Of a DNA stretch of 64,000 bases, positions 1-64,000 are shown piece by piece; positions within the stretch are counted from its first letter, which is position 1, and each line of letters starts with the position of its first letter. The notes under the pieces are model-generated. The model was not told the origin of the DNA, made no database searches, and saw nothing but the letters and a program-made list of their open reading frames with translations. The stretch lies in contig NC_018025.1 in assembly GCF_000266945.1 (NCBI RefSeq), positions 6,390,001 through 6,454,000 of the forward strand. Direction: 5' to 3'. Source of the DNA: Desulfomonile tiedjei DSM 6799 (GTDB lineage Bacteria > Desulfobacterota > Desulfomonilia > Desulfomonilales > Desulfomonilaceae). Position numbers and translations under genes: made by a program.

Positions 1-766
1 AACAGTTGGAAACAAGCTCGGTGAGGATTATTCCTACCGGTATTATGATTTCAAGACCGAATACTTGTTCTTTTAGATCCGTCTCCAGAGTGACCGGTCT
101 TCCTACCATGCGGAATGTGTTTACAAGATGATCCAGTAAACCTTTTATATATTCGTTCAACTTCAGTTTCTCTATATTTTGATTGTGATGCAATTGCTCA
201 TGCGCCAGAGCCATGGAACGTATGCGATTCTGCACTTCCTGAAACATGGCTAAATGCACTTCGTCTTTCACATACTTGGACTGCAGATTGATAAGGCTGA
301 TAATAATGGCAAGATTGTTTTTTACTCGATGATGGATTTCTCTCAAAAGGAATTCTTTTTCTCTCAAAGAAGCTTTTAGGCGATCCTGGGCGTTCTTAAC
401 TCTCAAAAGAGAGTTGACGCGAACTCGTAACTCAAGTAAATCCAGTGGCTTGCTTATGAAGTCATTTGCTCCTGCTTCGACCGCATGCAGTCTATCCTGT
501 TTGCTGTCCAGGACTGTCACCATGATCACCGGAACGTCGCCGAAATGAGTGTGTTTCCGAATGGCTGCGGCTGTCTGGAATCCGTCCATTTCCGGCATCA
601 TGGCATCGAGCAGTACCAAATCGATAGACTCGTCCAGTTTGCGGAGCGCCTCACTGCCGTTGGAGGCCTCCTCTGTCTCTAATCCGAGAGCTTCGAGCAT
701 GCTTTTCAGGAGCTCCACATTTTGGCGCTCGTCATCCACAACGAGAATACGATTCGGCCGCGGCAT
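1..766 (-). CDS. Response regulator / HisKA_2-type histidine kinase (3' end beyond window)
   Basis: The gene starts at ATG 766 after a GAGGGAG ribosome site and runs off the left edge after about 255 codons, so the ATPase end is missing. Residues 1-120 are a receiver domain with the acidic pair at 11-12, phospho-acceptor D54 in VLLDAMMP, and K106 in SKP. A short coiled linker leads into a HisKA_2-like dimerisation helix with [11 protein letters not shown] at 142-151, where H145 or H146 is the expected phospho-histidine. It is a cytoplasmic receiver-kinase hybrid without an obvious sensor domain. It lies downstream of the giant kinase on the same strand, separated by a repeat element, so the two could act in one phosphorelay (inference). 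The REC and HisKA_2 calls are firm; the signal is unknown. Confidence 0.9.
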
Positions 767-796
767 GGCTATTTTTCTCCCTCAATCTTGCGTGTG

Positions 797-961
797 ATAC
801 CAAAGTGCTTTCATAGAAGGAATATTGAGAAACCTGTTATTTGCCGGTCCCGGCAAATCTCCTTCGCTACGAAGGCCACGCCTTGGCGTGGCTGACTTCG
901 CTTCGGAGACGTGCCGGGACCGGATTTGCTAGACGTTACTTCTTTGAACGCACATTTGTAT
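797..961. repeat. Inverted-repeat (MITE-like) element, GC-core type
   Basis: The ends are inverted repeats: left ATACCAAAGTGCTTTCATAG, right (reverse complement) ATACAAATGTGCGTTCAAAG. The GC-rich core contains CCGGTCCCGGCA-type arms that pair across the element. The core is almost the reverse complement of the core at 11638-11779. It has no coding capacity. It sits between the two signalling genes, ending 8 bp before the stop of the large kinase. Confidence 0.75.
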
Positions 962-968
962 GAGTACG

Positions 969-3900
969 TCACAGTTTTCGATCTCTGTCGATGAGCCGTC
1001 TTATGGTGTCATAGAACTCTTCAACTTTAATGGGTTTTCGCAGATACTCGTTACAACCCGCCTCCAACGCCTTTTCCCTGTCACTGTCCATGGCATGAGC
1101 TGTCAAAGCGACAATAGGAACGAGTTGTGAGTGTTCTCTGATTATCTTGGTTGCCGTCAATCCATCCATTCCGGGCAAGCCCACGTCCATCAGGATCAAA
1201 TCCGCCCCCTCGGTTAAGAAGGCGGCCACCCCTTCTTCCGCTGTACTCTTGTGTATGACGCGATATGATTGTTTTTCGAGCAACTCCCGGATAAGACGCA
1301 CATTGGCCTCATTATCCTCCACAACAAGGACCGTCGCCTCGGATGGGTTATCCTGAATCCTGTCGTACGTTCGAACAAGCGAAGACGATGCCAAGTCACT
1401 GGAAGAACTGGGATCTGTAAAGACCTGGTCTACAGGAATACTAAAAACAAAGGTACTTCCCTGGTTAAAACCTGCGCTCTGCACGTGAATAGTGCCCCCA
1501 TGAAGTTCCACCAGTTCTCTGGTGAGAGCGAGCCCGAGTCCTGTACCTTTCTGCCGGGATTCAACAGGTGCATTCAACTGAACAAAGGGTTCGAATATTC
1601 GTTCTTGATCTTCCTGAAGGATGCCTATTCCGGTATCGGAAACGCTTATGCTTAAGGCATTAGGTTCCATTGATGCTTCAAGCTCGATTCTTCCTTCATC
1701 CGGCGTGAATTTGGCCGCGTTCGACAAGAGATTTACGACTATTTGTTTGAATTTCACTTCATCAGCTACGATCTTCACCCCGCGGAGGCTCTCGGGTATG
1801 TGAACAATTATATCCAAGTGTTTCCGAAGAGCCTTCTCCTTTATCATTATCGTGCAGTGCTTGAGGAGCTGTCCGATGTTCACCGGCTTGAGATCGAGTT
1901 CCATCTTTCCGGATTCGACTTTTGCCAGATCCAGGATGTTGTTTATCAGTTCGAGGAGATGATGGCCTCCAATTGAGATTTCGCGAACATATTGCAACTG
2001 CTTTTCCGTGAGTTTACCTCCCCATTGTTCATTGAGGAGTTGAGAAAATCCAATTATGGCATTGAGCGGGGTTCGCAATTCATGACTCATGTGAGCAAGG
2101 AACTCGCTCTTGGCACGGCTTGCCGATTCTGCTTGAATTTTTGCCCGATACAGCTCTTCCTGGGCACTCTGGCGAACTTCGATTTCGTGGGACAGATCCT
2201 TATTGGATTTCTCAAGTTCCGACGTGCGCTCTGCCACCAATTGCTCCATTCGTTCGTACAATCTCGCGTTTTCGATTGAAATGGCAGCCTGGGAAGAGAG
2301 CATCCTCAACGTCTCAAGTCGGTGTGGAGTAAATGCGTGACTGGAGAGATTATTCTCGAGATACAGCATACCGATGAGGCTCCCGTGGTGCAGGATAGGT
2401 ACGCACAAGACGGATTTGGGTTTCTTCTCCATTATATAGGGATCCGAGGTGAATGCTCCTTCACGGACAGGATCGTTCAAAACCAGGCTTTCACTGGTGC
2501 GCAGGACGTACATGACTACCGCGGAGCAGAGTTCGCATTTCTCTATTGGAGTAGGCTGCAGATCCTGGACGATCATCTGGCTGACACAAGCTTCGGCTTT
2601 TACTTCAAGACGATTTCCGGACCGGAAGATAAGAAATCCTTTTTCCGCCCCCGCAGTCTCAATAACTGTCTTCATCAGTTTTTCGACGAGCTTCTCGAGG
2701 AGAATTTCACCGGATATAACCTGGGAAGCTTTCATGATCCATGCAAGATCTAAATCCCTGTGGAAATCAGTACTCCCCGTTGAAGCAGAGTCCCGGGAGG
2801 TCACAACGATTTGCGACTCTGCCGGCCCTTCAAAAAACAGTCGGTATTTCGCTTCGAGTTGTTCCACTTTAGCAGCAGCCCCCCATTTTTTGTAGCAATA
2901 ATGAGCATCAACAATTTTCGTCCGGGCGAGATCGAGATTACTCCGGGATAAGTAAAATTTCCCTGCAAGTTCGTTGGCTAAAGCCTCTTCGTTCTGATAG
3001 GCATTTTCTCGCGCAAGGGTTATGGCTTGTTCATAGAGTTCGCCCGCCAATTCGTACTTACCCTTGATTCTTAATAGTTCCGCTTTAACCAGAATGTACT
3101 TATGGAGAAAATTCATAGGTGCGTGCTTTGCCCATTTGCGCAATTTTCTTTGATTCAGGTGCACTCTCCACAAATGAATTTTCTGCTTGGTTTTGTCGCA
3201 AACGGATAATCTGGCGAGCGAATCGTAGAAATTGAGGGTCGGAATCGCAGGCGTCCCAAGTATCCCGGACTCATGTTTTTGAGCCAGCATTACATTTTCA
3301 AGCGCTTTCGAATGTTCTTCAAAAATGTAACAGAGTGTTGCTTTATTCAGGTAAGTGACACACATTCCACTTCGGTCGTTTGCCTCCTGAAAAACTCGCA
3401 GCATAATATTTTCGTCAAAGACATCGCCTACCAAAGTGCATGGATCGGGCGATTTTCCCATAAGATTAAGAACTGTTTGATGGAAGATAAATAAAAGTCT
3501 CAAAGCGGATTCATGCTTGATTTTCCGTATAAGCTCACTATATTGGGTCATCTTTTCGTGCAATGCCGGCAATTCCCATCCAACGCGAAACCCCCCGGAA
3601 CAATACATGTAAGCGCAATGAGCCGCATCTTCCAGGCTGCCGTTTTCTATGCCTATACCAATAGCCTCCTGCAAAGTTCCGAGAAGTTTGGCGTAATGTT
3701 CCTTCCAGGGTTTGACAAAAAAATTCACTATCATGACAATGTTGACTCGGAGTTTCGCGGTATCAAAGCGTTCCGTCAGCCTCAAGGCGAGATTTCCGAG
3801 AGCGTAACCTTTGTTTATGTCTCCCAGAACTCCAATATACAAGAAGCCCAGAATAGCGTACGCAAGCACCGATTCACGAGAAATCCCGTACCGTATGGAT

Positions 3901-6698
3901 AGTTCCAGTGACTTCAGCGTAACCACCGGTGCAAACTCGGGATGGGCAGCGTACAGTGCCTTGCCCAGCTTGGACATTATCTTGAGAGCCGCGAGTTTCT
4001 TGCTGTCTGTCATGACCGGTAACGAGCCGAGCGAGTCGATATCCCTCTTCCTGAAGATAAAAAATCCTTTTGTGAGTGCCCAAAAGAGGTGAAGTCGGGA
4101 GGGCTTCCGAGGAATTCTCACCCCCAGCATTCGTAATACCGGGATTGCTGTTTGCACCGCCTCAATCATCTTATATTGGGCTGTCGATGCTTGAATCCGG
4201 ATTTCACATACTTTCGCTTTGTCCAAGATTTCCTGTGAATGTTCCAGGACCTTTTTACAGTAGAATTCCATGGTGACAAAGTTTCCGGTCAAATAGGCCG
4301 ACTCTGCCAACTGTCTGTAGAGTTCGAGAGCAAGGGATTCCCCATGAGGTAAAGGGTATTCTTTCAGGGCTCTTATTCCTGCTTGAAAGTATTTGAGCCC
4401 TGCCTCGAACGCCGCAGACGCATGAGCTTTCCTCCCGGCGAGCAGATTGAGTTCCGCCAGCAGCATCCGTTCATCTTTTTCTGTGATGAACTCAAGTCCC
4501 AAATTCAGTTGATCCACAATATTCAGGATCTTTTTGTCCCATTCCCGGCGAGGAGTCCCCTGCAACAAGAGTCGTCCCACAGTGGCATGGACGAATCTTT
4601 TTTCCTCATCGGGAATACATCCATAAGCTGCTTGCTGGACCCGATCGTGACAAAATCGGAATTCTGCAGTATCCACACGATCGACTCCGGCACGCAATAA
4701 AGAGAGACTCAGCTCGGGCTCCAACGGAAGCAATAGCCCTTCCTCAACTGCTTGGGAAAGGAATTCCTCTGTTTCAGATTCTTCCTTCTTCATTACGAGG
4801 GCAAGATCCTCAAGGCTGAAACGGCTTCCCAGGCATGCAGCCAATTTCAGGCACGCCTGAGTCTCCTCATTCAGGCGCTGAATCTTGTCTGCCATGAGTT
4901 CAACAATGTTGTCGGTAATATTACGAGATTGAATGTGAGATAAATCCCACTGCCATACGCCCTGGCGATGGTCAAAGATCAACAGTCCCGTCAGGTACAA
5001 TGACATGAGGAATTCGCCTACATGAAACGGATTGCCTCCTGTTTTCTTGAGTACAAGGTCTGCCAGTTGACCGACCGACTGTCCATTCGTGTTCAGCGCA
5101 TCTGCGCAGATGGCATTTACGGAATCAAGGTCCAGCGACTGCAATTTAATGAGCGGGATGTGCTCCGAACAGGTCTTGAGTCGATCGATAGTGGCATGCA
5201 ATGAATGTTGGGCATCTATTTCTTTGTCTCGAAAAGCCCCTATAAAAACGAGATGTCCTATATCCGAATCGGTCAAGATAAATTCCAGGAGACTCAGCGA
5301 TGCCGTATCTATCCATTGCAGATCGTCAAGAAAGAGTATTAACGGCTCTTCCTGTTCGCAGAAGACCTGGAAAAAACGAAAGAATGCCAGGTTGAACCGG
5401 TTTCGGAATTCCTGAGGCTCAGCGGGTGAAGGTGCAGGTTGAGAACCGATTACCAGCTCCAGCTCAGGGATGAGATCCGACAGAATTCCGGCATTCGGAC
5501 CGAGTGCCGAGAGCAGCTTCTCTCTGTATCTCTGGAGCTGCTGATCGTTCCCCATCAGAATGTGCTGCAGCATTGCAAGTGCAGCATCTTTTAATGCCGA
5601 ATAGGGGAAATTCCGAGAAAACTGCTCGCACTTTCCCCATGCAAAAAAACGTTCCGGCAAAGACTTGAACGTTTCCATCACCAGGGCAGTTTTGCCGATT
5701 CCGGGATCCCCTGCTACAAACCCGAAACGTTTGGTCCCCTGTTTGAATCCGGTGAGCAATCCGGCGAGTTCGGCTCTCTCACGATCTCGGCCATACAATT
5801 TTTGTGGAATACGCAACCGTTCCGGTCTGTCCGTGGAAGCAAGGGGGAAAGCTTCAATGCTACCGGATTCTTTTAATTGTTTCAGGCAGTTGTTTAAATC
5901 CCATTTAATGCCCCAGGCGCTCTGATATCTTTGATCAGGGTTTTTGGCAAGGAGTTTCATTATGATATCTGAGACGATTTGCGGAATTTCGGGGTTCACT
6001 TCAGCAGGCGATTCAGGCATTCGAGCTATTTGAGAGTGAATTATCTCGAGGGGATCCTGAGTATCGAAAGGTATTTTAGCGCACAGCAGCTCGTACAGAG
6101 TCATTCCCAAAGAATAGTAGTCAGTACGATAATCTGTGGCTAAAGCGGTTCTTCCCGTTTGTTCGGGAGACATATACTGAAGAGTTCCGGAAAATTTCGT
6201 ATCATGCGATGCTGCTTGTTCTCGCGAGAATGTCCCTGCGAGATCGAAATCGATCAGTTTTACAATGCCGGTTGCCGGATTCAGTACGATGTTGGAAGGG
6301 TTTACATCTTTGTGAATAATCTGTGCGGAGTGAATTTCACCCAGAATTCCAGCCAACTCCGAACCGATTCGAAGAATCTCCGGAACGGAGAAAAAATGGC
6401 TTTCGATTCGATCGAGGGAACTGCCGTAGCAATCTTCCAGAACCAGGACGGGTCCGCGACCGTGATCCTCGATGCCGTACGCTTTGATTACGCCTTCCAA
6501 ATTCAAAGATTCAAGTATTTTGTACTCTTTTTTGCGTCTGTCCGTCTCCTGAATCGAAGGCCGCTCATCCGTGAAGGTTTTCAGGATAACCGGTGTTCCA
6601 TCGCTGCCGCGAGTTGCTCGAACGACAAGCGATCTTGTCCCCCTGTATATGGTTTCAGTTATGAGGTAGCCTGGAAAAACCCGCATTGGAATACTCAT
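969..6698 (-). CDS. Trifunctional Ser/Thr kinase - AAA/TPR ATPase - GAF - histidine kinase - receiver protein
   Basis: A very large cytoplasmic signalling protein of about 1,910 residues. Domain order (numbering from TTG 6707): Ser/Thr kinase lobe at about 10-275 (K43 in ILK, HKDVNPSN 132-139, DFD at 153-155, APE-like SPEQ). A STAND/AAA module follows, with Walker A GDPGIGKT near 335 and Walker B LILFLDDLQWID, then a long helical TPR-like region. A GAF domain lies at about 1340-1500. HisKA carries HMSHELRTPLN, and HATPase carries NLLSNAAKFT and DTGIG. A C-terminal receiver runs from about 1788 to the end with LILMD as acceptor. The architecture matches the family annotated as trifunctional serine/threonine kinase/ATP-binding/sensor histidine kinase. 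The start is taken at ATG 6698; an in-frame TTG at 6707 is possible, and neither has a strong ribosome site. The DFG motif reads DFD and HRD reads HKD. The signal is unknown. Confidence 0.93.
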   Translation of the reverse strand: MSIPMRVFPGYLITETIYRGTRSLVVRATRGSDGTPVILKTFTDERPSIQETDRRKKEYKILESLNLEGVIKAYGIEDHGRGPVLVLEDCYGSSLDRIESHFFSVPEILRIGSELAGILGEIHSAQIIHKDVNPSNIVLNPATGIVKLIDFDLAGTFSREQAASHDTKFSGTLQYMSPEQTGRTALATDYRTDYYSLGMTLYELLCAKIPFDTQDPLEIIHSQIARMPESPAEVNPEIPQIVSDIIMKLLAKNPDQRYQSAWGIKWDLNNCLKQLKESGSIEAFPLASTDRPERLRIPQKLYGRDRERAELAGLLTGFKQGTKRFGFVAGDPGIGKTALVMETFKSLPERFFAWGKCEQFSRNFPYSALKDAALAMLQHILMGNDQQLQRYREKLLSALGPNAGILSDLIPELELVIGSQPAPSPAEPQEFRNRFNLAFFRFFQVFCEQEEPLILFLDDLQWIDTASLSLLEFILTDSDIGHLVFIGAFRDKEIDAQHSLHATIDRLKTCSEHIPLIKLQSLDLDSVNAICADALNTNGQSVGQLADLVLKKTGGNPFHVGEFLMSLYLTGLLIFDHRQGVWQWDLSHIQSRNITDNIVELMADKIQRLNEETQACLKLAACLGSRFSLEDLALVMKKEESETEEFLSQAVEEGLLLPLEPELSLSLLRAGVDRVDTAEFRFCHDRVQQAAYGCIPDEEKRFVHATVGRLLLQGTPRREWDKKILNIVDQLNLGLEFITEKDERMLLAELNLLAGRKAHASAAFEAGLKYFQAGIRALKEYPLPHGESLALELYRQLAESAYLTGNFVTMEFYCKKVLEHSQEILDKAKVCEIRIQASTAQYKMIEAVQTAIPVLRMLGVRIPRKPSRLHLFWALTKGFFIFRKRDIDSLGSLPVMTDSKKLAALKIMSKLGKALYAAHPEFAPVVTLKSLELSIRYGISRESVLAYAILGFLYIGVLGDINKGYALGNLALRLTERFDTAKLRVNIVMIVNFFVKPWKEHYAKLLGTLQEAIGIGIENGSLEDAAHCAYMYCSGGFRVGWELPALHEKMTQYSELIRKIKHESALRLLFIFHQTVLNLMGKSPDPCTLVGDVFDENIMLRVFQEANDRSGMCVTYLNKATLCYIFEEHSKALENVMLAQKHESGILGTPAIPTLNFYDSLARLSVCDKTKQKIHLWRVHLNQRKLRKWAKHAPMNFLHKYILVKAELLRIKGKYELAGELYEQAITLARENAYQNEEALANELAGKFYLSRSNLDLARTKIVDAHYCYKKWGAAAKVEQLEAKYRLFFEGPAESQIVVTSRDSASTGSTDFHRDLDLAWIMKASQVISGEILLEKLVEKLMKTVIETAGAEKGFLIFRSGNRLEVKAEACVSQMIVQDLQPTPIEKCELCSAVVMYVLRTSESLVLNDPVREGAFTSDPYIMEKKPKSVLCVPILHHGSLIGMLYLENNLSSHAFTPHRLETLRMLSSQAAISIENARLYERMEQLVAERTSELEKSNKDLSHEIEVRQSAQEELYRAKIQAESASRAKSEFLAHMSHELRTPLNAIIGFSQLLNEQWGGKLTEKQLQYVREISIGGHHLLELINNILDLAKVESGKMELDLKPVNIGQLLKHCTIMIKEKALRKHLDIIVHIPESLRGVKIVADEVKFKQIVVNLLSNAAKFTPDEGRIELEASMEPNALSISVSDTGIGILQEDQERIFEPFVQLNAPVESRQKGTGLGLALTRELVELHGGTIHVQSAGFNQGSTFVFSIPVDQVFTDPSSSSDLASSSLVRTYDRIQDNPSEATVLVVEDNEANVRLIRELLEKQSYRVIHKSTAEEGVAAFLTEGADLILMDVGLPGMDGLTATKIIREHSQLVPIVALTAHAMDSDREKALEAGCNEYLRKPIKVEEFYDTIRRLIDRDRKL

Positions 6699-7477
6699 GC
6701 CGCTCAAGCCAGCGCCATGCCTTCCGAAAAATATGGAGCTGTTAGAAACAAATCCCTATGAAAAAAGCACAATCTGTCACAGGACTTTACGCTAAACAAT
6801 TCATGCACACAAGAGAAAAGATCCTCTCAACTAACCTTTAGGTTATACGAATAACCGGCAAATTGCGGCTTGGATAGATGTCACAAAAAGCCCTTGCTTC
6901 CAATCGTCTTATTTCTTCGTAAAATACGGTTCTTGATGTGAGAATCTCCCGTTCATGCTCCCTGTTACCGTTTTGCATTCAGGATGCTAACTGCACTGAC
7001 CTGTGCTCGTCAGTGGTACCCCTGTGCCCGGGCCTGATGTCAGTCTTGGGTGCCACGGACCTGTCCTGTAAGTCCGTGGCACCGCCTCAATGAGGACTAT
7101 TTTGACTGCAAGTCCGCATGACATGGTTTGATGAGATATAGCCATTGCCAAGATAAATGACCGAAACTCAGCGCAGATGTTAGTCGAAAAATCTCCCCTT
7201 TATAGAAGGGGGGGGGTAGAGGGGATTTCCCCACGAATGACTGAAAGCATACAAACCGCGTCAAGATTCTCTTGACGGCCAAGTTGCCGAAAAGTATAGT
7301 GTCTGTTTACGGAGGAAGATCGCTGACACCTCCTTGGGGGATTCTCCTCGGTCGATTCGCCAATGCTGCAAGGCCCAAGTTCCCTCTCGAGAATCGGTGA
7401 GACGATTGCCGCTATTCTGGCTCACGCACTCTTGTTCGTGATTCCCCGAAACAGACTGTTCTCATGGAGGTCAGGAC
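6699..7477. other. Intergenic region with repeats, upstream of livK
   Basis: About 780 bp between divergent genes with no convincing ORF. It contains the perfect 12-bp-arm hairpin at 7049-7083 and a G-run/AGGGGATTT motif near 7208-7230, similar in style to short motifs at 12620-12660 and 12905-12925. The promoters of the giant kinase and of the liv operon must lie here, but no clear -35/-10 pair could be assigned. Confidence 0.6.
7049..7083. repeat. Hairpin with perfect 12-bp arms
   Basis: GGTGCCACGGAC pairs with GTCCGTGGCACC across an 11-nt loop. There is no T-run, so it is more likely a REP-type palindrome than a terminator. Confidence 0.6.
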
Positions 7478-8629
7478 GTGAAAGCACGCTCTACTGTGTT
7501 CTTCGTACTATTGGCGCTTTTGGCTGTGGGCTTCGGCGTTTATGGTACTACCATCGCAAACGCGGAAAAAGGTCTTGAAGGTGAAATCCCAATGGGCGCC
7601 GTTTGGTCGCTGACCGGAGATGCGGCTGTCTACGGATCGTCGCAGAAAAACGCTTCCATATTGGCGGTGGACGAAATAAACAAATCCGGCATGTTGGGCA
7701 CGGCCAAGATAAAACTGATCACTGAAGACGATCGCTCGACAAAGGAAGGCGCTATCGCCGCCTTTGACAATCTTATCAAGAAGAACAAGGTCATTGCCAT
7801 ATTGGGTCCTACCCTGTCGAATTCGGCAAAAGCCTCAAATCCCATTGCCCAGGAATCCAAAGTGATAGTCCTCGGAGTGTCGAATACGGCAGGGGGCATT
7901 GTCGAAATCGGCGACTTCATCTTCCGAGACAGTCTTCCTGAAAGCGCTGTCCAGCCGAATACTATCCAGATGACCATGGACAAGTTGGGCTACAAAAAAG
8001 TAGCCGTCATGTACGGTGATGATGACGTGTTCACCAAAGGCGGTTATGACGTGTTCAAGAAGGTGCTTGAAGAAAAAGGCATCCAGGTATTGACCACGGA
8101 AACATTCAAGAGGAAGGATACCGATTTTTCGGCTCAACTCACCAAAATTAAAGGTCTTAATCCGGAACAGATAATCGTCTCTGCGCTGGCGGAAGAAGCA
8201 GCAGGAATAATGACGCAAGGGCGACAGCTCGGCATTCCCGAATCGGTCCACTTCATAGGCGGGAATGGCTTCAATTCTCCTAAACTGGCGCAGCTTGCCG
8301 GCCCATTTGCAGAAGGTGCAATTTCCGGTGCTGCCTGGTTCATAGGTAATGACACGCCGGGAAACAAGGCTTTTGTGGAAGCCTACAAGGCGCGTTATGG
8401 TTCCAATCCGGACCAATTCGCTGCTCAGGCTTATGCCGGTGTTTACATACTCGCACACGCGATTAAAACAGCAGGTTCTGCCGATTCGAAGGCTGTCAGG
8501 GACGTCCTGGCAAAGATTAAGGATCTGGACACGGTTCTCGGAAAATTCTCCATGAATGAGAAACGGGACCCGGTACACTCTCCAGTCGTGCAGATCATCA
8601 AGAATGGAAAATTTGAATTATTCCAATAA
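7478..8629 (+). CDS. livK: Branched-chain amino-acid ABC transporter, periplasmic binding protein
   Basis: A periplasmic solute-binding protein of the Leu/Ile/Val (type I) family. It starts with GTG 7478 eight bases after a GGAGG site. Residues 1 to about 32 form a signal peptide (basic MKAR, then a long hydrophobic core). The mature part opens with the typical PMGAVWSLTGDAAVYG and carries the family motif of binding to an amino-acid backbone in two alpha/beta lobes. At 383 residues it is the usual length. It is the first gene of livK-H-M-G-F, all on the plus strand, so this copy has its complete cognate transporter. The ligand could be another amide or short acid rather than a branched-chain amino acid; sequence alone does not decide this. 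Confidence 0.92.
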   Translation: MKARSTVFFVLLALLAVGFGVYGTTIANAEKGLEGEIPMGAVWSLTGDAAVYGSSQKNASILAVDEINKSGMLGTAKIKLITEDDRSTKEGAIAAFDNLIKKNKVIAILGPTLSNSAKASNPIAQESKVIVLGVSNTAGGIVEIGDFIFRDSLPESAVQPNTIQMTMDKLGYKKVAVMYGDDDVFTKGGYDVFKKVLEEKGIQVLTTETFKRKDTDFSAQLTKIKGLNPEQIIVSALAEEAAGIMTQGRQLGIPESVHFIGGNGFNSPKLAQLAGPFAEGAISGAAWFIGNDTPGNKAFVEAYKARYGSNPDQFAAQAYAGVYILAHAIKTAGSADSKAVRDVLAKIKDLDTVLGKFSMNEKRDPVHSPVVQIIKNGKFELFQ

Positions 8630-8692
8630 TGGACACCCGGAAAGGGAGGGCGAGACATCACTCGCCTCCCCATTTCCGGTGAGGTTACCTGT

Positions 8693-9748
8693 ATGACCCA
8701 ACTGCCCCAGCAATTGATTAACGGTATATGGCAAGGAGCTGCTCTCGCTCTCTTTGCCATGGGATACACATTGGTTTTCGGTGTCCTGAATATTGTTAAT
8801 CTGGCTCACGGCGCGACGTTCATGTGGGGTGCATTCTTTGCATTTCTCTGTGTCACAAAGCTTAATTGGCCTCTCTGGGCAGCTATCCCGGTGGCAATGG
8901 TCGGGGCAGGGGTGCTCGCTGTATTGATCGATCGCCTCGCGTTCAAACCGCTTCGCTCTTTGACGGCAGGGGGGCTGGTTCTTTGGGGTGCGTTTATTCT
9001 GCTCATAGTGGGCATGGTGGGTGAGTGGGCTCACCCCGTGAAAATGGGAATAACCATAGTCGCTTCTGTGCTCATGGCTGTGGGTTTTGTGCAGGACTAT
9101 CGATCGATCAGACCTTTGCGGCAGCGTGAAGTCCCGCACCTGTCCCCGATGATCTCCTCCATTGGGGCCACGTTCATCCTTGTCAGCCTGGCCATTGGTG
9201 CATTTGGAGCACAGGTTTCGCGGTTTCCGCTCAATCTCTTTCCTGCCATGCCGTACCACATAACCAAAGATGCCGTTATCTCTCCCATACAGGCATTAGT
9301 GCTGGTGCTGTCATTGATCCTCATGCTGGTGCTCAATCTGTTACTGAAGCGTACCCAGATGGGAAGAGCGATAAGGGCCATAGCCTGGAACGAGCGTACC
9401 GCACGACTCCTGGGCATCAACGTTGATTTTGTGGTAGCCCAGACCTTCTTCATTTCAGGGGCTCTTGCCGGAGCGGCGGGAGTGCTCCTCGGGCTGGCAT
9501 TCAATCGCCTGGAGCCAACAATGGGCCACGAGGTGGAATTGGCCGGTCTCACGGTGATCATTGTGGGAGGTATGGGCAGCATAGGTGGCGCGGCTTTGGC
9601 CGCTTTTCTCGTGGGAATGATACGGGTTCTGAGTGTGGCTTATGTGGACAGCAGTTTCCGGGATGCGTTTGTTTTCGGATTGCTGATCCTTGTCCTTCTC
9701 GTACGTCCTAGCGGCATTTTCGGTCGTAGCAAAACCGTACGAGCTTAA
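8693..9748 (+). CDS. livH: Branched-chain amino-acid ABC transporter, permease LivH
   Basis: An integral inner-membrane permease of 351 residues with many hydrophobic segments. The start MTQLPQQLINGIWQGAALAL and the following YTLVFGVLNIVNLAHG are typical of LivH. The cytoplasmic coupling loop, ending RAIAWNERTARLLGINV, precedes a final helix set. It contains an extra hydrophobic stretch around residues 95-125 compared with shorter LivH proteins. It pairs with LivM to form the translocation pore. It lies 63 bp after livK, and the gap holds a ribosome site close to GGTGAGG. Confidence 0.93.
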   Translation: MTQLPQQLINGIWQGAALALFAMGYTLVFGVLNIVNLAHGATFMWGAFFAFLCVTKLNWPLWAAIPVAMVGAGVLAVLIDRLAFKPLRSLTAGGLVLWGAFILLIVGMVGEWAHPVKMGITIVASVLMAVGFVQDYRSIRPLRQREVPHLSPMISSIGATFILVSLAIGAFGAQVSRFPLNLFPAMPYHITKDAVISPIQALVLVLSLILMLVLNLLLKRTQMGRAIRAIAWNERTARLLGINVDFVVAQTFFISGALAGAAGVLLGLAFNRLEPTMGHEVELAGLTVIIVGGMGSIGGAALAAFLVGMIRVLSVAYVDSSFRDAFVFGLLILVLLVRPSGIFGRSKTVRA

Positions 9749-9781
9749 AAGGCGAAGTTCCAGGGCGGACACGTTAATCTT

Positions 9782-10714
9782 ATGCCGGAATTTATCACGA
9801 ACAATCTTTCGATTATCAATTTTGTGTTGATAAACATCGCACTCGGTCTCAGCATTTACTTGACGCTTGCAACCGGGCTTCTGTCTCTTTCGAATGCAGG
9901 GTTTATGGCGATAGGCGCTTACACAGTAGCCATTCTGCTCACAAAAGCTCAGTTGCCACTGAGTCTTGGCCTTATTGTGGCCATTCTGCTTGCCGCTGCG
10001 GTTGCTCTGCCATTCGGAATGCTGGTACTACGACTGCGTGACATCTATTTGGCCATCGCCACCCTTGGATTCGGAGAAATAATCAGAATAATCGCACTCA
10101 ACGGTGACAAGCTTGTTCGCTTATTCAGCAAGGATAAGGACATAACTGTTTTTCAGGGGGCAGAAGGAATCACTCTGACGTACACTACTCCACCGACGAT
10201 TCTCGGGCTGCCCGAAACCACATGGTCCGTTCTGCTTTATGTGATAATAGTAGCTTACCTGCTTGCTACACTGCAGTATTCCCGGTACGGCAGGATCATG
10301 GCTGCCATCAGGCAGGATGAAACCGCTGCCTCCACTCTGGGAATCAATGTGGTGCGTTACAAGCTGTTGGTTTTTGTGTTGGGAGCGATAATTGCCGCCG
10401 GTGCAGGTGCACTCAGTGTTCCCATCGTACGAGTCATAGATCCCCATAACTATGTTTTCGGCCGAGCAGTCGACATCTTGGCTTACGCGGTGCTGGGGGG
10501 CATGACCCACTGGGCGGGTCCGATCATAGGGGCCACCGTGCTTACGTCATTGCCCGAAGTGCTACGCTTTCTCAAGGACCAAAGGGACATCGTTAACGGC
10601 CTGATCATCATGTTGTCCATCATCTATCTGCCGTCGGGGTTGGCGGATCCTCGGATTTGGGATTTCTTCAAGAAGAAACTGTCATTTTCGAAGAGTTCAA
10701 GACGAGGTACATAA
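9782..10714 (+). CDS. livM: Branched-chain amino-acid ABC transporter, permease LivM
   Basis: The second permease subunit, 310 residues. It has LivM landmarks: LSLSNAGFMAIGAYT near the N-terminus, LRLRDIYLAIATLGFGEIIR in the middle, and the coupling loop AAIRQDETAASTLGINV. Multiple transmembrane helices are evident. It follows livH by 33 bp and would complete the membrane dimer energised by LivG and LivF. Confidence 0.93.
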   Translation: MPEFITNNLSIINFVLINIALGLSIYLTLATGLLSLSNAGFMAIGAYTVAILLTKAQLPLSLGLIVAILLAAAVALPFGMLVLRLRDIYLAIATLGFGEIIRIIALNGDKLVRLFSKDKDITVFQGAEGITLTYTTPPTILGLPETTWSVLLYVIIVAYLLATLQYSRYGRIMAAIRQDETAASTLGINVVRYKLLVFVLGAIIAAGAGALSVPIVRVIDPHNYVFGRAVDILAYAVLGGMTHWAGPIIGATVLTSLPEVLRFLKDQRDIVNGLIIMLSIIYLPSGLADPRIWDFFKKKLSFSKSSRRGT

Positions 10715-10835
10715 TTATCATAAAATCGGGTCATTGAAGCGACCCGGGAAAGCAATTCGGCGACAATTCTCTGTTCGCGAGTTTCAAGTATCCGGCAGAT
10801 GCAGTCGCAAATCTCGAACAAGAGGTAGTTCATTA

Positions 10836-11618
10836 ATGGCGCAACAACCAGCCGGACCGCTGCTGGAAATAAAAGCTGTGACCCGAATGTTCGGCGGTCT
10901 TATGGCGCTGGATGAAGTGTCGTTTCAGGTGCCGCAAGGAGCGATCTGCGGCTTGATCGGACCGAATGGAGCGGGCAAGACTACTCTGATCAATGTGATA
11001 AGCGGACTGGTGCCCGTCACGAAAGGGGACATCTTACTGGATGGCCAATTGATAAGCGGACTGCCGCCTCATCGGATCGCCCAACAGGGAATCGGACGCA
11101 CGTTCCAGAATATTCGTCTCTTCTCGGAACTTTCAGTACTTGAGAACGTTATGATGGGGCATCATCTTAAGCAGCGCGGGACCTTGATCGAGACTCTGTT
11201 GCGTCTTCCACGTAGTCGTAAAGATGAACGGCTTTCATCAGAGGAGTCTTTGAAATTGCTTCGCCGGTTGAACATGGAACATCTGGCGCATGTTCCTGCG
11301 AAGGCACTGTCTTATGGGGATCAAAGACGGGTAGAGATCGCCCGTGCTCTGGCTGTGGAGCCTCGCCTTCTCCTTTTGGACGAACCCGCTGCAGGTATGA
11401 ACAGCACTGAGACGGCACAGCTTACGGACTTCCTGCTTGAGTTAAGCAAGACTTCGCTGACACTTCTCGTTATCGAACATGATATGGACTTGATCATGCG
11501 TATCAGCGATCTTGTGGTAGTCCTTAATTTTGGAGTAAAAATTGCCGACGGACCGCCCGGTTCCGTCCGAGATGACCCTCTGGTGGTTGAGGCATATCTT
11601 GGCGAAGATGAAGATTAA
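10836..11618 (+). CDS. livG: Branched-chain amino-acid ABC transporter, ATPase LivG
   Basis: An ABC ATPase of 260 residues. Walker A is GPNGAGKTT, the signature is LSYGDQRRVEIARAL and Walker B is LLLLDEPAAGMN, followed by the switch histidine in LVIEHDMD. The long insert between Walker A and the signature is typical of LivG rather than LivF. The frame is open from 10734, but the start is placed at ATG 10836 because AGAGGT lies eight bases upstream and the family N-terminus (LLEIKAVTRMFGG) follows directly. Confidence 0.93.
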   Translation: MAQQPAGPLLEIKAVTRMFGGLMALDEVSFQVPQGAICGLIGPNGAGKTTLINVISGLVPVTKGDILLDGQLISGLPPHRIAQQGIGRTFQNIRLFSELSVLENVMMGHHLKQRGTLIETLLRLPRSRKDERLSSEESLKLLRRLNMEHLAHVPAKALSYGDQRRVEIARALAVEPRLLLLDEPAAGMNSTETAQLTDFLLELSKTSLTLLVIEHDMDLIMRISDLVVVLNFGVKIADGPPGSVRDDPLVVEAYLGEDED

Positions 11619-11637
11619 TCTTTCATCGACCGGCGTG

Positions 11638-11779
11638 ATAGCAATGTGCGTTCAAAGAAGTAGCATCTGGCAAATCCGGTCCCGGCATGTCTCCGAAGCG
11701 AAGTCAGGCCGTGCCGTTCGTAGCGAAGGAGATTTGGCGGGACCGGCCCAAAACAGATCTCTCAATAGCATATTGGTAT
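11638..11779. repeat. Inverted-repeat (MITE-like) element inside the liv operon
   Basis: Left end ATAGCAATGTGCGTTCAAAG; right end (reverse complement) ATACCAATATGCTATTGAGA. The core is the reverse complement of the 797-961 element core and forms a long GC-rich stem (CCGGTCCCG...CGGGACCGG). It lies in the 214-bp gap between livG and livF, within an otherwise tightly packed operon. Confidence 0.75.
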
Positions 11780-11832
11780 GAGATAGGATACGGAACAATG
11801 GTTGGAACGGGCAAACGAGGTGATCATCCGAC

Positions 11833-12537
11833 ATGCTGATCGTGCGAGATCTTCATACTTCATATGGAGCAATTGCGGCTCTACAGGGAGTCAGTTTCGA
11901 GGTCCCTGAAGGGAGTGTGGTTGCTCTCGTGGGAGCGAACGGAGCCGGAAAATCCACCACTCTTAACACGATCAGCGGGCTTCTGAGGCCGGAGAGCGGG
12001 TCCATCCGTTTTGGAGAGAACGAAATTGCAGGTTGGAGACCCGATCGTGTGACAGGGCTTGGACTGGTGCAGGTGCCGGAAGGAAGGCAAGTGCTGGGCA
12101 GCCTCACTGTGGAAGAAAATCTGTTGCTGGGGGCCTATACTCGCAAAGACTTGGATGTTTCAAGAGATCTCAGAGACATTTACGAACGCTTCCCCCATTT
12201 GAAGAAACGTCGTCGCCAGATTGCCGATTCCCTTTCCGGAGGCGAACAACAGATGCTTGTCTTGGGGAGAGCATTAATGGCTCGCCCAAAACTGCTGATG
12301 CTGGATGAACCTTCCCTGGGCCTCGCTCCTTTGATCGTAAAGGAAGTCTTCCGTATCATCGCCGAACTTAAAGAGCGCACGACCATCCTGCTAGTCGAGC
12401 AGAACGCCCGGAAGGCTCTACAAGTAGCCAATTACGGGTACGTGTTGGAAGGTGGCCGCGTGGTCCAGGAAGGCCCTGCCGATCAGTTGCAGGGAGACCC
12501 CCGTATCGTGGAAGCGTACCTGGGACGTAAACAGTAA
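11833..12537 (+). CDS. livF: Branched-chain amino-acid ABC transporter, ATPase LivF
   Basis: An ABC ATPase of 234 residues. Walker A is GANGAGKST, the signature is LSGGEQQMLVLGRAL and Walker B is LLMLDEPSLGL. The short length and VPEGRQVLGSLTVEENLLLG are characteristic of LivF. ATG 11833 has a GAGGTGAT site. The gene is separated from livG by the repeat element; whether it still depends on the livK promoter is not visible from sequence. Confidence 0.93.
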   Translation: MLIVRDLHTSYGAIAALQGVSFEVPEGSVVALVGANGAGKSTTLNTISGLLRPESGSIRFGENEIAGWRPDRVTGLGLVQVPEGRQVLGSLTVEENLLLGAYTRKDLDVSRDLRDIYERFPHLKKRRRQIADSLSGGEQQMLVLGRALMARPKLLMLDEPSLGLAPLIVKEVFRIIAELKERTTILLVEQNARKALQVANYGYVLEGGRVVQEGPADQLQGDPRIVEAYLGRKQ

Positions 12538-12963
12538 TAGAGGTATCCTCTTTGCGAATGGTTGAATATCCCGTAATCGTTCAGTTACGCGGGTTAGAGA
12601 AGATCTTCTCCTGTAATCATGGTCCCTCCGACTCTATAAATCCCCTCTTCCCCCATGAGCGTTAGAATAAACGAATCCACTTTCAACTTTCCTGGTGGGG
12701 GTCGGCGTCTCTGCCGACCCATGTTGATGGAAAACGCCCGCGAACAGCGATGAATCCACCATTCAGCAACTGACTTAATCCTTGTCATTGCGAGGAGCGC
12801 AGCGACGTGGCAATCGCCTGGGACTCAGGCGCTTAATGTCAGGCGATTGCTTCGCTTCGCTCGCAATGACAACCATTCAGATTCTATAAAGAAGGACAGG
12901 AGGGATTTTCCCCCCGATTAACTCAATAATACGGAGGAATCCCCTGTTTGCCTCGTTACAACT
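12538..12963. other. Repeat-rich intergenic region after livF
   Basis: No gene seen. It contains an imperfect hairpin at about 12569-12592 that could end the liv transcript (no clear T-run), a GGGTCGGC...GCCGACCC palindrome near 12698-12721, and the large REP-type palindrome at 12782-12872. Confidence 0.6.
12782..12872. repeat. REP/BIME-type palindrome
   Basis: Perfect outer arms TTGTCATTGCGAG / CTCGCAATGACAA enclose inner arms CAATCGCCTG / CAGGCGATTG. This TCATTGCGAGGAGCG-type sequence is a known style of dispersed repeat in anaerobic bacteria. Confidence 0.75.
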
Positions 12964-13162
12964 TTACCGAGCTCCTTTTAATTTAAGGAGTTCCATCACG
13001 TCGGCATGTCGCCCGACGGTAGAGAACGTCAAAGCAGTAGCTCCGGTCTTCGATTTCAAATTCACATCAAACGACTGCCATGGATAATTCATATTCAAGC
13101 TCCCCGGAATACGTCGGGCTAAATAGGATTAGTACCAAAGCTATACACCAGAAGCTTTTCAC
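12964..13162 (-). pseudogene. Frameshifted small secreted ankyrin-repeat gene (relic)
   Basis: A strong AAGGAGGAAGGTC site precedes GTG 13162, which opens a reading frame with a signal peptide (MKSFWCIALVLILFSPTYSG). After about 27 codons the frame stops. In the next frame the same region reads DVNLKSKTGATALTFS and then ADVMELLKLKGAR, a good single ankyrin repeat, ending at TAA 12964-12966. The total length is 3n+1, so one frameshift separates the secretion signal from the ankyrin end. It lies 35 bp downstream of the PstS-like gene on the same strand. The intact parent was probably longer, with internal repeats lost (inference). A sequencing error is the alternative explanation. Confidence 0.6.
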
Positions 13163-13197
13163 GACCTTCCTCCTTGGATTTTTTCAGGTATGAGGTA

Positions 13198-14070
13198 CTA
13201 GTTCTTGCTCTCAAGATCTCGAGGCCTGGGATTCCTGGCTGCACAGAACTTGAAAAACTCCATGGTGCAGGTATTCGCTCGATTGGCCGGTACACAGAGA
13301 AGATACGGTCTCGTGATCGGGTAGGTTCCTTCGTCGATACTCTCACGGGTAGGAGCTATGGCGGGTGAACGGTCGTCTTTTTTTAGTGCCACTACTTTGA
13401 TCTTCTTGTCCATTCCTTGCTCGATAAGACGCTCCAGATTTCTCATACGAATGAGTCCGATTGCATTTTCGTCTTCTCCTACGGCTGCCGGTATAGAGCG
13501 GAAAAAAGAAACCAATTTTGCTCCTGGAGCGAAATTGCCGTGAAGAAAGTCTTCCGCCAGGTATTTGTGCGAACCCGATCGAACAGATTCGTTTATCGCT
13601 ATGACCTGAACAGGTTTTTCCTGACCGCCCACCTGTGTCCAACTCGTAAGTTCACCCACAAACAGTTTACGCGCCTGATCCACAGTCAAGCTTACGACGG
13701 GATTCGCGGGATTTACTATGACGACTATTCCGCCCCATCCGATTGCGGCTTCCTGCAGATCGAGCCCCTTGGATTTAGCTGCCTCGATTTCCTTCTTTGA
13801 GAGACGGTTACTTATCATGGCTACTTCAGCCTCGCCGCTGAAGAGCGTTTCCATGCCCGATTCGTTGGCTCCGCCACTCACAACTATGGTGCAACTGCGA
13901 TCGGGAGAGCTGAATTCGCCTGCATACATGGTCATGATATGAGCCATGCTTTCAGACCCTCTCACTCGCACAACACCTCTGCCTGACTCGGTAAACCCGT
14001 TTTCACACATACTGAGCGCAAGAAGAAAAGAAAGAGACACAAAACCAAGACCCGTCCACGTTCTGATCAC
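13198..14070 (-). CDS. PstS-like phosphate/solute-binding periplasmic protein
   Basis: A secreted binding protein of the PBP-like (type II) PstS superfamily, about 290 residues. The open frame begins at 14118, but AGGAGG lies five bases before GTG 14070, and from there the protein starts VIRTWTGLGFVSLSFLLAL, a signal peptide. Recognisable stretches are VRVRGSESM, IVVSGGANESGMETL, AEVAMISNRLSKKE, WGGIVVIVNPANPV and LTVDQARKLFVGELTSW, all characteristic of PstS. No pstCAB permease or phoU is adjacent, so it may act as a sensor or orphan binding protein. It is divergent from the unknown 14823 gene. Confidence 0.82.
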   Translation of the reverse strand: MIRTWTGLGFVSLSFLLALSMCENGFTESGRGVVRVRGSESMAHIMTMYAGEFSSPDRSCTIVVSGGANESGMETLFSGEAEVAMISNRLSKKEIEAAKSKGLDLQEAAIGWGGIVVIVNPANPVVSLTVDQARKLFVGELTSWTQVGGQEKPVQVIAINESVRSGSHKYLAEDFLHGNFAPGAKLVSFFRSIPAAVGEDENAIGLIRMRNLERLIEQGMDKKIKVVALKKDDRSPAIAPTRESIDEGTYPITRPYLLCVPANRANTCTMEFFKFCAARNPRPRDLESKN

Positions 14071-14445
14071 AACGTCCTCCTGAGTGCGGCAAATCACCAT
14101 CTTGCCCCTTACGATCACGTAAGATCATTCTTGTACAAGAGAGCGACTGCGCTACACACGCGAGTTTGGTTTTGGGAATCTTCTCGGAAATCTTACCAAA
14201 TCGAAATAGCAAATGGAATGCTAAAATATCGGAGCTCAAATGGCTTAGAAATATGTTGTTCTCGGTTACAACGGTTCATTGAGAGCTTTCCCGGAAGGTG
14301 TGTCGAGTGAGTATCACGCACTAATTCTGTAGCAGTGAATGAAACCAAGTGGTTCGGAATGTAATGTGCGCTGCAATTCCACTCAGCAGGCCACAATCGG
14401 CGTGCGAACTTCGCACCTGTCGGCCACCGACGATTCTCGGATCTG

Positions 14446-14670
14446 ATACTGATTTGCATTCAAAGAGAGAAAATCTGGGAAACCTTCTTGTAACCCCGCG
14501 TCTGGCGGGGCCAGACCCTTCCCAAGAACTTTTAATATTCGCCCAAGCCCATGGTTTTTCGAAAGAAAAACCATGGGCTTGGGCGAGTGCTAAAAGTTTT
14601 TTGGAGGGTTCGGGAACCTTTTTCACAAAAAAGGTTCCCGGATATTACTGCCTTGAAAGCACATTAGTAT
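14446..14670. repeat. Three-hairpin inverted-repeat element, copy A
   Basis: About 225 bp bounded by inverted ends ATACTGATTTGCATTCAAAG and (reverse complement of the right end) ATACTAATGTGCTTTCAAGG. Inside are a hairpin around 14487-14521, a perfect 20-bp stem with a GAAA loop at about 14537-14580, and a terminator-like hairpin CGGGAACCTTTTT...AAAAAAGGTTCCCG at 14620-14650. It matches copy B at 23797-24013 along its length. It lies in the 750-bp divergent gap between the PstS-like gene and the 14823 gene; the rest of that gap shows nothing recognisable. Confidence 0.8.
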
Positions 14671-14822
14671 GAGATGTCCGGGGATCACAGGTCAGAGATG
14701 CCGGAAATCGCAGAGTTTCAAGACATTAGCTGAAATCTGCCCATATTCTCATGGCATCTTAACGAAAAGGTGGTGATGTCCTCATCCAGGAACAAATGCA
14801 AACCCGGAACGGAGAAATTTGA

Positions 14823-17294
14823 TTGGGACTCGACAATTCTGATAGAACGCATCAGTGGCCACTTTCTCCGGAAAAGATCAGACAGGCGCTTGGAGTTCCG
14901 GCCCCGCGAAAAGATGGATTCGTTGAGGAACTTCCGTTCTCGTTCAATGACATTACCGCGGGTTCCGAAAACGAACTTCAAGTGGCTGTCACGGGCAACA
15001 GGTCGCATGTGGATCTTCCCCTGATAATTGAACAGTCCAACTATTTCAGTAATATCCTGAAAAGGACGACATCCGGAGATACCTCGAAACGGGTGCTGAC
15101 GGATCTGGAGAAATTTCTCGATTCCAATACCGATCGGACATGGGAAAACAGTTGGGTACGATTCCCGAAAGGATTACTCGGTCCTTTTGCTCTTTCTGTA
15201 CTCAACTTCGATTTGCTCGCAAACAAGAAGCAAGAAGACGGGGGATTGAGAAACGACACGGAGAAATTCTTCTTTACCGCTGAAGGCGAAGAGTTCCTCC
15301 GGGTTCCCATCAGCTATCTCCTCAAACTCTCTCTTGCAGATATAATCGGATCACAGGAAAACCTTCCTTCACTTATCGGGAATACCGGAAGAAAAGTGAT
15401 GGGGCATCTGCTCAACGATAACACGTCTCCTGAGACGCATTCCTTCCACGTAGTCACTCCCGATGCGACATCCGGCATGGGACATGCCCTGGCAGAAGAG
15501 ACTTCCAAACGCTTTCTTCTTGTGCAGGCCCTCGTCATGTACGCCAATAAGGCATTCAAACTTGAAGAATCCGGCCAGAATGCGGCGATTTACTTCTCAC
15601 CACACCCTCCCGTACGCCAAAAAGAGCTGAACGACCTCATCTCGGATTCCTTCTATCGAGAGCTGTTCATGAGCCCTTGCCTGTCGGGATGGGATGATGG
15701 TGTGGAGAAACACAATTATATGTGTCTCTGTCATCAGGTCCTTAGCCGGAGTCAACTGAATGCAGTGAGCAAGCTGAAGGATGCTGGGATAATCACTCGT
15801 AATCTCGTGGTCTTGCCTTCGGTATCCAATATCAGTCTCGCGAACAATGGAACCCACATAAGTATCGGCAGCCCTAAATTGTCCCGCCACTTGTCAAGTG
15901 GCTCTTCAGAATTCACTGCAATACATGAAAAATGGATCGGCGATCTGGCGATCAAGATCGTTGAGCATTTTTTACCGCTCTTTGTGGGCACGTACAGCGC
16001 AGCTCCTTATCGCCTGGGATTTTCTGATTTTCATCCGGAAAAAGTGCTTGGATTCTTGCCGCACGAATTGGATTACACGCATTTGAGGATGCTCTGGCGC
16101 CGCTGGAAAAAGAAAGCCGATCTGAGAGTGCTCGGCCGCATCTCGACACCCTTCGGAATACCCGGATTGGATGAGATCTTGAGCTCACTTTTTCATGTGC
16201 GGGGTGATTTTGTTCCCGATTTCCGGCTCGTAGATTATCCGGTTTCATTGTTGAGCACTGAAAAAAGCCCTGCTCTTAATGGAATACTGGGAAACGAGCA
16301 GCATCTCAAGAAAGATCTTGCGGATTTGGGCGTGTTCGATCTCAAAATGGCATTGTACATCCCGTACCGTTTACGGGAGTTTTCCCGGATGGGATTCTCT
16401 GGCTTCGAAGGCAGATATTACAGCCTGTTCGCGTCTCTGGAGAGCGACTTAGCACAAGCTGCCGACCTTCAGAGACTCATTACGGCACTGGCATTCAAAT
16501 ACGTGCTTCAGGGAACCTACACTCACAGGCATATACCCGATAGTCCCAATATCGAGAGCGAGCGCAGGCAGGCCTTTTTCGGAACTGCTATCGGAATCCC
16601 CACGTTTTACGTGCACAGCGAAACCACAAATCTCTTCATGAAGAAATTGATAGAGCGAACCAAGGGTGTTCGATACAGCAGACGCTATCCCGGATATCGC
16701 CGAGTGTACATTCGGCAATTTCAATTCGCGCTCCTGGAGACATTGAGACAAGACGCATCCGACTTAATTGAGTTGATGGGCCTGGAAGAAACCATACGAG
16801 ACCTTGAGCATCGGATCCAGGATCCCGAAAAAGCTTCGGTAGCGGGCAGGATTACACAGGCGATTCTTGATGAAGCCGGAAAATCTTCGCCATTGTCGGT
16901 CGATCCCAAGGAGTTCAATCTATCCACTGAACGATACTATCGGGGCACCTTGAGGAGGAATCATCTCCGCGTATCGTTCAAGTGGTTCGAGCAAGACTGT
17001 ATGAAGATGGCTTCCTCCGTGCCGGACGACTCCATACAGCGTTCGCTCCGGTTCGTTTTGGGCTCCATGGATACGAAGCGCTTTCTCTCTTTGATAGAGA
17101 ATCGGTTCATCAACGAAACATTATCGATCGACGACCTGAGGAGACTGGTGAATCTTATCCTCATTTCTGTTCATCTCGACATCGCCACGTCTGAATCCTG
17201 CACACAAGGAACGAAACCCCATGAATTCCTATCATCACCAATACATAGATCGGATTACCGGAAGAGCGTGTACAGAACCGCTCTTATGGGATAA
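14823..17294 (+). CDS. Large conserved-looking protein of unknown function (823 aa)
   Basis: Not recognised. The start is taken at TTG 14823: an in-frame TGA lies directly upstream, GGAG sits eight bases before the TTG, and no early in-frame ATG exists. The protein is soluble-looking, with no signal peptide or clear membrane span. It has no P-loop or kinase signature that I can see. Notable stretches are TPDATSGMGHALAEETSKRF near 210, YFSPHPPVRQKELNDL near 260, GFEGRYYSLF near 540 and a basic run TKGVRYSRRYPGYRRVYIRQ near 625. Its 3' end overlaps the following decarboxylase-like gene by 74 bp, implying translational coupling. Together with the decarboxylase-like and Lgt-like genes it suggests a role in membrane-lipid modification, but no reaction can be named. 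Confidence 0.8.
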   Translation: MGLDNSDRTHQWPLSPEKIRQALGVPAPRKDGFVEELPFSFNDITAGSENELQVAVTGNRSHVDLPLIIEQSNYFSNILKRTTSGDTSKRVLTDLEKFLDSNTDRTWENSWVRFPKGLLGPFALSVLNFDLLANKKQEDGGLRNDTEKFFFTAEGEEFLRVPISYLLKLSLADIIGSQENLPSLIGNTGRKVMGHLLNDNTSPETHSFHVVTPDATSGMGHALAEETSKRFLLVQALVMYANKAFKLEESGQNAAIYFSPHPPVRQKELNDLISDSFYRELFMSPCLSGWDDGVEKHNYMCLCHQVLSRSQLNAVSKLKDAGIITRNLVVLPSVSNISLANNGTHISIGSPKLSRHLSSGSSEFTAIHEKWIGDLAIKIVEHFLPLFVGTYSAAPYRLGFSDFHPEKVLGFLPHELDYTHLRMLWRRWKKKADLRVLGRISTPFGIPGLDEILSSLFHVRGDFVPDFRLVDYPVSLLSTEKSPALNGILGNEQHLKKDLADLGVFDLKMALYIPYRLREFSRMGFSGFEGRYYSLFASLESDLAQAADLQRLITALAFKYVLQGTYTHRHIPDSPNIESERRQAFFGTAIGIPTFYVHSETTNLFMKKLIERTKGVRYSRRYPGYRRVYIRQFQFALLETLRQDASDLIELMGLEETIRDLEHRIQDPEKASVAGRITQAILDEAGKSSPLSVDPKEFNLSTERYYRGTLRRNHLRVSFKWFEQDCMKMASSVPDDSIQRSLRFVLGSMDTKRFLSLIENRFINETLSIDDLRRLVNLILISVHLDIATSESCTQGTKPHEFLSSPIHRSDYRKSVYRTALMG

Positions 17295-18225
17295 ATCGAT
17301 TCAGTTGCTCTATACGGAAGTGAGAGAACACGCACCAATTCTCTTTCGAGCGCTCGTTAGTAGCCATGCAAGTCGTGTTCTCGGATTCGTTAATTTCGAC
17401 CTTCCGATCCCGTATCGAACCAGGCAGTTCATTCATTCCTGTGGAGTGGATTTCACAGAGTGCCTGGATGCTCCTGCCGACCTGGATACTGCCAGGAAAC
17501 TGTTCGAACGCAAGATCCGTTACTGGGAGTGTCGCCCAATGGTTGACGATGTTTCCGCAGTTGTGTCCCCGGCAGATGCACGCGTACTCATGGGGTCGTT
17601 CGACTCAATCTCAAGTCTGTTCATAAAACAGAAGTTCTTCGATTACGACGAACTTCTGGGGCAAGATAAGCAAGAATGGCTCTCGACTTTCCGCAATGGA
17701 GCATTCATGATGTTCCGACTTACGCCGGACAAATATCATTACAATCATACTCCTGTAGCGGGAGAGGTCAAAGATTTCTATGAAATATCCGGCGGATATC
17801 ATTCATGCAACCCGGGAGCGGTGGTTTCGTTGGTAACAGCTTATTCCAAGAATAAACGAGTCGTAACCATTATCGATACTGATGTTCCGAGGGGCTCGGG
17901 CATCGGTCTTGTGGCAATGATCGAAGTGGTGGCGCTCATGGTCGGAGAAGTGGAACAGGCTTATAGCGATAACCGATACGACAACCCCCGCCCGGTGATT
18001 CCAGGAATGTTCCTGGAAAAAGGCGTTCCCAAAAGTCTGTTCAGGCCTGGCAGTAGCACTGTCGTGCTCTTGTTTCAAGAGTCAAGACTGGAATTTGCCG
18101 ACGATCTTGTCCGGAATATGCATCGTACTGATGTTCAAAGTCGTTACTCCGCAGGATTTGGAAAACCGCTCGTAGAAACCGACGTGAAAGTAAGATCCCT
18201 TGTAGGGACTGCTGCACGGGCTTAG
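17221..18225 (+). CDS. Phosphatidylserine decarboxylase-family protein, long form
   Basis: A 334-residue protein of the pyruvoyl-dependent phosphatidylserine decarboxylase family. The catalytic set is visible: SPADAR (D119), KYHYNHTPVAG (H173/H176) and FRPGSSTVVLLF, where autocleavage is expected before a serine of GSST (277-280) to form the pyruvoyl group. The N-terminal ~110 residues are an extra domain of unknown function, as in eukaryotic-type or accessory family members. There is no membrane anchor at the N-terminus. ATG 17221 lies inside the 3' end of the 823-residue gene. The likely reaction is decarboxylation of a serine-type phospholipid headgroup or a related compound; the substrate may differ from phosphatidylserine because a canonical short enzyme is encoded at 23116-23802. 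Confidence 0.85.
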   Translation: MNSYHHQYIDRITGRACTEPLLWDKSIQLLYTEVREHAPILFRALVSSHASRVLGFVNFDLPIPYRTRQFIHSCGVDFTECLDAPADLDTARKLFERKIRYWECRPMVDDVSAVVSPADARVLMGSFDSISSLFIKQKFFDYDELLGQDKQEWLSTFRNGAFMMFRLTPDKYHYNHTPVAGEVKDFYEISGGYHSCNPGAVVSLVTAYSKNKRVVTIIDTDVPRGSGIGLVAMIEVVALMVGEVEQAYSDNRYDNPRPVIPGMFLEKGVPKSLFRPGSSTVVLLFQESRLEFADDLVRNMHRTDVQSRYSAGFGKPLVETDVKVRSLVGTAARA

Positions 18226-18344
18226 TGTTTTGTGGAGTAATCGGGAGAAAAGAGGATACGTGCAATTCCCCCTTTCGGAAAGTGGTTCTGGGTGCATAGG
18301 CCCGGTTAGAAAAGGAGTGTGCGTATTACGTTGGATGCAGGTGA

Positions 18345-18402
18345 GTAGGGGCGGACCTGCGTGTCCGCCCAAATGAGGGCGGACGCATGGGTCTACCCCT
18401 AC
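18345..18402. repeat. Imperfect palindrome between genes
   Basis: GTAGGGG...CCCCTAC outer arms with inner arms GTCCGCCC / GGGCGGAC around an AAATGA loop. It is a REP-like hairpin in the 202-bp gap before the Lgt-like gene. Confidence 0.6.
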
Positions 18403-18427
18403 ACGGAATCGTATAAAGGATTTCCAG

Positions 18428-19513
18428 ATGTTTGAAATTTCATTTTTCTTTTTGTTATTGGTGGTTATGGTGGTTCTGTTCAGATGGGGTTTTGTGGCAT
18501 TGCCTCGTGAGGGGTGGCAGATTATGGCTGTTGTCCCCGTAGCGCAGGTAGATTCACGAACGTGGAAAGGTCTAAATCTCACCTTCTATGGACTCCTGAT
18601 GGCTGTTTCGGTGATTGCTTCGGTGGCTGTCTTCCTGGTGCTCATGGGATCGATCGGCGTATCGCTCTCTACTTCACTGGCAATGATTGTATTCCTCTTC
18701 TCTTTGTGCATCCCCGCATCTTCTTTGCTGGCTCGGGTTGTTGAAAAAAGGCAGAATACCTTTACTATAGGCGGCTCTGCTTTTCTTGGGCTGCTCGTAG
18801 CTCCCGCTGTGGTGTGGATTGTCAATTCCGTGGTAGTCGGTGAATCACCCGGAGCGATTCCCATGATTCCCGGCCTGGCATGCATGGCAATTGCGTACGC
18901 ATTAGGAGAAGGAATCGGGCGACTCGCATGTATAAGCTTCGGTTGCTGCTACGGAAAGCGAATTTCGGAATGCCATCCGATTATTCAACGCCTTTTCGGA
19001 AAATACTCCTTTGTTTTCCAAGGAAAGACAAAGAAGATTCAGTACGAAGGCGGTATGGAAGGCGTACCGGTCATTCCCATCCAGGCTTTGACTTGCACTG
19101 TTTTGGTCTTTACTGCCCTGGTGGGAAGCGGGTTGTACGTAAAGGGTGCATACGTGCACGCTTTCCTGTTTTGTACTATTGCGGCCCAAGCCTGGCGCGC
19201 CATTTCTGAATTTTTACGCGCAGACTATAGAGGAAACGGCAAGATTTCGGCTTATCAGGTGATGGCCGTGCTCGCTATAGTGTACGGGATAACTCTTTCC
19301 AAGCTTCTTCCTGCGGACGACTATCCGGTTCCGGTTCTCTTGAACGGATTGAAACTATTGTGGGATCCTGCATCGATTCTCGCCCTGGAATTGCTTGGAC
19401 TGGTCGTGTTTCTGCATTCGGGTAGAAGCAAAGTGACAGGCGCACTGCTTTCTTTCCATCTCACCTGCGATCCGATTCCTATGATTTCAGAATCACGAAA
19501 AGAAAATGTCTGA
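18428..19513 (+). CDS. Lgt-like (prolipoprotein diacylglyceryl transferase family) membrane protein
   Basis: A polytopic membrane protein of 361 residues with about seven hydrophobic segments. Residues 150-270 resemble the Lgt fold: GIGRLACISFGCCYGK (163-177), then HPIIQ, VPVIPIQAL, and SEFLRADYRGNGKISAYQ (260-277), matching the order seen in Lgt. The canonical Lgt core GRxGNFxN is replaced by a cysteine-containing GRLACISFGCCYG, so it is an Lgt-like paralogue, not a proven lipoprotein acyltransferase. ATG 18428 follows AAGGATTTCCAG. It is the last gene of the plus-strand unknown/decarboxylase/Lgt-like group. It may transfer a diacylglyceryl or related moiety from phosphatidylglycerol-type lipid (inference). 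Confidence 0.75.
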   Translation: MFEISFFFLLLVVMVVLFRWGFVALPREGWQIMAVVPVAQVDSRTWKGLNLTFYGLLMAVSVIASVAVFLVLMGSIGVSLSTSLAMIVFLFSLCIPASSLLARVVEKRQNTFTIGGSAFLGLLVAPAVVWIVNSVVVGESPGAIPMIPGLACMAIAYALGEGIGRLACISFGCCYGKRISECHPIIQRLFGKYSFVFQGKTKKIQYEGGMEGVPVIPIQALTCTVLVFTALVGSGLYVKGAYVHAFLFCTIAAQAWRAISEFLRADYRGNGKISAYQVMAVLAIVYGITLSKLLPADDYPVPVLLNGLKLLWDPASILALELLGLVVFLHSGRSKVTGALLSFHLTCDPIPMISESRKENV

Positions 19514-19639
19514 AGGGATTCTTGTAAGAAGGTGAATCCGGCATTATTTCTTGAATTCACTGGAGACGCTCGTTGGCTCGGGAAGGAATCTGTTTCGGAA
19601 TAAGCACTCAGTCTCTGTAGAAAAAGCCGAAAACCATCT

Positions 19640-19774
19640 TTAAGAACCTTTTATCATTAGTCTGAACCCCGAATCTCTTCAGAGAAATTGGGGTTCAGCG
19701 AATGTCAAAAGTTCTTGTGAGAAAGTTCGGGGAGTCCCGCTAAAAGCAGGATTACAGAAGTTCCTCCCCGACTT
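19640..19774. repeat. Diverged two-hairpin element in a 285-bp gap
   Basis: Hairpin TGAACCCC/GGGGTTCA (19663-19697) is flanked by AAGAACCTTTTAT and AATGTCAAAAGTTCTTG, the same arrangement as around the 20-bp stem of the 14446 and 23797 elements. A second hairpin pairs AAGTTCGGGGAG with CTCCCCGACTT (19723-19774). A further small hairpin containing CTTGTAAGAAG lies at about 19515-19538 just after the Lgt-like gene. The sequence is probably a degenerate relative. Confidence 0.5.
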
Positions 19775-19798
19775 TATACGTGCCGAAAGATCACACCA

Positions 19799-20227
19799 TC
19801 ACATCTGTCTGACGGCAACTCTTTCCTGATATTTCATCTCACTCAGCCCCTGGGTGGCCAGAGCATCTGCTCGCCCGTTTTCCTGGCGTGGAATCCATTT
19901 CAACTTCCAGCCGGGATGCTCTGAGAAAAATCCTCGCATTCTCATAATGATTTCCCGAAAACGGTTGGTGTTTCGCGTGTTCATGAATCCTGTCACCTGG
20001 CCTATCACGGTCCGGCTGTCTCCGTGTATCACCGCGTTATCTATCTCCAAATCACGCAGGTGCTCCACGAGAGCACATAGAGCCAAGTACTCCGCTTTGA
20101 GCGCATCGCCTCGGCCTACAAAACCGGAAGCCTCACACAATGGGTACCCATCGGGATCTCGGATTACGTATCCGATGCCGCAATAGTTGAGAAAACAGGA
20201 ACCGTCGAAGTACGCCTTGCAAGCCAT
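19799..20227 (-). CDS. RNase HI-like protein
   Basis: A 142-residue RNase H-fold protein. The catalytic acidic residues are all present: D8 in YFDGS, E46 in LKAEYLAL, D70 in IHGDSRTVI and D121 in GRADALA. It is of the compact plant/archaeal-like RVT_3 type rather than E. coli RnhA, which carries a basic protrusion. ATG 20227 is chosen over TTG 20233 because GAAGGGG gives correct spacing. It should cleave the RNA strand of RNA-DNA hybrids. It is downstream of the PHP-glycosyltransferase on the same strand, but the 350-bp gap argues for a separate transcript. Confidence 0.85.
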   Translation of the reverse strand: MACKAYFDGSCFLNYCGIGYVIRDPDGYPLCEASGFVGRGDALKAEYLALCALVEHLRDLEIDNAVIHGDSRTVIGQVTGFMNTRNTNRFREIIMRMRGFFSEHPGWKLKWIPRQENGRADALATQGLSEMKYQERVAVRQM

Positions 20228-20584
20228 CTGCAAACCCCTTCAAACGAAGTTTGGAACTAGAGCTGTTCGGTGCTTCAGATTGATTCAGCACAGAAGCATG
20301 TTTAAACGTAAGATGATTTGTACCTTGAATCCACGAGCTGGATAGATGGGAAAGAACCCCACCGAAACCGTGTCGATGGATAGACCATCGAAGGATCGGA
20401 TGAGGGTTCGATCTGGAGCTATGTTGGTTTAACTCACACATTGAAACGGGTTATTGCAACTTTTCCTGTGTACCGCAAGAAGAATTTGCATATTTTTGCA
20501 TCTTACGGTCCGTTAAGTACCCTTTTATTGAACTACAACCCGAGATTGGAAGCGCACCTGTGGACGAATGGCATAAAAACCGAT
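20228..20584. other. Intergenic region, nothing assigned
   Basis: About 357 bp with no supported ORF. A small perfect hairpin TCGATGG-ATAGA-CCATCGA lies at 20373-20391, and the stretch 20390-20420 repeats parts of it (GGATCGGATGAGGGTTCGATC). A small RNA is possible but nothing shows one. Confidence 0.4.
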
Positions 20585-23080
20585 TTATGATGCAGCTCGG
20601 TAGCCCAATGGATCGAATCCCGTCAGTTCTCTGCCATCCTTCGGAGACTGATTCTTCATGGAACCAATCTGTTCGTAGAGCTTCCAAGTCTCGGAAAAAG
20701 CTTTATCAAAAGAGCGGCTCTCTGCAAAAAGTCTCGCCTGTTCTCCCATGCTCTCCATTCGAGCATGATCGCTGATAAGAAATCTCATCCCATTCAAAAG
20801 ACTCTCTTCACTGTTGCCCTTCACCACGAGTCCGGTCTTCCCGGGAATCACATTTTCCTGAGCCCCGCCCTCATCCGTGACAATGACTGGAATTCCTGAG
20901 GCCTGTGCCTCCAAAACCACATTGCCGAACGTCTCTGTGGTGCTTGGAAAAACGAACACGTCACACGAAGCGTAAATATGTTCGAGCGCTGCTCCCTCGA
21001 TGTAGCCCAGAAAGTGAGTATTGGTTCCGGCCAGCAATTGTTCCATCTGCTGACGATACGGGCCGTCCCCAACGACAAAGAGACTGAGATCTTCTCGTGT
21101 GTCGGAGAGTGCTTTGAATGCTCCGGCCAAAAGAGAGAGATTCTTCTCACGAGAAATTCTGCCCACATACAGCAGTCTGATCCGCTCGCCATTCGGGCAA
21201 TAGGTGTCCAAACACTCATTGCGCTTTGCCGGATGGAATCGGTTGATGTCGACTCCCCGCGGGTACAATCGGATTTTTCGTTGAGAAATGCCCTTGTCGA
21301 TGAGTTCCTGTCCCGTGCTCTGCGAAGGGACATATATGGTCTCCAGTTGGTCGTAGAACCACAACACATACTTCCAGATCAGCTCCATCATCAGTGTGTC
21401 TTCAGTGAGAATTTCCGTATACTGAGGAAGCGCAGTGTGATACGTCCCGACTCTGGGAAGGTTTAAGGTTCTGGAAATAGCCAGTGCAGCCAACCCGATC
21501 GGTCCTGGAGTCGCTGCGTGAATATGCGTGAACTCCTGCTCATAACAATAATCCAGCATCTCCAGAAGGGGCGGATAGAAAAGCTTCTGTTCCGGATAAA
21601 CCGAAACATTGTACGTCCCTATTGGCTTGAAATTCTTGATCCGGGGGTGATTCCGAGTCGTTCCCGCCCCGCAGGAAATCACGATGTAGTCTTTGTTCAG
21701 GCGTTCCGCTGCTGCAACCTGTTGCTTGAGTGTATGGGCTACTCCATTGATTTCGTGCAAAGTATCCGTGAAGTGTGCAACTTTTATTCTCTTCTTGGTG
21801 CGTTTCCTGGTTTGATCGGTTCTGAGGAAACGACTTAGGACATCGTCTGCCAGCACTCGACCTTCGGCCTGTACGGAGAAGGAAACGAAATAGGGTGACA
21901 ATAGGGAGTAGAACGCGCCGGCAGACCCAAGATGCTTGAATAAATTAAGAAAATGCGCCCCATAAAAATTCTTGACCACTTCGTCCGCGAATTGCGAAAG
22001 CACTCGGCCGGAAACACCATTTACAATACGGAACCATTTTTCATCGAGATCGGTCTTAGCACCGCTTCCATTTTCGTTGTTTATGACTTCGGCGAGTTGC
22101 GGATCGTTGAAAATCTTGTTTGCTTCAGCCTTGAGGACTTCCAACAACGTTGGGTTTTCCGTTTTCTTAGAGCTGACTCTGTTGCTCCAGTACGCACCGA
22201 TTCTCGCTAGAATGCCACGAGACCGGTCCACTGTATCGGTAACGAGGAACTTGTTGAGAATTCTCAGAATGTCCGGTCCGTTTCCATATCGATCCAGTCC
22301 GAATTTGTGCTCGTAGAATTGATAGGCTATACCATAGAGGTGCCGGGCAAGTGTTTTAGGACCTGACCCCAGAGCATGCGGGTGTGCCTTGCCTTCCTGC
22401 AATCCTTTGAAAAAATCGTTGACAGTGGAGACTCCTTGAACCTCGGTGTAGCTTCGCGCCACGGTCAACGAGCTGTGGTCGTCCGACCCGGAAGTCAGGT
22501 TCTTAATCCACGGAGCCGGATAAGTGGGAACTATTCGGTGCTTTTCACTGAATTGGTGGATCGTTTCCGGAGTCAAGAGAGAAAGGACCAGCCTGATGCA
22601 GTGGTTCTGTTCTTCACTTCTTGCTCCGTTCAATTCGAGATTCTTGAACAGCAGGAGACAGCGCTCGAAATGTTCGGGAGTCAACTTTCGATTGACGGAA
22701 AACAGAGGATGCGCCAATACGTGTACAATGCTCTCTTGCTGTAAATAATCTACCAGATCGTACACGTTTTCACGGATCTTCTGGATATCTTCGTGAATCG
22801 CTTCATTGATATTGTACACAACCACATGCAGCTTGCATCGATCCTCAGGGAAATAGGTCGTGACTTCCTCACTTATGAAGGTGTCTTCCAAATGCCCGAT
22901 TTCAAGGCACCCTTCGATAGAGTTGTGATCCGTAATCGTTACTCGTGTCATCCCTTGCTTCTTCAAGAGTGAATGAAGGTGCAACGGCTCGGTAAAACTC
23001 TCAGGGCAGCCCAGAGTTTTCAGAATCCACTCCGAAGGTCGCCGAGAACACTTAGAATGAACATGCAAATCGATTTTCAT
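20585..23080 (-). CDS. PHP-domain phosphoesterase fused to a GT4 glycosyltransferase
   Basis: A fusion of 831 residues. The N-terminal ~240 residues form a PHP domain: DLHVHSKCS (metal-binding HxH), TITDHNSIEG, and later HVLAHPLFS and GSDDHS, so metal ligands are conserved. Residues ~430-800 are a GT-B glycosyltransferase of family 4: KVAHFTDTLHEINGVAHTLK, YHTALPQYTEIL, PRGVDINRFHP, LLYVGRISREKNL and the donor-site motif PSTTETFGNVVLEAQASG. ATG 23080 has an AAGAGG site. It lies 35 bp downstream of psd on the same strand, so the two are probably co-transcribed and act on membrane lipids. A mannosyl- or glucosyltransferase acting on a lipid, with the PHP domain as a phosphatase, is a reasonable guess. 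Confidence 0.9.
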   Translation of the reverse strand: MKIDLHVHSKCSRRPSEWILKTLGCPESFTEPLHLHSLLKKQGMTRVTITDHNSIEGCLEIGHLEDTFISEEVTTYFPEDRCKLHVVVYNINEAIHEDIQKIRENVYDLVDYLQQESIVHVLAHPLFSVNRKLTPEHFERCLLLFKNLELNGARSEEQNHCIRLVLSLLTPETIHQFSEKHRIVPTYPAPWIKNLTSGSDDHSSLTVARSYTEVQGVSTVNDFFKGLQEGKAHPHALGSGPKTLARHLYGIAYQFYEHKFGLDRYGNGPDILRILNKFLVTDTVDRSRGILARIGAYWSNRVSSKKTENPTLLEVLKAEANKIFNDPQLAEVINNENGSGAKTDLDEKWFRIVNGVSGRVLSQFADEVVKNFYGAHFLNLFKHLGSAGAFYSLLSPYFVSFSVQAEGRVLADDVLSRFLRTDQTRKRTKKRIKVAHFTDTLHEINGVAHTLKQQVAAAERLNKDYIVISCGAGTTRNHPRIKNFKPIGTYNVSVYPEQKLFYPPLLEMLDYCYEQEFTHIHAATPGPIGLAALAISRTLNLPRVGTYHTALPQYTEILTEDTLMMELIWKYVLWFYDQLETIYVPSQSTGQELIDKGISQRKIRLYPRGVDINRFHPAKRNECLDTYCPNGERIRLLYVGRISREKNLSLLAGAFKALSDTREDLSLFVVGDGPYRQQMEQLLAGTNTHFLGYIEGAALEHIYASCDVFVFPSTTETFGNVVLEAQASGIPVIVTDEGGAQENVIPGKTGLVVKGNSEESLLNGMRFLISDHARMESMGEQARLFAESRSFDKAFSETWKLYEQIGSMKNQSPKDGRELTGFDPLGYRAAS

Positions 23081-23115
23081 GTGATCGGCCTCTTGTATGT
23101 ATGATCGAATGCAAG

Positions 23116-23802
23116 CTACTTGAGCAAAATCGTCTCGCCTGCGTAGACCTTATCTCCTGGTTTAACGTTTATTTCGGCATTCTCATGGTCCGGAAAAATC
23201 AGATCGACTTGCGAACCGATACGGATCATGCCGAAGATTTCACCTTTGCCCACCTGGGAACCGGGCTGGAAGTAGCTATCAATTCCATGCACGTTTTTCC
23301 CGGCAATTTGCACTACGTAAAAGGAAGCATCTGCACCTTTGAATCGCCCGGACATCCGTGTCACCACGCGTTCGTTGTGGACAATGTGGAGACTGTTTTC
23401 GTGTAAAGGGTGAACCCCGAAGACAGTGCGCCAATGCATCGGGCCCATATTGAGATTCTCCAATTTTGGTGGATGATGGTTGATACTTTCCACTTTGGCG
23501 GTTATGGGAGCACGGTTGTAGTGGACGTTGAACGGGCTCATGAAGATGCCGATAACAATCTTCGGAGAGTCTGTGTCCTCATGAATGATATCCTCCACTC
23601 TTGCGGCCAGACCTTCCTTGATTGAAATCACTTCCTCACCCGGTGCCACTTTTTTCACGTACACCACCGTGCCGTCAGCAGGACTGACGACGTTTTCACC
23701 CGTTGGTATGACCCTTTCCGGATTTCTGAAAAACCAGACGTACCGCCAGAAAAGGAACGCAGCCAGGAGTACTACAATAGTTGCTATAGAAAACGTTCTC
23801 AT
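23116..23802 (-). CDS. psd: Phosphatidylserine (or archaetidylserine-type) decarboxylase, short form
   Basis: A 228-residue pyruvoyl enzyme that forms phosphatidylethanolamine from phosphatidylserine. One N-terminal hydrophobic segment (4-25) is followed by the short-class signatures: FFRNPER, VSPADGTVVYV (D43), IGIFMSPFNVHYNR (H94) and, near the end, MIRIGSQVDL, with autocleavage at G196/S197. The length fits the PSD-A class of anaerobes. The start codon ATG 23802 lies in the terminal inverted repeat of a neighbouring element, and its ribosome site is weak. It is followed after 35 bp by the PHP-glycosyltransferase. Confidence 0.92.
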   Translation of the reverse strand: MRTFSIATIVVLLAAFLFWRYVWFFRNPERVIPTGENVVSPADGTVVYVKKVAPGEEVISIKEGLAARVEDIIHEDTDSPKIVIGIFMSPFNVHYNRAPITAKVESINHHPPKLENLNMGPMHWRTVFGVHPLHENSLHIVHNERVVTRMSGRFKGADASFYVVQIAGKNVHGIDSYFQPGSQVGKGEIFGMIRIGSQVDLIFPDHENAEINVKPGDKVYAGETILLK

Positions 23803-24013
23803 ATTGCATTCAAGAAGATAAGATCTGGGAAACCCTTCTTGTAAGAAGTGTTTCCCAGTCCCTTCCCAAGAACTTTTAATGTTCGCCCAAGCCCACAGTT
23901 TTTCTATTGAAAAACTGTGGGCTTGGGCGAGTGCTAAAAGTTTTTTGGAGGGTTCGGGAACCTTTTTTACAAAAAAGGTTCCCGGATGTTACTGCTTTGA
24001 AAGCAAATTGACA
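23797..24013. repeat. Three-hairpin inverted-repeat element, copy B
   Basis: About 217 bp, the partner of 14446-14670. It carries hairpin TCTGGGAAAC...GTTTCCCAG with nested CTTCTTGTAAGAAG, a perfect 20-bp stem with a TATT loop at about 23886-23929, and CGGGAACCTTTTTT-AC-AAAAAAGGTTCCCG at 23954-23984. In the long stem two base pairs differ from copy A, both compensated. It fills the whole gap between the methyltransferase stop codon (24014) and the psd start codon (23802). Confidence 0.8.
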
Positions 24014-24769
24014 TCAATGCGGTTGCGTCCAAACATCGGGTTCCAGGATTCTCACCAGAGCGACTCCGGATGAAAACGGGAAATTGATGACCTCGAACGC
24101 TTTTTCTTCCTTTTTCAGGAACTTCAGCCAGCGTTTCACTCCCGCATGAGACAACAACTCGCGGATGTATATGTTGGTGTCATGGAGAAACACGTAGGTG
24201 TTCTTATGCGACTTCGACAGCACACCGAGGAAATCGTACTTGACTGCATCGTACGAATGATTGCCGTCCACAAAGCCGAGATCTATTTCAGGCAATCCCA
24301 GGATGTCATATGCCGGAAAGAATTCGTCGCTGCGCATTTTATGATGCGTGATGATGTCCTCGACGCCGAAGCGACTGAAATGCTCCCGAACATGCGTTTC
24401 GGTCTTCCATTTGCCGCGTCCGCCAACGGTTTTCATGGGACCGTCGTTCGCGAGAGAGTAGGCTGGATCGACAAAAGTGAGCTTGCCCTTGCCATTATCC
24501 TTGATTGCCAGGGCTAGGCACGTCACGCTGAAACCGTATCCCGAGCCGATGACAAGCGTGTGCTTCGGCCTTAATGCCCGTGCGACGGCATAGTAGATGA
24601 AACCGAATCCGAGATTGAGATTTCGAGCCTTTTCATTGTGACCCATCGGTTTGGCGTGCCGAAGAATGTCATTCAGCATATTGTCATTGAGACTGCAAGT
24701 CGTGGAGCGTTCCAAATGTAAACCCCCTGAACCGAGATTGCCCTCAGGCGAAAATTTCTGCGGGGCCAT
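24014..24769 (-). CDS. Class I SAM-dependent methyltransferase
   Basis: A 251-residue Rossmann-fold methyltransferase of the Methyltransf_24 type. Motif I is HTLVIGSGYGFSV (70-82), followed by LTFVDPA, and the post-I region holds LGFVDGNHSYDAVKYDF, typical of O-methyltransferase-like proteins that act on sugars or small molecules. No signal peptide is visible. The acceptor is unknown. It is upstream of psd and the PHP-glycosyltransferase on the same strand, with a hairpin-rich element between, so it may be transcribed separately. Confidence 0.85.
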   Translation of the reverse strand: MAPQKFSPEGNLGSGGLHLERSTTCSLNDNMLNDILRHAKPMGHNEKARNLNLGFGFIYYAVARALRPKHTLVIGSGYGFSVTCLALAIKDNGKGKLTFVDPAYSLANDGPMKTVGGRGKWKTETHVREHFSRFGVEDIITHHKMRSDEFFPAYDILGLPEIDLGFVDGNHSYDAVKYDFLGVLSKSHKNTYVFLHDTNIYIRELLSHAGVKRWLKFLKKEEKAFEVINFPFSSGVALVRILEPDVWTQPH

Positions 24770-24973
24770 AATCCCCGGAAAAGCTTTATTCTTCTTAGAC
24801 TGCCCGGATATTATCTGATTACGAGGAGATCGTTAGTTTCTGATAAGGAAGTGAGCCGAGATGTCCGAAGGACTCATCATCTGAAGTCCCCAAGCTTTCG
24901 ATTTGACAAAGCCGACATCTTACGTTTACGCTCGCGCCTTGAGGTAGGTGTGGTGAAAGAGGAAAGAGCCCGC

Positions 24974-25222
24974 GTAGGATGCTGATGAGCGAAGCGAATC
25001 GCATCTGTGGCCGTTCCACTCCTTAAAAAAGCGCATCCATGGTAAATGTGATCTCGAACCGTAACAATGAGATAATTTTTTCTGATTTCGTGGCAAGAGA
25101 TCCGAGGTTATGATGCTGCTGCCAATCAGGCTAGAAAATGATTCGACAGTTCACCGAATGTACGGGGTGTTGGTGAAAAAAGACTCGACCGATGCGATTC
25201 GCTTCGCTCATCGGCATCCTAC
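24974..25222. repeat. Inverted repeat with 32-bp arms around ~185 bp
   Basis: Arms 24974-25005 and 25191-25222 are reverse complements with one mismatch; both contain GATGAGCGAAGCGAATCGCATC. The internal ~185 bp show no ORF. It occupies the 500-bp gap (24770-25270) before the interrupted membrane-protein gene. Short relatives (GTAGGATGC, GACTCGAYCGATGCG) recur at 28692 and 27874. The remaining gap sequence holds nothing recognisable. Confidence 0.7.
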
Positions 25223-25356
25223 AATTGGCTGCGCTCACCACTGTTACACAGTAAATAGATAGGAATACCGATGAAATCGAATTCAGAGCAAAGACCCAAG
25301 CCCATGTGGAAGAAAGCTCTAATTGGTGTGGGCATGGTCTTCGGGGTACTATTTTG

Positions 25357-26721
25357 CTATAGTTTCGCGATTCTTGCATGGTCGAGTCCGCGCGTGGAGC
25401 GCGGGCCGTTGAGTTTTTCGAACTTATTGATTCGGCTGGCTTTCGAATAAATTCTCAGCGAGAAATGACTCCTTCGAGCTGCTGCCAGCATGTCTGAAAA
25501 GGTGAACGACTTTTTCCGGCAGTACCAGGGAGCCGGGTCGGCAACGAGGTTCTTTGCAGTGACGAATTGCCCAACGAACCAAAGCACTACAAAGCAGTAG
25601 GCCCAGTAAGCAAACATAGGGGCACGGGTTACCGAGGTCTCTTTCCGACACTGAGGTTCAGCCGCACCCAGGAGGTTCTTGGTCTCTCGATTGGTCATCT
25701 CAATGCTAAAGCGTGCAGCGTAGCGCTCGATAATCTGCTGTGGTGCAGCCTGATGGTCCGTATCGAAAAACACCATATTGGCATGGTGGCCGGCCGGGTC
25801 ATGGCACAACACGATCGAAAGAGGCTGTTGCCCTGCGCTATTGATACCATAGCGCCCTGAACTGATGTATCAGGAGCCTTAGTTTGTTTTCCATATCAAA
25901 AGACCCTTAATCTCATTCAACCCCAAAATTGGGTCCTGGAACATCGTTTCCAGGGAGGGCAGTCGAGCGCCTCTCTTGCGAGGTCTGCCCATCACTGTAA
26001 ATGGAGCAGGTTCCAGCACAGCGAACAAAGCTGCATCCTTTCTCAGCCTCCCTGTAATGTGCACATTCTTGGGTCGTGCTTTGAGGATGGTATCGCAGCA
26101 GTATCCCAGGTCGAACACAATTCTCAGTCTTTCTCCCTCTTGGAGCCATGAATGAGTCAGATTTATAAGATCCAATCCAAGTTCGGGTTTTGTCTTGTAG
26201 GGCAGGCTCTTGGGATTAAACTTGGCCTTTGGCGGCCACCAAAGGCGGGCAGCGTATGGCAGACAAAACATGCGATCGCTGATGCCGGGAAGGCGAATCG
26301 CCAGTCCTATGATGACAAAGCACACTCCATACCCCTTTTGCTTAGTATGCTTTGGGAGTGAACCATCATGCTGCCAGCCCGCGCCACAGATCTTCTTGCC
26401 AGTGTGCTTGTTCAAGGTGTCGTCAATCACCACAAGGATCTCGATCCCTTCTGCAATCAGCGTTTCTACCAACATTCTGAAGACGAAATAGGAGACAAAG
26501 TCAGTCTCCCATCGTCCCTTGCCGAGGAATCGGTAGATGCTGGCGAAGTGCTTGGATTCATGGAGTCTCATGGTCAGAATCACCTGGCTGATAGTGTGCT
26601 TGCCCATAGTGAGCACCCAACCGACCACCAGCGCAACGAAGATACGGAAACTCGGTGCGCTGAAACACGCTCTGAAATGAATCTCGTCAATCCCGAACGG
26701 ATCTGGTATAGATCTCTTCAA
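25357..26721 (-). pseudogene. Transposase, copy 1, frameshifted
   Basis: The same gene as copy 2 but with three single-base insertions within about 75 bp (near 25844, 25889 and 25909) plus several substitutions. The upstream part reads to LNEIKGLLIWKTN and stops. The downstream part, with the YREK box, is a separate frame below 25812. The three insertions sum to +3, so the reading frame is restored after the damaged stretch, but a stop lies between. Probably inactive unless the differences are assembly errors. Confidence 0.85.
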
Positions 26722-26839
26722 CTGGCGTTCCTCCTTCCCAGAATCTTTACACAAAACCGGGTATGTGCGGAACGCCTTATTTTTTCAAGGATTATCTCAC
26801 CATCTAACCGTCCAGAATACAAAAAGGGCGAAACTATAG
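25357..26839 (-). mobile_element. Insertion sequence, copy 1 (IS4-superfamily-like, 1,483 bp)
   Basis: Ends are the inverted repeats CTATAGTTTCGC / GCGAAACTATAG. The direct repeat CTATTTTG is present on both sides (25349-25356 and 26840-26847), a genuine 8-bp target duplication. It is near identical to copy 2 (48723-50202) except for a mutation cluster at about 25843-25931 and a few scattered changes. The same orientation as copy 2 makes the pair direct repeats. Confidence 0.95.
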
Positions 26840-27247
26840 CTATTTTGGGTAATTGTTTTTAGTATTTTAGTGCCACCGGCATGCTTCATCTACTATTTGT
26901 TGACGACGAGCCAGGTGTCTATTTCCAACATGTCAGGCTCGGATGTTCGATTTGAAAAAGTCACGGTAGACGATCAGGTTATATGGGACCGACCTGAATT
27001 CGTCATCAGAACATACTCGAATCTGGACAAGCCTTATCTTGATCCGCATGGTGGAAGTATCTCTGCAGAGTTCCGGGCTCCCCGAAGAAAGGTTGAACTC
27101 AGACTGGTCGTCATCAATGAGATGCAAGAGAAAGAAATAGTCTCGAGCAAGCTCGATAATAGCCTAGGCCATTGCTCTTTTACTGCTACTTATCGTAAAG
27201 GTAAATTGGTCTGTAGTGACTGCTTAAACTATTTGGATTAGAGAAAA

Positions 27248-27835
27248 ATGTCAGACTATTTTGTTCATCCTAGGTATATGATATTGCGTCTGATTCCTTT
27301 GTCTCCAGCGCTTTTGTGTCTCTGGATCGTCTTGGGAGGCTCAATTGGATTGAGTCACGCCAATGATGTTCCGCTGCCTTTGGACCAACTGAATCATTCT
27401 TGGAATAATAATCGGCTGGAGTTGCTGGTTGGGAATTTTTTGTGCACAGTGATCATTGAATACCTGGTCATCTGGGCCTTTTTCGGGTGGTCCGGAAAAG
27501 CAGGAAAAGAACTTGTAGGCTGGGTTTTGTTCGTAAACGCGATCACAAATCCTGTGTCTCAAATGGACGCAGTCTTTTTTGCCAACTTGTACGGTTCCGA
27601 TAATAGTTCAGCATGGATCGCAATATGTGTCATGGAATTTGTCGTCGCGACGGTAGAGTTTAGCATGATGGCTTCGATATTTAGGCGGATGCACAGAAAT
27701 AAGGTGATCGATAACCCAGTGACAACGAAGCGCACAATACTGATGGTGCTTACCGCAAATGTGGCGAGTTTCTTATTTGGATTTATCGGACTTCTTTTCT
27801 TGTTAATCGAGGCGAACCCTTACTACGCTCACTAG
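27248..27835 (+). CDS. Polytopic membrane protein of unknown function (195 aa)
   Basis: Not recognised. It has an N-terminal hydrophobic segment with a signal-like end (LSHAND near residue 40), then about four further hydrophobic segments: 60-80 (LCTVIIEYLVIWAFFGW), 88-105, 120-145 and 170-190. Charged residues are concentrated in RRMHRNK. ATG 27248 is 6 bp after the stop of the interrupted gene, with GAGAAAA upstream. The pair looks like a two-gene unit of envelope proteins. A loss of function in the first gene could leave this one without its promoter, unless the IS supplies one. Confidence 0.75.
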   Translation: MSDYFVHPRYMILRLIPLSPALLCLWIVLGGSIGLSHANDVPLPLDQLNHSWNNNRLELLVGNFLCTVIIEYLVIWAFFGWSGKAGKELVGWVLFVNAITNPVSQMDAVFFANLYGSDNSSAWIAICVMEFVVATVEFSMMASIFRRMHRNKVIDNPVTTKRTILMVLTANVASFLFGFIGLLFLLIEANPYYAH

Positions 27836-28004
27836 GGTTTGGTTCGCTAAGGTTATGAGAGCAGGAAAATGACTCGATCGATGCGGTCCCCGTTGTTCAC
27901 CCTCATGCGACGCGGCTCCTGATAGCGAGGCTCGCCTCCCTCGATAAATCAACTTTCTAATATGGAATTGAAGAAATGCATTGCGTCGCGCCAGCCTGCT
28001 ATGC

Positions 28005-28586
28005 TTAAAAACCCATCTTTAACCGTATTTGATCCGAATTCTCCTTACTCGTTATTCTCGCCAGGAGTGCAAACGCCACTTCCATCGCCGTTGCCGGTGA
28101 CGTGGAAGTAATAACGTTCTCGTCCCACACAATCGGTTTGTCAATGACATGCGCCCCAAAACTGGCCAATTGTTTGCGCCGTATCCCTTCGAGCAGATGA
28201 TATGTGGTCGCTTGCCGCCCTTTGAGTATTCCACTGTTCGCGAGAGGAAGAGCGCCCACGCATATTGATGCGATCGGCTTCTCCATAGCGAAAAAACGAC
28301 GAATAAGGTCAGCCACCGGTTCGGAATATGCTTCCTCGTAGTAGCCGTGTGTCTCAAACCCGCCTGGCACAGCCAGCGCTTCAAAGTCTTCGGGATGTGC
28401 TTCCGACAAAAGCCGGTCCGGGATTACCCTTATCCCAAACGAGCCTTGGACTTCTTTTCGCAAGCCTACCGTCACAACGGCAACCTGTTCCGAACCATAG
28501 GCCCCGGACCAGCCTAATACATCGTAGAATGCTGCGGCTTCGTAGATCTCAAAGCCTTTGCACAACAACAGCAAGACTCTCTTCAT
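28005..28586 (-). CDS. DJ-1/PfpI superfamily protein
   Basis: A 193-residue class I glutamine-amidotransferase-like protein. The nucleophile elbow is ASICVGALPLA with C109, and the glutamate before it, E13 in GFEIYEAA, is conserved. The nucleotide-like segment LAVPGGFETHGYYEEAY is typical of DJ-1/PfpI chaperone, deglycase or isonitrile-hydratase-like members. It is cytosolic. Function within the family cannot be fixed from sequence. It stands alone, 350 bp from ThiC. Confidence 0.88.
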   Translation of the reverse strand: MKRVLLLLCKGFEIYEAAAFYDVLGWSGAYGSEQVAVVTVGLRKEVQGSFGIRVIPDRLLSEAHPEDFEALAVPGGFETHGYYEEAYSEPVADLIRRFFAMEKPIASICVGALPLANSGILKGRQATTYHLLEGIRRKQLASFGAHVIDKPIVWDENVITSTSPATAMEVAFALLARITSKENSDQIRLKMGF

Positions 28587-28936
28587 GACTTTGTCTCGAC
28601 ATGGAGGTGACTCTGTGTGTAAACCGCATTCATGCTCTTAGCAGGTGCCCCCATAAGCGGCAAGGGAAAACGTTGTTCCTCTGTAAGCTTCAGCTCGCGT
28701 AGGATGCGGGGAACGAAGCGAACCGTAGCAATCGCGATAAGGCTTTTCAATTTGCTGAGATGACCGAGGCAGTGGTGGTGCTTCTGTTCAGGCCGTAAAG
28801 TTACACGAACCACGCGGTTCCTGCCGGTCACAGCATTCCTCCACGGGCTGCGCAGTCTGGCGCTGAGAATCGTTTCACCATGCGGTTCGCTGCGCTCACC
28901 GGTCAAGCGTGGCTATGCCGTTGAGAACCGGCGAAC
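28587..28936. other. Intergenic region with degenerate repeats
   Basis: No gene seen. It contains GTAGGATGC...GAACGAAGCGAACCG (28692-28725) and GCGGTTCGCTGCGCTCACCGG (28872-28892), pieces related to the GAGCGAAGCGAA-type repeat at 24974-25222. Confidence 0.5.
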
Positions 28937-30310
28937 TCACAGCATATCAAGTTCCGTGTCGGCCTTGTAAGCGCAGAGATCTCCGCACATTGTGCATGTC
29001 TCATGGTTTTCTCTGCAAGTTCGGGCCCGTATTTCCTTGGCCAGCTCCGGGTCGAGTGCCAGCCTGATCTGATCCGGCCAGTTTCGGTCCTTCCTGGCAC
29101 GGCTCATCTGTTCGTCCCATTGCCATGCTCCAGGACGTTTCCTGACCAGGTCCGCAGCGTGCCCGGCAACTCTGGCGGCAAGCACTCCCATTCTCACGTC
29201 TTCCACGGACGGCAGGCCCAGGTGTTCGGACGGCGTGACATAGCACAGGAAATCAGCGCCGTTTGCAGCAGCTACCGCTCCGCCGATTGCAGACGTGATG
29301 TGATCCAATCCCGGAGCAATATCAGTCACGAGAGGACCCAGCACATAGAACGGAGCGTCATCACAGAGCTTTTTCTGAAGCTGCATCTGAGAGGCTACCT
29401 GATCCAGAGGCACGTGGCCGGGGCCTTCGATGATTGCCTGTACACCTTTTGCTCTGGCTCTTCGGCACAGGTCTCCCAGCGTGATGAGTTCCTCGACTTG
29501 TGCTGCATCCAGAGAATCCGCGATTGCACCGGGTCTCAGGCCGTCGCCAAGGCTGATCACCATGTTGTACTGTTTGCAGATGTCCAGAACTTCGTCATAC
29601 TGTTCATAGAGCGGATTTTCCGCTTTGTTGGCCCTCATCCAGCGGGCAAGAAAGCTGCCGCCTCTGCTCACGATACCGCACACTCTGGGCTTTGCCGTCA
29701 GATGCTCCAGTGCTTTCAGCGTCACTCCGCAATGAACGGTAACGAAACTGATCCCGTCCTCACCGTGGAGCCGTATGGCGTCGAGCATTTCTTTGGGCTC
29801 CATCTTTTCGGCCCCTTGCCTCAGGCGCAGTGACTGGACTATGGCTTCGTAGATGGGTACAGACCCAACCGGGACAGACGATTCGGAAATGATCTTGCGC
29901 CGAACGCTTCGTAAGTCACCGCCGGTGGAGAGGTCCATCACGGCATCGGTGCCGGCTTTTATAGAAGCTTCGAGTTTCCTGAGTTCAAAATCCTCGTCGT
30001 GCAGGTCGCTTGACGTTCCGATATTGGCATTCACCTTGACCTTGAGCTTTTCTCCTACTGCAACGGATTTTCCCGATGGAGGAGCCTTAAAGACCGCCAG
30101 TCGGCCATGTTCAAAATCATGGTAAAGGGCTTCCGGGTCTGTGGCTTCTTCGAGCGCTATTTGCTTCAACAATTCCTTCAATGCAAACTCCATATCTTTC
30201 GGGCTTTTCAACCCGTTCTCAACAACTGTCAAGACTGTCTTTGTGCGATCGTTTTCTCCGAGGATCGCAGCGTCGTCATTATAGAAAGTACGCGAATACT
30301 TGTCCATCAT
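28937..30310 (-). CDS. ThiC-family radical SAM enzyme (phosphomethylpyrimidine synthase or paralogue)
   Basis: A 457-residue member of the ThiC family, whose archetype converts aminoimidazole ribotide to hydroxymethylpyrimidine phosphate. Conserved blocks are visible: VKVNANIGTSSD, DAVMDLSTGGD, VGSVPIYEA, DGISFVTVHCGVT, VSRGGSF, ISLGDGLRPGA, IIEGPGHVPLDQ, GPLVTDIAPG and HITSAIGGA. The C-terminal [4Fe-4S] cysteines are C-x2-C-x3-C in CTMCGDLC. The N-terminal ~75 residues are unusual. BzaF/BzaA-type enzymes that make 5-hydroxybenzimidazole for B12 belong to the same family, so the gene could be thiC or bzaF. No TPP or B12 riboswitch is seen upstream. It follows the LivK-like gene by 22 bp. The start ATG 30310 lacks a strong ribosome site. 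Confidence 0.85.
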   Translation of the reverse strand: MMDKYSRTFYNDDAAILGENDRTKTVLTVVENGLKSPKDMEFALKELLKQIALEEATDPEALYHDFEHGRLAVFKAPPSGKSVAVGEKLKVKVNANIGTSSDLHDEDFELRKLEASIKAGTDAVMDLSTGGDLRSVRRKIISESSVPVGSVPIYEAIVQSLRLRQGAEKMEPKEMLDAIRLHGEDGISFVTVHCGVTLKALEHLTAKPRVCGIVSRGGSFLARWMRANKAENPLYEQYDEVLDICKQYNMVISLGDGLRPGAIADSLDAAQVEELITLGDLCRRARAKGVQAIIEGPGHVPLDQVASQMQLQKKLCDDAPFYVLGPLVTDIAPGLDHITSAIGGAVAAANGADFLCYVTPSEHLGLPSVEDVRMGVLAARVAGHAADLVRKRPGAWQWDEQMSRARKDRNWPDQIRLALDPELAKEIRARTCRENHETCTMCGDLCAYKADTELDML

Positions 30311-30332
30311 TCAAACTGCGGACACAAACGCA

Positions 30333-31481
30333 TCAATGTCCAGCTTTCCACGTCTCTATAACCGAGTATTCACCATTCTTTATGCCTATTATGGAAATTG
30401 GTTTGATCGGCGCGCGGTTCGGCCGGGCATAGGAAATTTCTCCTGTCACCCCCGGGAAAGTGCGAGTCTCGTACAGGGCTTTCAGAAGTGGATCCAGAGA
30501 AACTGAATTTGCCCGCTTTATCGCATCCGCGAGGAGATTCAAAGCATCAAAGCCCAACGCGGCAAAGGCGTTTTCCGGTTTCATCCCGTACTCTTTCTTA
30601 TATTCTTCAATAAAAGCCAGCACTTCAGGTCTGTTTTGCCCCCTGTATGAATGCGTCGAAAAGTAAATCCCATTTGCAATCTTAGGCGAGGGCAACTGCT
30701 TTACAAGATCGCTGTCAAATCCGTCTCCACTCAGTATGGGAGCCGTCACTCCGGATTGTCTTATTTGTGCCACTGCTGTGGCTGCTTCGCCTGGAGCCGC
30801 GGAGACAAATATTGCATCTGGTACGGCATTGAGGGCCTTCAGGCGTTTTACGTGCGGGGCAAAGTCTTTTGTGCCGGCTTTGAACACATCTTGTGCAATC
30901 AACTGACCACCCGTTCTTGCGAGGCTCTCTTTGAAATATTCGGCGAGATCACGGGTGAAATCAGTCGATACATCGGTCCACAGGACGAAGCGCTTCGCTT
31001 TCAGATATTTCACGGCAAAATCGGCCATAGCTGCGGCTTGCTCATCATCACCGTACGCAGTCATCAAGAGACTGGGACCGACATCCCGGGGAAGATTCGG
31101 ATCGGTTGCACCGGAAGTGATGAAGGGAATTCCGCGTTTAGCAAACTCAGGGCCTGCTGCCAGCACGTACGTGGTGTCACCGTATCCGATACCTGCAACA
31201 ATTCCTTGTTCTAATGCTTCAAACGCTCCTTCCGCTGCCGCTGTGGGGTCGGAACGCGAATCGATGACGATCAATTTCAGTTTTCTTCCGAGCAGCCCCC
31301 CGGCAGCATTGATCCGAATGGCTGCAAGCTGTGCGCCCCTGAAACCTGGAGCGTCAATGGATGCCATGTCTCCGGTAAGATTGAAAAGCAGTGCCACTTT
31401 GATAGGTTGTTCGGCAGCCTCACCGCGCATCGGGCTCCAAAAGATGATAAGCAGTGTGAATATCCAGAAGAAGTGCTTCAT
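30333..31481 (-). CDS. LivK-like periplasmic binding protein
   Basis: A 382-residue type I periplasmic binding protein with a signal peptide (MKHFFWIFTLLIIFW...GEAAE) after a strong AAGGAGGAG site at correct spacing. The mature start IKVALLFNLTGDMASIDAPG and GRKLKLIVIDSRSDP are typical of the family. It differs strongly from LivK at 7478. No permease or ATPase is adjacent; instead a ThiC-family gene follows at 22 bp on the same strand. It might bind a pyrimidine or benzimidazole-related molecule, or serve the liv transporter (both inference). Confidence 0.87.
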   Translation of the reverse strand: MKHFFWIFTLLIIFWSPMRGEAAEQPIKVALLFNLTGDMASIDAPGFRGAQLAAIRINAAGGLLGRKLKLIVIDSRSDPTAAAEGAFEALEQGIVAGIGYGDTTYVLAAGPEFAKRGIPFITSGATDPNLPRDVGPSLLMTAYGDDEQAAAMADFAVKYLKAKRFVLWTDVSTDFTRDLAEYFKESLARTGGQLIAQDVFKAGTKDFAPHVKRLKALNAVPDAIFVSAAPGEAATAVAQIRQSGVTAPILSGDGFDSDLVKQLPSPKIANGIYFSTHSYRGQNRPEVLAFIEEYKKEYGMKPENAFAALGFDALNLLADAIKRANSVSLDPLLKALYETRTFPGVTGEISYARPNRAPIKPISIIGIKNGEYSVIETWKAGH

Positions 31482-31742
31482 GTTTGCTCCTCCTTAAAGT
31501 GCCTGAAGTCCGGGCGCTAGAATGTGTCACATTTAACGAATTTTCAAAAGAGGGTCTTCAAAAAAATGTAGAAAACGGACTTCCACTCCTCCCCGTTGGG
31601 CAAAGAGACCTGCGCCCGCAAAGTGCACGGCATATGAACTTTTGATTGACAGCAATCAAGCCATAACATACGATTTTAAATAGACCTGCAGTTCCTAAAC
31701 CCCTTTCTCCTATAATTCTATTTGTTTGTCCAGGAGGCTGAA

Positions 31743-32996
31743 ATGTTTTGTTCAGAGAATTCCAGCTCAGTTACGAATGCTTTTGCCGTGGACAGGCGCA
31801 TGCTCCTGGAGCAGTTGGAGGACAGAATTGTCCTTGATGGAGCAGTAGCGGATGCGCCTGATGTGCAGGAACAACAAGCCCAAGCTGAACAGGTCGATAA
31901 TCTCGGCTGGGTCTATGTCGATAACGGCTGGTGGTACAACGATGACGGTCAAGGCTGGTGGTTTAACCAAAACACGAACTGGTGGTGGAACGAACAGACC
32001 CAGTGGTGGTTTTCGGACTCACAGGCAGGGTTGAACCAATGGTACCACGGGCAGCATGAATATTATATGCAGCGGATCGATACCGGTACATGGATTTGGT
32101 TTGATGACATTCATCAGTTCCAGCCCGGTGGCCAATGGGAAGCAATGTTTACATGGCGATTCGATCCGAATCTGCACAAGTACTACTACAATGATTGGAA
32201 TGGGTCATTTGTGTACTACTGCAATTTTGATGGATCCAACAATTATTGGGTTATAGATCCAAACGAATACTGGTATTGGGATCACATCCAAGGAGATTGG
32301 TATTGGACAAATCCCTCCACTCAAGCCTGGGAAATAACATACGATCAAACTTTTACCGTAACAAATCATTTTGGCGAAACAATTGATGTTTATCTCAAGT
32401 TTGCTCACTTGAATTGGGTAGAGTATGATACGACGGCCTTTTCAGGTTTTACCCAGCAAGCCGATCCCGATACTTGGATCTACCAAAACCTGGGTGCAAA
32501 TGCCTCTGCAACCATAACTTTTCACCATGTCCACAGGCTCAGTGGCTCTTCCATAGAATTTGCGCCTCAAGGACAAGTCTTGGACGACCATGTCCAAACT
32601 CGATTTGAATGGACTTTACACGCCAATGATGGCACGCAACCCCATGCGAGGGATGTCTACAATCTCAGCCTGGTCAACGGATATAATGGCGGGATGCGCA
32701 TAACCCCGACCACCGGCACAACCATAGAGGTCTTGAATGCAACAGGCAACCAGAACGCTCTGGGCGTTTACGGTTTAGGTTGCGATACGCAACAAGCGGC
32801 CGTCAGTCCGCCGTATGATTACTATAAGAATAGCGATAATTCCTATTACTACGAAGCTCATCCTTCAAGTATAGGCGTCGAGATTTACCAGCAGGCCGGA
32901 CCGACGAATTTCACAGTGGAAATTCTCCCCAATACGGGTTTTGATTTTCATTGGAAAGATCACTCGAACCCACCACTTCCGTACTATCCCGAATAG
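31743..32996 (+). CDS. Trp/Tyr-rich extracellular-type protein with a possible thaumatin-like C-terminus
   Basis: A 417-residue protein; ATG 31743 has an AGGAGG site. The N-terminus holds MLLEQLEDRIVLDGAV (residues ~20-35), resembling LEPR-XLL surface-targeting motifs, with no classical signal peptide. Residues ~50-205 are extraordinarily aromatic: about 22 Trp and many Tyr in degenerate units such as GWWYNDDGQGWWF and YWYWDHIQGDWYW. The last ~210 residues have beta-rich sequence. FTVTNHFGETIDVYLKF and DVYNLSLVNGYNGGMRITP resemble the thaumatin-like signature (D-x-Y-x-x-S-L-V-D-G-Y), though the conserved cysteine pattern is missing. It probably acts at the surface in binding carbohydrate or matrix. 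It stands alone, with a hairpin at 33037 after it. Confidence 0.8.
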   Translation: MFCSENSSSVTNAFAVDRRMLLEQLEDRIVLDGAVADAPDVQEQQAQAEQVDNLGWVYVDNGWWYNDDGQGWWFNQNTNWWWNEQTQWWFSDSQAGLNQWYHGQHEYYMQRIDTGTWIWFDDIHQFQPGGQWEAMFTWRFDPNLHKYYYNDWNGSFVYYCNFDGSNNYWVIDPNEYWYWDHIQGDWYWTNPSTQAWEITYDQTFTVTNHFGETIDVYLKFAHLNWVEYDTTAFSGFTQQADPDTWIYQNLGANASATITFHHVHRLSGSSIEFAPQGQVLDDHVQTRFEWTLHANDGTQPHARDVYNLSLVNGYNGGMRITPTTGTTIEVLNATGNQNALGVYGLGCDTQQAAVSPPYDYYKNSDNSYYYEAHPSSIGVEIYQQAGPTNFTVEILPNTGFDFHWKDHSNPPLPYYPE

Positions 32997-33036
32997 GTAC
33001 ATCTCACGGTCACGGAAGTATTTAAGTATCGCAGAA

Positions 33037-33054
33037 CCGGCCTCAGCGCCGGTC
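33037..33054. terminator. Small hairpin between convergent genes
   Basis: ACCGGC-CTCAGC-GCCGGT between the convergent aromatic-rich and DUF1579 genes. There is no T-run, so weak evidence. Confidence 0.35.
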
Positions 33055-33097
33055 CTGCCCATCAAGCCGCAACGACTCCCGTTCTTGCAAGCCCTCG

Positions 33098-33652
33098 CTA
33101 TTTCCGGGTGACGGTCATTACCATCACTTTCTCTTCGGTGCCTCCTTTGGGTGTGATGTACATTTCGTATTTCATGTTATTCTCATCCACGATGGTGGTC
33201 ACACTGCGCCACACAATAGGACCTCTGACCGGATCGTCAAGGGAGCTTTCCTGAGTTATGATTTTACCGTCTTCACTGGCCGTACCTTCAAAATAGTAGA
33301 TACCGGTGCTCATGGAATCGATCCAGGTAGACACATACTTTTTCGTATGATTGTCATAGCCTATGAGGTTTATCCCTGTGAATGTATCGCCCATCATCTC
33401 TCCGGTATACTCCTGCTGCAAGTAACGTCCGCCAAGGAGCATCTTCTGCTCGCAGGTTCCTGTGCTTTCCATAGCAGGCTGGTCGGGTCCCATCCATGCT
33501 GTGGTTTTCGTAGTCCAGCTTCCCGCCAGAGAAGCAAGCATTTTATGAGGCGCAGTCAGCTTTGCTTTTTCCCTGTAAATCTCCATTGCCGCGTGCATAT
33601 CTATATTGTGATGAATATTTTGAGATGATTCAATATCAGTGGAAGTTGCCAT
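33098..33652 (-). CDS. DUF1579 family protein
   Basis: A 184-residue soluble protein of the DUF1579 family. It has the family's HKMLASLAGSWTTKTTAWMGPD opening at about 35-60, EGTCEQ-like ESTGTCEQKMLLGGRYLQQEY, GINLIGYDNHTKKYVSTWIDS and a C-terminal MVMTVTRK. The start is at ATG 33652 (MATSTD) because AAAGGA is correctly spaced; the upstream ATG 33664 overlaps that site. Function is unknown; the fold is thought to be a beta-barrel. It is convergent with the aromatic-rich gene. Confidence 0.85.
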   Translation of the reverse strand: MATSTDIESSQNIHHNIDMHAAMEIYREKAKLTAPHKMLASLAGSWTTKTTAWMGPDQPAMESTGTCEQKMLLGGRYLQQEYTGEMMGDTFTGINLIGYDNHTKKYVSTWIDSMSTGIYYFEGTASEDGKIITQESSLDDPVRGPIVWRSVTTIVDENNMKYEMYITPKGGTEEKVMVMTVTRK

Positions 33653-33848
33653 GTTAATTTCCATCCTTTCTTCTTTTTCTCAAGAAAAACATAATCACTT
33701 CTTTCATCTTACAAAATGATATATGAGGTGGGGAATTACAGTGGTATTTGCAATTGGTGGTCCTAACAAAATAGAATATGGAATAAATCCGATTCACACA
33801 TGGTTCATTTCCAAGCCTCGAGGAATTCTCAAGGCTTGGAATGCTATT

Positions 33849-34016
33849 TCAGAGGACTGCGCGTCCTCCAAAAACAAGTGATACTACAAACAGTATGAGA
33901 AAAACCAGAAACACGACTTTAGCAATTCCGGCTACAGCGGCTCCCGCAATTCCCAGGAAGCCGAGGAATCCAGCAATCAAAGCTATAATTAACAGTGTTA
34001 TGGCTAAACCTAGCAT
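33849..34016 (-). CDS. DUF1328-like small membrane protein (55 aa)
   Basis: A 55-residue protein of which nearly every residue is hydrophobic or small: it starts [20 protein letters not shown] and ends FGGRAVL, with [15 protein letters not shown] in the middle. Length and pattern fit the DUF1328 (YtjA) family of two-helix membrane proteins. GAGAAAG lies upstream of ATG 34016. It stands alone between the DUF1579 gene and the acyl-CoA transferase gene. Role unknown; related proteins are stress-associated. Confidence 0.78.
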
Positions 34017-34148
34017 TGTATTGGTCTTTCTCAGTCTCTATGATCGACGGAGACGTACTATCTCCACACCATAAGATGCAATGTTTCCGAATTCGATTCC
34101 ACGAAAATGGCGAATCGCACAAGAATCGTCGGAATATAAGGCTACGTC

Positions 34149-36056
34149 TTAATTGTCGTCGCCGCTTGGGATGACCGGGACAGAGCCGTGGGTATCTGTA
34201 TTCTCCGGTTTCTTCAACTGATCGAATCTCCATTTGTAACTTAATATACCGATATCAGCAGTTTTCTCAGTAACATAGGGAACTCTATTGAATATGTCCT
34301 GCATCGGAAGGTTGGACACCAGAACATCCGCTTTGAATCCAGGGACCCCACGCTCTTGAGCAATTTCGGTAAGATAGTTCAAGAGAAAAGTGGCAATGCC
34401 TCTGCCATGATATTTCTCGTCGACCATGAACGCCACTTCAGGAAATGGGTTATCTTTTTCAAACATATATCGCGCCTCTGCGATAATTCGTCTGTCCTCT
34501 CGAGGACCGATGGTAACCACAATGGAAAGACCGTCTTCATCTCTTAAATTGACATACTTCTGAAGGTTGTCATGAGGCATGCTTTTCCTACGGCCGAAGT
34601 ATCTGAAATATACGGCTCTCTCAGAAAGATGATAAAAAAGATCTCTCATCATGGATTCGTCGGTAGGCTTGATTACCCGAACCCGACCCACAAGATCTCC
34701 TTTAAATGTTCGGTCCATGCGCACCCGTTCTCGCAATTCGTGAGAAACCGTGCGAAACGGGAATTGGTTTTTTCCTACATACCCCAATTTTCGTGCTTCT
34801 TCCATGAGGTGATCGCGGTGATCCGGATGCGCTATTTCAATGATTGCCAATGCCCTTTCTCGAATCGATTTGCCACCCAGGTATGCTGTTCCGTACTCAG
34901 TGACGATAAAATTCGCTTCTCCCGTGTTCATAAGAACCGCAGATCTCGGTTCGAACGCAGGAACCAGTGATGATTTGCCGCTTTCCGGAGAAATGGAGCG
35001 AAGACAGATTATGGATCTTCCTCCGTTAGAGAGGTTAGCTCCCCTCATAAAGTCTCGATCTCCACCCGATCCCTTAATATAGTTGGCTGCTGAACGCCCT
35101 TGTCTAATCTGGCCGCGCAAATCTATTTCCACGGCAAGGTTGATTGCTGTCACGCGGTCGTTTAGTCCTATGAAGCCCGGTCTCAGGATCATGTCGGAAG
35201 GATACAGCTCCACTAAATCGTTATCATGAATAAAGTCGTACAACTTGCTGCTTCCAATACAACACGTAGCGAGAGACTTGCCACGATAGAGTTTCTTGGT
35301 TTCATTGGTAATTACCCCTGCCTCGGTAAGTTCCATGAATCCGTCTGTATAGATTTCCGAATGCACCCCCAGATTACGACGATCTTTCAAGTGGTTCGTG
35401 AGTCCCCTGGGTGCACCTGCGAATCCAAATTGCAGTATTGCACCGTCTTCCACCAATTCGGCGCAATAGCGACCTATTACGCTTGCAGAATCGCTGAATA
35501 CATCCTGAGAGAATTCAAAAAGGTCGTCTTCTGCAACAACAATGAAGTCGATACGATCGCCCACAATTACCGTGTCCCCACGGGTGCGGGGTATCCTGGG
35601 ATTGACCTGAGCGATCACCACGCGAGCGGATTCCAGAGCGGCAAGAGTAACATCCACCGAAAGACCCAAACTGAAGCGCCCGAACCTGTCAGGGCTGGAG
35701 ACCTGAACAATCGCGACATCGATGGGAATTCGGCGATTCCGAAAAAATCCGGGTATTTGAGAGTGATATAATGGCACATAGTCGCTTACAGACGGTTCCG
35801 CTAGATCGCCTCCTATAAAAAAGCTCTTCATTCTGAATCTGGTCGGCTGTGCTTTTGTAAGAGACTCTGCCCGACGACCGTGCATGAATTGGATGATTTC
35901 GATATCGTCCAGGTGCGAAGATCGCAGAGCATCAATGATCATCCCCGGTTCCGAACACAAGCTGCCCAAGTATACCCGGTCACCGTTTTTCAAGTGGGAA
36001 ACGGCTTCCTTTGCATCGACTATTTTTGAAGAATACTTCTCTTTCCACAATTCCAT
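34149..36056 (-). CDS. Acyl-CoA transferase/hydrolase fused to a GNAT acetyltransferase
   Basis: A 635-residue fusion. Residues ~5-435 form a class I CoA transferase of the acetyl-CoA hydrolase/4-hydroxybutyrate CoA-transferase type. The glutamate expected to carry the CoA is E234 in GVHSEIYTDGF, and FIVTEYGTAYLGGKS lies near the domain end. Residues ~465-620 form a GNAT domain with the acetyl-CoA loop HGRGIATFLL. Such fusions occur in anaerobes; the GNAT part may acetylate a protein or sense acetyl-CoA. A GAGGAGAC site precedes ATG 36056. The gene is divergent from pta-ackA across 586 bp, which suggests shared acetyl-CoA metabolism. Confidence 0.9.
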   Translation of the reverse strand: MELWKEKYSSKIVDAKEAVSHLKNGDRVYLGSLCSEPGMIIDALRSSHLDDIEIIQFMHGRRAESLTKAQPTRFRMKSFFIGGDLAEPSVSDYVPLYHSQIPGFFRNRRIPIDVAIVQVSSPDRFGRFSLGLSVDVTLAALESARVVIAQVNPRIPRTRGDTVIVGDRIDFIVVAEDDLFEFSQDVFSDSASVIGRYCAELVEDGAILQFGFAGAPRGLTNHLKDRRNLGVHSEIYTDGFMELTEAGVITNETKKLYRGKSLATCCIGSSKLYDFIHDNDLVELYPSDMILRPGFIGLNDRVTAINLAVEIDLRGQIRQGRSAANYIKGSGGDRDFMRGANLSNGGRSIICLRSISPESGKSSLVPAFEPRSAVLMNTGEANFIVTEYGTAYLGGKSIRERALAIIEIAHPDHRDHLMEEARKLGYVGKNQFPFRTVSHELRERVRMDRTFKGDLVGRVRVIKPTDESMMRDLFYHLSERAVYFRYFGRRKSMPHDNLQKYVNLRDEDGLSIVVTIGPREDRRIIAEARYMFEKDNPFPEVAFMVDEKYHGRGIATFLLNYLTEIAQERGVPGFKADVLVSNLPMQDIFNRVPYVTEKTADIGILSYKWRFDQLKKPENTDTHGSVPVIPSGDDN

Positions 36057-36642
36057 AACGATTGTCTCCTCGACTCCTGTGGGCCCATCTCTATTTCACT
36101 CTTGGAATACCACCGAAACCTCCGATGCGATTTCTTAACATGACGCAATTTCCAGGTTTCTGATAATTGTGATGATATTCTGAGTGGGGTATAGCGGTCA
36201 ACCAACTCATACCGATTCGGTTTTCTTTTCACAATCCGGGAGGCTGGAGGTATCCTTCGCTCCGGACTACGCAAGGCCGTCTAATCACTCCGCTCAGAAC
36301 ACCTCAGCCTACGCCATCTTATATGCATAACTGCGAAATGGTATCAGGCCTTATTCTGCGAAGCTCGGATCTTCAAAAAGAATATCAATCAAGGTTTGCT
36401 TCTCTCGACCCTCGCTGCCTTGTCTCCGATACGCGCCGCCATCGTTGCCGTTGGCAGCACGCAGTCTATATCCTTTTAAGGAGCGTTAACGGGATCATCC
36501 TAGGCCCAATTTATTCTGGAAGAAATTTTCACCTTACCAGAAATTCATGGTGTATCTTTAACATGTGATCTTGTTGTCACTAAGAACGTGCTGAGACTGA
36601 AACTTGGTACAACGGAGATTTTAACATATTGCGGAGAAAGGT
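36057..36642. other. Divergent promoter region, CoA transferase / pta
   Basis: A gap of 586 bp between divergent genes with no ORF of merit. Both promoters should lie here; no clear promoter or repeat was assigned. Confidence 0.5.
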
Positions 36643-38727
36643 ATGACACAAAGCATTTATATAACCGGAGTGGAAGCTCAAAGCGGCAAATCCGTGGTTC
36701 TTCTCGGACTCATGGAATGGCTCGTGAACCAGGGCCGCACCGTGGGCTTCTTCAGGCCGGTCATCAAGTCCGAAGAGGAGCCGGATCGCCTGATACATCT
36801 GATCCTGAGTCGTTATGGCTCCCGGTTTCCGTATTTCACGATGTATGGCTGTACATACGAACAAACGATAGAAGATCGGGAAAAATCATATAAGCTCATT
36901 CTCGACAAGTACAAGGCTCTGGAAGAGCAATGTGAGATAATGATCTGCGTCGGCACGGGGTTCGGCGGAGCATCTTTTCCAATGGAATTACGATTCAACG
37001 CGGAAATAGCATACAACCTGGGTAGCCCTGTTGTCGCCGTAATAAATGGTATGGGAAGGACTCCCCGTCAGATCGGCGATTTCGCAAAAGTAGTGATGGA
37101 CACTCTCGAACAGCAAAAATGCGACATTTTGACGATAATCGCAAATCGCGTGGATCACCGACAGAGCGCTGGAGTCACGGAAGAGTTGCGGAGAGCTTTA
37201 CCGGCCACTCTACCATCACACGTGATCCCTGAACATCCGATTCTGGACAAACTTACGGTCGGAGAAGTCGCTCGCGCTTTGAATGCTGAACATTTGCAGG
37301 GCGATACTGGCAGCCTGAGCCACACGGTTAACCAATTCAAAGTCGCTGCCATGGAATTGCCTCATCTCCTGGACCGGATTGAAGAAGGAGATCTCATCAT
37401 TACACCGGGAGATCGAGCAGAGATAATTCTTGGTAGTCTTGCAGTGGAAGCTTCACGATTGTATCCGCACATAGCGGGCTTAATCCTCACAGGAGGCTTC
37501 AAACCTGCTCCCCAGGTGCAGCGTCTCATACAAGGTCTTGGAAGACTCCCGATACCTATTTTATCCGTAAAAACAGACACGTACACAACCGCGGCCAAGG
37601 TGAGCTCGCTGAAGAGTTCATTGGTTCCCGAAGATCAGCGCAAGATCGCCGCTGCGCTTGGAATCGTCGAGGCGAGCGTACGGTTCGACTCGTTACAGGG
37701 AAGTCTGACTTTGCCGCGCTCGCGCCATGTCACCCCATTAATGTTTGAATACGAGCTCATCCAGCGCGCTCGGTCAACACGCCGACATATCGTACTGCCC
37801 GAAGGGTCGGAAGAGCGAATCTTGAGGGCGGCCGAAATTCTGTTACTCCGCGATGTGGTTAAAATCACCCTTCTGGGCGACCCCGAGAGGCTCCGTCAGA
37901 GAATCGGTTTGCTTGGAATAGAAGCCGAAGGAGTAAATATCGTTAATCCTTTGGATTCTCCTCTGCGGGAGACGTTCGCACAGACCTACTACGAATTGCG
38001 AAAACACAAGGGTGTTTCCCGAGGAATGGCATTCGACGCTGTGGCAGACAACACGTACTTCGGCACGCTGATGGTCTACCATGGGCACGCTGATGGAATG
38101 GTATCCGGAGCGATTCACACGACCTCAAACACCATCAGGCCGGCCTTTGAAATCATCCGGTCCCGACCCGGATTTTCAATTGTCTCGAGTGTGTTCTTGA
38201 TGTGTCTGGCCGATCGGGTGCTCGTTTTCGGAGATTGCGCGGTCAACGCGGATCCAACTCCGGAACAATTGGCGGACATTGCGATCAGTTCAGCCGAAAC
38301 TGCTCAGGTGTTCGGCATCGAACCGTATGTCGCAATGTTGTCCTACTCTACGGGAGAGTCCGGAAAAGGGGTGGATGTGGACAAAGTGAGGGAAGGAACC
38401 CTTATCGCGAAAAGGCGGCGGCCCGATATCAAGATTGAAGGGCCGATCCAATACGATGCAGCCATCGATTTGGAGGTGGCCCGCACAAAATTACCGGGGA
38501 GCGAAGTGGCCGGAAACGCCACAGTGTTCATCTTCCCGGACCTCAACGCTGGAAACACTACATATAAAGCGGTTCAACGTTCTGCCAATGCCGTAGCCAT
38601 AGGCCCAGTCCTTCAAGGTCTTAACAAGCCTGTAAACGACTTGAGCAGAGGGTGTACCGTAACGGATATTGTCAACACCGTGGCAATCACGGCTATTCAA
38701 GCGCAAACCATGCAGGAGCCGGAATGA
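36643..38727 (+). CDS. pta: Phosphate acetyltransferase, three-domain form
   Basis: A 694-residue enzyme converting acetyl-CoA and phosphate to acetyl phosphate and CoA. Residues 1 to ~220 are the BioD/CobB-like domain with the P-loop-like GVEAQSGKSVV, the next ~120 a DRTGG domain, and ~370-690 the catalytic PTA domain. Catalytic landmarks are HIVLPEGSEERILRAAE, VSGAIHTTSNTIRPAFEII, DCAVNADPT and FPDLNAGNTTYKAVQR. The length matches the long, E. coli-type Pta. GGAGAAAGG precedes ATG 36643. It overlaps ackA by 4 bp. Confidence 0.96.
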   Translation: MTQSIYITGVEAQSGKSVVLLGLMEWLVNQGRTVGFFRPVIKSEEEPDRLIHLILSRYGSRFPYFTMYGCTYEQTIEDREKSYKLILDKYKALEEQCEIMICVGTGFGGASFPMELRFNAEIAYNLGSPVVAVINGMGRTPRQIGDFAKVVMDTLEQQKCDILTIIANRVDHRQSAGVTEELRRALPATLPSHVIPEHPILDKLTVGEVARALNAEHLQGDTGSLSHTVNQFKVAAMELPHLLDRIEEGDLIITPGDRAEIILGSLAVEASRLYPHIAGLILTGGFKPAPQVQRLIQGLGRLPIPILSVKTDTYTTAAKVSSLKSSLVPEDQRKIAAALGIVEASVRFDSLQGSLTLPRSRHVTPLMFEYELIQRARSTRRHIVLPEGSEERILRAAEILLLRDVVKITLLGDPERLRQRIGLLGIEAEGVNIVNPLDSPLRETFAQTYYELRKHKGVSRGMAFDAVADNTYFGTLMVYHGHADGMVSGAIHTTSNTIRPAFEIIRSRPGFSIVSSVFLMCLADRVLVFGDCAVNADPTPEQLADIAISSAETAQVFGIEPYVAMLSYSTGESGKGVDVDKVREGTLIAKRRRPDIKIEGPIQYDAAIDLEVARTKLPGSEVAGNATVFIFPDLNAGNTTYKAVQRSANAVAIGPVLQGLNKPVNDLSRGCTVTDIVNTVAITAIQAQTMQEPE

Positions 38728-39944
38728 AGATTCTTGTGATCAATTCAGGAAGTTCTTCCATTAAATATCAGTTGTTTGACATGAATAATCAGTCAGTGCT
38801 TGTTGCAGGCATCCTGGAAGAAATCGGTCGGACAGGGAGCACATTGAAGCACCGCAAGAACAACGGAAATGGAGAGTTCGCCGAGTTCACCCATAGCCAG
38901 CCTGTCCACGATCATGCGGCAGGCTTTCACCTTATCATGGAATTCCTGGCACACCCGACCAAAGGATGGGATCTCAGCGACCTATCCGGCGTGGGACACA
39001 GGATTGTGCACGGAGGGGAAGCTTTCCGCTTGCCCACTTTGATCGATAAAGAGGTGATCTCAACCATAAAAGCTATGATTCCACTGGCACCGCTGCACAA
39101 TCCGGCCAATCTGATCGGAGTTGAATTGGCTCTGGAACAGTTTCAGTCGGTGCCTCAGGTCGCTATTTTCGACACTGCATTCCACCAGAGCATGCCGTCG
39201 TATGCCTTCCGTTATGCGCTCCCCAATGAGATGTACACGGATTATCGAGTGCGCAGGTACGGATTCCACGGGACATCACATCAATACGTGGCCAAGCAGG
39301 CGGCGAAACGGCTTCACCTGCCCCTGGATTCTGTCAACCTGATCTCTCTCCACCTGGGAAATGGAGCCAGTGCCACTGCAATACGGCAAGGCAGGAGCAT
39401 TGATACTTCCATGGGAATGACTCCTCTGGAGGGTCTCATCATGGGCACGCGATGCGGCGATATCGATCCGGCGCTCCAGGGCTATCTTGTTCGTGTCACA
39501 GGGAAAACATATGAAGAAATCGGAACATTGTTCGAAAAAGCGAGTGGATTGCAGGGAATTTGTGGCTCCAATGACATGCGGGAGGTGGTCCGACTGGCCG
39601 AATCAGGCGACTCGTTCGGGACCCTTGCCCTGGACATGTTTTGTTATCGTATCAAAAAGTACATAGGCGCCTATTTCGCAGTGCTGGGCCGCGTGGATGC
39701 AATTGTGTTCACCGGCGGAATAGGCGAAAATTCACCAACCGTTCGAGGCCGCTGCTGTGAAAGTTTGGATTCCCTGGGGATCGTCGTTGATGAAGGGTTG
39801 AACCAACACCGCGGACGAGAACCGTTCTCAATTAACTCCGACGAATCGCGCGTGAAGCTGCTCGTGATTCCAACCAATGAGGAACTGGAAATCGCCATCC
39901 AAACCCTGGAACTCATTCAGGCTCGACAAGATTCGGGAATTTGA
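38724..39944 (+). CDS. ackA: Acetate kinase
   Basis: A 406-residue ASKHA-fold enzyme interconverting acetyl phosphate and acetate with ATP. It begins MKILVINSGSSSIKYQLFDM, with GVGHRIVHGGE, HNPANLIGV, FDTAFHQSMP, YRRYGFHGTSH-like RRYGFHGTSHQYV, HLGNGASATAI and FTGGIGENS all in order. ATG 38724 overlaps the pta stop codon (ATGA), so translation is coupled. In this setting it may make ATP from acetyl-CoA or activate acetate. Confidence 0.97.
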   Translation: MKILVINSGSSSIKYQLFDMNNQSVLVAGILEEIGRTGSTLKHRKNNGNGEFAEFTHSQPVHDHAAGFHLIMEFLAHPTKGWDLSDLSGVGHRIVHGGEAFRLPTLIDKEVISTIKAMIPLAPLHNPANLIGVELALEQFQSVPQVAIFDTAFHQSMPSYAFRYALPNEMYTDYRVRRYGFHGTSHQYVAKQAAKRLHLPLDSVNLISLHLGNGASATAIRQGRSIDTSMGMTPLEGLIMGTRCGDIDPALQGYLVRVTGKTYEEIGTLFEKASGLQGICGSNDMREVVRLAESGDSFGTLALDMFCYRIKKYIGAYFAVLGRVDAIVFTGGIGENSPTVRGRCCESLDSLGIVVDEGLNQHRGREPFSINSDESRVKLLVIPTNEELEIAIQTLELIQARQDSGI

Positions 39945-40923
39945 GCACTGAACAGAGGACATGCGAAAGTCGGCAGATGTCCGGCGAAGTCATGATATAG
40001 GGAGACTTGCAGGGAAAGACTTTCTACAAATCTTTCCCTGCACCACAGGCGCTCATCGTTTTCCGATCTTCGGTCCCGACGGCCAAAGAAGACAATCGCG
40101 AGGCAGAGATTGTCAGCGAAGATTGGCACATAGTACAGAGCTTATTTTTTCTGGACCACACGTTGAATTCACAGCTTCCAGGCTGTACTATTGCCGAACC
40201 AGCCTGTCAAAATGCTACGCGATCAAGTTAAAGATTCACAAAAACCACTTGACAGCAAATTATTGTACTATACAGTTCAATGAGATAATGGCGTCTTGAC
40301 TATGACGTCAGGTTAGACTTTCTTTAAAGTTTGGAGGTATCCCGCTGAAAAGCGGATAAGGTTTTCATGATGATACCCCTCGTGAACCGCGAGTTCCAGA
40401 GCGTTTCCGGAACCGTATGAAGAGGCTTCAGCTTCAGCATGTCTATGCTTGAAGCTTTGTCGATTTCGACTACAGCGCCTCTTTTGGTATTCATGCAGAG
40501 CGATCATCATTCAATATATCGGAAGCGGCAAGTTTGACAATGGCAGACAGTCTTAAAAGTCGAATCAACGAGGGACGACTTTTCAAGGTGAAGACATCAG
40601 AGGATTTATGAAATATATGAAGCTATCGTCTGCAAGGAGACAGCTTCATAACATAGACTGCAAGTTGACTTCAGCACAGGTTGCGTTGAGAGAATATCTC
40701 GAAACGGACCCTACTTTAATTTGCCTTGCACCCCGCGCATGGAGCAATTGCTCCTCTGTAGCGATCTCCTGATTGCGGCAGACAACTGCTAGCCCAAGAT
40801 GCCGACCTCAGACTTGCTTTGCGAATCTCCGTTTTTCCGGCGGCTTGCCGGTTCTGTTTCCCTTATGAGCCTCCGGACAGGCTGGGAACTTGGAGATGCG
40901 GAAACAAAACCTGAGAAGATATA

Positions 40924-40953
40924 ATACCAATGTGCGTTCAAAGAAGTAACATC
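40924..40953. repeat. Solo terminal repeat of the ATACCAATGTGCG family
   Basis: ATACCAATGTGCGTTCAAAG followed by AAGTAACATC, the consensus end of the elements at 797 and 11638. No matching opposite end was found nearby, so this is a relic. Confidence 0.65.
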
Positions 40954-41186
40954 TGATGCTGGTATTTTACAATACTGTAATGTCGCTGAAGCCTTTATCC
41001 AAAGAACAAGGCTCATCATCCTATTTTCGGAAGGAAAATGGGAAATATGGAGCGGCTTTACATATCATCGGGTTACCGAAAGGCATCCGGTATAGGGCAA
41101 TGTCATCGTTTGGGACCATTTTTGAGACTGTGAATAGCTCGACATCAGAAGTCTTTTTCGTCGAAAATTCAATCGGATATTTCAAT

Positions 41187-41215
41187 CCGTTTCGATGCCT
41201 TTTTCTTCGAAACGG
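41187..41215. promoter_or_regulatory. Inverted repeat upstream of the sigma54 activator gene
   Basis: CCGTTTCGA / TCGAAACGG, 9-bp perfect arms with an 11-nt loop, 22 bp before the ATG. It could be an operator or a leader hairpin acting on expression of the activator. Confidence 0.45.
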
Positions 41216-41236
41216 TCATAGATAGAGGGACCGGAA

Positions 41237-43825
41237 ATGGATAGAGTCTGTCGACAGACTGGGAGTAATACACACCAGCTTTTGATTGGTGTCCTACAGA
41301 ATATCGATGCCGCAGTATGGGTGACCGATAAGCTTAGTGATGAAATCCTCTTTGCCAATGTGCAGGCCGAAGAAGTGCTTGGCGAGCAGGAAAGAATTAA
41401 AGATAACGGCCATAACCGCTGTCTTGGTGCTAGTTCGGGGATGAATGGCTTATCGAATGAACTACCACACGAAGCAGTGGAGTCGCTTGTCCATGATTTG
41501 GAATGTGAGATCGTTCAAACGGGTCGTTCAATCGTGGCTCAAGAGCTGGAGATCGACTGGGTGGACGGGAGAAAAGCTCTTTTGACAATCGCTCGTGATA
41601 GTGAAAATATGAACCGGAGAGAAGAGGAATATGCAGAAAGTGAAGCCATCCGGACAACTCTTCGCAAAGTCATTCACGGCATATTCGTCGTGAATGACAG
41701 TGGAGGCCTCACGCAAGTTGACGCAGCGTGGGAACAGATGTTCGGTTATAGTGCTGAGGAAGCTCTGTTCTTAAGGTGCCGGGACATGATGCATCCTGAG
41801 TATTCCCATATCTTCGAAGAGAAATTCAAGGCGGTTCTCTGTGGAGATGCCGGTTCTTTTCGCATGAAAAAGCTATTTGCTCGAAAGGACGGTAGTTTAT
41901 TCTGGGGTGATCTCAGTATCACCCGCATGCGCAGTCTCGGCGGACGCGTGGGAGCAGCGGTAGGCATTATCGCAGAGATGAGCGAACGGACGCAGGCACA
42001 ACGAGAACTGCGTGAGAGCGAAGCAAACTTTCGGGCTGCCATAGATAACCTGGGGCAAGCTGTCACCATGCTCAGCGATACCAAGTCCATCATGTACGTA
42101 AATGCGGCCTTTGAAAGAATGTTCGGATACTCCGCCGAAGAAGCCAAATGTCTTACTCCCAAGGACGTATCTTCTCACGAGGATTTTGATGCCTCAAACG
42201 AGAAGCTGCAATCTCTCATTCGCGGAGAGATTGACTTTTATCGTTTGGAAAAGCGCTACATGAGAAAAGATGGTTCCGTTTTTTGGGGAGATGTGACGTG
42301 TACCCCAATACGCGATCCGGATTCCCGAGTTGAGGCTGCGGTTGCAGTGATAGTCGACATAACCGAGCGGAAACGTGCAGAGGAGGAAGCACGGAAAATC
42401 CTGACCGAACAGGAGCTACGCATCGCAGAAAATACGAAGGAATTAGCTTGGGCAAACAGGGAACTTCGTGTGGAAGTAGCCGAACGGAGACGAGCCCAAG
42501 AAGCATTGCAACGATTTGAAGAGCAGTTCAGTGCAATTATCAGGACCTCCACAGATTGTGTGTTCATAAAGGATGAGAGCCTAAAATACGTGATTGTCAA
42601 TCCTTCCATGGAAAAACTTCTGAACCTGCCGGCCTCGGAGATTATAAAGCTTCAAGACAAGGATCTTTTCGGTCAAGAAGCTGCCGATCGTCTTCACGAA
42701 TTGGATACACGTGTGTTATCGGGGGAATCTGTAGAGATGGAGCATACGAGACCAATAAACAACCTCCCTATGAGATTCCTGGAAATTCGCGCTCCAATTA
42801 GAGACAAAGACGGCCGGATTGCTGGAATTTGCGGCATTTTCCGCAGAATCACGGAACGGGCTGCTCATGCTTCCGAGTCCTCAATCCAGGACAGCCTTTC
42901 ACCTGTTATGCGTGCGGTTGTGGAAGAAGCCCGCGTAGCCGCAATGACAGATATCATCGTCTTGATCACCGGTGAGAGTGGAGCAGGCAAAGACTATTTG
43001 GCGCGTTTTATCCATGACAATTCCGCCCGCGCAAACGGCCCCTTTTACACCCTTAATTGCGCGGCCATTCCTCCCGAACTCGCGGAATCGGAACTTTTCG
43101 GTCATGAACCAGGGGCCTTTACGGGAGCGAATAAAAGAAAGAAAGGTCTCCTGGAGCTTGCAGAAGGAGGGACGCTCCTGCTGAACGAAATCGGAGAGCT
43201 GCCCACGCATCTTCAGGCAAAGCTGCTGACCTTTCTTGATAATCGATCGTTTACCAGAGTCGGTGGAGAGAAACCGGTAAAAGTGAACGCAAGATTGCTT
43301 GCGGCTACAAACAGGAATTTGAAAAAGGAGGTTTTGAAAAAACGCTTCCGTCGTGACCTGTTCTACAGGTTAAACGTTCTGTCTTTACGGGTGCCGTCAC
43401 TGGTTGACAGGATAGAAGATTTGCCCGCACTGGCCGAACAGATCATCTCTGAATTGGGGCAAAAACTCAAGCTCCCCACGAGACCCACCGTTCCACCTGA
43501 GGAATTGGCAAAGCTCTGCGGGTACAAATGGCCGGGAAATATTCGGGAGCTTCGCAATGTTCTCGAAAGAGCACTCATTGTATCGCCGGGTCCGCAGCTT
43601 CAGTTCGATTTCTTGGAATCGGAAGCTGCCGTTCCCACTTCTAAATATTGGATCGTCCATTTTCCTCCCCGTCCATCGTATGTGGATGTAGTCGCCGGGC
43701 TGAAACGGAACCTCCTCCTGGAAGCTCTGGCCAGTTCCGGCGGTAGTAAAAGTGAAGCATGTCGCCTGTTGGGCATCTCACGCCATATGTTGAGACGGCA
43801 GCTTGATACATTCAAGCTCACTTGA
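41237..43825 (+). CDS. PAS-domain sigma54-dependent transcriptional activator
   Basis: An 862-residue cytoplasmic regulator. A partial N-terminal PAS-like segment is followed by PAS domains at about 135-255, 262-385 and 430-555, each with the SAEEALFLRCRDMMHPE- or SAEEAKCLTPKDV-type core and a coiled segment before the third. The AAA+ domain has Walker A GESGAGKD (~578-585), the sigma54-contact loop GAFTGA (~626-631) and a Walker B reading GGTLLLNEIGEL, with Asn at 650 where Asp is normal. A Fis-type helix-turn-helix (SGGSKSEACRLLGISRHMLRRQL) closes the protein. ATG 41237 has an AGAGGGA site. The next gene, a porin, has a sigma54-type promoter and is its most likely target. The signal is unknown (redox, aromatic or small ligand). 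Confidence 0.9.
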   Translation: MDRVCRQTGSNTHQLLIGVLQNIDAAVWVTDKLSDEILFANVQAEEVLGEQERIKDNGHNRCLGASSGMNGLSNELPHEAVESLVHDLECEIVQTGRSIVAQELEIDWVDGRKALLTIARDSENMNRREEEYAESEAIRTTLRKVIHGIFVVNDSGGLTQVDAAWEQMFGYSAEEALFLRCRDMMHPEYSHIFEEKFKAVLCGDAGSFRMKKLFARKDGSLFWGDLSITRMRSLGGRVGAAVGIIAEMSERTQAQRELRESEANFRAAIDNLGQAVTMLSDTKSIMYVNAAFERMFGYSAEEAKCLTPKDVSSHEDFDASNEKLQSLIRGEIDFYRLEKRYMRKDGSVFWGDVTCTPIRDPDSRVEAAVAVIVDITERKRAEEEARKILTEQELRIAENTKELAWANRELRVEVAERRRAQEALQRFEEQFSAIIRTSTDCVFIKDESLKYVIVNPSMEKLLNLPASEIIKLQDKDLFGQEAADRLHELDTRVLSGESVEMEHTRPINNLPMRFLEIRAPIRDKDGRIAGICGIFRRITERAAHASESSIQDSLSPVMRAVVEEARVAAMTDIIVLITGESGAGKDYLARFIHDNSARANGPFYTLNCAAIPPELAESELFGHEPGAFTGANKRKKGLLELAEGGTLLLNEIGELPTHLQAKLLTFLDNRSFTRVGGEKPVKVNARLLAATNRNLKKEVLKKRFRRDLFYRLNVLSLRVPSLVDRIEDLPALAEQIISELGQKLKLPTRPTVPPEELAKLCGYKWPGNIRELRNVLERALIVSPGPQLQFDFLESEAAVPTSKYWIVHFPPRPSYVDVVAGLKRNLLLEALASSGGSKSEACRLLGISRHMLRRQLDTFKLT

Positions 43826-44022
43826 TGCGCCGTGTCGGCGCAGATAATTGTGCCCTTGCGCCTAATCGACGCCTCAATAACCATAATTAAAGCGCTCAGT
43901 TACGTTCAGGCAGTTCTTGATGCGCCGATTAGGCTCCTAAATTTCTCCATGGAATTCCAATCAGCACTCTTCCTCTAGAGAGAATTTTCAGTCACAAAGC
44001 GCTTTTCCCAAGACACAGTGTT

Positions 44023-44038
44023 TGGCACGTTTTGTGCC
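44023..44038 (+). promoter_or_regulatory. Sigma54 (-24/-12) promoter candidate for the porin gene
   Basis: TGGCAC-GTTTT-GTGCC: GG at 44024-44025 and GC at 44036-44037, 10 bp between the GG and GC pairs, matching the TGGCAC-N5-TTGC consensus except for G in place of the first T. It lies about 190 bp before the porin ATG and directly downstream of a sigma54 activator gene. Confidence 0.6.
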
Positions 44039-44059
44039 AAGTGTACTTGACACACTTGG
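44037..44059. promoter_or_regulatory. Inverted repeat overlapping the promoter's downstream edge
   Basis: CCAAGTGT-ACTTGAC-ACACTTGG, perfect 8-bp arms. It partly overlaps a second palindrome TTGGCAC-GTTTT-GTGCCAA (44022-44040) that contains the sigma54 site. The arrangement could be a repressor or activator site over the start of transcription. Confidence 0.45.
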
Positions 44060-44228
44060 TATCTCACTATCGCTTGATAGAAGTGGGCTTCTTTCGTTCT
44101 GCCCGAATCGTTCAGTGCCGAAATCCGATTGGCTGAGCGAATTCGGAAGATGGAGATGCCCCGGAGTGCATTGTGTGGCTGTCTGTTGACTGCCGATAGG
44201 CGTATTTGATGTGATTGGAGGAAAACAT

Positions 44229-45998
44229 ATGAGAAAGTTTTTGGCGATTCTCTTTGTGGGGCTGCTGATAATGGCAGTCACCGCGCCAGCGATCGCGTGG
44301 GAATTCAGTATGAAAGGTGAGTACGAATTCCGCTTCCGATATTTAGGACGTACAGGCCAGCACGACCTGTTCGGATACGACACCAACCCAGCCATAGGAG
44401 GTGGCGAAGTCGGATTTGCAGGTCCAAACATCTACGGTTATCCTGCTGCTACCGCGCATACCCTCCCGGCTCCTACGGCAGGAGGTACGGCCGGCAACTT
44501 GTATCCCATGATCATTACCCAGGGCGGGCTTTCTCAATTTGGTTCTGACGCCATATACAATGACTCGCGCCTGACTCTCTTTCCTGAAATCAAAGTGAAC
44601 CCTGCAATCAGGGTGCACGGTGTGATGACAATCGGTGGGTACAGGAACAAGTATGCGGAACCGGCCGTTGGCGTGCCCGGCACTTCAAGCGCAGGCATCG
44701 GGGTGCCGCCGTTTGAGCGCTATTATATGCATCAAACCACTGACAATGCGTATGATACTGCTTCCTTGATAAGCGTCGAACAGTTCAGGGCCACGATACA
44801 GTTCCCCTGGTGCGTTTTGTCAATCGGAGTCAAAGACTTCCCCTTCGGTATCGGAATTTCTACTGCAAATTCCACCAGGTCAGAAGGAACTCTGCTCGTA
44901 GTACCCTATGGCCCCTTCCGTTTCATGGTTGGAGTCTGGTTGGCGCGCAATGCCCTGAACGCAAATTGGGGAACGGCACCGGACAGCGACCTCAAGCCCT
45001 ACTATTTCGAGGGTTATCTGTTCACGTATCAGAGTGGTAATTTTGAAGCTGGTGGCGGACCGATATTGCAGAACCTTCATGCCAAGAACTTCTACGATGG
45101 GTCCAAAGCTCTCGGCCGTGGAGGTTATGACCAGAGACTGGCAAACTGGACCGCTTATGCCAAGTACAATAACGGCCGATTCTTCTTCAATGCAGAATAT
45201 GACTGGACGACGATCAGCGTGAATACCGCCGCAGTTAACGCCAATTACACCGGAACTGCTGCTCAAAACAACGCGCTGTCGCCGAAGCATTCTGAATACT
45301 ATCACTGGCTCGTAGAATTGGGTGCCATGGCCGGACCTGCCAAAGCCACATTGATGGCTGCGACTGCTTCCGGTCCTGTTTTGAACAATCCCAATCCTAC
45401 AAAATCGTACGGCAGTTGGCCGATCAACTACCAGGCTGTAGAGCCCTATGAATGGCTGATGTTCACCACGTATGGCGGTGGAAACGATGCCTTCACCGGA
45501 TTGCTTGTTCCCAATGACGGCCACGGCATGATGGCAGATGCTTTCTGTTACGCAGGTCGTTTAGATTACGCTATCGCTGCGAACCTCAATCTCTGGGGAA
45601 CCTATATGTGGGCTCACAGGCTTGAGAAACAGGGTTATCTCTTCGGTGGAAAGAATTCGAATGGAACTCCTGCTACCAACGGAGATGCCAATATCGCAGC
45701 CTTTGCAGCAAATGCCGGAAGGGCAGCTTCCACTATGCAGGTCGGTGGTGTCACCAGTACCACATACGGCTATGTCAGCGACGGTTATCTCGGCTGGGAA
45801 GCGAACCTGGGCGTAGACTGGAAACTGCTCGAAAACTTGAACATGTACTTCAGATATGCCTACTGGCAGCCGGGTGACTGGTTCAAGGAAGCGTATCAGA
45901 CGCGAGGCATACGTGGTGGAGCCGTAAGCGTGAACAATCCGATGGATTCTCGGGATGCCATTAACGCGTTCCACGGATCCTTGCAGATTAACTTCTAA
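44229..45998 (+). CDS. Putative outer-membrane porin (beta-barrel)
   Basis: A 589-residue exported protein. ATG 44229 follows GGAGG at good spacing; the signal peptide is MRKFLAILFVGLLIMAVTAP-AIA, then WEFSMKGEYEFRFRYLGRTG, a first beta strand. The sequence alternates short hydrophobic strands with polar loops and ends AFHGSLQINF, with a C-terminal Phe as in outer-membrane barrels. The style resembles deltaproteobacterial homotrimeric porins, but identity is not certain. The substrate is unknown. It is presumably controlled by the PAS/sigma54 activator upstream. The 403-bp gap between them holds the promoter elements. Confidence 0.78.
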   Translation: MRKFLAILFVGLLIMAVTAPAIAWEFSMKGEYEFRFRYLGRTGQHDLFGYDTNPAIGGGEVGFAGPNIYGYPAATAHTLPAPTAGGTAGNLYPMIITQGGLSQFGSDAIYNDSRLTLFPEIKVNPAIRVHGVMTIGGYRNKYAEPAVGVPGTSSAGIGVPPFERYYMHQTTDNAYDTASLISVEQFRATIQFPWCVLSIGVKDFPFGIGISTANSTRSEGTLLVVPYGPFRFMVGVWLARNALNANWGTAPDSDLKPYYFEGYLFTYQSGNFEAGGGPILQNLHAKNFYDGSKALGRGGYDQRLANWTAYAKYNNGRFFFNAEYDWTTISVNTAAVNANYTGTAAQNNALSPKHSEYYHWLVELGAMAGPAKATLMAATASGPVLNNPNPTKSYGSWPINYQAVEPYEWLMFTTYGGGNDAFTGLLVPNDGHGMMADAFCYAGRLDYAIAANLNLWGTYMWAHRLEKQGYLFGGKNSNGTPATNGDANIAAFAANAGRAASTMQVGGVTSTTYGYVSDGYLGWEANLGVDWKLLENLNMYFRYAYWQPGDWFKEAYQTRGIRGGAVSVNNPMDSRDAINAFHGSLQINF

Positions 45999-46778
45999 AT
46001 CTTCACAACCGTGTTCCATGGCTAGGCCATCGGAATACGTCATCCCCCGGCGCTCCGCCGCTGCCGGAGGATTGACGAACAATCCCGAAATTGTCGGGAG
46101 AATTGGCGGCTTTGGTGTGAACTAGTGACTCCCATGGCGAAAACGCCACAACAAACGATAAAAGTGCTCGCTTAACCGGGCACTTTTATCGGACTTCGCC
46201 AACATGGCCACAAGAATTTCCGGCCCGGACACATGCTGGGCCTCGGTAACTGCCGGTTTGGGTGCGTATTGGGTTAGCAAGAAAAAAGGCAAATGCATAT
46301 GAAAGCTCCTGGAAAAATATAACGCTGCAGATTCAATTGGCCTACACCAGGGTGATGATGGAAAAGTGAGATTAGATATGATGCTACACAGACAGAACCG
46401 CTAACAGCTTCAGAATTCCCAAATCGCATCCTGTAAATTTCAATGTGCATCGATCTCTCGGATCGGTTTCCACACAGCATTGGGGACCGGTTGTTGAAAG
46501 GAGCCTCGACTTCTGCAGAGGGGGTCTATCTATTAATTGTCATGTATCGCCCGAATAAGAAGGGGATAGCTTTTTCCGGCGATTTTCGAGAAACCCGGAG
46601 GCGTGATGGTCTCTTCCTCCCCCGTCTCCGGGTACTTGTTTAGTTTTGGGAACAAGGATGCAGCGCAAAATGGACCAAGGAAATCCCTCCTCGGGAGACC
46701 CCAGTCCATTACATCTTAGAATCCTCCCAACTCTTCTCTTGGTAGTAAGAGTTGTGGAAACCAAAATCAGCAGCCTAA
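45999..46778. other. Intergenic region after the porin gene
   Basis: No supported gene. Two hairpins follow the porin stop: CGTCATCCCCCGGC...GCCGGAGGATTGACG (46038-46077, imperfect), and the perfect one listed at 46156. The remainder is unremarkable. Confidence 0.5.
46156..46191 (+). terminator. Hairpin terminator candidate for the porin gene
   Basis: CGATAAAAGTGC / GCACTTTTATCG, perfect 12-bp arms with a 12-nt loop. It lacks a trailing T-run but is placed after the porin gene and its first hairpin. Confidence 0.5.
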
Positions 46779-47018
46779 TTACGACTCATCTTTTTCAAGC
46801 TCTTCCCATGTCTCTTTGTAAGCCTGTTCGTACCCGAGTCTGATTCTGGGATCTCCTAACTCTCGAGGGAATTCTTCAACAGCCTTCTGAATCCCGGTAC
46901 CATAGGGATTGCCTTGATCGTGATCGAAGATGGCTGCCTCCTTGGCCCTGATTTGAGCCACGTTGAGAGAGTAATCAAATCTTCCGCTCGTAAGAAACGT
47001 CTTGGGATCGTCCGACAT
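46779..47018 (-). CDS. Small acidic hypothetical protein (79 aa)
   Basis: Not recognised. ATG 47018 is preceded by AGAGAGGT at good spacing. The protein is hydrophilic and acidic, starting MSDDPKTFLTSGRFDYSLNV and ending WEELEKDES; no membrane span or motif. It has no close neighbour on its strand. The alternative is a chance ORF in a low-density region. Confidence 0.5.
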   Translation of the reverse strand: MSDDPKTFLTSGRFDYSLNVAQIRAKEAAIFDHDQGNPYGTGIQKAVEEFPRELGDPRIRLGYEQAYKETWEELEKDES

Positions 47019-47454
47019 GGTCTACCTCTCTTCTCCACCATATTTGTGCTTCTCCCCTCTGGTTCTACCAGAAAATCTCCGGGAGTGAAATTATCGGTTC
47101 GCATAGCATGTGAGGTTCGACCCGGCAGCGTCATCAGATCGGTCTCCTCATTGTTGACGCGGGGCCCAAGGCGTAATAAGCTTTGACTAGGGAGAATTAG
47201 CTGATTCCGGCGGTGTCCGTGATCGCGGATCAGATTGCCGTGGACGTCATTGAGAAGGCAGGAGTTGTTCCTATTTACTCCACAGATTTTGGGCCCAAGG
47301 CGAAGCTGGAAGACAGTTGTTCCGGTGCGCGATTCTATGCTTCCGAAACGACAAATCGACAATCACTGACAAATCGACAATCGCTGTTCGACTCGTAACG
47401 ACTACTCGAAAGCCTCACGAACTGCTCTGGCATTGAATGGAAAGAGGAACCTTG
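47019..47454. other. Intergenic region with a short tandem repeat
   Basis: No supported gene. Several overlapping short ORFs with poor start signals were rejected. It contains the 18-bp tandem duplication at 47351-47386. Confidence 0.45.
47351..47386. repeat. 18-bp tandem repeat, two units
   Basis: ACAAATCGACAATCACTG followed directly by ACAAATCGACAATCGCTG, one mismatch. It lies just upstream of the ankyrin gene. Confidence 0.8.
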
Positions 47455-47916
47455 ATGAGTGACCCGAAGATCTATCGAACCGGAATCCGTGGAGCGCTGG
47501 CCCTTGCCAACAGACTGGCCAAGGAAAGGGACAAGGATGAGGCGGCGCGAATCGCTGTCGCTGAAGATGACCTTGCATCGCTGGAACGACTCCTCGCCGA
47601 AGGAACAAACATCAATGCATCGAAAGGCAAGTACAAGACCACTATTTTAATGGAGGCTGCAGTCCGCGGAAACCTGGAGGTTATGAAGCTGCTTCTTGAC
47701 AAAGGAGCAAACATCGACATGGTTGATCAAGACGGCTGGACTGCCCTCATGGGTGCCACCGTTCAGGGCCGCATTGAACCGGTAAGACTGCTTCTGGAGC
47801 ACGGCGCCGACGTGAACGCCAAGAATTGCAACGGCGAGACAGCACTGGTTATGGCCACTGGCATGCAGCACAGTGAAATAGAAGACGTTCTTCGGGAACA
47901 TGGGGCCGAGATGTAA
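47455..47916 (+). CDS. Ankyrin-repeat protein
   Basis: A 153-residue protein with about three ankyrin repeats: residues ~35-65 (DDLASLERLLAEGTNINA), ~66-100 (MEAAVRGNLEVMKLLLDKGA) and ~100-133 (GWTALMGATVQGRIEPVRLL), followed by a capping GETALVMATGMQHSEIEDVL. There is no signal peptide, so it is likely cytosolic and mediates protein binding. The start is at ATG 47455 with AAAGAGG upstream; a TTG at 47437 is less likely. It has no neighbours that hint at a partner. Confidence 0.88.
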   Translation: MSDPKIYRTGIRGALALANRLAKERDKDEAARIAVAEDDLASLERLLAEGTNINASKGKYKTTILMEAAVRGNLEVMKLLLDKGANIDMVDQDGWTALMGATVQGRIEPVRLLLEHGADVNAKNCNGETALVMATGMQHSEIEDVLREHGAEM

Positions 47917-48722
47917 GAAGCACCAGCCCCCTAATGAATATCCCGCGGTGGGAATGCTTGCCTGATCTCGCTAAAAAGTGGCTTCACTCGTCTCCTGTGC
48001 CAGGTTTAAAATATTGAGCCTTTCCTTCACTCATGTTAACCTCGTGTTAACCCTGACGAAAAAAGAACTCAGGACATTTCCTGAATCCTTCATGATTTCT
48101 GGCACGTCCGACAGGATGCGAACTTGTTGAACTGCGGAAAACGATCTTCCGATGTGCTCGAAACGTCTGCCGAACTGTCCGGCGTCACGGGGTATTTCGT
48201 AGTGGAACAGTAAACCTGAATGACTATCTCTTCACTTCCCATCACTTTCGCCAGCTTTCCATCACTCACTCGATAGATCCTACTCCAATCCAGTCCCTCT
48301 GTGCTCCCGGCCCCATTGTCGTTTCGACGTACCCCACTGGTTCACGATGCGGCGCGTTCCTGAGGATCGATGTCTACGGAGCCACCGATTGCGCCGTCTA
48401 TGGTCTCATTTGGCACGCGGCTCAGTTGAGACCTTGCAATGTGCATGGCTCGAGAGTGAATGTGACGGCATCGTAAGGGGATGCGACACAAAATATTTGA
48501 CCTTGCCTTCCCGCTGCATTCTGCCGACATTATAGTCAGTGCCAAAAATTCTGTCGTTTATCCCTCGTGTGAATTACAGGATATTGGTAGGGATCGGCGT
48601 CCCTGCCGGTCCATTCTATCGATATCATTGATCATATTTAAGATGTGCCGGCACGGAGGCACGGCACCTACCAATCTTCCTAATCTTCAATCGGTCACTA
48701 ATTTTGGCAACTGATATAACTA
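47917..48722. other. Low-density region before IS copy 2
   Basis: About 800 bp with no supported gene. Its last 170 bp are a TGCCAAAA-bounded repeat (separate entry). Codon-like stretches here have no start signals. Confidence 0.5.
48540..48709. repeat. TGCCAAAA-bounded inverted-repeat element, copy 1
   Basis: 170 bp, ends TGCCAAAAATTCTGTCG... and ...TTTTGGCA. The interior holds the palindrome GTGCCGGCACGGAGGCACGG and TGATATCATTGAT-like AT-rich sequence shared with copies at 50829 and 58174. It is inverted relative to those two. It ends 13 bp before IS copy 2. Confidence 0.8.
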
Positions 48723-50084
48723 CTATAGTTTCGCGATTCTTGCATGGTCGAGTCCGCGCGTGGAGCGCGGGCCGTTGAGTTTTTCGAACTTATTGATTCG
48801 GCTGGCTTTCGAATAAATTCTCAGCGAGAAATGACTCCTTCGAGCTGCTGCCAGCATGTCTGAAAAGGTGAACGACTTTTTCCGGCAGTACCAGGGAGCC
48901 GGGTCGGCAACGAGGTTCTTTGCAGTGACGAATTGCCCAACGAACCAAAGCACTACAAAGCAGTAGGCCCAGTAAGCAAACATAGGGGCACGGGTTACCG
49001 AGGTCTCTTTCCGACACTGAGGTTCAGCCGCACCCAGGAGGTTCTTGGTCTCTCGATTGGTCATCTCAATGCTAAAGCGTGCAGCGTAGCGCTCGATAAT
49101 CTGCTGTGGTGCAGCCTGAGGGTCCGTATCGAAAAACACCATATTGGCATGGTGGCCGGCCGGGTCATGGCACAACACGATCGAAAGAGGCTGTTGCCCT
49201 GCGCTATGATACCATAGCGCCGTGAACTGATGTATCAGGAGCTTAGTTTGTTTTCCATAGCAGAAGACCCTAATCTCATTCCACCCCAGATTGGGGTCCT
49301 GGAACATCGTTTCCAGGGAGGGCAGTCGAGCGCCTCTCTTGCGAGGTCTGCCCATCACTGTAAATGGAGCAGGTTCCAGCACAGCGAACAAAGCTGCATC
49401 CTTTCTCAGCCTCCCTGTAATGTGCACATTCTTGGGTCGTGCTTTGAGGATGGTATCGCAGCAGTATCCCAGGTCGAACACAATTCTCAGTCTTTCTCCC
49501 TCTTGGAGCCATGAATGAGTCAGATTTATAAGATCCAATCCAAGTTCGGGTTTTGTCTTGTAGGGCAGGCTCTTGGGATTAAACTTGGCCTTTGGCGGCC
49601 ACCAAAGGCGGGCAGCGTATGGCAGACAAAACATGCGATCGCTGATGCCGGGAAGGCGAATCGCCAGTCCTATGATGACAAAGCACACTCCATACCCCTT
49701 TTGCTTAGTATGCTTTGGGAGTGAACCATCATGCTGCCAGCCCGCGCCACAGATCTTCTTGCCAGTGTGCTTGTTCAAGGTGTCGTCAATCACCACAAGG
49801 ATCTCGATCCCTTCTGCAATCAGCGTTTCTACCAACATTCTGAAGACGAAATAGGAGACAAAGTCAGTCTCCCATCGTCCCTTGCCGAGGAATCGGTAGA
49901 TGCTGGCGAAGTGCTTGGATTCATGGAGTCTCATGGTCAGAATCACCTGGCTGATAGTGTGCTTGCCCATAGTGAGCACCCAACCGACCACCAGCGCAAC
50001 GAAGATACGGAAACTCGGTGCGCTGAAACACGCTCTGAAATGAATCTCGTCAATCCCGAACGGATCTGGTATAGATCTCTTCAA
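48723..50084 (-). CDS. DDE transposase of the IS (IS4-superfamily, IS701-like)
   Basis: A transposase of about 453 residues. DDE residues: VVIDDTLNKHTGKK (first Asp), RIVFDLGYCCDT (second Asp), and the YREK box Y-A-A-R-FSI-E-MTNRET-K with perfect Y-x2-R-x3-E-x6-K spacing. The start is placed at TTG 50084, eight bases after AAGGAGG; a frame-extending TTG at 50117 is the alternative. The TAG stop codon is the first three bases of the left inverted repeat, so the gene fills the element. Its family cannot be named with certainty by eye. Confidence 0.9.
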   Translation of the reverse strand: MKRSIPDPFGIDEIHFRACFSAPSFRIFVALVVGWVLTMGKHTISQVILTMRLHESKHFASIYRFLGKGRWETDFVSYFVFRMLVETLIAEGIEILVVIDDTLNKHTGKKICGAGWQHDGSLPKHTKQKGYGVCFVIIGLAIRLPGISDRMFCLPYAARLWWPPKAKFNPKSLPYKTKPELGLDLINLTHSWLQEGERLRIVFDLGYCCDTILKARPKNVHITGRLRKDAALFAVLEPAPFTVMGRPRKRGARLPSLETMFQDPNLGWNEIRVFCYGKQTKLLIHQFTALWYHSAGQQPLSIVLCHDPAGHHANMVFFDTDPQAAPQQIIERYAARFSIEMTNRETKNLLGAAEPQCRKETSVTRAPMFAYWAYCFVVLWFVGQFVTAKNLVADPAPWYCRKKSFTFSDMLAAARRSHFSLRIYSKASRINKFEKLNGPRSTRGLDHARIAKL

Positions 50085-50202
50085 CTGGCGTTCCTCCTTC
50101 CCAGAATCTTTACACAAAACCGGGTATGTGCGGAACGCCTTATTTTTTCAAGGATTATCTCACCATCTAACCGTCCAGAATACAAAAAGGGCGAAACTAT
50201 AG
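48723..50202 (-). mobile_element. Insertion sequence, copy 2 (intact, 1,480 bp)
   Basis: Inverted repeats CTATAGTTTCGC / GCGAAACTATAG at both ends, nearly identical to copy 1. Flanks are TATAACTA on the left and TCAAGACG on the right: no target duplication. It directly adjoins a 5'-truncated gene on its right side. The transposase is intact. Confidence 0.95.
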
Positions 50203-50741
50203 TCAAGACGGGCGGATATCTCTCTTTCGAAGAACCGGAATGGGTGGACAAGATAGAGTTCAAGGTCTATGACGTCCCCGTGACGGACCTCCCTTTGTAC
50301 AAAAGATATGCAGAGCTGCTTTCGGAGATTAACCAAAGAATCTGGGTGATCAAGGTCGATCCCGGCTTCATCGCTCGTTACGATATCCTCGCCCTCCACC
50401 TGATGAACATCTGTGATAGGTCCAGGTTCCCGGACCTGCAATCGATAGATGAAAATATCAGTGAATATCTCACTTCATACAAGAAGCTCGAACTGCTTCG
50501 CTCACTCGTCGTCAACAGCCTGAACAGATTTGTCAGGGATCGTTCCTGCAGAGATCAGTACGCTGAATACTCCAAGACCCTGGAACTCTATAAACGGCAA
50601 TTGTCTGAAGTGACGAAGAATATCGATCGCTTGACCAAACGGGCAATCACCTTGACTCAGGAAGCCAAACCCTCCGTAGAAACCAGACCCGAATCACCGT
50701 CTGCTGCTCCCGAACGGGCAATACCACCGACGAGAAGGTAG
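50203..50741 (+). pseudogene. 5'-truncated gene (179 aa remain) next to IS copy 2
   Basis: The frame is open from inside the IS and reads VKTGGYLSFEEPEWVDKIEF onward. The first in-frame ATG is about 65 codons in, so the original start was lost. The remaining protein is hydrophilic and helical, with LYKRQLSEVTKNIDRLTKRA near the C-terminus and a proline-rich tail. No known domain recognised. The missing 5' part is not on the other side of the IS, so a deletion or rearrangement accompanied the insertion. A terminator follows at 50770. Confidence 0.7.
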
Positions 50742-50769
50742 AACTCCCGTAAAGTTCTTGCCAGTATCT

Positions 50770-50812
50770 GAGGGGGATACTTCCCATTGAGGAGTACCCC
50801 CTCTTTTTCTCT
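50770..50812 (+). terminator. Rho-independent terminator
   Basis: GAGGGGGATACT / GGAGTACCCCCTC stem followed by TTTTT. It ends the truncated gene's transcript; 28 bp after the stop codon. Confidence 0.8.
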
Positions 50813-50828
50813 CTCCACTATAGGTAGG

Positions 50829-50999
50829 TGCCAAAACTAATGTCTGATTCAGAAATAAGGAGTATTGGTGGGTGCCGGCCTCCGTGCCGGCACATCTTCA
50901 ATATTAATAAATGATATCGCTGTGATGTACCGGCAGAGACGCCGGTCTCTACCAATATCCTGTAATTCAGACGCGGGATAAACGACAGAATTTTTGGCA
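50829..50999. repeat. TGCCAAAA-bounded inverted-repeat element, copy 2
   Basis: 171 bp, TGCCAAAACTAATG... to ...AATTTTTGGCA. It is in reverse orientation to the 48540 copy, so IS copy 2 and the truncated gene are bracketed by inverted copies. The rest of the gap to mobA (51000-51137) holds nothing further. Confidence 0.8.
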
Positions 51000-51137
51000 C
51001 AAATATGCACAGGGATCTCTTTATCTTAACGTCTATGTTTATCGATCCCCCCTTGCAAAAAGAAGTCCGGTGCTGGTAAATTAGCGCCTGAAATCGTCCC
51101 CCTCGAGAAATCTTTAGTCACTTCTCCGGAAAAGTAC

Positions 51138-51767
51138 GTGTCTGCAAAGAAACAGCCCATTCAGCAAGGTTTGATTTCCGGCATTTTGTTGGCCGGGGGA
51201 GAGTCTCGCCGCATGGGCCGTGTGAACAAGGCTCTACTGCGGGTGCGCGGTCGTACCATTATTGAACGATCTGCTGGAATACTGCTACAGTTGTTTCCCG
51301 AAGTCCTCGTGATTACCAATTCTCCCGACGATTTCTCTTTCCTGGGGCTACCCATGCATGGTGATATTTACCCCGGTCGCGGGTCTCTCGGAGGATTGTA
51401 CACCGGTTTGACGCTCTGTACCGGACAATGGGGATTTCTCGCCGCGTGCGATATGCCATTTCTCAATGGGGCTGTAATAGAGCATCTGACAGATTTGCGA
51501 GGTGAGGCGGACGTAATCATCCCCCGTCTTCCGGGCGGACTTGAGCCGCTACACGCGGTTTATGCAAAAGAGTGCCTCCCGTACATCAGGGACCTACTGG
51601 CGTCCGGAGATCTCAAAATTATTGATTTTTTGAAAAGAGTAAGGGTACGAGAAGTCTCAGAAGAAGAACTCTATCCTTACGATCCTGAATTCAGATTCAT
51701 CATGAATGTGAATACTCCAAAGGATCTGGAAGAAGCACAGTTGATCGCCCAAGAAATTGAGCCGTAA
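51138..51767 (+). CDS. mobA: Molybdenum cofactor guanylyltransferase
   Basis: A 209-residue nucleotidyltransferase that attaches GMP to molybdopterin to make the MGD cofactor. Motifs: GILLAGGESRRMG (14-26), a conserved lysine in VNKALLRVRG, DIYPGRGSLGGLYTGL and LAACDMPFLNGAVIEHL (metal-binding Asp). The start is GTG 51138, with a GGAAA site. It probably supplies molybdoenzymes such as formate dehydrogenases, none of which lie in this window. The next gene starts 26 bp after it and may share the transcript. Confidence 0.92.
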   Translation: MSAKKQPIQQGLISGILLAGGESRRMGRVNKALLRVRGRTIIERSAGILLQLFPEVLVITNSPDDFSFLGLPMHGDIYPGRGSLGGLYTGLTLCTGQWGFLAACDMPFLNGAVIEHLTDLRGEADVIIPRLPGGLEPLHAVYAKECLPYIRDLLASGDLKIIDFLKRVRVREVSEEELYPYDPEFRFIMNVNTPKDLEEAQLIAQEIEP

Positions 51768-51793
51768 TCTTGTCAGTATGAAACGGAGCGGTC

Positions 51794-52603
51794 ATGAGAA
51801 AAGCAGTCCTTTTCATAGCGCTCGGAATAAGTTTGCACCTGGCATATTCCGCTCTTGCGGGGGATTATGGGCCGGATGATTATCAGCAGTACGGAATGTT
51901 GTTCGACAAGGCCCGCCGTGAGGCAGTGGAAGAATTGACGAATCGACTGTTCAACCGGGAGCAAAAAGACGGTTATTATGGAGGGGAACCCCAGAAAGCT
52001 GCCATTCGCGCCAAAGTGAAAGCTCATTTCGCCATGGCCGCTGGAGTGTATTCCGGAGAATTCCAATATCAGGATGACGCTCACAATCCGGCAGTGAAAC
52101 GAACCAACGAGTATTTGCGCGATTGGCGCAGAAAAATGCCTGCACCCGATCCTTCCGCAAAAGAGAAAGAACGAGAAGTATTCCTTCGTGAACAGACAAG
52201 AATCAAAACCAGTGAAGAGGAAAAAGATGCAAGGCGGAGGCTGAACAGAGAGCAAGCTTTACAGCAGTACGCAGAGATGAAAGTCTCGAATTCGGAAAAG
52301 GAAGACATCCCGGACAAGCAGAAAAGAATGACGCAAAAAGTGGATGGCGATCTCGAAGAATTTATCGCCTATATGAAAGAGCGGAGTCGGTTCGACAACC
52401 GATTAGGTGTCTTTGGCTACTGCTGGGACGAGTTGACCGATTCCTATGTCGTCAAATCGAAGACCTGCCATTACGCTAAAATTCAAAAGACTGCCGGCAA
52501 GATGTATGACGAGTTTCGATCGAATTGTCGCTGTTCGGATCGGCCGAAGATGTATCTCATACGTCACGACGGAACCAAAAAAGAACTCGGCATACGTGAC
52601 TAA
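51794..52603 (+). CDS. Secreted protein of unknown function (269 aa)
   Basis: Not recognised. The signal peptide is MRKAVLFIALGISLHLAYSALA, cut before GDYGPDD. The middle ~110 residues are strongly charged and helical (EKEREVFLREQTRIKTSEEEKDARRRLN). The C-terminal third has six cysteines (GYCWDEL, SKTCHYAKI, SNCRCSD), suggesting disulphides or a metal site in the periplasm. ATG 51794 follows GGAGCGGTC. It comes after mobA without a terminator. A function in cofactor or metal binding would be speculation. Confidence 0.78.
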   Translation: MRKAVLFIALGISLHLAYSALAGDYGPDDYQQYGMLFDKARREAVEELTNRLFNREQKDGYYGGEPQKAAIRAKVKAHFAMAAGVYSGEFQYQDDAHNPAVKRTNEYLRDWRRKMPAPDPSAKEKEREVFLREQTRIKTSEEEKDARRRLNREQALQQYAEMKVSNSEKEDIPDKQKRMTQKVDGDLEEFIAYMKERSRFDNRLGVFGYCWDELTDSYVVKSKTCHYAKIQKTAGKMYDEFRSNCRCSDRPKMYLIRHDGTKKELGIRD

Positions 52604-52720
52604 TACCATTTTCGCAGTTGTGCACATAATATAGCGAAGGCTGCGATGTCCTGAGCGCAAAACAACAGCTCAACGTTACTGCAATGTGAATAATCTGTTA
52701 GGGAAGGGCGGAGGATCTCG

Positions 52721-53389
52721 CTACGAGGGGTCGATTTTACGATAGAGAATTATCCTTCTGAAATGAGATGAAAACGGCAAATGACCTTCCCACATGTTCT
52801 CAAGCTCGAATCCGGGCAAGGAGAGATCTTCTTTCCGTGAAGCGGGACCGGCCATGCGAACCAGCATTCCGCGAGGGTTCAAAATCATCCCCAAAGGGGT
52901 CATCCATTCCGATCGGAGAGAAAAAGCCCGTGACACTATGACGTCATATGCCGGGCGGTCGGGATTTTCCGTGAGGGTTTGGACCGAAATATTAAGAAAT
53001 CTAATCTCGCGCAGTTGGAGCACACTGGCAGCATACTTAAGAAACACTATCTTCTTGGCATCGCGATCAAGAAGTGTAAGTTTTATATTTTCGTTAGCGA
53101 TTTTGATCACCAAACCTGGAAAACCGGCTCCAGATCCGATATCCAGAACAGACATACCTTCTGTGACCGGCAAGACTTTGAAAACGGCCAACGAATCAAG
53201 ATAATGTAGCACAGCTATTTCCTGAGGATCTGATAGAGCCGTTAAATTGATCTTTTCCCCCCATTCCCGTAACAATGCAAAATGAATCATCATTTTTTCT
53301 GCTGCGTCGGCATGGACAGATATCCCTAGGATTTTACAGCCATTTTCAATTATACTCTTGGGGTCAGAATTTCGGTCGGGTTGATTCAT
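52721..53389 (-). CDS. rsmG: 16S rRNA m7G527 methyltransferase
   Basis: A 222-residue Rossmann methyltransferase that methylates 16S rRNA at G527. Landmarks: REWGEKINLTALSDPQEIAVLHYLDSL, VLDIGSGAGFPGLVIKI, TLLDRDAKKIVFLK and DVIVSRAFS. ATG 53389 overlaps the end of cutA by 26 bp, so the two are coupled. Confidence 0.93.
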   Translation of the reverse strand: MNQPDRNSDPKSIIENGCKILGISVHADAAEKMMIHFALLREWGEKINLTALSDPQEIAVLHYLDSLAVFKVLPVTEGMSVLDIGSGAGFPGLVIKIANENIKLTLLDRDAKKIVFLKYAASVLQLREIRFLNISVQTLTENPDRPAYDVIVSRAFSLRSEWMTPLGMILNPRGMLVRMAGPASRKEDLSLPGFELENMWEGHLPFSSHFRRIILYRKIDPS

Positions 53390-53690
53390 CAATCCAGCTC
53401 AGGTAGGCAGGTAGCCCTTCTGCTATTTCAAGTGCAATGATTTCAGGCACTTCGTAAGGATGGAGCTCTTTTGCAGCGGTCTGGAGTTTTCCAAAAAGCT
53501 CACGCCGAGTTTTCATAATCATAAGGCATTCAGATTCATCATATATTTGTCCTTTCCAAGAATAAATTGAGCGAATTTGAGGAACAATATTGACACAGGC
53601 AACTAATTTTTTTTCAACCAGGACACGCGCTATCAGAGCGGCTTTCTCCATGTCGTCAATCGTAACTATGCATATTATGAAGGGATTCAT
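53364..53690 (-). CDS. cutA: CutA1-family divalent-cation tolerance protein
   Basis: A 108-residue trimeric ferredoxin-like protein with the CutA1 hallmarks IARVLVEKKLVACVNIVPQIRSIYSWKG, IMKTRRELFGKL and LHPYEVPEIIALEI. It is cytosolic, of debated function (copper or divalent metal tolerance). It overlaps rsmG by 26 bp at its 3' end. Confidence 0.93.
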   Translation of the reverse strand: MNPFIICIVTIDDMEKAALIARVLVEKKLVACVNIVPQIRSIYSWKGQIYDESECLMIMKTRRELFGKLQTAAKELHPYEVPEIIALEIAEGLPAYLSWIDESTRPKF

Positions 53691-53715
53691 ATGTGCTCCA
53701 TGTAGTGCTTTTTTA

Positions 53716-53744
53716 TTGACAAGCCACTATACGTTGTATATTCT
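53716..53744 (+). promoter_or_regulatory. Sigma70-type promoter candidate
   Basis: TTGACA (53716-53721), 17-bp spacer, TATTCT (53739-53744). It is about 220 bp upstream of carD and could drive it. Moderate match only. Confidence 0.4.
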
Positions 53745-53963
53745 CCCCCCCGGTTCAAGAGAATGGGGTTGATCCCACAACCCACCTACCAGTATTCGGA
53801 TTTTATCGTTTTTGTTTAATGACTTCAAGGGTTATCTGAAGCATCATAAATTTAGCGGAATGAGTAGGCTGAGTAATATCAACACATTGCAAGGGGGGAC
53901 TTATATTATTTGTTGTGAACTGTTTAGGAATTGGCGGGAAATAAAGAAAGGGAGCCGGTAAGT

Positions 53964-54488
53964 ATGTCAGAATTTGAAATCGGTGAAGTTGTGGTATATC
54001 CGATTCATGGAGTAGCGCGAATAACCGATATAAGAAAAGAAAAAATCGGGAATTCCGATCAACTATGTTACATCTTGGAGACAGAAATTAAGACCGCCAA
54101 TGAACGACCGGTGATAAAACTGCCTGTAGACAAAGTTGAATCCAATCGAGTGCGCAAAATCGTGGATGAATCCGAAGTCAGTAAGGTAATAGAAATATTG
54201 CAGAACAGAGCTTTGAAGACAGATTCCCAGACATGGAATCGTCGTCATCGCGAGTATCAGGAAAAAATGCGTAGCGGCAGCATTTTTCAAGCTGCCGAAG
54301 TATACCGGGATTTATGTTTGTTGAAAGAAACAAAAGACTTATCACATGGCGAGCGCAGGCTTTTCGATCAAGCAAGAAATCTCTTGATAAAAGAACTCTC
54401 TGTGGCAAAAAAGACCGAAGAGACTGAAATAGAAAAGACCATTAACAAGATATTCAGCCGAACAAGACCGCCAGCCGAGACGGAATAA
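53964..54488 (+). CDS. carD: CarD-family transcriptional regulator
   Basis: A 174-residue regulator with an N-terminal RNA-polymerase-interaction/Tudor-like domain (EFEIGEVVVYPIHGVARITDI) and a C-terminal helical DNA-binding domain. It should bind RNA polymerase beta and stabilise open promoter complexes, notably at rRNA promoters. ATG 53964 (MSEFE) with AAGGGAG upstream is preferred to a TTG at 53931. It is followed 52 bp later by the PIN-TRAM gene; this order is common. Confidence 0.93.
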   Translation: MSEFEIGEVVVYPIHGVARITDIRKEKIGNSDQLCYILETEIKTANERPVIKLPVDKVESNRVRKIVDESEVSKVIEILQNRALKTDSQTWNRRHREYQEKMRSGSIFQAAEVYRDLCLLKETKDLSHGERRLFDQARNLLIKELSVAKKTEETEIEKTINKIFSRTRPPAETE

Positions 54489-54540
54489 AAGTATTACCAT
54501 TCAAGGTTCTCCTTGCTGCAAGGAAAGGGACCGTTTGTCT

Positions 54541-55524
54541 ATGCCAAGTAAGTTGCTTTCCGTCGTCCTCCTGACAGCGTGCATAGGTTTTGGCGGCTTG
54601 TTGGGGTGGACTCTGGTCGGAGACGCGACGGGCACTGTTGCGTATATGGGAGCAGGGGCGCTCCTCGGAATCGCTGTCATTCGTTTACTCCGCATGTGGA
54701 TCAGACTCGACCCCTTCTCAATCATCGGAGGAGCGGTCGGCGTCATCTCTGGAGCATTGGCCTCCAATCTGATCACTTGGGGCATTCAACGCAATCTGGA
54801 ACGACTTGAAATCGGCCTGCTGATTTATGTGACAGTCACGATGATCTTGTGTCTCGTGGGATTGCAGCTCGGATCCACGAAGGGAAGAGAGCTGAAGAAG
54901 AAATCCGAGACCGGCAAGGAAAAAGTGCGTGACGTCATCGGAATCCTCGATACCTCCGTTGTCATTGACGGTCGCATCGCAGATGTGTGCGAAACCGGTT
55001 TCCTCTGCGGCGATCTCATAATTCCTCAGTTCGTTCTCAAAGAGCTCCAGATGATAGCCGATTCTTCAGAAGCCACAAAGAGGACGCGTGGCAGACGGGG
55101 ACTGGATATTCTCAACAAAATGCAGAAGCTCTCGCATGTGGTCATCATTATTGAAGCAACCGATTATCCGTCTGTCAAAGAAGTCGATCAAAAGTTGATA
55201 GAAATGGCCAAGGAGACGGGGTACGCAATTATTACCAACGATTTTAATCTGAACAAAGTCGCGGAAGTGCATTCCATCCAGGTGCTCAATATCAACCAGC
55301 TTGCAAATGCTCTGAAACCGGTGGTCCTGCCCGGCGAAACCATGAAAGTGCAGATCCTCAAGGAAGGCAAAGAGCATGGGCAAGGAGTGGCTTATCTGGA
55401 CGACGGCACTATGGTTGTTGTGGATAACGGCAGGAGATACATGGGGAAGACTGTGGAAGTCACCGTAACCAGCGTGCTCCAGACTACCGCGGGTCGGATG
55501 ATCTTTGCCGTGATGAAAGTGTAA
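54541..55524 (+). CDS. PIN-TRAM domain membrane protein (YacL-like)
   Basis: A 327-residue protein. The N-terminal ~120 residues contain about four transmembrane segments. The PIN domain begins IGILDTSVVIDGRIADVCETG near 140 and contains acidic residues typical of the RNase fold (D in DTS, and LITNDFNLNKVA). The C-terminal ~60 residues form a TRAM domain (GQGVAYLDDGTMVVVDNG). A ribonuclease of unknown target, tied to carD by gene order. ATG 54541 is chosen; TTG 54535 is an alternative nearer the AAGGGA site. Confidence 0.9.
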   Translation: MPSKLLSVVLLTACIGFGGLLGWTLVGDATGTVAYMGAGALLGIAVIRLLRMWIRLDPFSIIGGAVGVISGALASNLITWGIQRNLERLEIGLLIYVTVTMILCLVGLQLGSTKGRELKKKSETGKEKVRDVIGILDTSVVIDGRIADVCETGFLCGDLIIPQFVLKELQMIADSSEATKRTRGRRGLDILNKMQKLSHVVIIIEATDYPSVKEVDQKLIEMAKETGYAIITNDFNLNKVAEVHSIQVLNINQLANALKPVVLPGETMKVQILKEGKEHGQGVAYLDDGTMVVVDNGRRYMGKTVEVTVTSVLQTTAGRMIFAVMKV

Positions 55525-55549
55525 GAATTTCGCTTTTGAATAGTAAAAG

Positions 55550-55583
55550 TTGGTGAATCTTCGTTTGTAGAAAGGTTCACCAA
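55550..55583. terminator. Hairpin after the PIN-TRAM gene
   Basis: TTGGTGAA / TTCACCAA arms with an 18-nt loop, 26 bp after the stop codon. No T-run; plausible but weak. Confidence 0.4.
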
Positions 55584-55629
55584 ACCCTCCAGAAAATTTT
55601 ATCGTGATCCCCAGAGTTAATTATCCAAA

Positions 55630-55735
55630 TGAATATTCAAGAATATGGTGGGTGCCGTGCCTCCGTGCCGGATTATTTTTCGTATGATCAATGATATCGG
55701 CATGATGGACCGGGAGGGGAGAACGTGTCTCAAGA
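55630..55735. repeat. Degenerate copy of the TGCCAAAA element
   Basis: Shares GGTGGGTGCCGTGCCTCCGTG and ATGATCAATGATATCG with the 58174 copy, but both ends are eroded. Confidence 0.6.
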
Positions 55736-55829
55736 ATCTCGAATGTATAAGAAATCGTGGCACGCCCCTACAAGGGCTGAGCCCGCAATGCCGAGATCAC
55801 GTATAAATCGGAAGCATAATACATTTATC

Positions 55830-55871
55830 AAAAAAAACGGGAAAACCCTTCTTGTAAGAAGAGTTTCCCCG
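55830..55871 (-). terminator. Rho-independent terminator of the mvhD-metV-metF operon
   Basis: On the minus strand CGGGGAAAC...GTTTTCCCG, with nested CTTCTTACAAGAAG, is followed by eight T. It lies 22 bp after the metF stop codon. The nested CTTCTTGTAAGAAG motif is the same as in the 23797 element. Confidence 0.8.
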
Positions 55872-55892
55872 ATTTTGCTTCTTTGTAGGAGA

Positions 55893-56828
55893 TCAGACGA
55901 CAGGTCGAGGGAGAAGTCCCGCTTTTTGTGCGATTTCTCCGACCTTTTCTTCCCATTCGATAGCCATGATGTGGACTCCGGCTATGCCTTTCATCTCACG
56001 GAGCTGTTGAATGGTCTCTACGGCTATGGTGATGCCTTCTTCGGCCTGTTTTTCTTTTGGCGTATCTTTCATCCTTTTCAGGAGTTCATCAGGGACGTCC
56101 ATTCCAGGCACGTTATTGGCCATGTATCTTGCCATGCCGAATGATTTGAACGGAGTGACGCCACCGAGGACGAACACCTGTTCATGAAGACCCCGATCTA
56201 CGACGCCTTTCATCCATTCCCCGAATTTCTTCACATTGAAAATACACTGCGTCTGGATGAACTCCACTCCGGCCGCCACCTTCTTGGCCAGACGCGGCAC
56301 CCGAATCTCGAAGGGGTCCGCAAAGGGGTTTTCCGCAGCTCCAATGAACAATTTGGGAACACCCTTGATTTCATCGCCACCGAGGAATTTCCCGTTGTCT
56401 CTCATGCCGCGGACTGTTTGAATCAGTTGAATCGAATCCAGATCGAACACGTTCTTCGCTGAGGGATGATCTCCGAATTTCTGGTGGTCTCCGGACAAGC
56501 AGAGCATGTTGTTGATACCCAGAGCAGCGCCACCGAGAATGTCACTCTGCATGGCGATTCGGTTCCGGTCTCTGCATACCATCTGCATGACCGGCTCCAT
56601 CCCTTCCTGCATCATGATCACAGCGGAAGCGATTGAGGACATTCTCACCACTGAAGTCTGGTTATCGGTAATATTGAAAGCATCTGCATTATTCTTCAGG
56701 AGCTGGCATTTTTTTCGGATGACTTCCGGATCGGCGCCGCGAGGTGGGCCGCATTCGCCGGTTACCGCGAACTGGCCGGACCTGAGAATCTTCTCGAGTT
56801 TGCTGTTTGTTTTACACTCGACGCTCAT
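55893..56828 (-). CDS. metF: Methylene-tetrahydrofolate reductase, catalytic subunit
   Basis: A 311-residue TIM-barrel flavoprotein that reduces 5,10-methylene-THF to 5-methyl-THF, a step of the Wood-Ljungdahl pathway. Landmarks: GQFAVTGECGPPRGADPEVI at the start, DAFNITDNQTSVVRMS, MVCRDRNRIAMQSDILGGAALGI and FIQTQCIFNVKKFGEWMK. ATG 56828 overlaps the metV stop codon by 4 bp. Together with MetV and MvhD it resembles the MetVF-type reductase of acetogens, where electron supply is not NADH alone. Confidence 0.93.
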   Translation of the reverse strand: MSVECKTNSKLEKILRSGQFAVTGECGPPRGADPEVIRKKCQLLKNNADAFNITDNQTSVVRMSSIASAVIMMQEGMEPVMQMVCRDRNRIAMQSDILGGAALGINNMLCLSGDHQKFGDHPSAKNVFDLDSIQLIQTVRGMRDNGKFLGGDEIKGVPKLFIGAAENPFADPFEIRVPRLAKKVAAGVEFIQTQCIFNVKKFGEWMKGVVDRGLHEQVFVLGGVTPFKSFGMARYMANNVPGMDVPDELLKRMKDTPKEKQAEEGITIAVETIQQLREMKGIAGVHIMAIEWEEKVGEIAQKAGLLPRPVV

Positions 56829-57493
56829 CGTTGAAAGTCCTCCCTGATCATCTTGCGGGGACCTCCGTCCCTATTGGATCTCCAGTCGTTTGACGGCATG
56901 ATCTGTTCATATCTATCCATGAGATTGAGAGATTTCAGCCGATCGATTATCAGTTGCCAGGCGCAATCCACATCGGGGTCGATCTCGCACTTGCCCTTCG
57001 TGGAGCCTCCACACGGACCGTTCAGAAGGCTTTTCGAGCAACGGGCTATGGGACAGATTCCGCCGGTGTACGCCAGTTTACACTCACCACAGGTCTGGCA
57101 GCGTTCGACGTAGTATCCTTCTTTCTTGGAACCGCCCACGAATCCGGTATTCAGAGCAGGGTACACCGGAATTCCCATATATTTTTCCGCCATGAACTGC
57201 ACGCCTGCGCCACATGCCATGGAGACAACTGCTTCCACTTGAGGAACCATGCTCTCCACTTGCTCGATGTACTCGGGATCGCATTGTCGTTCTATAGTAT
57301 GTTCGATAATTTCGAGCGGTTTTTCTTCTTTTTCGCGTGCTATTCTGAGTTGGCTGGACAGAACGCGTACTGCATCGTGACCGCCCGTAAGGCATACTGT
57401 TACGCAGCCACCGCATCCCAGTACCATGATTTTCTTGTTCCCTTCTATCATACGCATGATTTCATCGAAGGGTTTCCGTTCGCCTATGACCAT
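56825..57493 (-). CDS. metV: MetV, Fe-S/zinc partner of methylene-THF reductase
   Basis: A 222-residue cysteine-rich protein of the MetV (MTHFR C-terminal) family. Cysteines are clustered: MVLGCGGCVTVC (28-36 region), ACGAG, ERCQTCGECKLAYTGGICPIARC and LNGPCGGSTKGKCE. It is thought to relay electrons or stabilise MetF. ATG 57493 is 29 bp after mvhD; its stop overlaps metF. Confidence 0.92.
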   Translation of the reverse strand: MVIGERKPFDEIMRMIEGNKKIMVLGCGGCVTVCLTGGHDAVRVLSSQLRIAREKEEKPLEIIEHTIERQCDPEYIEQVESMVPQVEAVVSMACGAGVQFMAEKYMGIPVYPALNTGFVGGSKKEGYYVERCQTCGECKLAYTGGICPIARCSKSLLNGPCGGSTKGKCEIDPDVDCAWQLIIDRLKSLNLMDRYEQIMPSNDWRSNRDGGPRKMIREDFQR

Positions 57494-57522
57494 TTTTCGC
57501 CTCCAAAGGGACTTTGCCTGTT

Positions 57523-57960
57523 TTAAGCCGCTTTTACCGTATTCTTATGCTTTTTGTTAAGTGGACTGGGACCCAAATTGCGGATGCGTTCCGTGAACTC
57601 ACGAGCGACTTCGGCGAATTTCGGGCCCATGGCGGCGCTCATGTTGAACATCTCCAGGCGTTCCGGCTCGAGACCGGCTTCCTGGATCAATTTCTTCGTA
57701 TAATTCACGCGAGGTTTGGCCACCAGGTTTCCTTGGATGAAGTGACAATCACCTTCAAGACAGCCGGCAACGTATACGCCGTCAGCGCCTTTCTCGAAAG
57801 CCCGGAGCAGGAAAACCGGCGTAATCTTTCCTGTGCAAGGCAGTCGGATAACTCGTATATTGGTAGGATATTCAAGTCTCATGCTGCCGGCGAGATCCGC
57901 CGCGCCGTACGCACAATAATGACAACAAAATGCTACTATAGTGGGCTCGAAATCTGCCAT
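57523..57960 (-). CDS. mvhD: MvhD-type iron-sulfur electron-transfer subunit
   Basis: A 145-residue protein of the MvhD/HdrA-linked hydrogenase iron-sulfur subunit family. Conserved cysteines: VAFCCHYCAYGAADLAG, IRLPCTGKI and VAGCLEGDCHFIQGN. In methanogens it joins a hydrogenase to heterodisulfide reductase. Here no HdrA, HdrBC or hydrogenase is adjacent in the window; the gene leads the metV-metF unit. It may connect MetVF to a distant HdrABC for electron bifurcation (inference). Confidence 0.92.
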   Translation of the reverse strand: MADFEPTIVAFCCHYCAYGAADLAGSMRLEYPTNIRVIRLPCTGKITPVFLLRAFEKGADGVYVAGCLEGDCHFIQGNLVAKPRVNYTKKLIQEAGLEPERLEMFNMSAAMGPKFAEVAREFTERIRNLGPSPLNKKHKNTVKAA

Positions 57961-58173
57961 GAGTGAAGTCTCCTGGATCTAAGTATCTGCTGGAAAAACG
58001 ATGGGTGAGCATCAAATTTAAACCAACAGCAGAAAAAAATCAAGAAGTCAAAATCATGAGGCCTGATGTTCTCCATCTCAAAGTGCGACAATGTCTGATC
58101 TTCCCTGTTGCCGTTTCACTGCGGAAATCCCGATCAGGCTCATTCCGAGGATCGATGACAACGTATAAAGAAT

Positions 58174-58340
58174 TGCCAAAAGTGGTATCCGATTGAAATA
58201 AGAATGTTGGTGGGTGCCGTGCCTCCGTGCCGGCACATCTTTAATATGATCAATGATATCGATATAATGGACCGACAGGGACGCCGGTTCCCACCAGTAT
58301 CTTGTGTTGGAGCATGGGATAAACGTCAAAATTTTTGGCA
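58174..58340. repeat. TGCCAAAA-bounded inverted-repeat element, copy 3
   Basis: 167 bp, TTGCCAAAAGTGG... to ...AATTTTTGGCAA. Same orientation as the 50829 copy, with GTGCCGTGCCTCCGTGCCGG and ATATGATCAATGATATCG inside. It lies upstream of the mvhD start and of the riboswitch. Confidence 0.8.
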
Positions 58341-58524
58341 ATCGCTATAAAGATTGGAGTGCACGGAAAAACTTCATTGCGCGACATGCTGTAGCAAACG
58401 GTTGCGCCCACGGCTACGTTCGGTCGCGCTTCCAGCGACTTTTTCGGGTCAGGATCGGGGTGTCGACACAGTTTCCCGGATTTTTTTCCTTGACTGTTGT
58501 AGCCTTCGACCGTTATCCTACTAG

Positions 58525-58745
58525 TTAAGGTTCAGTAATTGGGCTATCCTAAAAATCAGGATTTTAGGGAAAACGGTGCAAATCCGTTGCGGACCCGCCG
58601 CTGTAACCGGGGATGAAAGCCGCAATACCACTGTCAATTCTTGATGGGAAGGGCGGCGAGTAAAACGAACCGGAAGCCAGAAGACCTGCCCATGGGAGCT
58701 ATAGCGTCACGCTCTTCGCGGTTCGAGAGCATGGCAGCAGGATGA
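58525..58745 (+). promoter_or_regulatory. Cobalamin (B12) riboswitch
   Basis: Conserved core elements are present in order: GGGAAAACGGTGCAAATCCG (58567 on), then TTGCGGACCCGCCGCTGTAA, and the B12 box GCCAGAAGACCTGCC (58676-58690). Boundaries are approximate. It is followed by a rho-independent terminator and then the cobU-cobT-cobC/Q-cbiB genes, so it is expected to switch them off when adenosylcobalamin is plentiful. Confidence 0.95.
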
Positions 58746-58753
58746 AAAACGGC

Positions 58754-58781
58754 ATCCTCGGGCATACCCGAGGATTTTTTT
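58754..58781 (+). terminator. Riboswitch expression-platform terminator
   Basis: ATCCTCGGG-CATA-CCCGAGGAT followed by a T-run. It lies immediately after the aptamer and probably forms when cobalamin is bound. Confidence 0.88.
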
Positions 58782-59004
58782 ATGCTTCTGACCATCGATT
58801 CTCCTTCCGCACACTGCCTCTGGCACGGGCAGGTTTCCTGTCGCTACGCGCTTAGCGTATATTTGTTTTTGTATTCAGGATGTTGAGACGCTTATGTGAA
58901 CTCCGGTCAGGGAGAATTTTCCGACTGAGCCTTTTACTCATGTTGGAAAGCTACTTGAATTTTTCCGGATTGTTCCTCAAAATAGCATAATAAATAGGTC
59001 TCAA

Positions 59005-59553
59005 ATGGCGAGGATCGTTCTTATCACAGGCGGTAGTCGAAGCGGAAAAAGTGATTACGCTTTGAATCTGGCCGAATCTCTTCCCGGATCTCGTGGCTTC
59101 ATTGCGACCTGTCAGCCGAAGGACGCAGAAATGGCTGAGCGGGTCAGAAAGCACAGAGAGCAGAGAAGCGATAGATTATGGGACACTATTGAGGAACCCG
59201 TCGCAATCGCTCCAATTCTCGCTCAGTCCAGGCATTCCGTTTATCTTGTCGACTGCTTGACCCTGTGGATTAGCAATCTGATGTACCAAGCTTCATTGCA
59301 GGAAAAAGACTTTACCGAATACGAGCTGATCTCGGTAGTGGGAGAATTGCTGGATGCCTGTTCCCTTTCAAATGCAACAGTCGTATTCGTCACCAATGAA
59401 GTGGGATCGGGAATTGTCCCCGAAAACCCTCTGGGACGCTTGTACAGGGATCTTGTCGGACGCTGTAATCAGATAATTGCCACAAAGGCCGATGAGGTCA
59501 TGCTCGTTGCGTGCGGATTACCACTGACTCTTAAGGAAAGGACTTCTTTATGA
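59005..59553 (+). CDS. cobU: Adenosylcobinamide kinase / adenosylcobinamide-phosphate guanylyltransferase
   Basis: A 182-residue bifunctional CobU/CobP protein with P-loop [12 protein letters not shown] (8-19), VRKHREQR (nucleotide-binding), [11 protein letters not shown] and [21 protein letters not shown]. It phosphorylates adenosylcobinamide and adds GMP in nucleotide-loop assembly. It is the first gene behind the B12 riboswitch. The ATG at 59550 of cobT overlaps its stop codon. Confidence 0.95.
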
Positions 59554-60614
59554 ATTTGGTCGAACAGACAATCGCCGGGATAGAACCGGCTGACACATAT
59601 TTTCGCAATAGAGCCAAGGAAAGGCTGGACATGCTCACCATGCCGCACTGGGCATTGGGCAGACTCATGGACCTAGCCATGGATCTTGCCGGGATGACCG
59701 GATCGATGAACCCGAAATTCGATAACCGGGTCATTGTGACCATGGCGGGGGATCATGGCGTTACAGCGGAGGGCGTGAGCAAATACCCTGCAGAAGTTAC
59801 GGTTCAGATGGTTCACAACTTTCTGCGCGGCGGAGCCGGAATCAACGCGCTTGCCAGGACTGTAAAAGCAGATGTAGTCGTGGTGGACATGGGCGTGGCC
59901 GGAGAAATTGAAGGAGTCGAAGGCCATCTGAATTTTGTCTCAAGGCGCATCCGGCCGGGCACGGACAATATGGGTGTTGGGCCCGCAATGACGCGTGAGG
60001 AAGCAATACTGGCGGTAAGAGCGGGGATCGAGATAGCTCATGAGTTGAGCTTTTCCTACAGTCTTTTCGGCACCGGAGACATGGGTATCGGAAACACAAC
60101 CCCCAGTAGCGCTATTGTAGCCGCTTTCACGGGCCAACCGCCTGAGAAAGTAACGGGTCGCGGCACAGGAATCGAAGACGATCAATTTCTTCACAAAGTC
60201 GAAGTGATAAAGAAGATTCTCAAGGTCAACAACCCCGACCCCCGCGATCCCTGGGATGTACTCTCAAAAATAGGCGGATTTGAGATCGGTGGAATCGCAG
60301 GACTCATTCTCGGGGCTGCATCCAGGCGCAAACCAGTCCTTATCGACGGATTTATCTCCACAGCCGGAGCGTTGATAGCAGCGAGCATCTGTCCCGCGTC
60401 GCGCGATTACATGATAGCGGCACATCGCAGTGTCGAGCAGGGGCATATCATAGCTCTCGATCATCTCGGAGCAAAGCCCCTTCTCAATTTGGATATGCGG
60501 CTGGGTGAAGGAACCGGTGCGGCTCTCGCCATGACGCTTGTAGACGCAGCGGTCCGCATTCTCACTGAAGTGGCGACATTTGAGGAAGCATCGGTATCCC
60601 AGGCAAACGTATGA
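59550..60614 (+). CDS. cobT: Nicotinate-nucleotide:dimethylbenzimidazole phosphoribosyltransferase
   Basis: A 354-residue CobT that makes the alpha-ribazole phosphate donor from a benzimidazole base. Motifs: [57 protein letters not shown] and, for the C-terminal region, [19 protein letters not shown] with the active-site glutamate. The ATGA overlap with cobU implies coupled translation. A ThiC/BzaF-family gene at 28937 might supply a benzimidazole-type base. Confidence 0.95.
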
Positions 60615-60626
60615 TCGGCGGTGTAC

Positions 60627-63194
60627 ATGACATCACGGAAACACGGCGGAAATCTCTTGGCTTTGTCCCGGGAATCGGGAATCCCGCAGGATAGCATCAT
60701 CGATTTCTCGGCAAACATCAATCCTCTCGGATTTCCTGAATGGCTTAGAGGACTCGCGAGTTCAGTATTAGGGTCCATAGTGCATTACCCGGACCCGACC
60801 TGTTCCGATCTCATTGCTGCAGCCGCAGACCGTTATGAAATCAGCCCTGAAAACATCGTGGCGGGAAACGGTTCGACGGAAATTCTGCATCTGATTCCTC
60901 ATGCAGTTGGTGCTCGAAGAGCCGTTATTGCTGTTCCCACCTATTCCGATTATGAAGAAGCCGCGAGAGCAGCCGGTTTGGACGTAGTGAAGCTCGTGTT
61001 GAAGGAATCGGAGGACTTTCGCCTCGATTGGAAGCACTTGCAATCGATGATACACGGTGGAGAAATCGTGTTCCTGTGCAGTCCCAATAATCCTACCGGG
61101 CTCCTTTTGGACCCTGAGAAACTCAGGACCTTCGTGAAGGAAAATCCTTCCACATTCTTTGTCGTGGACGAAGCTTTCGGGGACTTTGTGGAAGGGTTCC
61201 GCAGTCTGACACACGATCTGCCGCCCAACGTGGCCGTGCTCCTTTCGCTTACAAAAATCTATGCAATACCAGGAATACGGCTTGGATTGGCTGCTCTGGA
61301 ATCGGGTCTTGCGGAAGCGATTCGTAGAATCCAGCCCACCTGGAGCGTGAATACCTTTGCGCTGGCAATCGGTCAGGCTGCTCTCCTGGATCGGGAATAC
61401 AGGGAAAAGAGCAGATCTTTCGTGACCGACTGCAGACAGGCGCTTTATTCTGAACTCGCCTCCATACCGGGACTGCACGTATATCCCGGGACCGCAAACT
61501 TCCTGTTGATCAGGCTGGATACGAACCTGGATTCAGCAGAGTTGGGCCGAAAACTGCTCAAGCAGGGCATAGCAATTCGGGACTGCTCGAATTTTGATGG
61601 ATTGGACAGCCGATTCTTCCGAGTCGCGGTGCGAACCCCGGAACAAAACGAGAAACTCGTTGCTGCACTGGGACAAATCATGGGACCGGGACAAAACGTT
61701 AAATCCCGAATCCGCAAAAAACCGGCTCTCATGTTTCAAGGAACAAGCTCCAATGCAGGAAAGAGCGTGCTCACCGCTGCATTGTGCAGAATTCTCCTCC
61801 AGGACGGGTTCAGAGTTGCCCCTTTCAAATCCCAGAATATGTCTCTCAACTCTTTCGTGACCCGAGCCGGCGGAGAAATGGGGCGCGCTCAGGTAGTCCA
61901 GGCCCAAGCTTGCAGGCTTGACCCGGATGTCCGCATGAATCCCATACTTCTCAAACCGAATACCGATACGGGTAGTCAAGTAATAGTAAATGGTAAGCCG
62001 GTGGGCAATATGGATGTGATGGAATACGTCCGGTACAAGCCTATTGCCTTCGAAAAAGCGAAAGAAGCTTACGATTCCCTTGCAGACGAATTTGACGTCA
62101 TTGTTCTGGAAGGCGCCGGGAGCCCTGCAGAAGTGAATCTCAAACACCATGATATCGTAAATATGCAGATGGCGCGATATGCCGAGGCTCCGGTGATTCT
62201 CGTGGGCGACATCGACCGCGGTGGCGTTTTCGCATCATTCGTGGGCACCATGGAAGTGCTCAGTGAATGGGAACGAGCGCAGGTTGCCGGATTCCTTGTG
62301 AATCGATTCCGGGGCGATCCGGGACTTCTCCAGGATGCTCTGGATTATACGTACAAGCACACGGGACGCGAGACCTTCGGAATAGTTCCCTATTTCCACA
62401 ATCTTGGACTGCCGGAAGAAGATTCGGTTACTTTCAAATCCATATCCCGTGTCGGTCCTGCAAATGTGCATGATTCGGTGGAAATAGCGGTCATTGATCT
62501 ACCGCATATTTCGAATTTTACCGATTTCGATGCATTCCATCTCGAACCTGATGTGAAGGTGACTATCGTAAGAACTGCCGCGGAGCTCAACCATCCGGAT
62601 GCAGTCATCCTTCCCGGAAGCAAAAATGTGATCGGCGATCTGGAGTATCTGCGTCAGGCCGGAATAGCGGACAAAATCGGACAGCTTATTCAGAACGGTA
62701 CGGAACTGATCGGAATTTGTGGAGGATTCCAGATGATCGGATCGGTAATATCGGATCCTCATCACCTTGAGTCCTCCGGCAAAACCATGAGCGGCCTGGG
62801 CTTCCTGGATGTTACCACTTTGATGGCTTTGGAAAAAACCTTGACTCGCGCGGAAGGAGTTCATCTCGCTTCCGGCCTTCCTGTCAAAGGCTACGAAATT
62901 CACCATGGACTCACCGAATGCACCGATACGCAACCATTGATAAAGCATCAGCAAGGCCACACCGACGGTGCAATGTCTTCGAACGGACAGGTTTGGGGCA
63001 CCTATTTTCATGGAATCTTCGATGCGGATGAATTCCGCAGATGGTTCATAGACAGGCTTCTCGTTCGAAAAGGGCTGGCGCCCAAATGCAGAATCTGTGC
63101 AGTGTACGATCTGGAGCCTGCATTCGATCGGCTTGCTGAGGCAGTGCGTGCGTCCATTCGCATGAAAGAAATTTACAGATTGATGGGACTGTAA
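60627..63194 (+). CDS. Fused threonine-phosphate decarboxylase (CobD/CobC) - cobyric acid synthase (CobQ)
   Basis: An 855-residue fusion. Residues 1 to ~355 form the PLP enzyme that makes aminopropanol phosphate from threonine phosphate: [35 protein letters not shown] and [14 protein letters not shown], with K210 as PLP lysine. Residues ~365-855 form cobyric acid synthase, an ATP-dependent amidotransferase: P-loop [38 protein letters not shown], and the GATase part with Cys in [12 protein letters not shown] and His in [12 protein letters not shown] 60627 is chosen; GTG 60621 is the alternative. Both activities are needed in the same stretch of the pathway, so the fusion is chemically sensible. 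It overlaps cbiB by 1 bp. Confidence 0.93.
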
Positions 63195-64000
63195 TGTCGC
63201 TGGAATATCAAATAATTATCGCTATCATGCTTGATCTCGTCTTTGGAGATCCTCGATGGTTGCCCCATCCTGTAAGGGTTATCGGCCGGTTTGCCGAACT
63301 TTTGGAACACCCTGCTCGATCCGCCATAAAAGATCCAAGACGCGCCGGCATAGCTGTGGCTGCAGGAACCATTCTCTTTACCGGTCTTGTGGTTTGGGGA
63401 TTAATGAGTCTTGCGGCACAGTGGCATCCATTTCTTGGAGATCTTGTCTCCATTTACTTTCTATATGCGGGAATAGCTGCCCGTGACATGTTGGCCCACA
63501 GTAAAGCCGTGTATGCAGCAATCTGTTCTGGGTCCATACCTGAGGCGAGAAACCGGGTGGGCATGATTTGCGGTCGCGATACGGAATCACTCGATGAAGC
63601 GGGGGTGATAAAGGCCACGGTGGAGAGTGTCGCGGAAAACATGGTGGATGCCGTAACGGCTCCCCTGTTCTATGCCGTATTGGGCGGTCCTGTCGGGATT
63701 ATGGTGTACAAAGCTATAAATACGCTGGATTCCACATTCGGGTACAAAAACGAAAAGTATCGCGAATTCGGATGGGCGTCTGCAAAGATAGACGATTTGG
63801 CCAACTACCTGCCCGCGAGAATAACCGGTTTATTGGTTCCCCTCGCTGCCCTCGTAACAAAACAAAAGTGGTTGCTTTCAGCCTGGATTTTCGTACGGGA
63901 CAGAAGAAAGCACCCGAGCCCTAATTCGGGACATTCTGAAGCAGCTATGGCAGGCGCTCTGGGAATACAGCTTGGCGGTTTGAGCTATTACGGCGGACAG
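63194..64000 (+). CDS. cbiB: Adenosylcobinamide-phosphate synthase (3' end beyond window)
   Basis: Partial: the first ~269 residues of an integral membrane CbiB/CobD, which joins aminopropanol phosphate to adenosylcobyric acid. The start [20 protein letters not shown], then WLPHPVRVIGR, ESVAENMVDAVTAPLFYA and LDSTFGYKNEKYREFG-like blocks are diagnostic, with transmembrane segments between. Its ATG (63194) overlaps the last base of the fusion's TAA. It continues the riboswitch-controlled operon; cobS is not in the window and may follow. Confidence 0.95.
   Translation, partial: MSLEYQIIIAIMLDLVFGDPRWLPHPVRVIGRFAELLEHPARSAIKDPRRAGIAVAAGTILFTGLVVWGLMSLAAQWHPFLGDLVSIYFLYAGIAARDMLAHSKAVYAAICSGSIPEARNRVGMICGRDTESLDEAGVIKATVESVAENMVDAVTAPLFYAVLGGPVGIMVYKAINTLDSTFGYKNEKYREFGWASAKIDDLANYLPARITGLLVPLAALVTKQKWLLSAWIFVRDRRKHPSPNSGHSEAAMAGALGIQLGGLSYYGGQ

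Follow-up and report, generated by a model that had tools for sequence, protein, structure and literature searches.

Two copies of a three-hairpin element in the window

The analysed window is a 64,000-nucleotide stretch of the Desulfomonile tiedjei DSM 6799 genome. It contains two copies of a mobile element with three hairpins, whose ends were placed from 3-bp target-site duplications (TSDs). Copy 1 (14447-14669, plus strand, 223 bp) is of type I and is bounded by a terminal inverted repeat (TIR) that matches both of its ends, the left one (14447-14465, plus strand) without mismatches and the right one (14651-14669, minus strand) with one. The TSD triplet TGA is read in the sequence on either side (14444-14446 and 14670-14672). 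The interior consists of hairpin A (14475-14514, plus strand), which has an atypical form with the tip swapped for CCCCGC...GCGGGG, the central hairpin B (14511-14614, plus strand; arms 14511-14560 and 14565-14614) with a 22-bp inner stem, and hairpin C (14611-14640, plus strand), located by inverted-repeat and folding analysis. Two small frames over copy 1 gave no Pfam match at E ≤ 1.

Copy 2 (23802-24013, plus strand, 212 bp) has a left TIR that is short by about 5 nt and a right TIR (23995-24013, minus strand) with two mismatches. Its left TSD, TCA (23799-23801), was read by eye next to the damaged TIR, and the right TCA (24014-24016) is the TGA stop of a minus-strand methyltransferase ORF (24014-24769). 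The psd ORF (23116-23802, minus strand) acquires its start codon at the left junction. Hairpin A lies at 23825-23858, and inverted-repeat analysis placed the central hairpin at 23861-23952 and hairpin C at 23955-23984, all on the plus strand.

Over 155 nt the two copies can be aligned gap-free, with 92% identity. The preliminary description had assigned the three-hairpin architecture to both, and both indeed possess it and fold as claimed, with whole-element folding z-scores of -12.1 for copy 1 and -13.1 for copy 2 (200 shuffles each). The central stem is perfectly paired in each copy, over 22 consecutive Watson-Crick pairs rather than the 20 first reported. The two compensated stem pairs that distinguish the copies (T-A to C-G and G-C to A-T) and the loop difference (GAAA in one, TATT in the other) were likewise recovered, as was a degenerate third relative at approximately 19490-19790. 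The strand of this relative is ambiguous: a family profile search matched its B-like part on the minus strand (19631-19776, 35.5 bits), and a hairpin-A-like stretch with 72% identity to copy 2 lies on the plus strand (19493-19531), about 100 nt separating the two parts. A related element of type III (798-960) has the same TIRs and a TGA duplication around a different interior.

Terminal repeats, mobility and target sites of the family

The terminal repeat of the family is about 19 bp long (TACYRATKYGCDTTCAAAG). With at most two mismatches, this pattern occurred at 310 places in the D. tiedjei genome and at 420 places in a congener, and the reversed-pattern control gave none in either genome. 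Three interior types share this one terminal repeat and all carry hairpins, type I being the three-hairpin form. The preliminary description had not recognised the element as mobile and multicopy; a genome-wide search listed 99 matching stretches in D. tiedjei at E ≤ 10 with both strands and fragments counted, and 40 of 159 candidate places were scored.

The two flanks carried the same N of the TNA duplication in 16 of 22 paired ends drawn from mixed types, one pairing overlapping another (one quarter expected); for type I copies of the congener the count was 22 of 27 (8.3 expected). The D. tiedjei type I copies showed no TSD signal as a set (7 of 29, 7.3 expected), and those with both TIRs clean agreed in 5 of 12 cases. 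In three relatives (G001, G008 and G011), the orthologous junction between psd and the methyltransferase gene is shorter by 215-218 bp and represents an empty site for copy 2; the congener is 66-69% identical over longer flanking matches. The TIR copy number with its zero reversed controls, the TSDs and the empty site together constitute a signature of mobility. Both window copies are miniature inverted-repeat transposable elements (MITEs) with 3-bp TNA duplications.

Placements directly behind a stop codon or between convergent frames occur in the family. The flanking triplet was the exact in-frame stop of an adjacent open frame of at least 100 codons in 15 of 56 copies (a raw count). Strong outer inverted repeats surrounded 4 of 29 D. 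tiedjei copies (vs 1.35% of mismatched flanks) and 1 of 27 congener copies (vs 1.85%); insertion into other hairpins thus occurs, but does not account for the family.

No transposase with matching terminal repeats was found among the PF13359 and PF01609 matches in six genomes and the PF13340 matches in ten, for which 65 loci were scanned for ends. PF13359 gave a single weak match, in the congener, and PF01609 gave 64 matches, of which 30 of 34 D. tiedjei loci and 23 of 30 others were scanned. All 11 PF13340 loci were scanned, and D. tiedjei and the congener had no match to this family. Three D. tiedjei loci (L292, L415 and L425) are single copies of multi-copy insertion sequences lying between such ends; their sister copies lack the ends, so these loci read as insertions into or beside an element rather than as autonomous partners. 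Two loci from relatives (L272 and L283) have weak end pairs, with 4+4 and 5+3 mismatches, that leave part of the match outside. The 3-bp TNA duplication is shared with the IS1031 group of the IS5 family, according to PMC12016507, and the terminal repeat printed there for ISLrh is by eye unlike that of the family. An IS5/IS1031-like transposase may mobilise the element.

Pairing and inversion in the central hairpin

Central hairpins were counted in 159 of 180 copies fetched from five genomes. A 60-copy set was retained whole, five short or misplaced hairpins being recounted later; an 80-copy set yielded 66 after 7 short, 4 wrong-hairpin and 3 duplicate copies were dropped (one wrong row, L220, stayed in), and a 40-copy held-out set yielded 33 after removal of 3 short copies and 4 duplicates. 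The inner stem proved hypervariable yet about 95% Watson-Crick paired across the 159 hairpins. When 40 copies were scored, 97.4% of the cells were paired and 26 pairs had changed on both sides, a level reached in 0 of 500 shuffles. The covariation model envisaged as a test of the structure would have passed here with no RNA function needed to explain it.

Such strong covariation, along with the location just past stop codons or between convergent frames, would suit a structured RNA (or a 3'UTR or terminator-like RNA) whose transcript is under selection to keep the central stem paired. However, G-T was no commoner than A-C in the inner stem (53 vs 66; 159 hairpins, five genomes), with the orientation in G004, G006, G008 and the held-out copies set by whichever strand scored better with model R1, a choice that would tilt the count, if at all, towards G-T. 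Before the held-out set, the cells comprised 2462 Watson-Crick, 46 G-T and 52 A-C pairs, and the held-out set added 587, 7 and 14; in the D. tiedjei copies alone, G-T stood above A-C (13 vs 6, p = 0.17). The outer part of the central stem contained 76 G-T against 5 A-C in 29 D. tiedjei copies. These conserved wobbles favour the RNA explanation and might be left over from selection for an RNA on this strand; an RNA-strand reading based on them was rejected, since most of them fall in three columns and the inner stem is unbiased. A known RNA family was rejected, as all 17 Rfam matches in window positions 14000-25000 were sub-threshold (16 to microRNA models, 14 of those on central hairpins), and a simple scan for intrinsic terminators of canonical form found none at either copy. 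Selection on a transcript also sits poorly with the spread of sub-families carrying common unrepaired imperfections and with flipping loops and tips, which would alter any loop-dependent function, and we consider it improbable.

The shared imperfections are specific. Five congener copies have an identical imperfect stem, six have one common A-C mismatch, and two inserted copies (L002 and L004) share a C-A mismatch at one of the two stem positions first noted to differ. Sub-families of this kind nevertheless spread, so movement does not depend on perfect pairing. This counts against the idea that selection preserves pairing in a DNA structure, hairpin or cruciform, on which transposition relies, with ordinary point mutation and compensation in master copies. 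Near-perfect pairing without G-T preference, the high copy number and the presence of hairpins in all three interior types with shared TIRs agree with that idea, but exact reverse-complement loops and inverted tips are not explained by it alone, and it appears rather doubtful. Conservation is much stronger in hairpins A and C than in B: among 328 close D. tiedjei pairs, tips were identical in 217 for A, 79 for C and 2 for B, with identical counts alone used for A and C as some comparison windows were misplaced (edit distance > 13). Hairpins A and C are thus under some constraint.

Rewriting was judged between copies at different loci, with one genome per species. Among 259 pairs from the same genome whose arms were similar and whose loops were equally long, the loops were the same in 35 and reverse complements in 26, as against 0 reversed and 1 complement. 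Held-out congener pairs had reverse-complement loops in 5 of 78 and 8 of 51 cases, and 0 reversed or complement loops. Exactly flipped loops were observed in D. tiedjei between L006 and five copies and between L021 and L018. These loop controls and flank-oriented comparisons replaced a nearest-neighbour measure of tip inversion, which was set aside because many differences were just one edit.

Whole tips were also inverted within elements whose flanks are about 95% identical, the cleanest cases coming from relatives. The flanks of L197 and L205 are identical in direct orientation at 161 of 169 positions, and the tip edit distance is 5 direct vs 1 inverted; L380 matches L404 and L407 directly at 151 and 150 of 158 flank positions, with a tip distance of 7 direct vs 2 inverted, and several G006 pairs behave likewise. 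Where the flanks were clearly direct, 19 tips agreed and 27 were inverted in G006, and 10 agreed and 13 were inverted in G004, many of these being one-edit differences (G008 had no usable pair). In close pairs with flanks at least 90% alike, B tips fitting better by at least two edits were more often direct than inverted (57 vs 28 in D. tiedjei, 88 vs 29 in G001, 29 vs 14 in G006, 4 vs 0 in G004 and 2 vs 0 in G008).

Probable rewriting of the hairpin tip and comparison with known systems

The lack of G-T preference, the inverted loops and tips, and the spread of imperfect sub-families favour copying at the DNA level. The preliminary description regarded the structure as maintained, by selection or by a copying mechanism; pairing is indeed kept across copies, and DNA-level copying is favoured over selection on an RNA or DNA hairpin. 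Judging from the sequence comparisons, this is likely a MITE family in which the tip of the central hairpin is rewritten at the DNA level, most probably by template switching. The family inserts with a 3-bp TNA duplication, in about one quarter of the examined copies exactly at a stop codon that the duplication restores. In the central hairpin, one arm of the inner stem would be copied from its partner, or the entire tip would be flipped, most likely by template switching during replication of the palindrome. Such rewriting would account for both the compensated base changes and the reverse-complement loops, with no selection on an RNA involved.

Tip flipping and arm equalising might instead stem from recombination between the inverted arms or from cruciform mismatch repair, which would be expected to leave the same footprint as template switching. 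In copy 2, neighbouring mismatches seem to have been resolved in opposite directions when compared with the prevailing state of the sub-family, in keeping with this alternative, but the arms are just about 13-22 bp long; we treat it as a tentative possibility, replication template switching being the more probable agent than other arm-to-arm recombination. It is also conceivable, though unlikely, that the central hairpin serves as a dedicated variable segment, self-complementary and rewritten during movement or replication, a form of DNA diversification tied to a mobile element. Its tip would be opened, rewritten and resealed, for example by a hairpin-cleaving nuclease and fold-back synthesis, and new lineages would gain fresh tips that almost always pair with themselves.

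Covariation among repeats is often taken as proof of functional RNA. Here, well over 100 natural copies combine strong covariation with inverted loops and tips, and their covarying stem does not favour G-T; this pattern points to rewriting at the DNA level. The family is therefore a natural test bed for the proposal that template switching, not selection alone, yields compensatory changes, and it calls for caution when RNAs are discovered automatically.

Among the top-ranked results of a literature search that covered few subscription papers, no published description of the repeat was found. The family appears to differ from Correia/NEMIS, RUP, BOX, ERIC and YPAL elements in having three separate hairpins, the middle one hypervariable, in the combination of three unrelated interiors with one terminal repeat, and in its tip inversions. 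It resembles bacterial MITEs, as outlined in PMC2229807 and PMC10969869, in short length, TIRs, target duplication, stem-loops, many intergenic copies and the lack of a protein family in overlapping frames. Arm homogenisation with spacer inversion is the footprint of template switching in PMC8604942 and PMC8794818, and both features are present in this repeat family, as are multi-base compensated changes and inverted loops like those of the hairpin mutations reported there. Those cases concern rRNA genes and yeast coding sequences, whereas the present one concerns a repeat family; the rRNA study calls a compensated change with loop inversion extremely rare, whereas inverted tips recur here.

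Architecture and distribution of the repeat family

The genome containing the window (G000:C1:6390001-6454000) comprises 6,527,027 bases in two contigs and belongs to the Desulfomonilaceae, and its protein-based relatives include Desulfomonile and other deltaproteobacteria. As the preliminary description had it, two copies folding as three hairpins were present in the window (copy 1, 14447-14669; copy 2, 23802-24013), differing in the loop and, in both arms, at two pairs of the central inner stem. The central stem was fully paired in each copy, as claimed, but spanned 22 Watson-Crick pairs rather than 20. The third, degenerate relative was recovered by a family profile. When the rest of the genome was searched, as had been proposed, the element proved to be multicopy: its terminal repeat pattern gave 310 matches there and 420 in a congener, whereas the reversed control pattern gave 0 in both genomes.

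The 25 copies displayed were arranged, from the outside in, as terminal repeat, hairpin A, central hairpin B, hairpin C and terminal repeat. Hairpin A was GGGAAACCCTTCTTGTAAGAAGTGTTTCCC in most of them and was substituted by other sequence in copy 1. Hairpin B consisted of a conserved outer part (CCTTCCCAAGAACTTTTA / TAAAAGTTTTTTGG) followed by a variable inner part and a T5/A5 inner end, and hairpin C was GGGAACCTTTTTTACAAAAAAGGTTCCC. Within 800 kb of the D. tiedjei genome, 22 end pairings lay around three unrelated interiors: type I has three hairpins in about 218 bp, type II a single hairpin in about 91 bp, and type III a length of about 165 bp. A 90-bp hybrid was seen as well.

The whole element is an imperfect palindrome, so searches match both strands and match totals are not copy numbers. 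In 20 genomes searched with a family model built from 40 copies (R1), at least 126 matches were found in the D. tiedjei genome and at least 126 in the congener, followed by G004 (108), G006 (57), G008 (38), G011 (5) and G002 (2); G056, of another family in the phylum, gave 8. Under stricter filters (E 1e-8), 7 of 148 genomes in a phylum sample matched, including D. tiedjei itself. Two G056 loci (L236, L251) had the A-B-C hairpin architecture without the terminal repeat and with different sequence.

Other repeats were also seen in the window. Type III elements at 798-960 and about 11639-11781 (the latter with a diverged right end) shared the terminal repeats around a different hairpin interior, and a solitary, perfect terminal repeat end lay at 40925-40943. 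At 55529-55891, hairpins C and A survive as remnants separated by about 240 nt, apparently in a type I copy that other repeat sequence has interrupted. An IS701-type insertion sequence was present twice in nearly identical form, at 25357-26754, where it is split into two reading frames, and at 48723-50117. Short GATGCTGATGAGCGAAGCGAATCGCATC-like repeats at 24966-25011 and 25184-25222 were found again in G004, G006 and G008.

Two-sided changes in the central hairpin

The suggested covariation check was borne out in 40 copies (29 from D. tiedjei, 11 from the congener): 97.4% of cells were paired, 26 pairs showed two-sided changes, and the covariation score was higher than in any of 500 shuffles or any slid control. 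In the D. tiedjei copies, these changes fell nearly all in the inner stem of hairpin B (120 cells), with 3 in its outer stem, 4 in its T/A run, 0 in hairpin A and 7 in hairpin C. One-sided standard pairs were rare in that inner stem.

Pairing maintained by selection on a transcript would be expected to tolerate G-U and not A-C. With pairs called by Watson-Crick extension under equal penalties for G-T and A-C, inner-stem counts (Watson-Crick, G-T, A-C, other) were 752, 13, 6 and 3 in D. tiedjei; 544, 8, 13 and 22 in the congener; 1166, 25, 33 and 18 in G006, G008 and G004 combined; and 587, 7, 14 and 25 in held-out copies. The totals over 159 hairpins, 53 G-T against 66 A-C, make such selection improbable, although the outer stem of the D. 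tiedjei copies did contain 76 G-T against 5 A-C, mainly in three conserved columns.

Sequence comparison instead favours rewriting of the inner stem and tip of hairpin B at the DNA level. Under template switching, the two arms should be equal and the spacer inverted (PMC8604942; PMC8794818). Loops of the same length were compared in 259 pairs of copies, each pair from within one genome and with similar arms: 35 were the same, 26 reverse complements, 0 reversed and 1 complementary. Such pairs are not independent, and the counts rest on seven distinct loop pairs. In 40 held-out copies, congener loops were reverse complements in 5/78 pairs among themselves and 8/51 against earlier copies (two more distinct loop pairs), with 0 reversed or complemented; the D. 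tiedjei pairs, only three, gave 0 reverse complements.

Whole tips behaved similarly. Flanks of L197 and L205 agreed directly at 161/169 positions, with the tip 5 edits apart directly and 1 inverted; for L206 and L194 the values were 147/160, 7 and 2. L380 agreed directly with L404 and L407 in its flanks (151/158 and 150/158), yet its tip was 7 edits away directly and 2 inverted; L386 and the more diverged L226 had a tip of the inverted form. Several G006 pairs likewise had whole tips inverted although their flanks agreed directly. Across 328 close D. tiedjei pairs, identical tips numbered 2 for hairpin B, 217 for A and 79 for C; B tips fitted better directly in 57 and inverted in 28, the remainder being ties.

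At the compensated position of the preliminary description, L002 and L004 carried a one-armed intermediate with a C-A mismatch. In the congener, five copies had the same imperfect stem and six had one A-C mismatch in common; since several copies share imperfect stems, movement does not require perfect pairing. Arm recombination or repair within an extruded cruciform leaves traces similar to those of template switching, and is a possible but less likely alternative to it.

Mobility and target sites

Paired ends were flanked by TNA at either side. Its middle base was equal at both sides in 16/22 end pairings (800 kb of the D. tiedjei genome) and in 22/27 type I copies of the congener. Among D. 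tiedjei type I copies the figure was only 7/29 (5/12 with clean repeats), and these copies are probably older or recombined. In G001, G008 and G011 the orthologous junction lacked copy 2, and the flanking matches stood 215 to 218 bases closer together.

The right TCA of copy 2 serves as the stop codon (TGA) for the adjoining minus-strand gene. In 15 of 56 copies (9 D. tiedjei, 6 congener; a count with no formal null) the flanking triplet coincided exactly with the stop codon that ends an open frame at least 100 codons long, so the gene survives the insertion; the remaining stop offsets were scattered from -117 to 48. By longest open frames, 42 D. tiedjei copies lay between convergent (15), tandem (16) or divergent (2) frames or inside a frame (4), with one side unassigned in 5.

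Outer inverted repeats flanked copies L003, L171, L175 and L181 (D. tiedjei) and L191 (congener), as if these were inserted in other hairpins. Two multi-copy insertion sequences each had one copy, at L292 and L425 (D. tiedjei), that lay between outward terminal repeats of the family with a spacing of about 2 kb, as though it had inserted into an element.

No IS1031/IS5-type transposase with the element's ends was found among the transposase families and loci examined. The TNA duplication itself is that of the IS1031 group of IS5 (PMC12016507).
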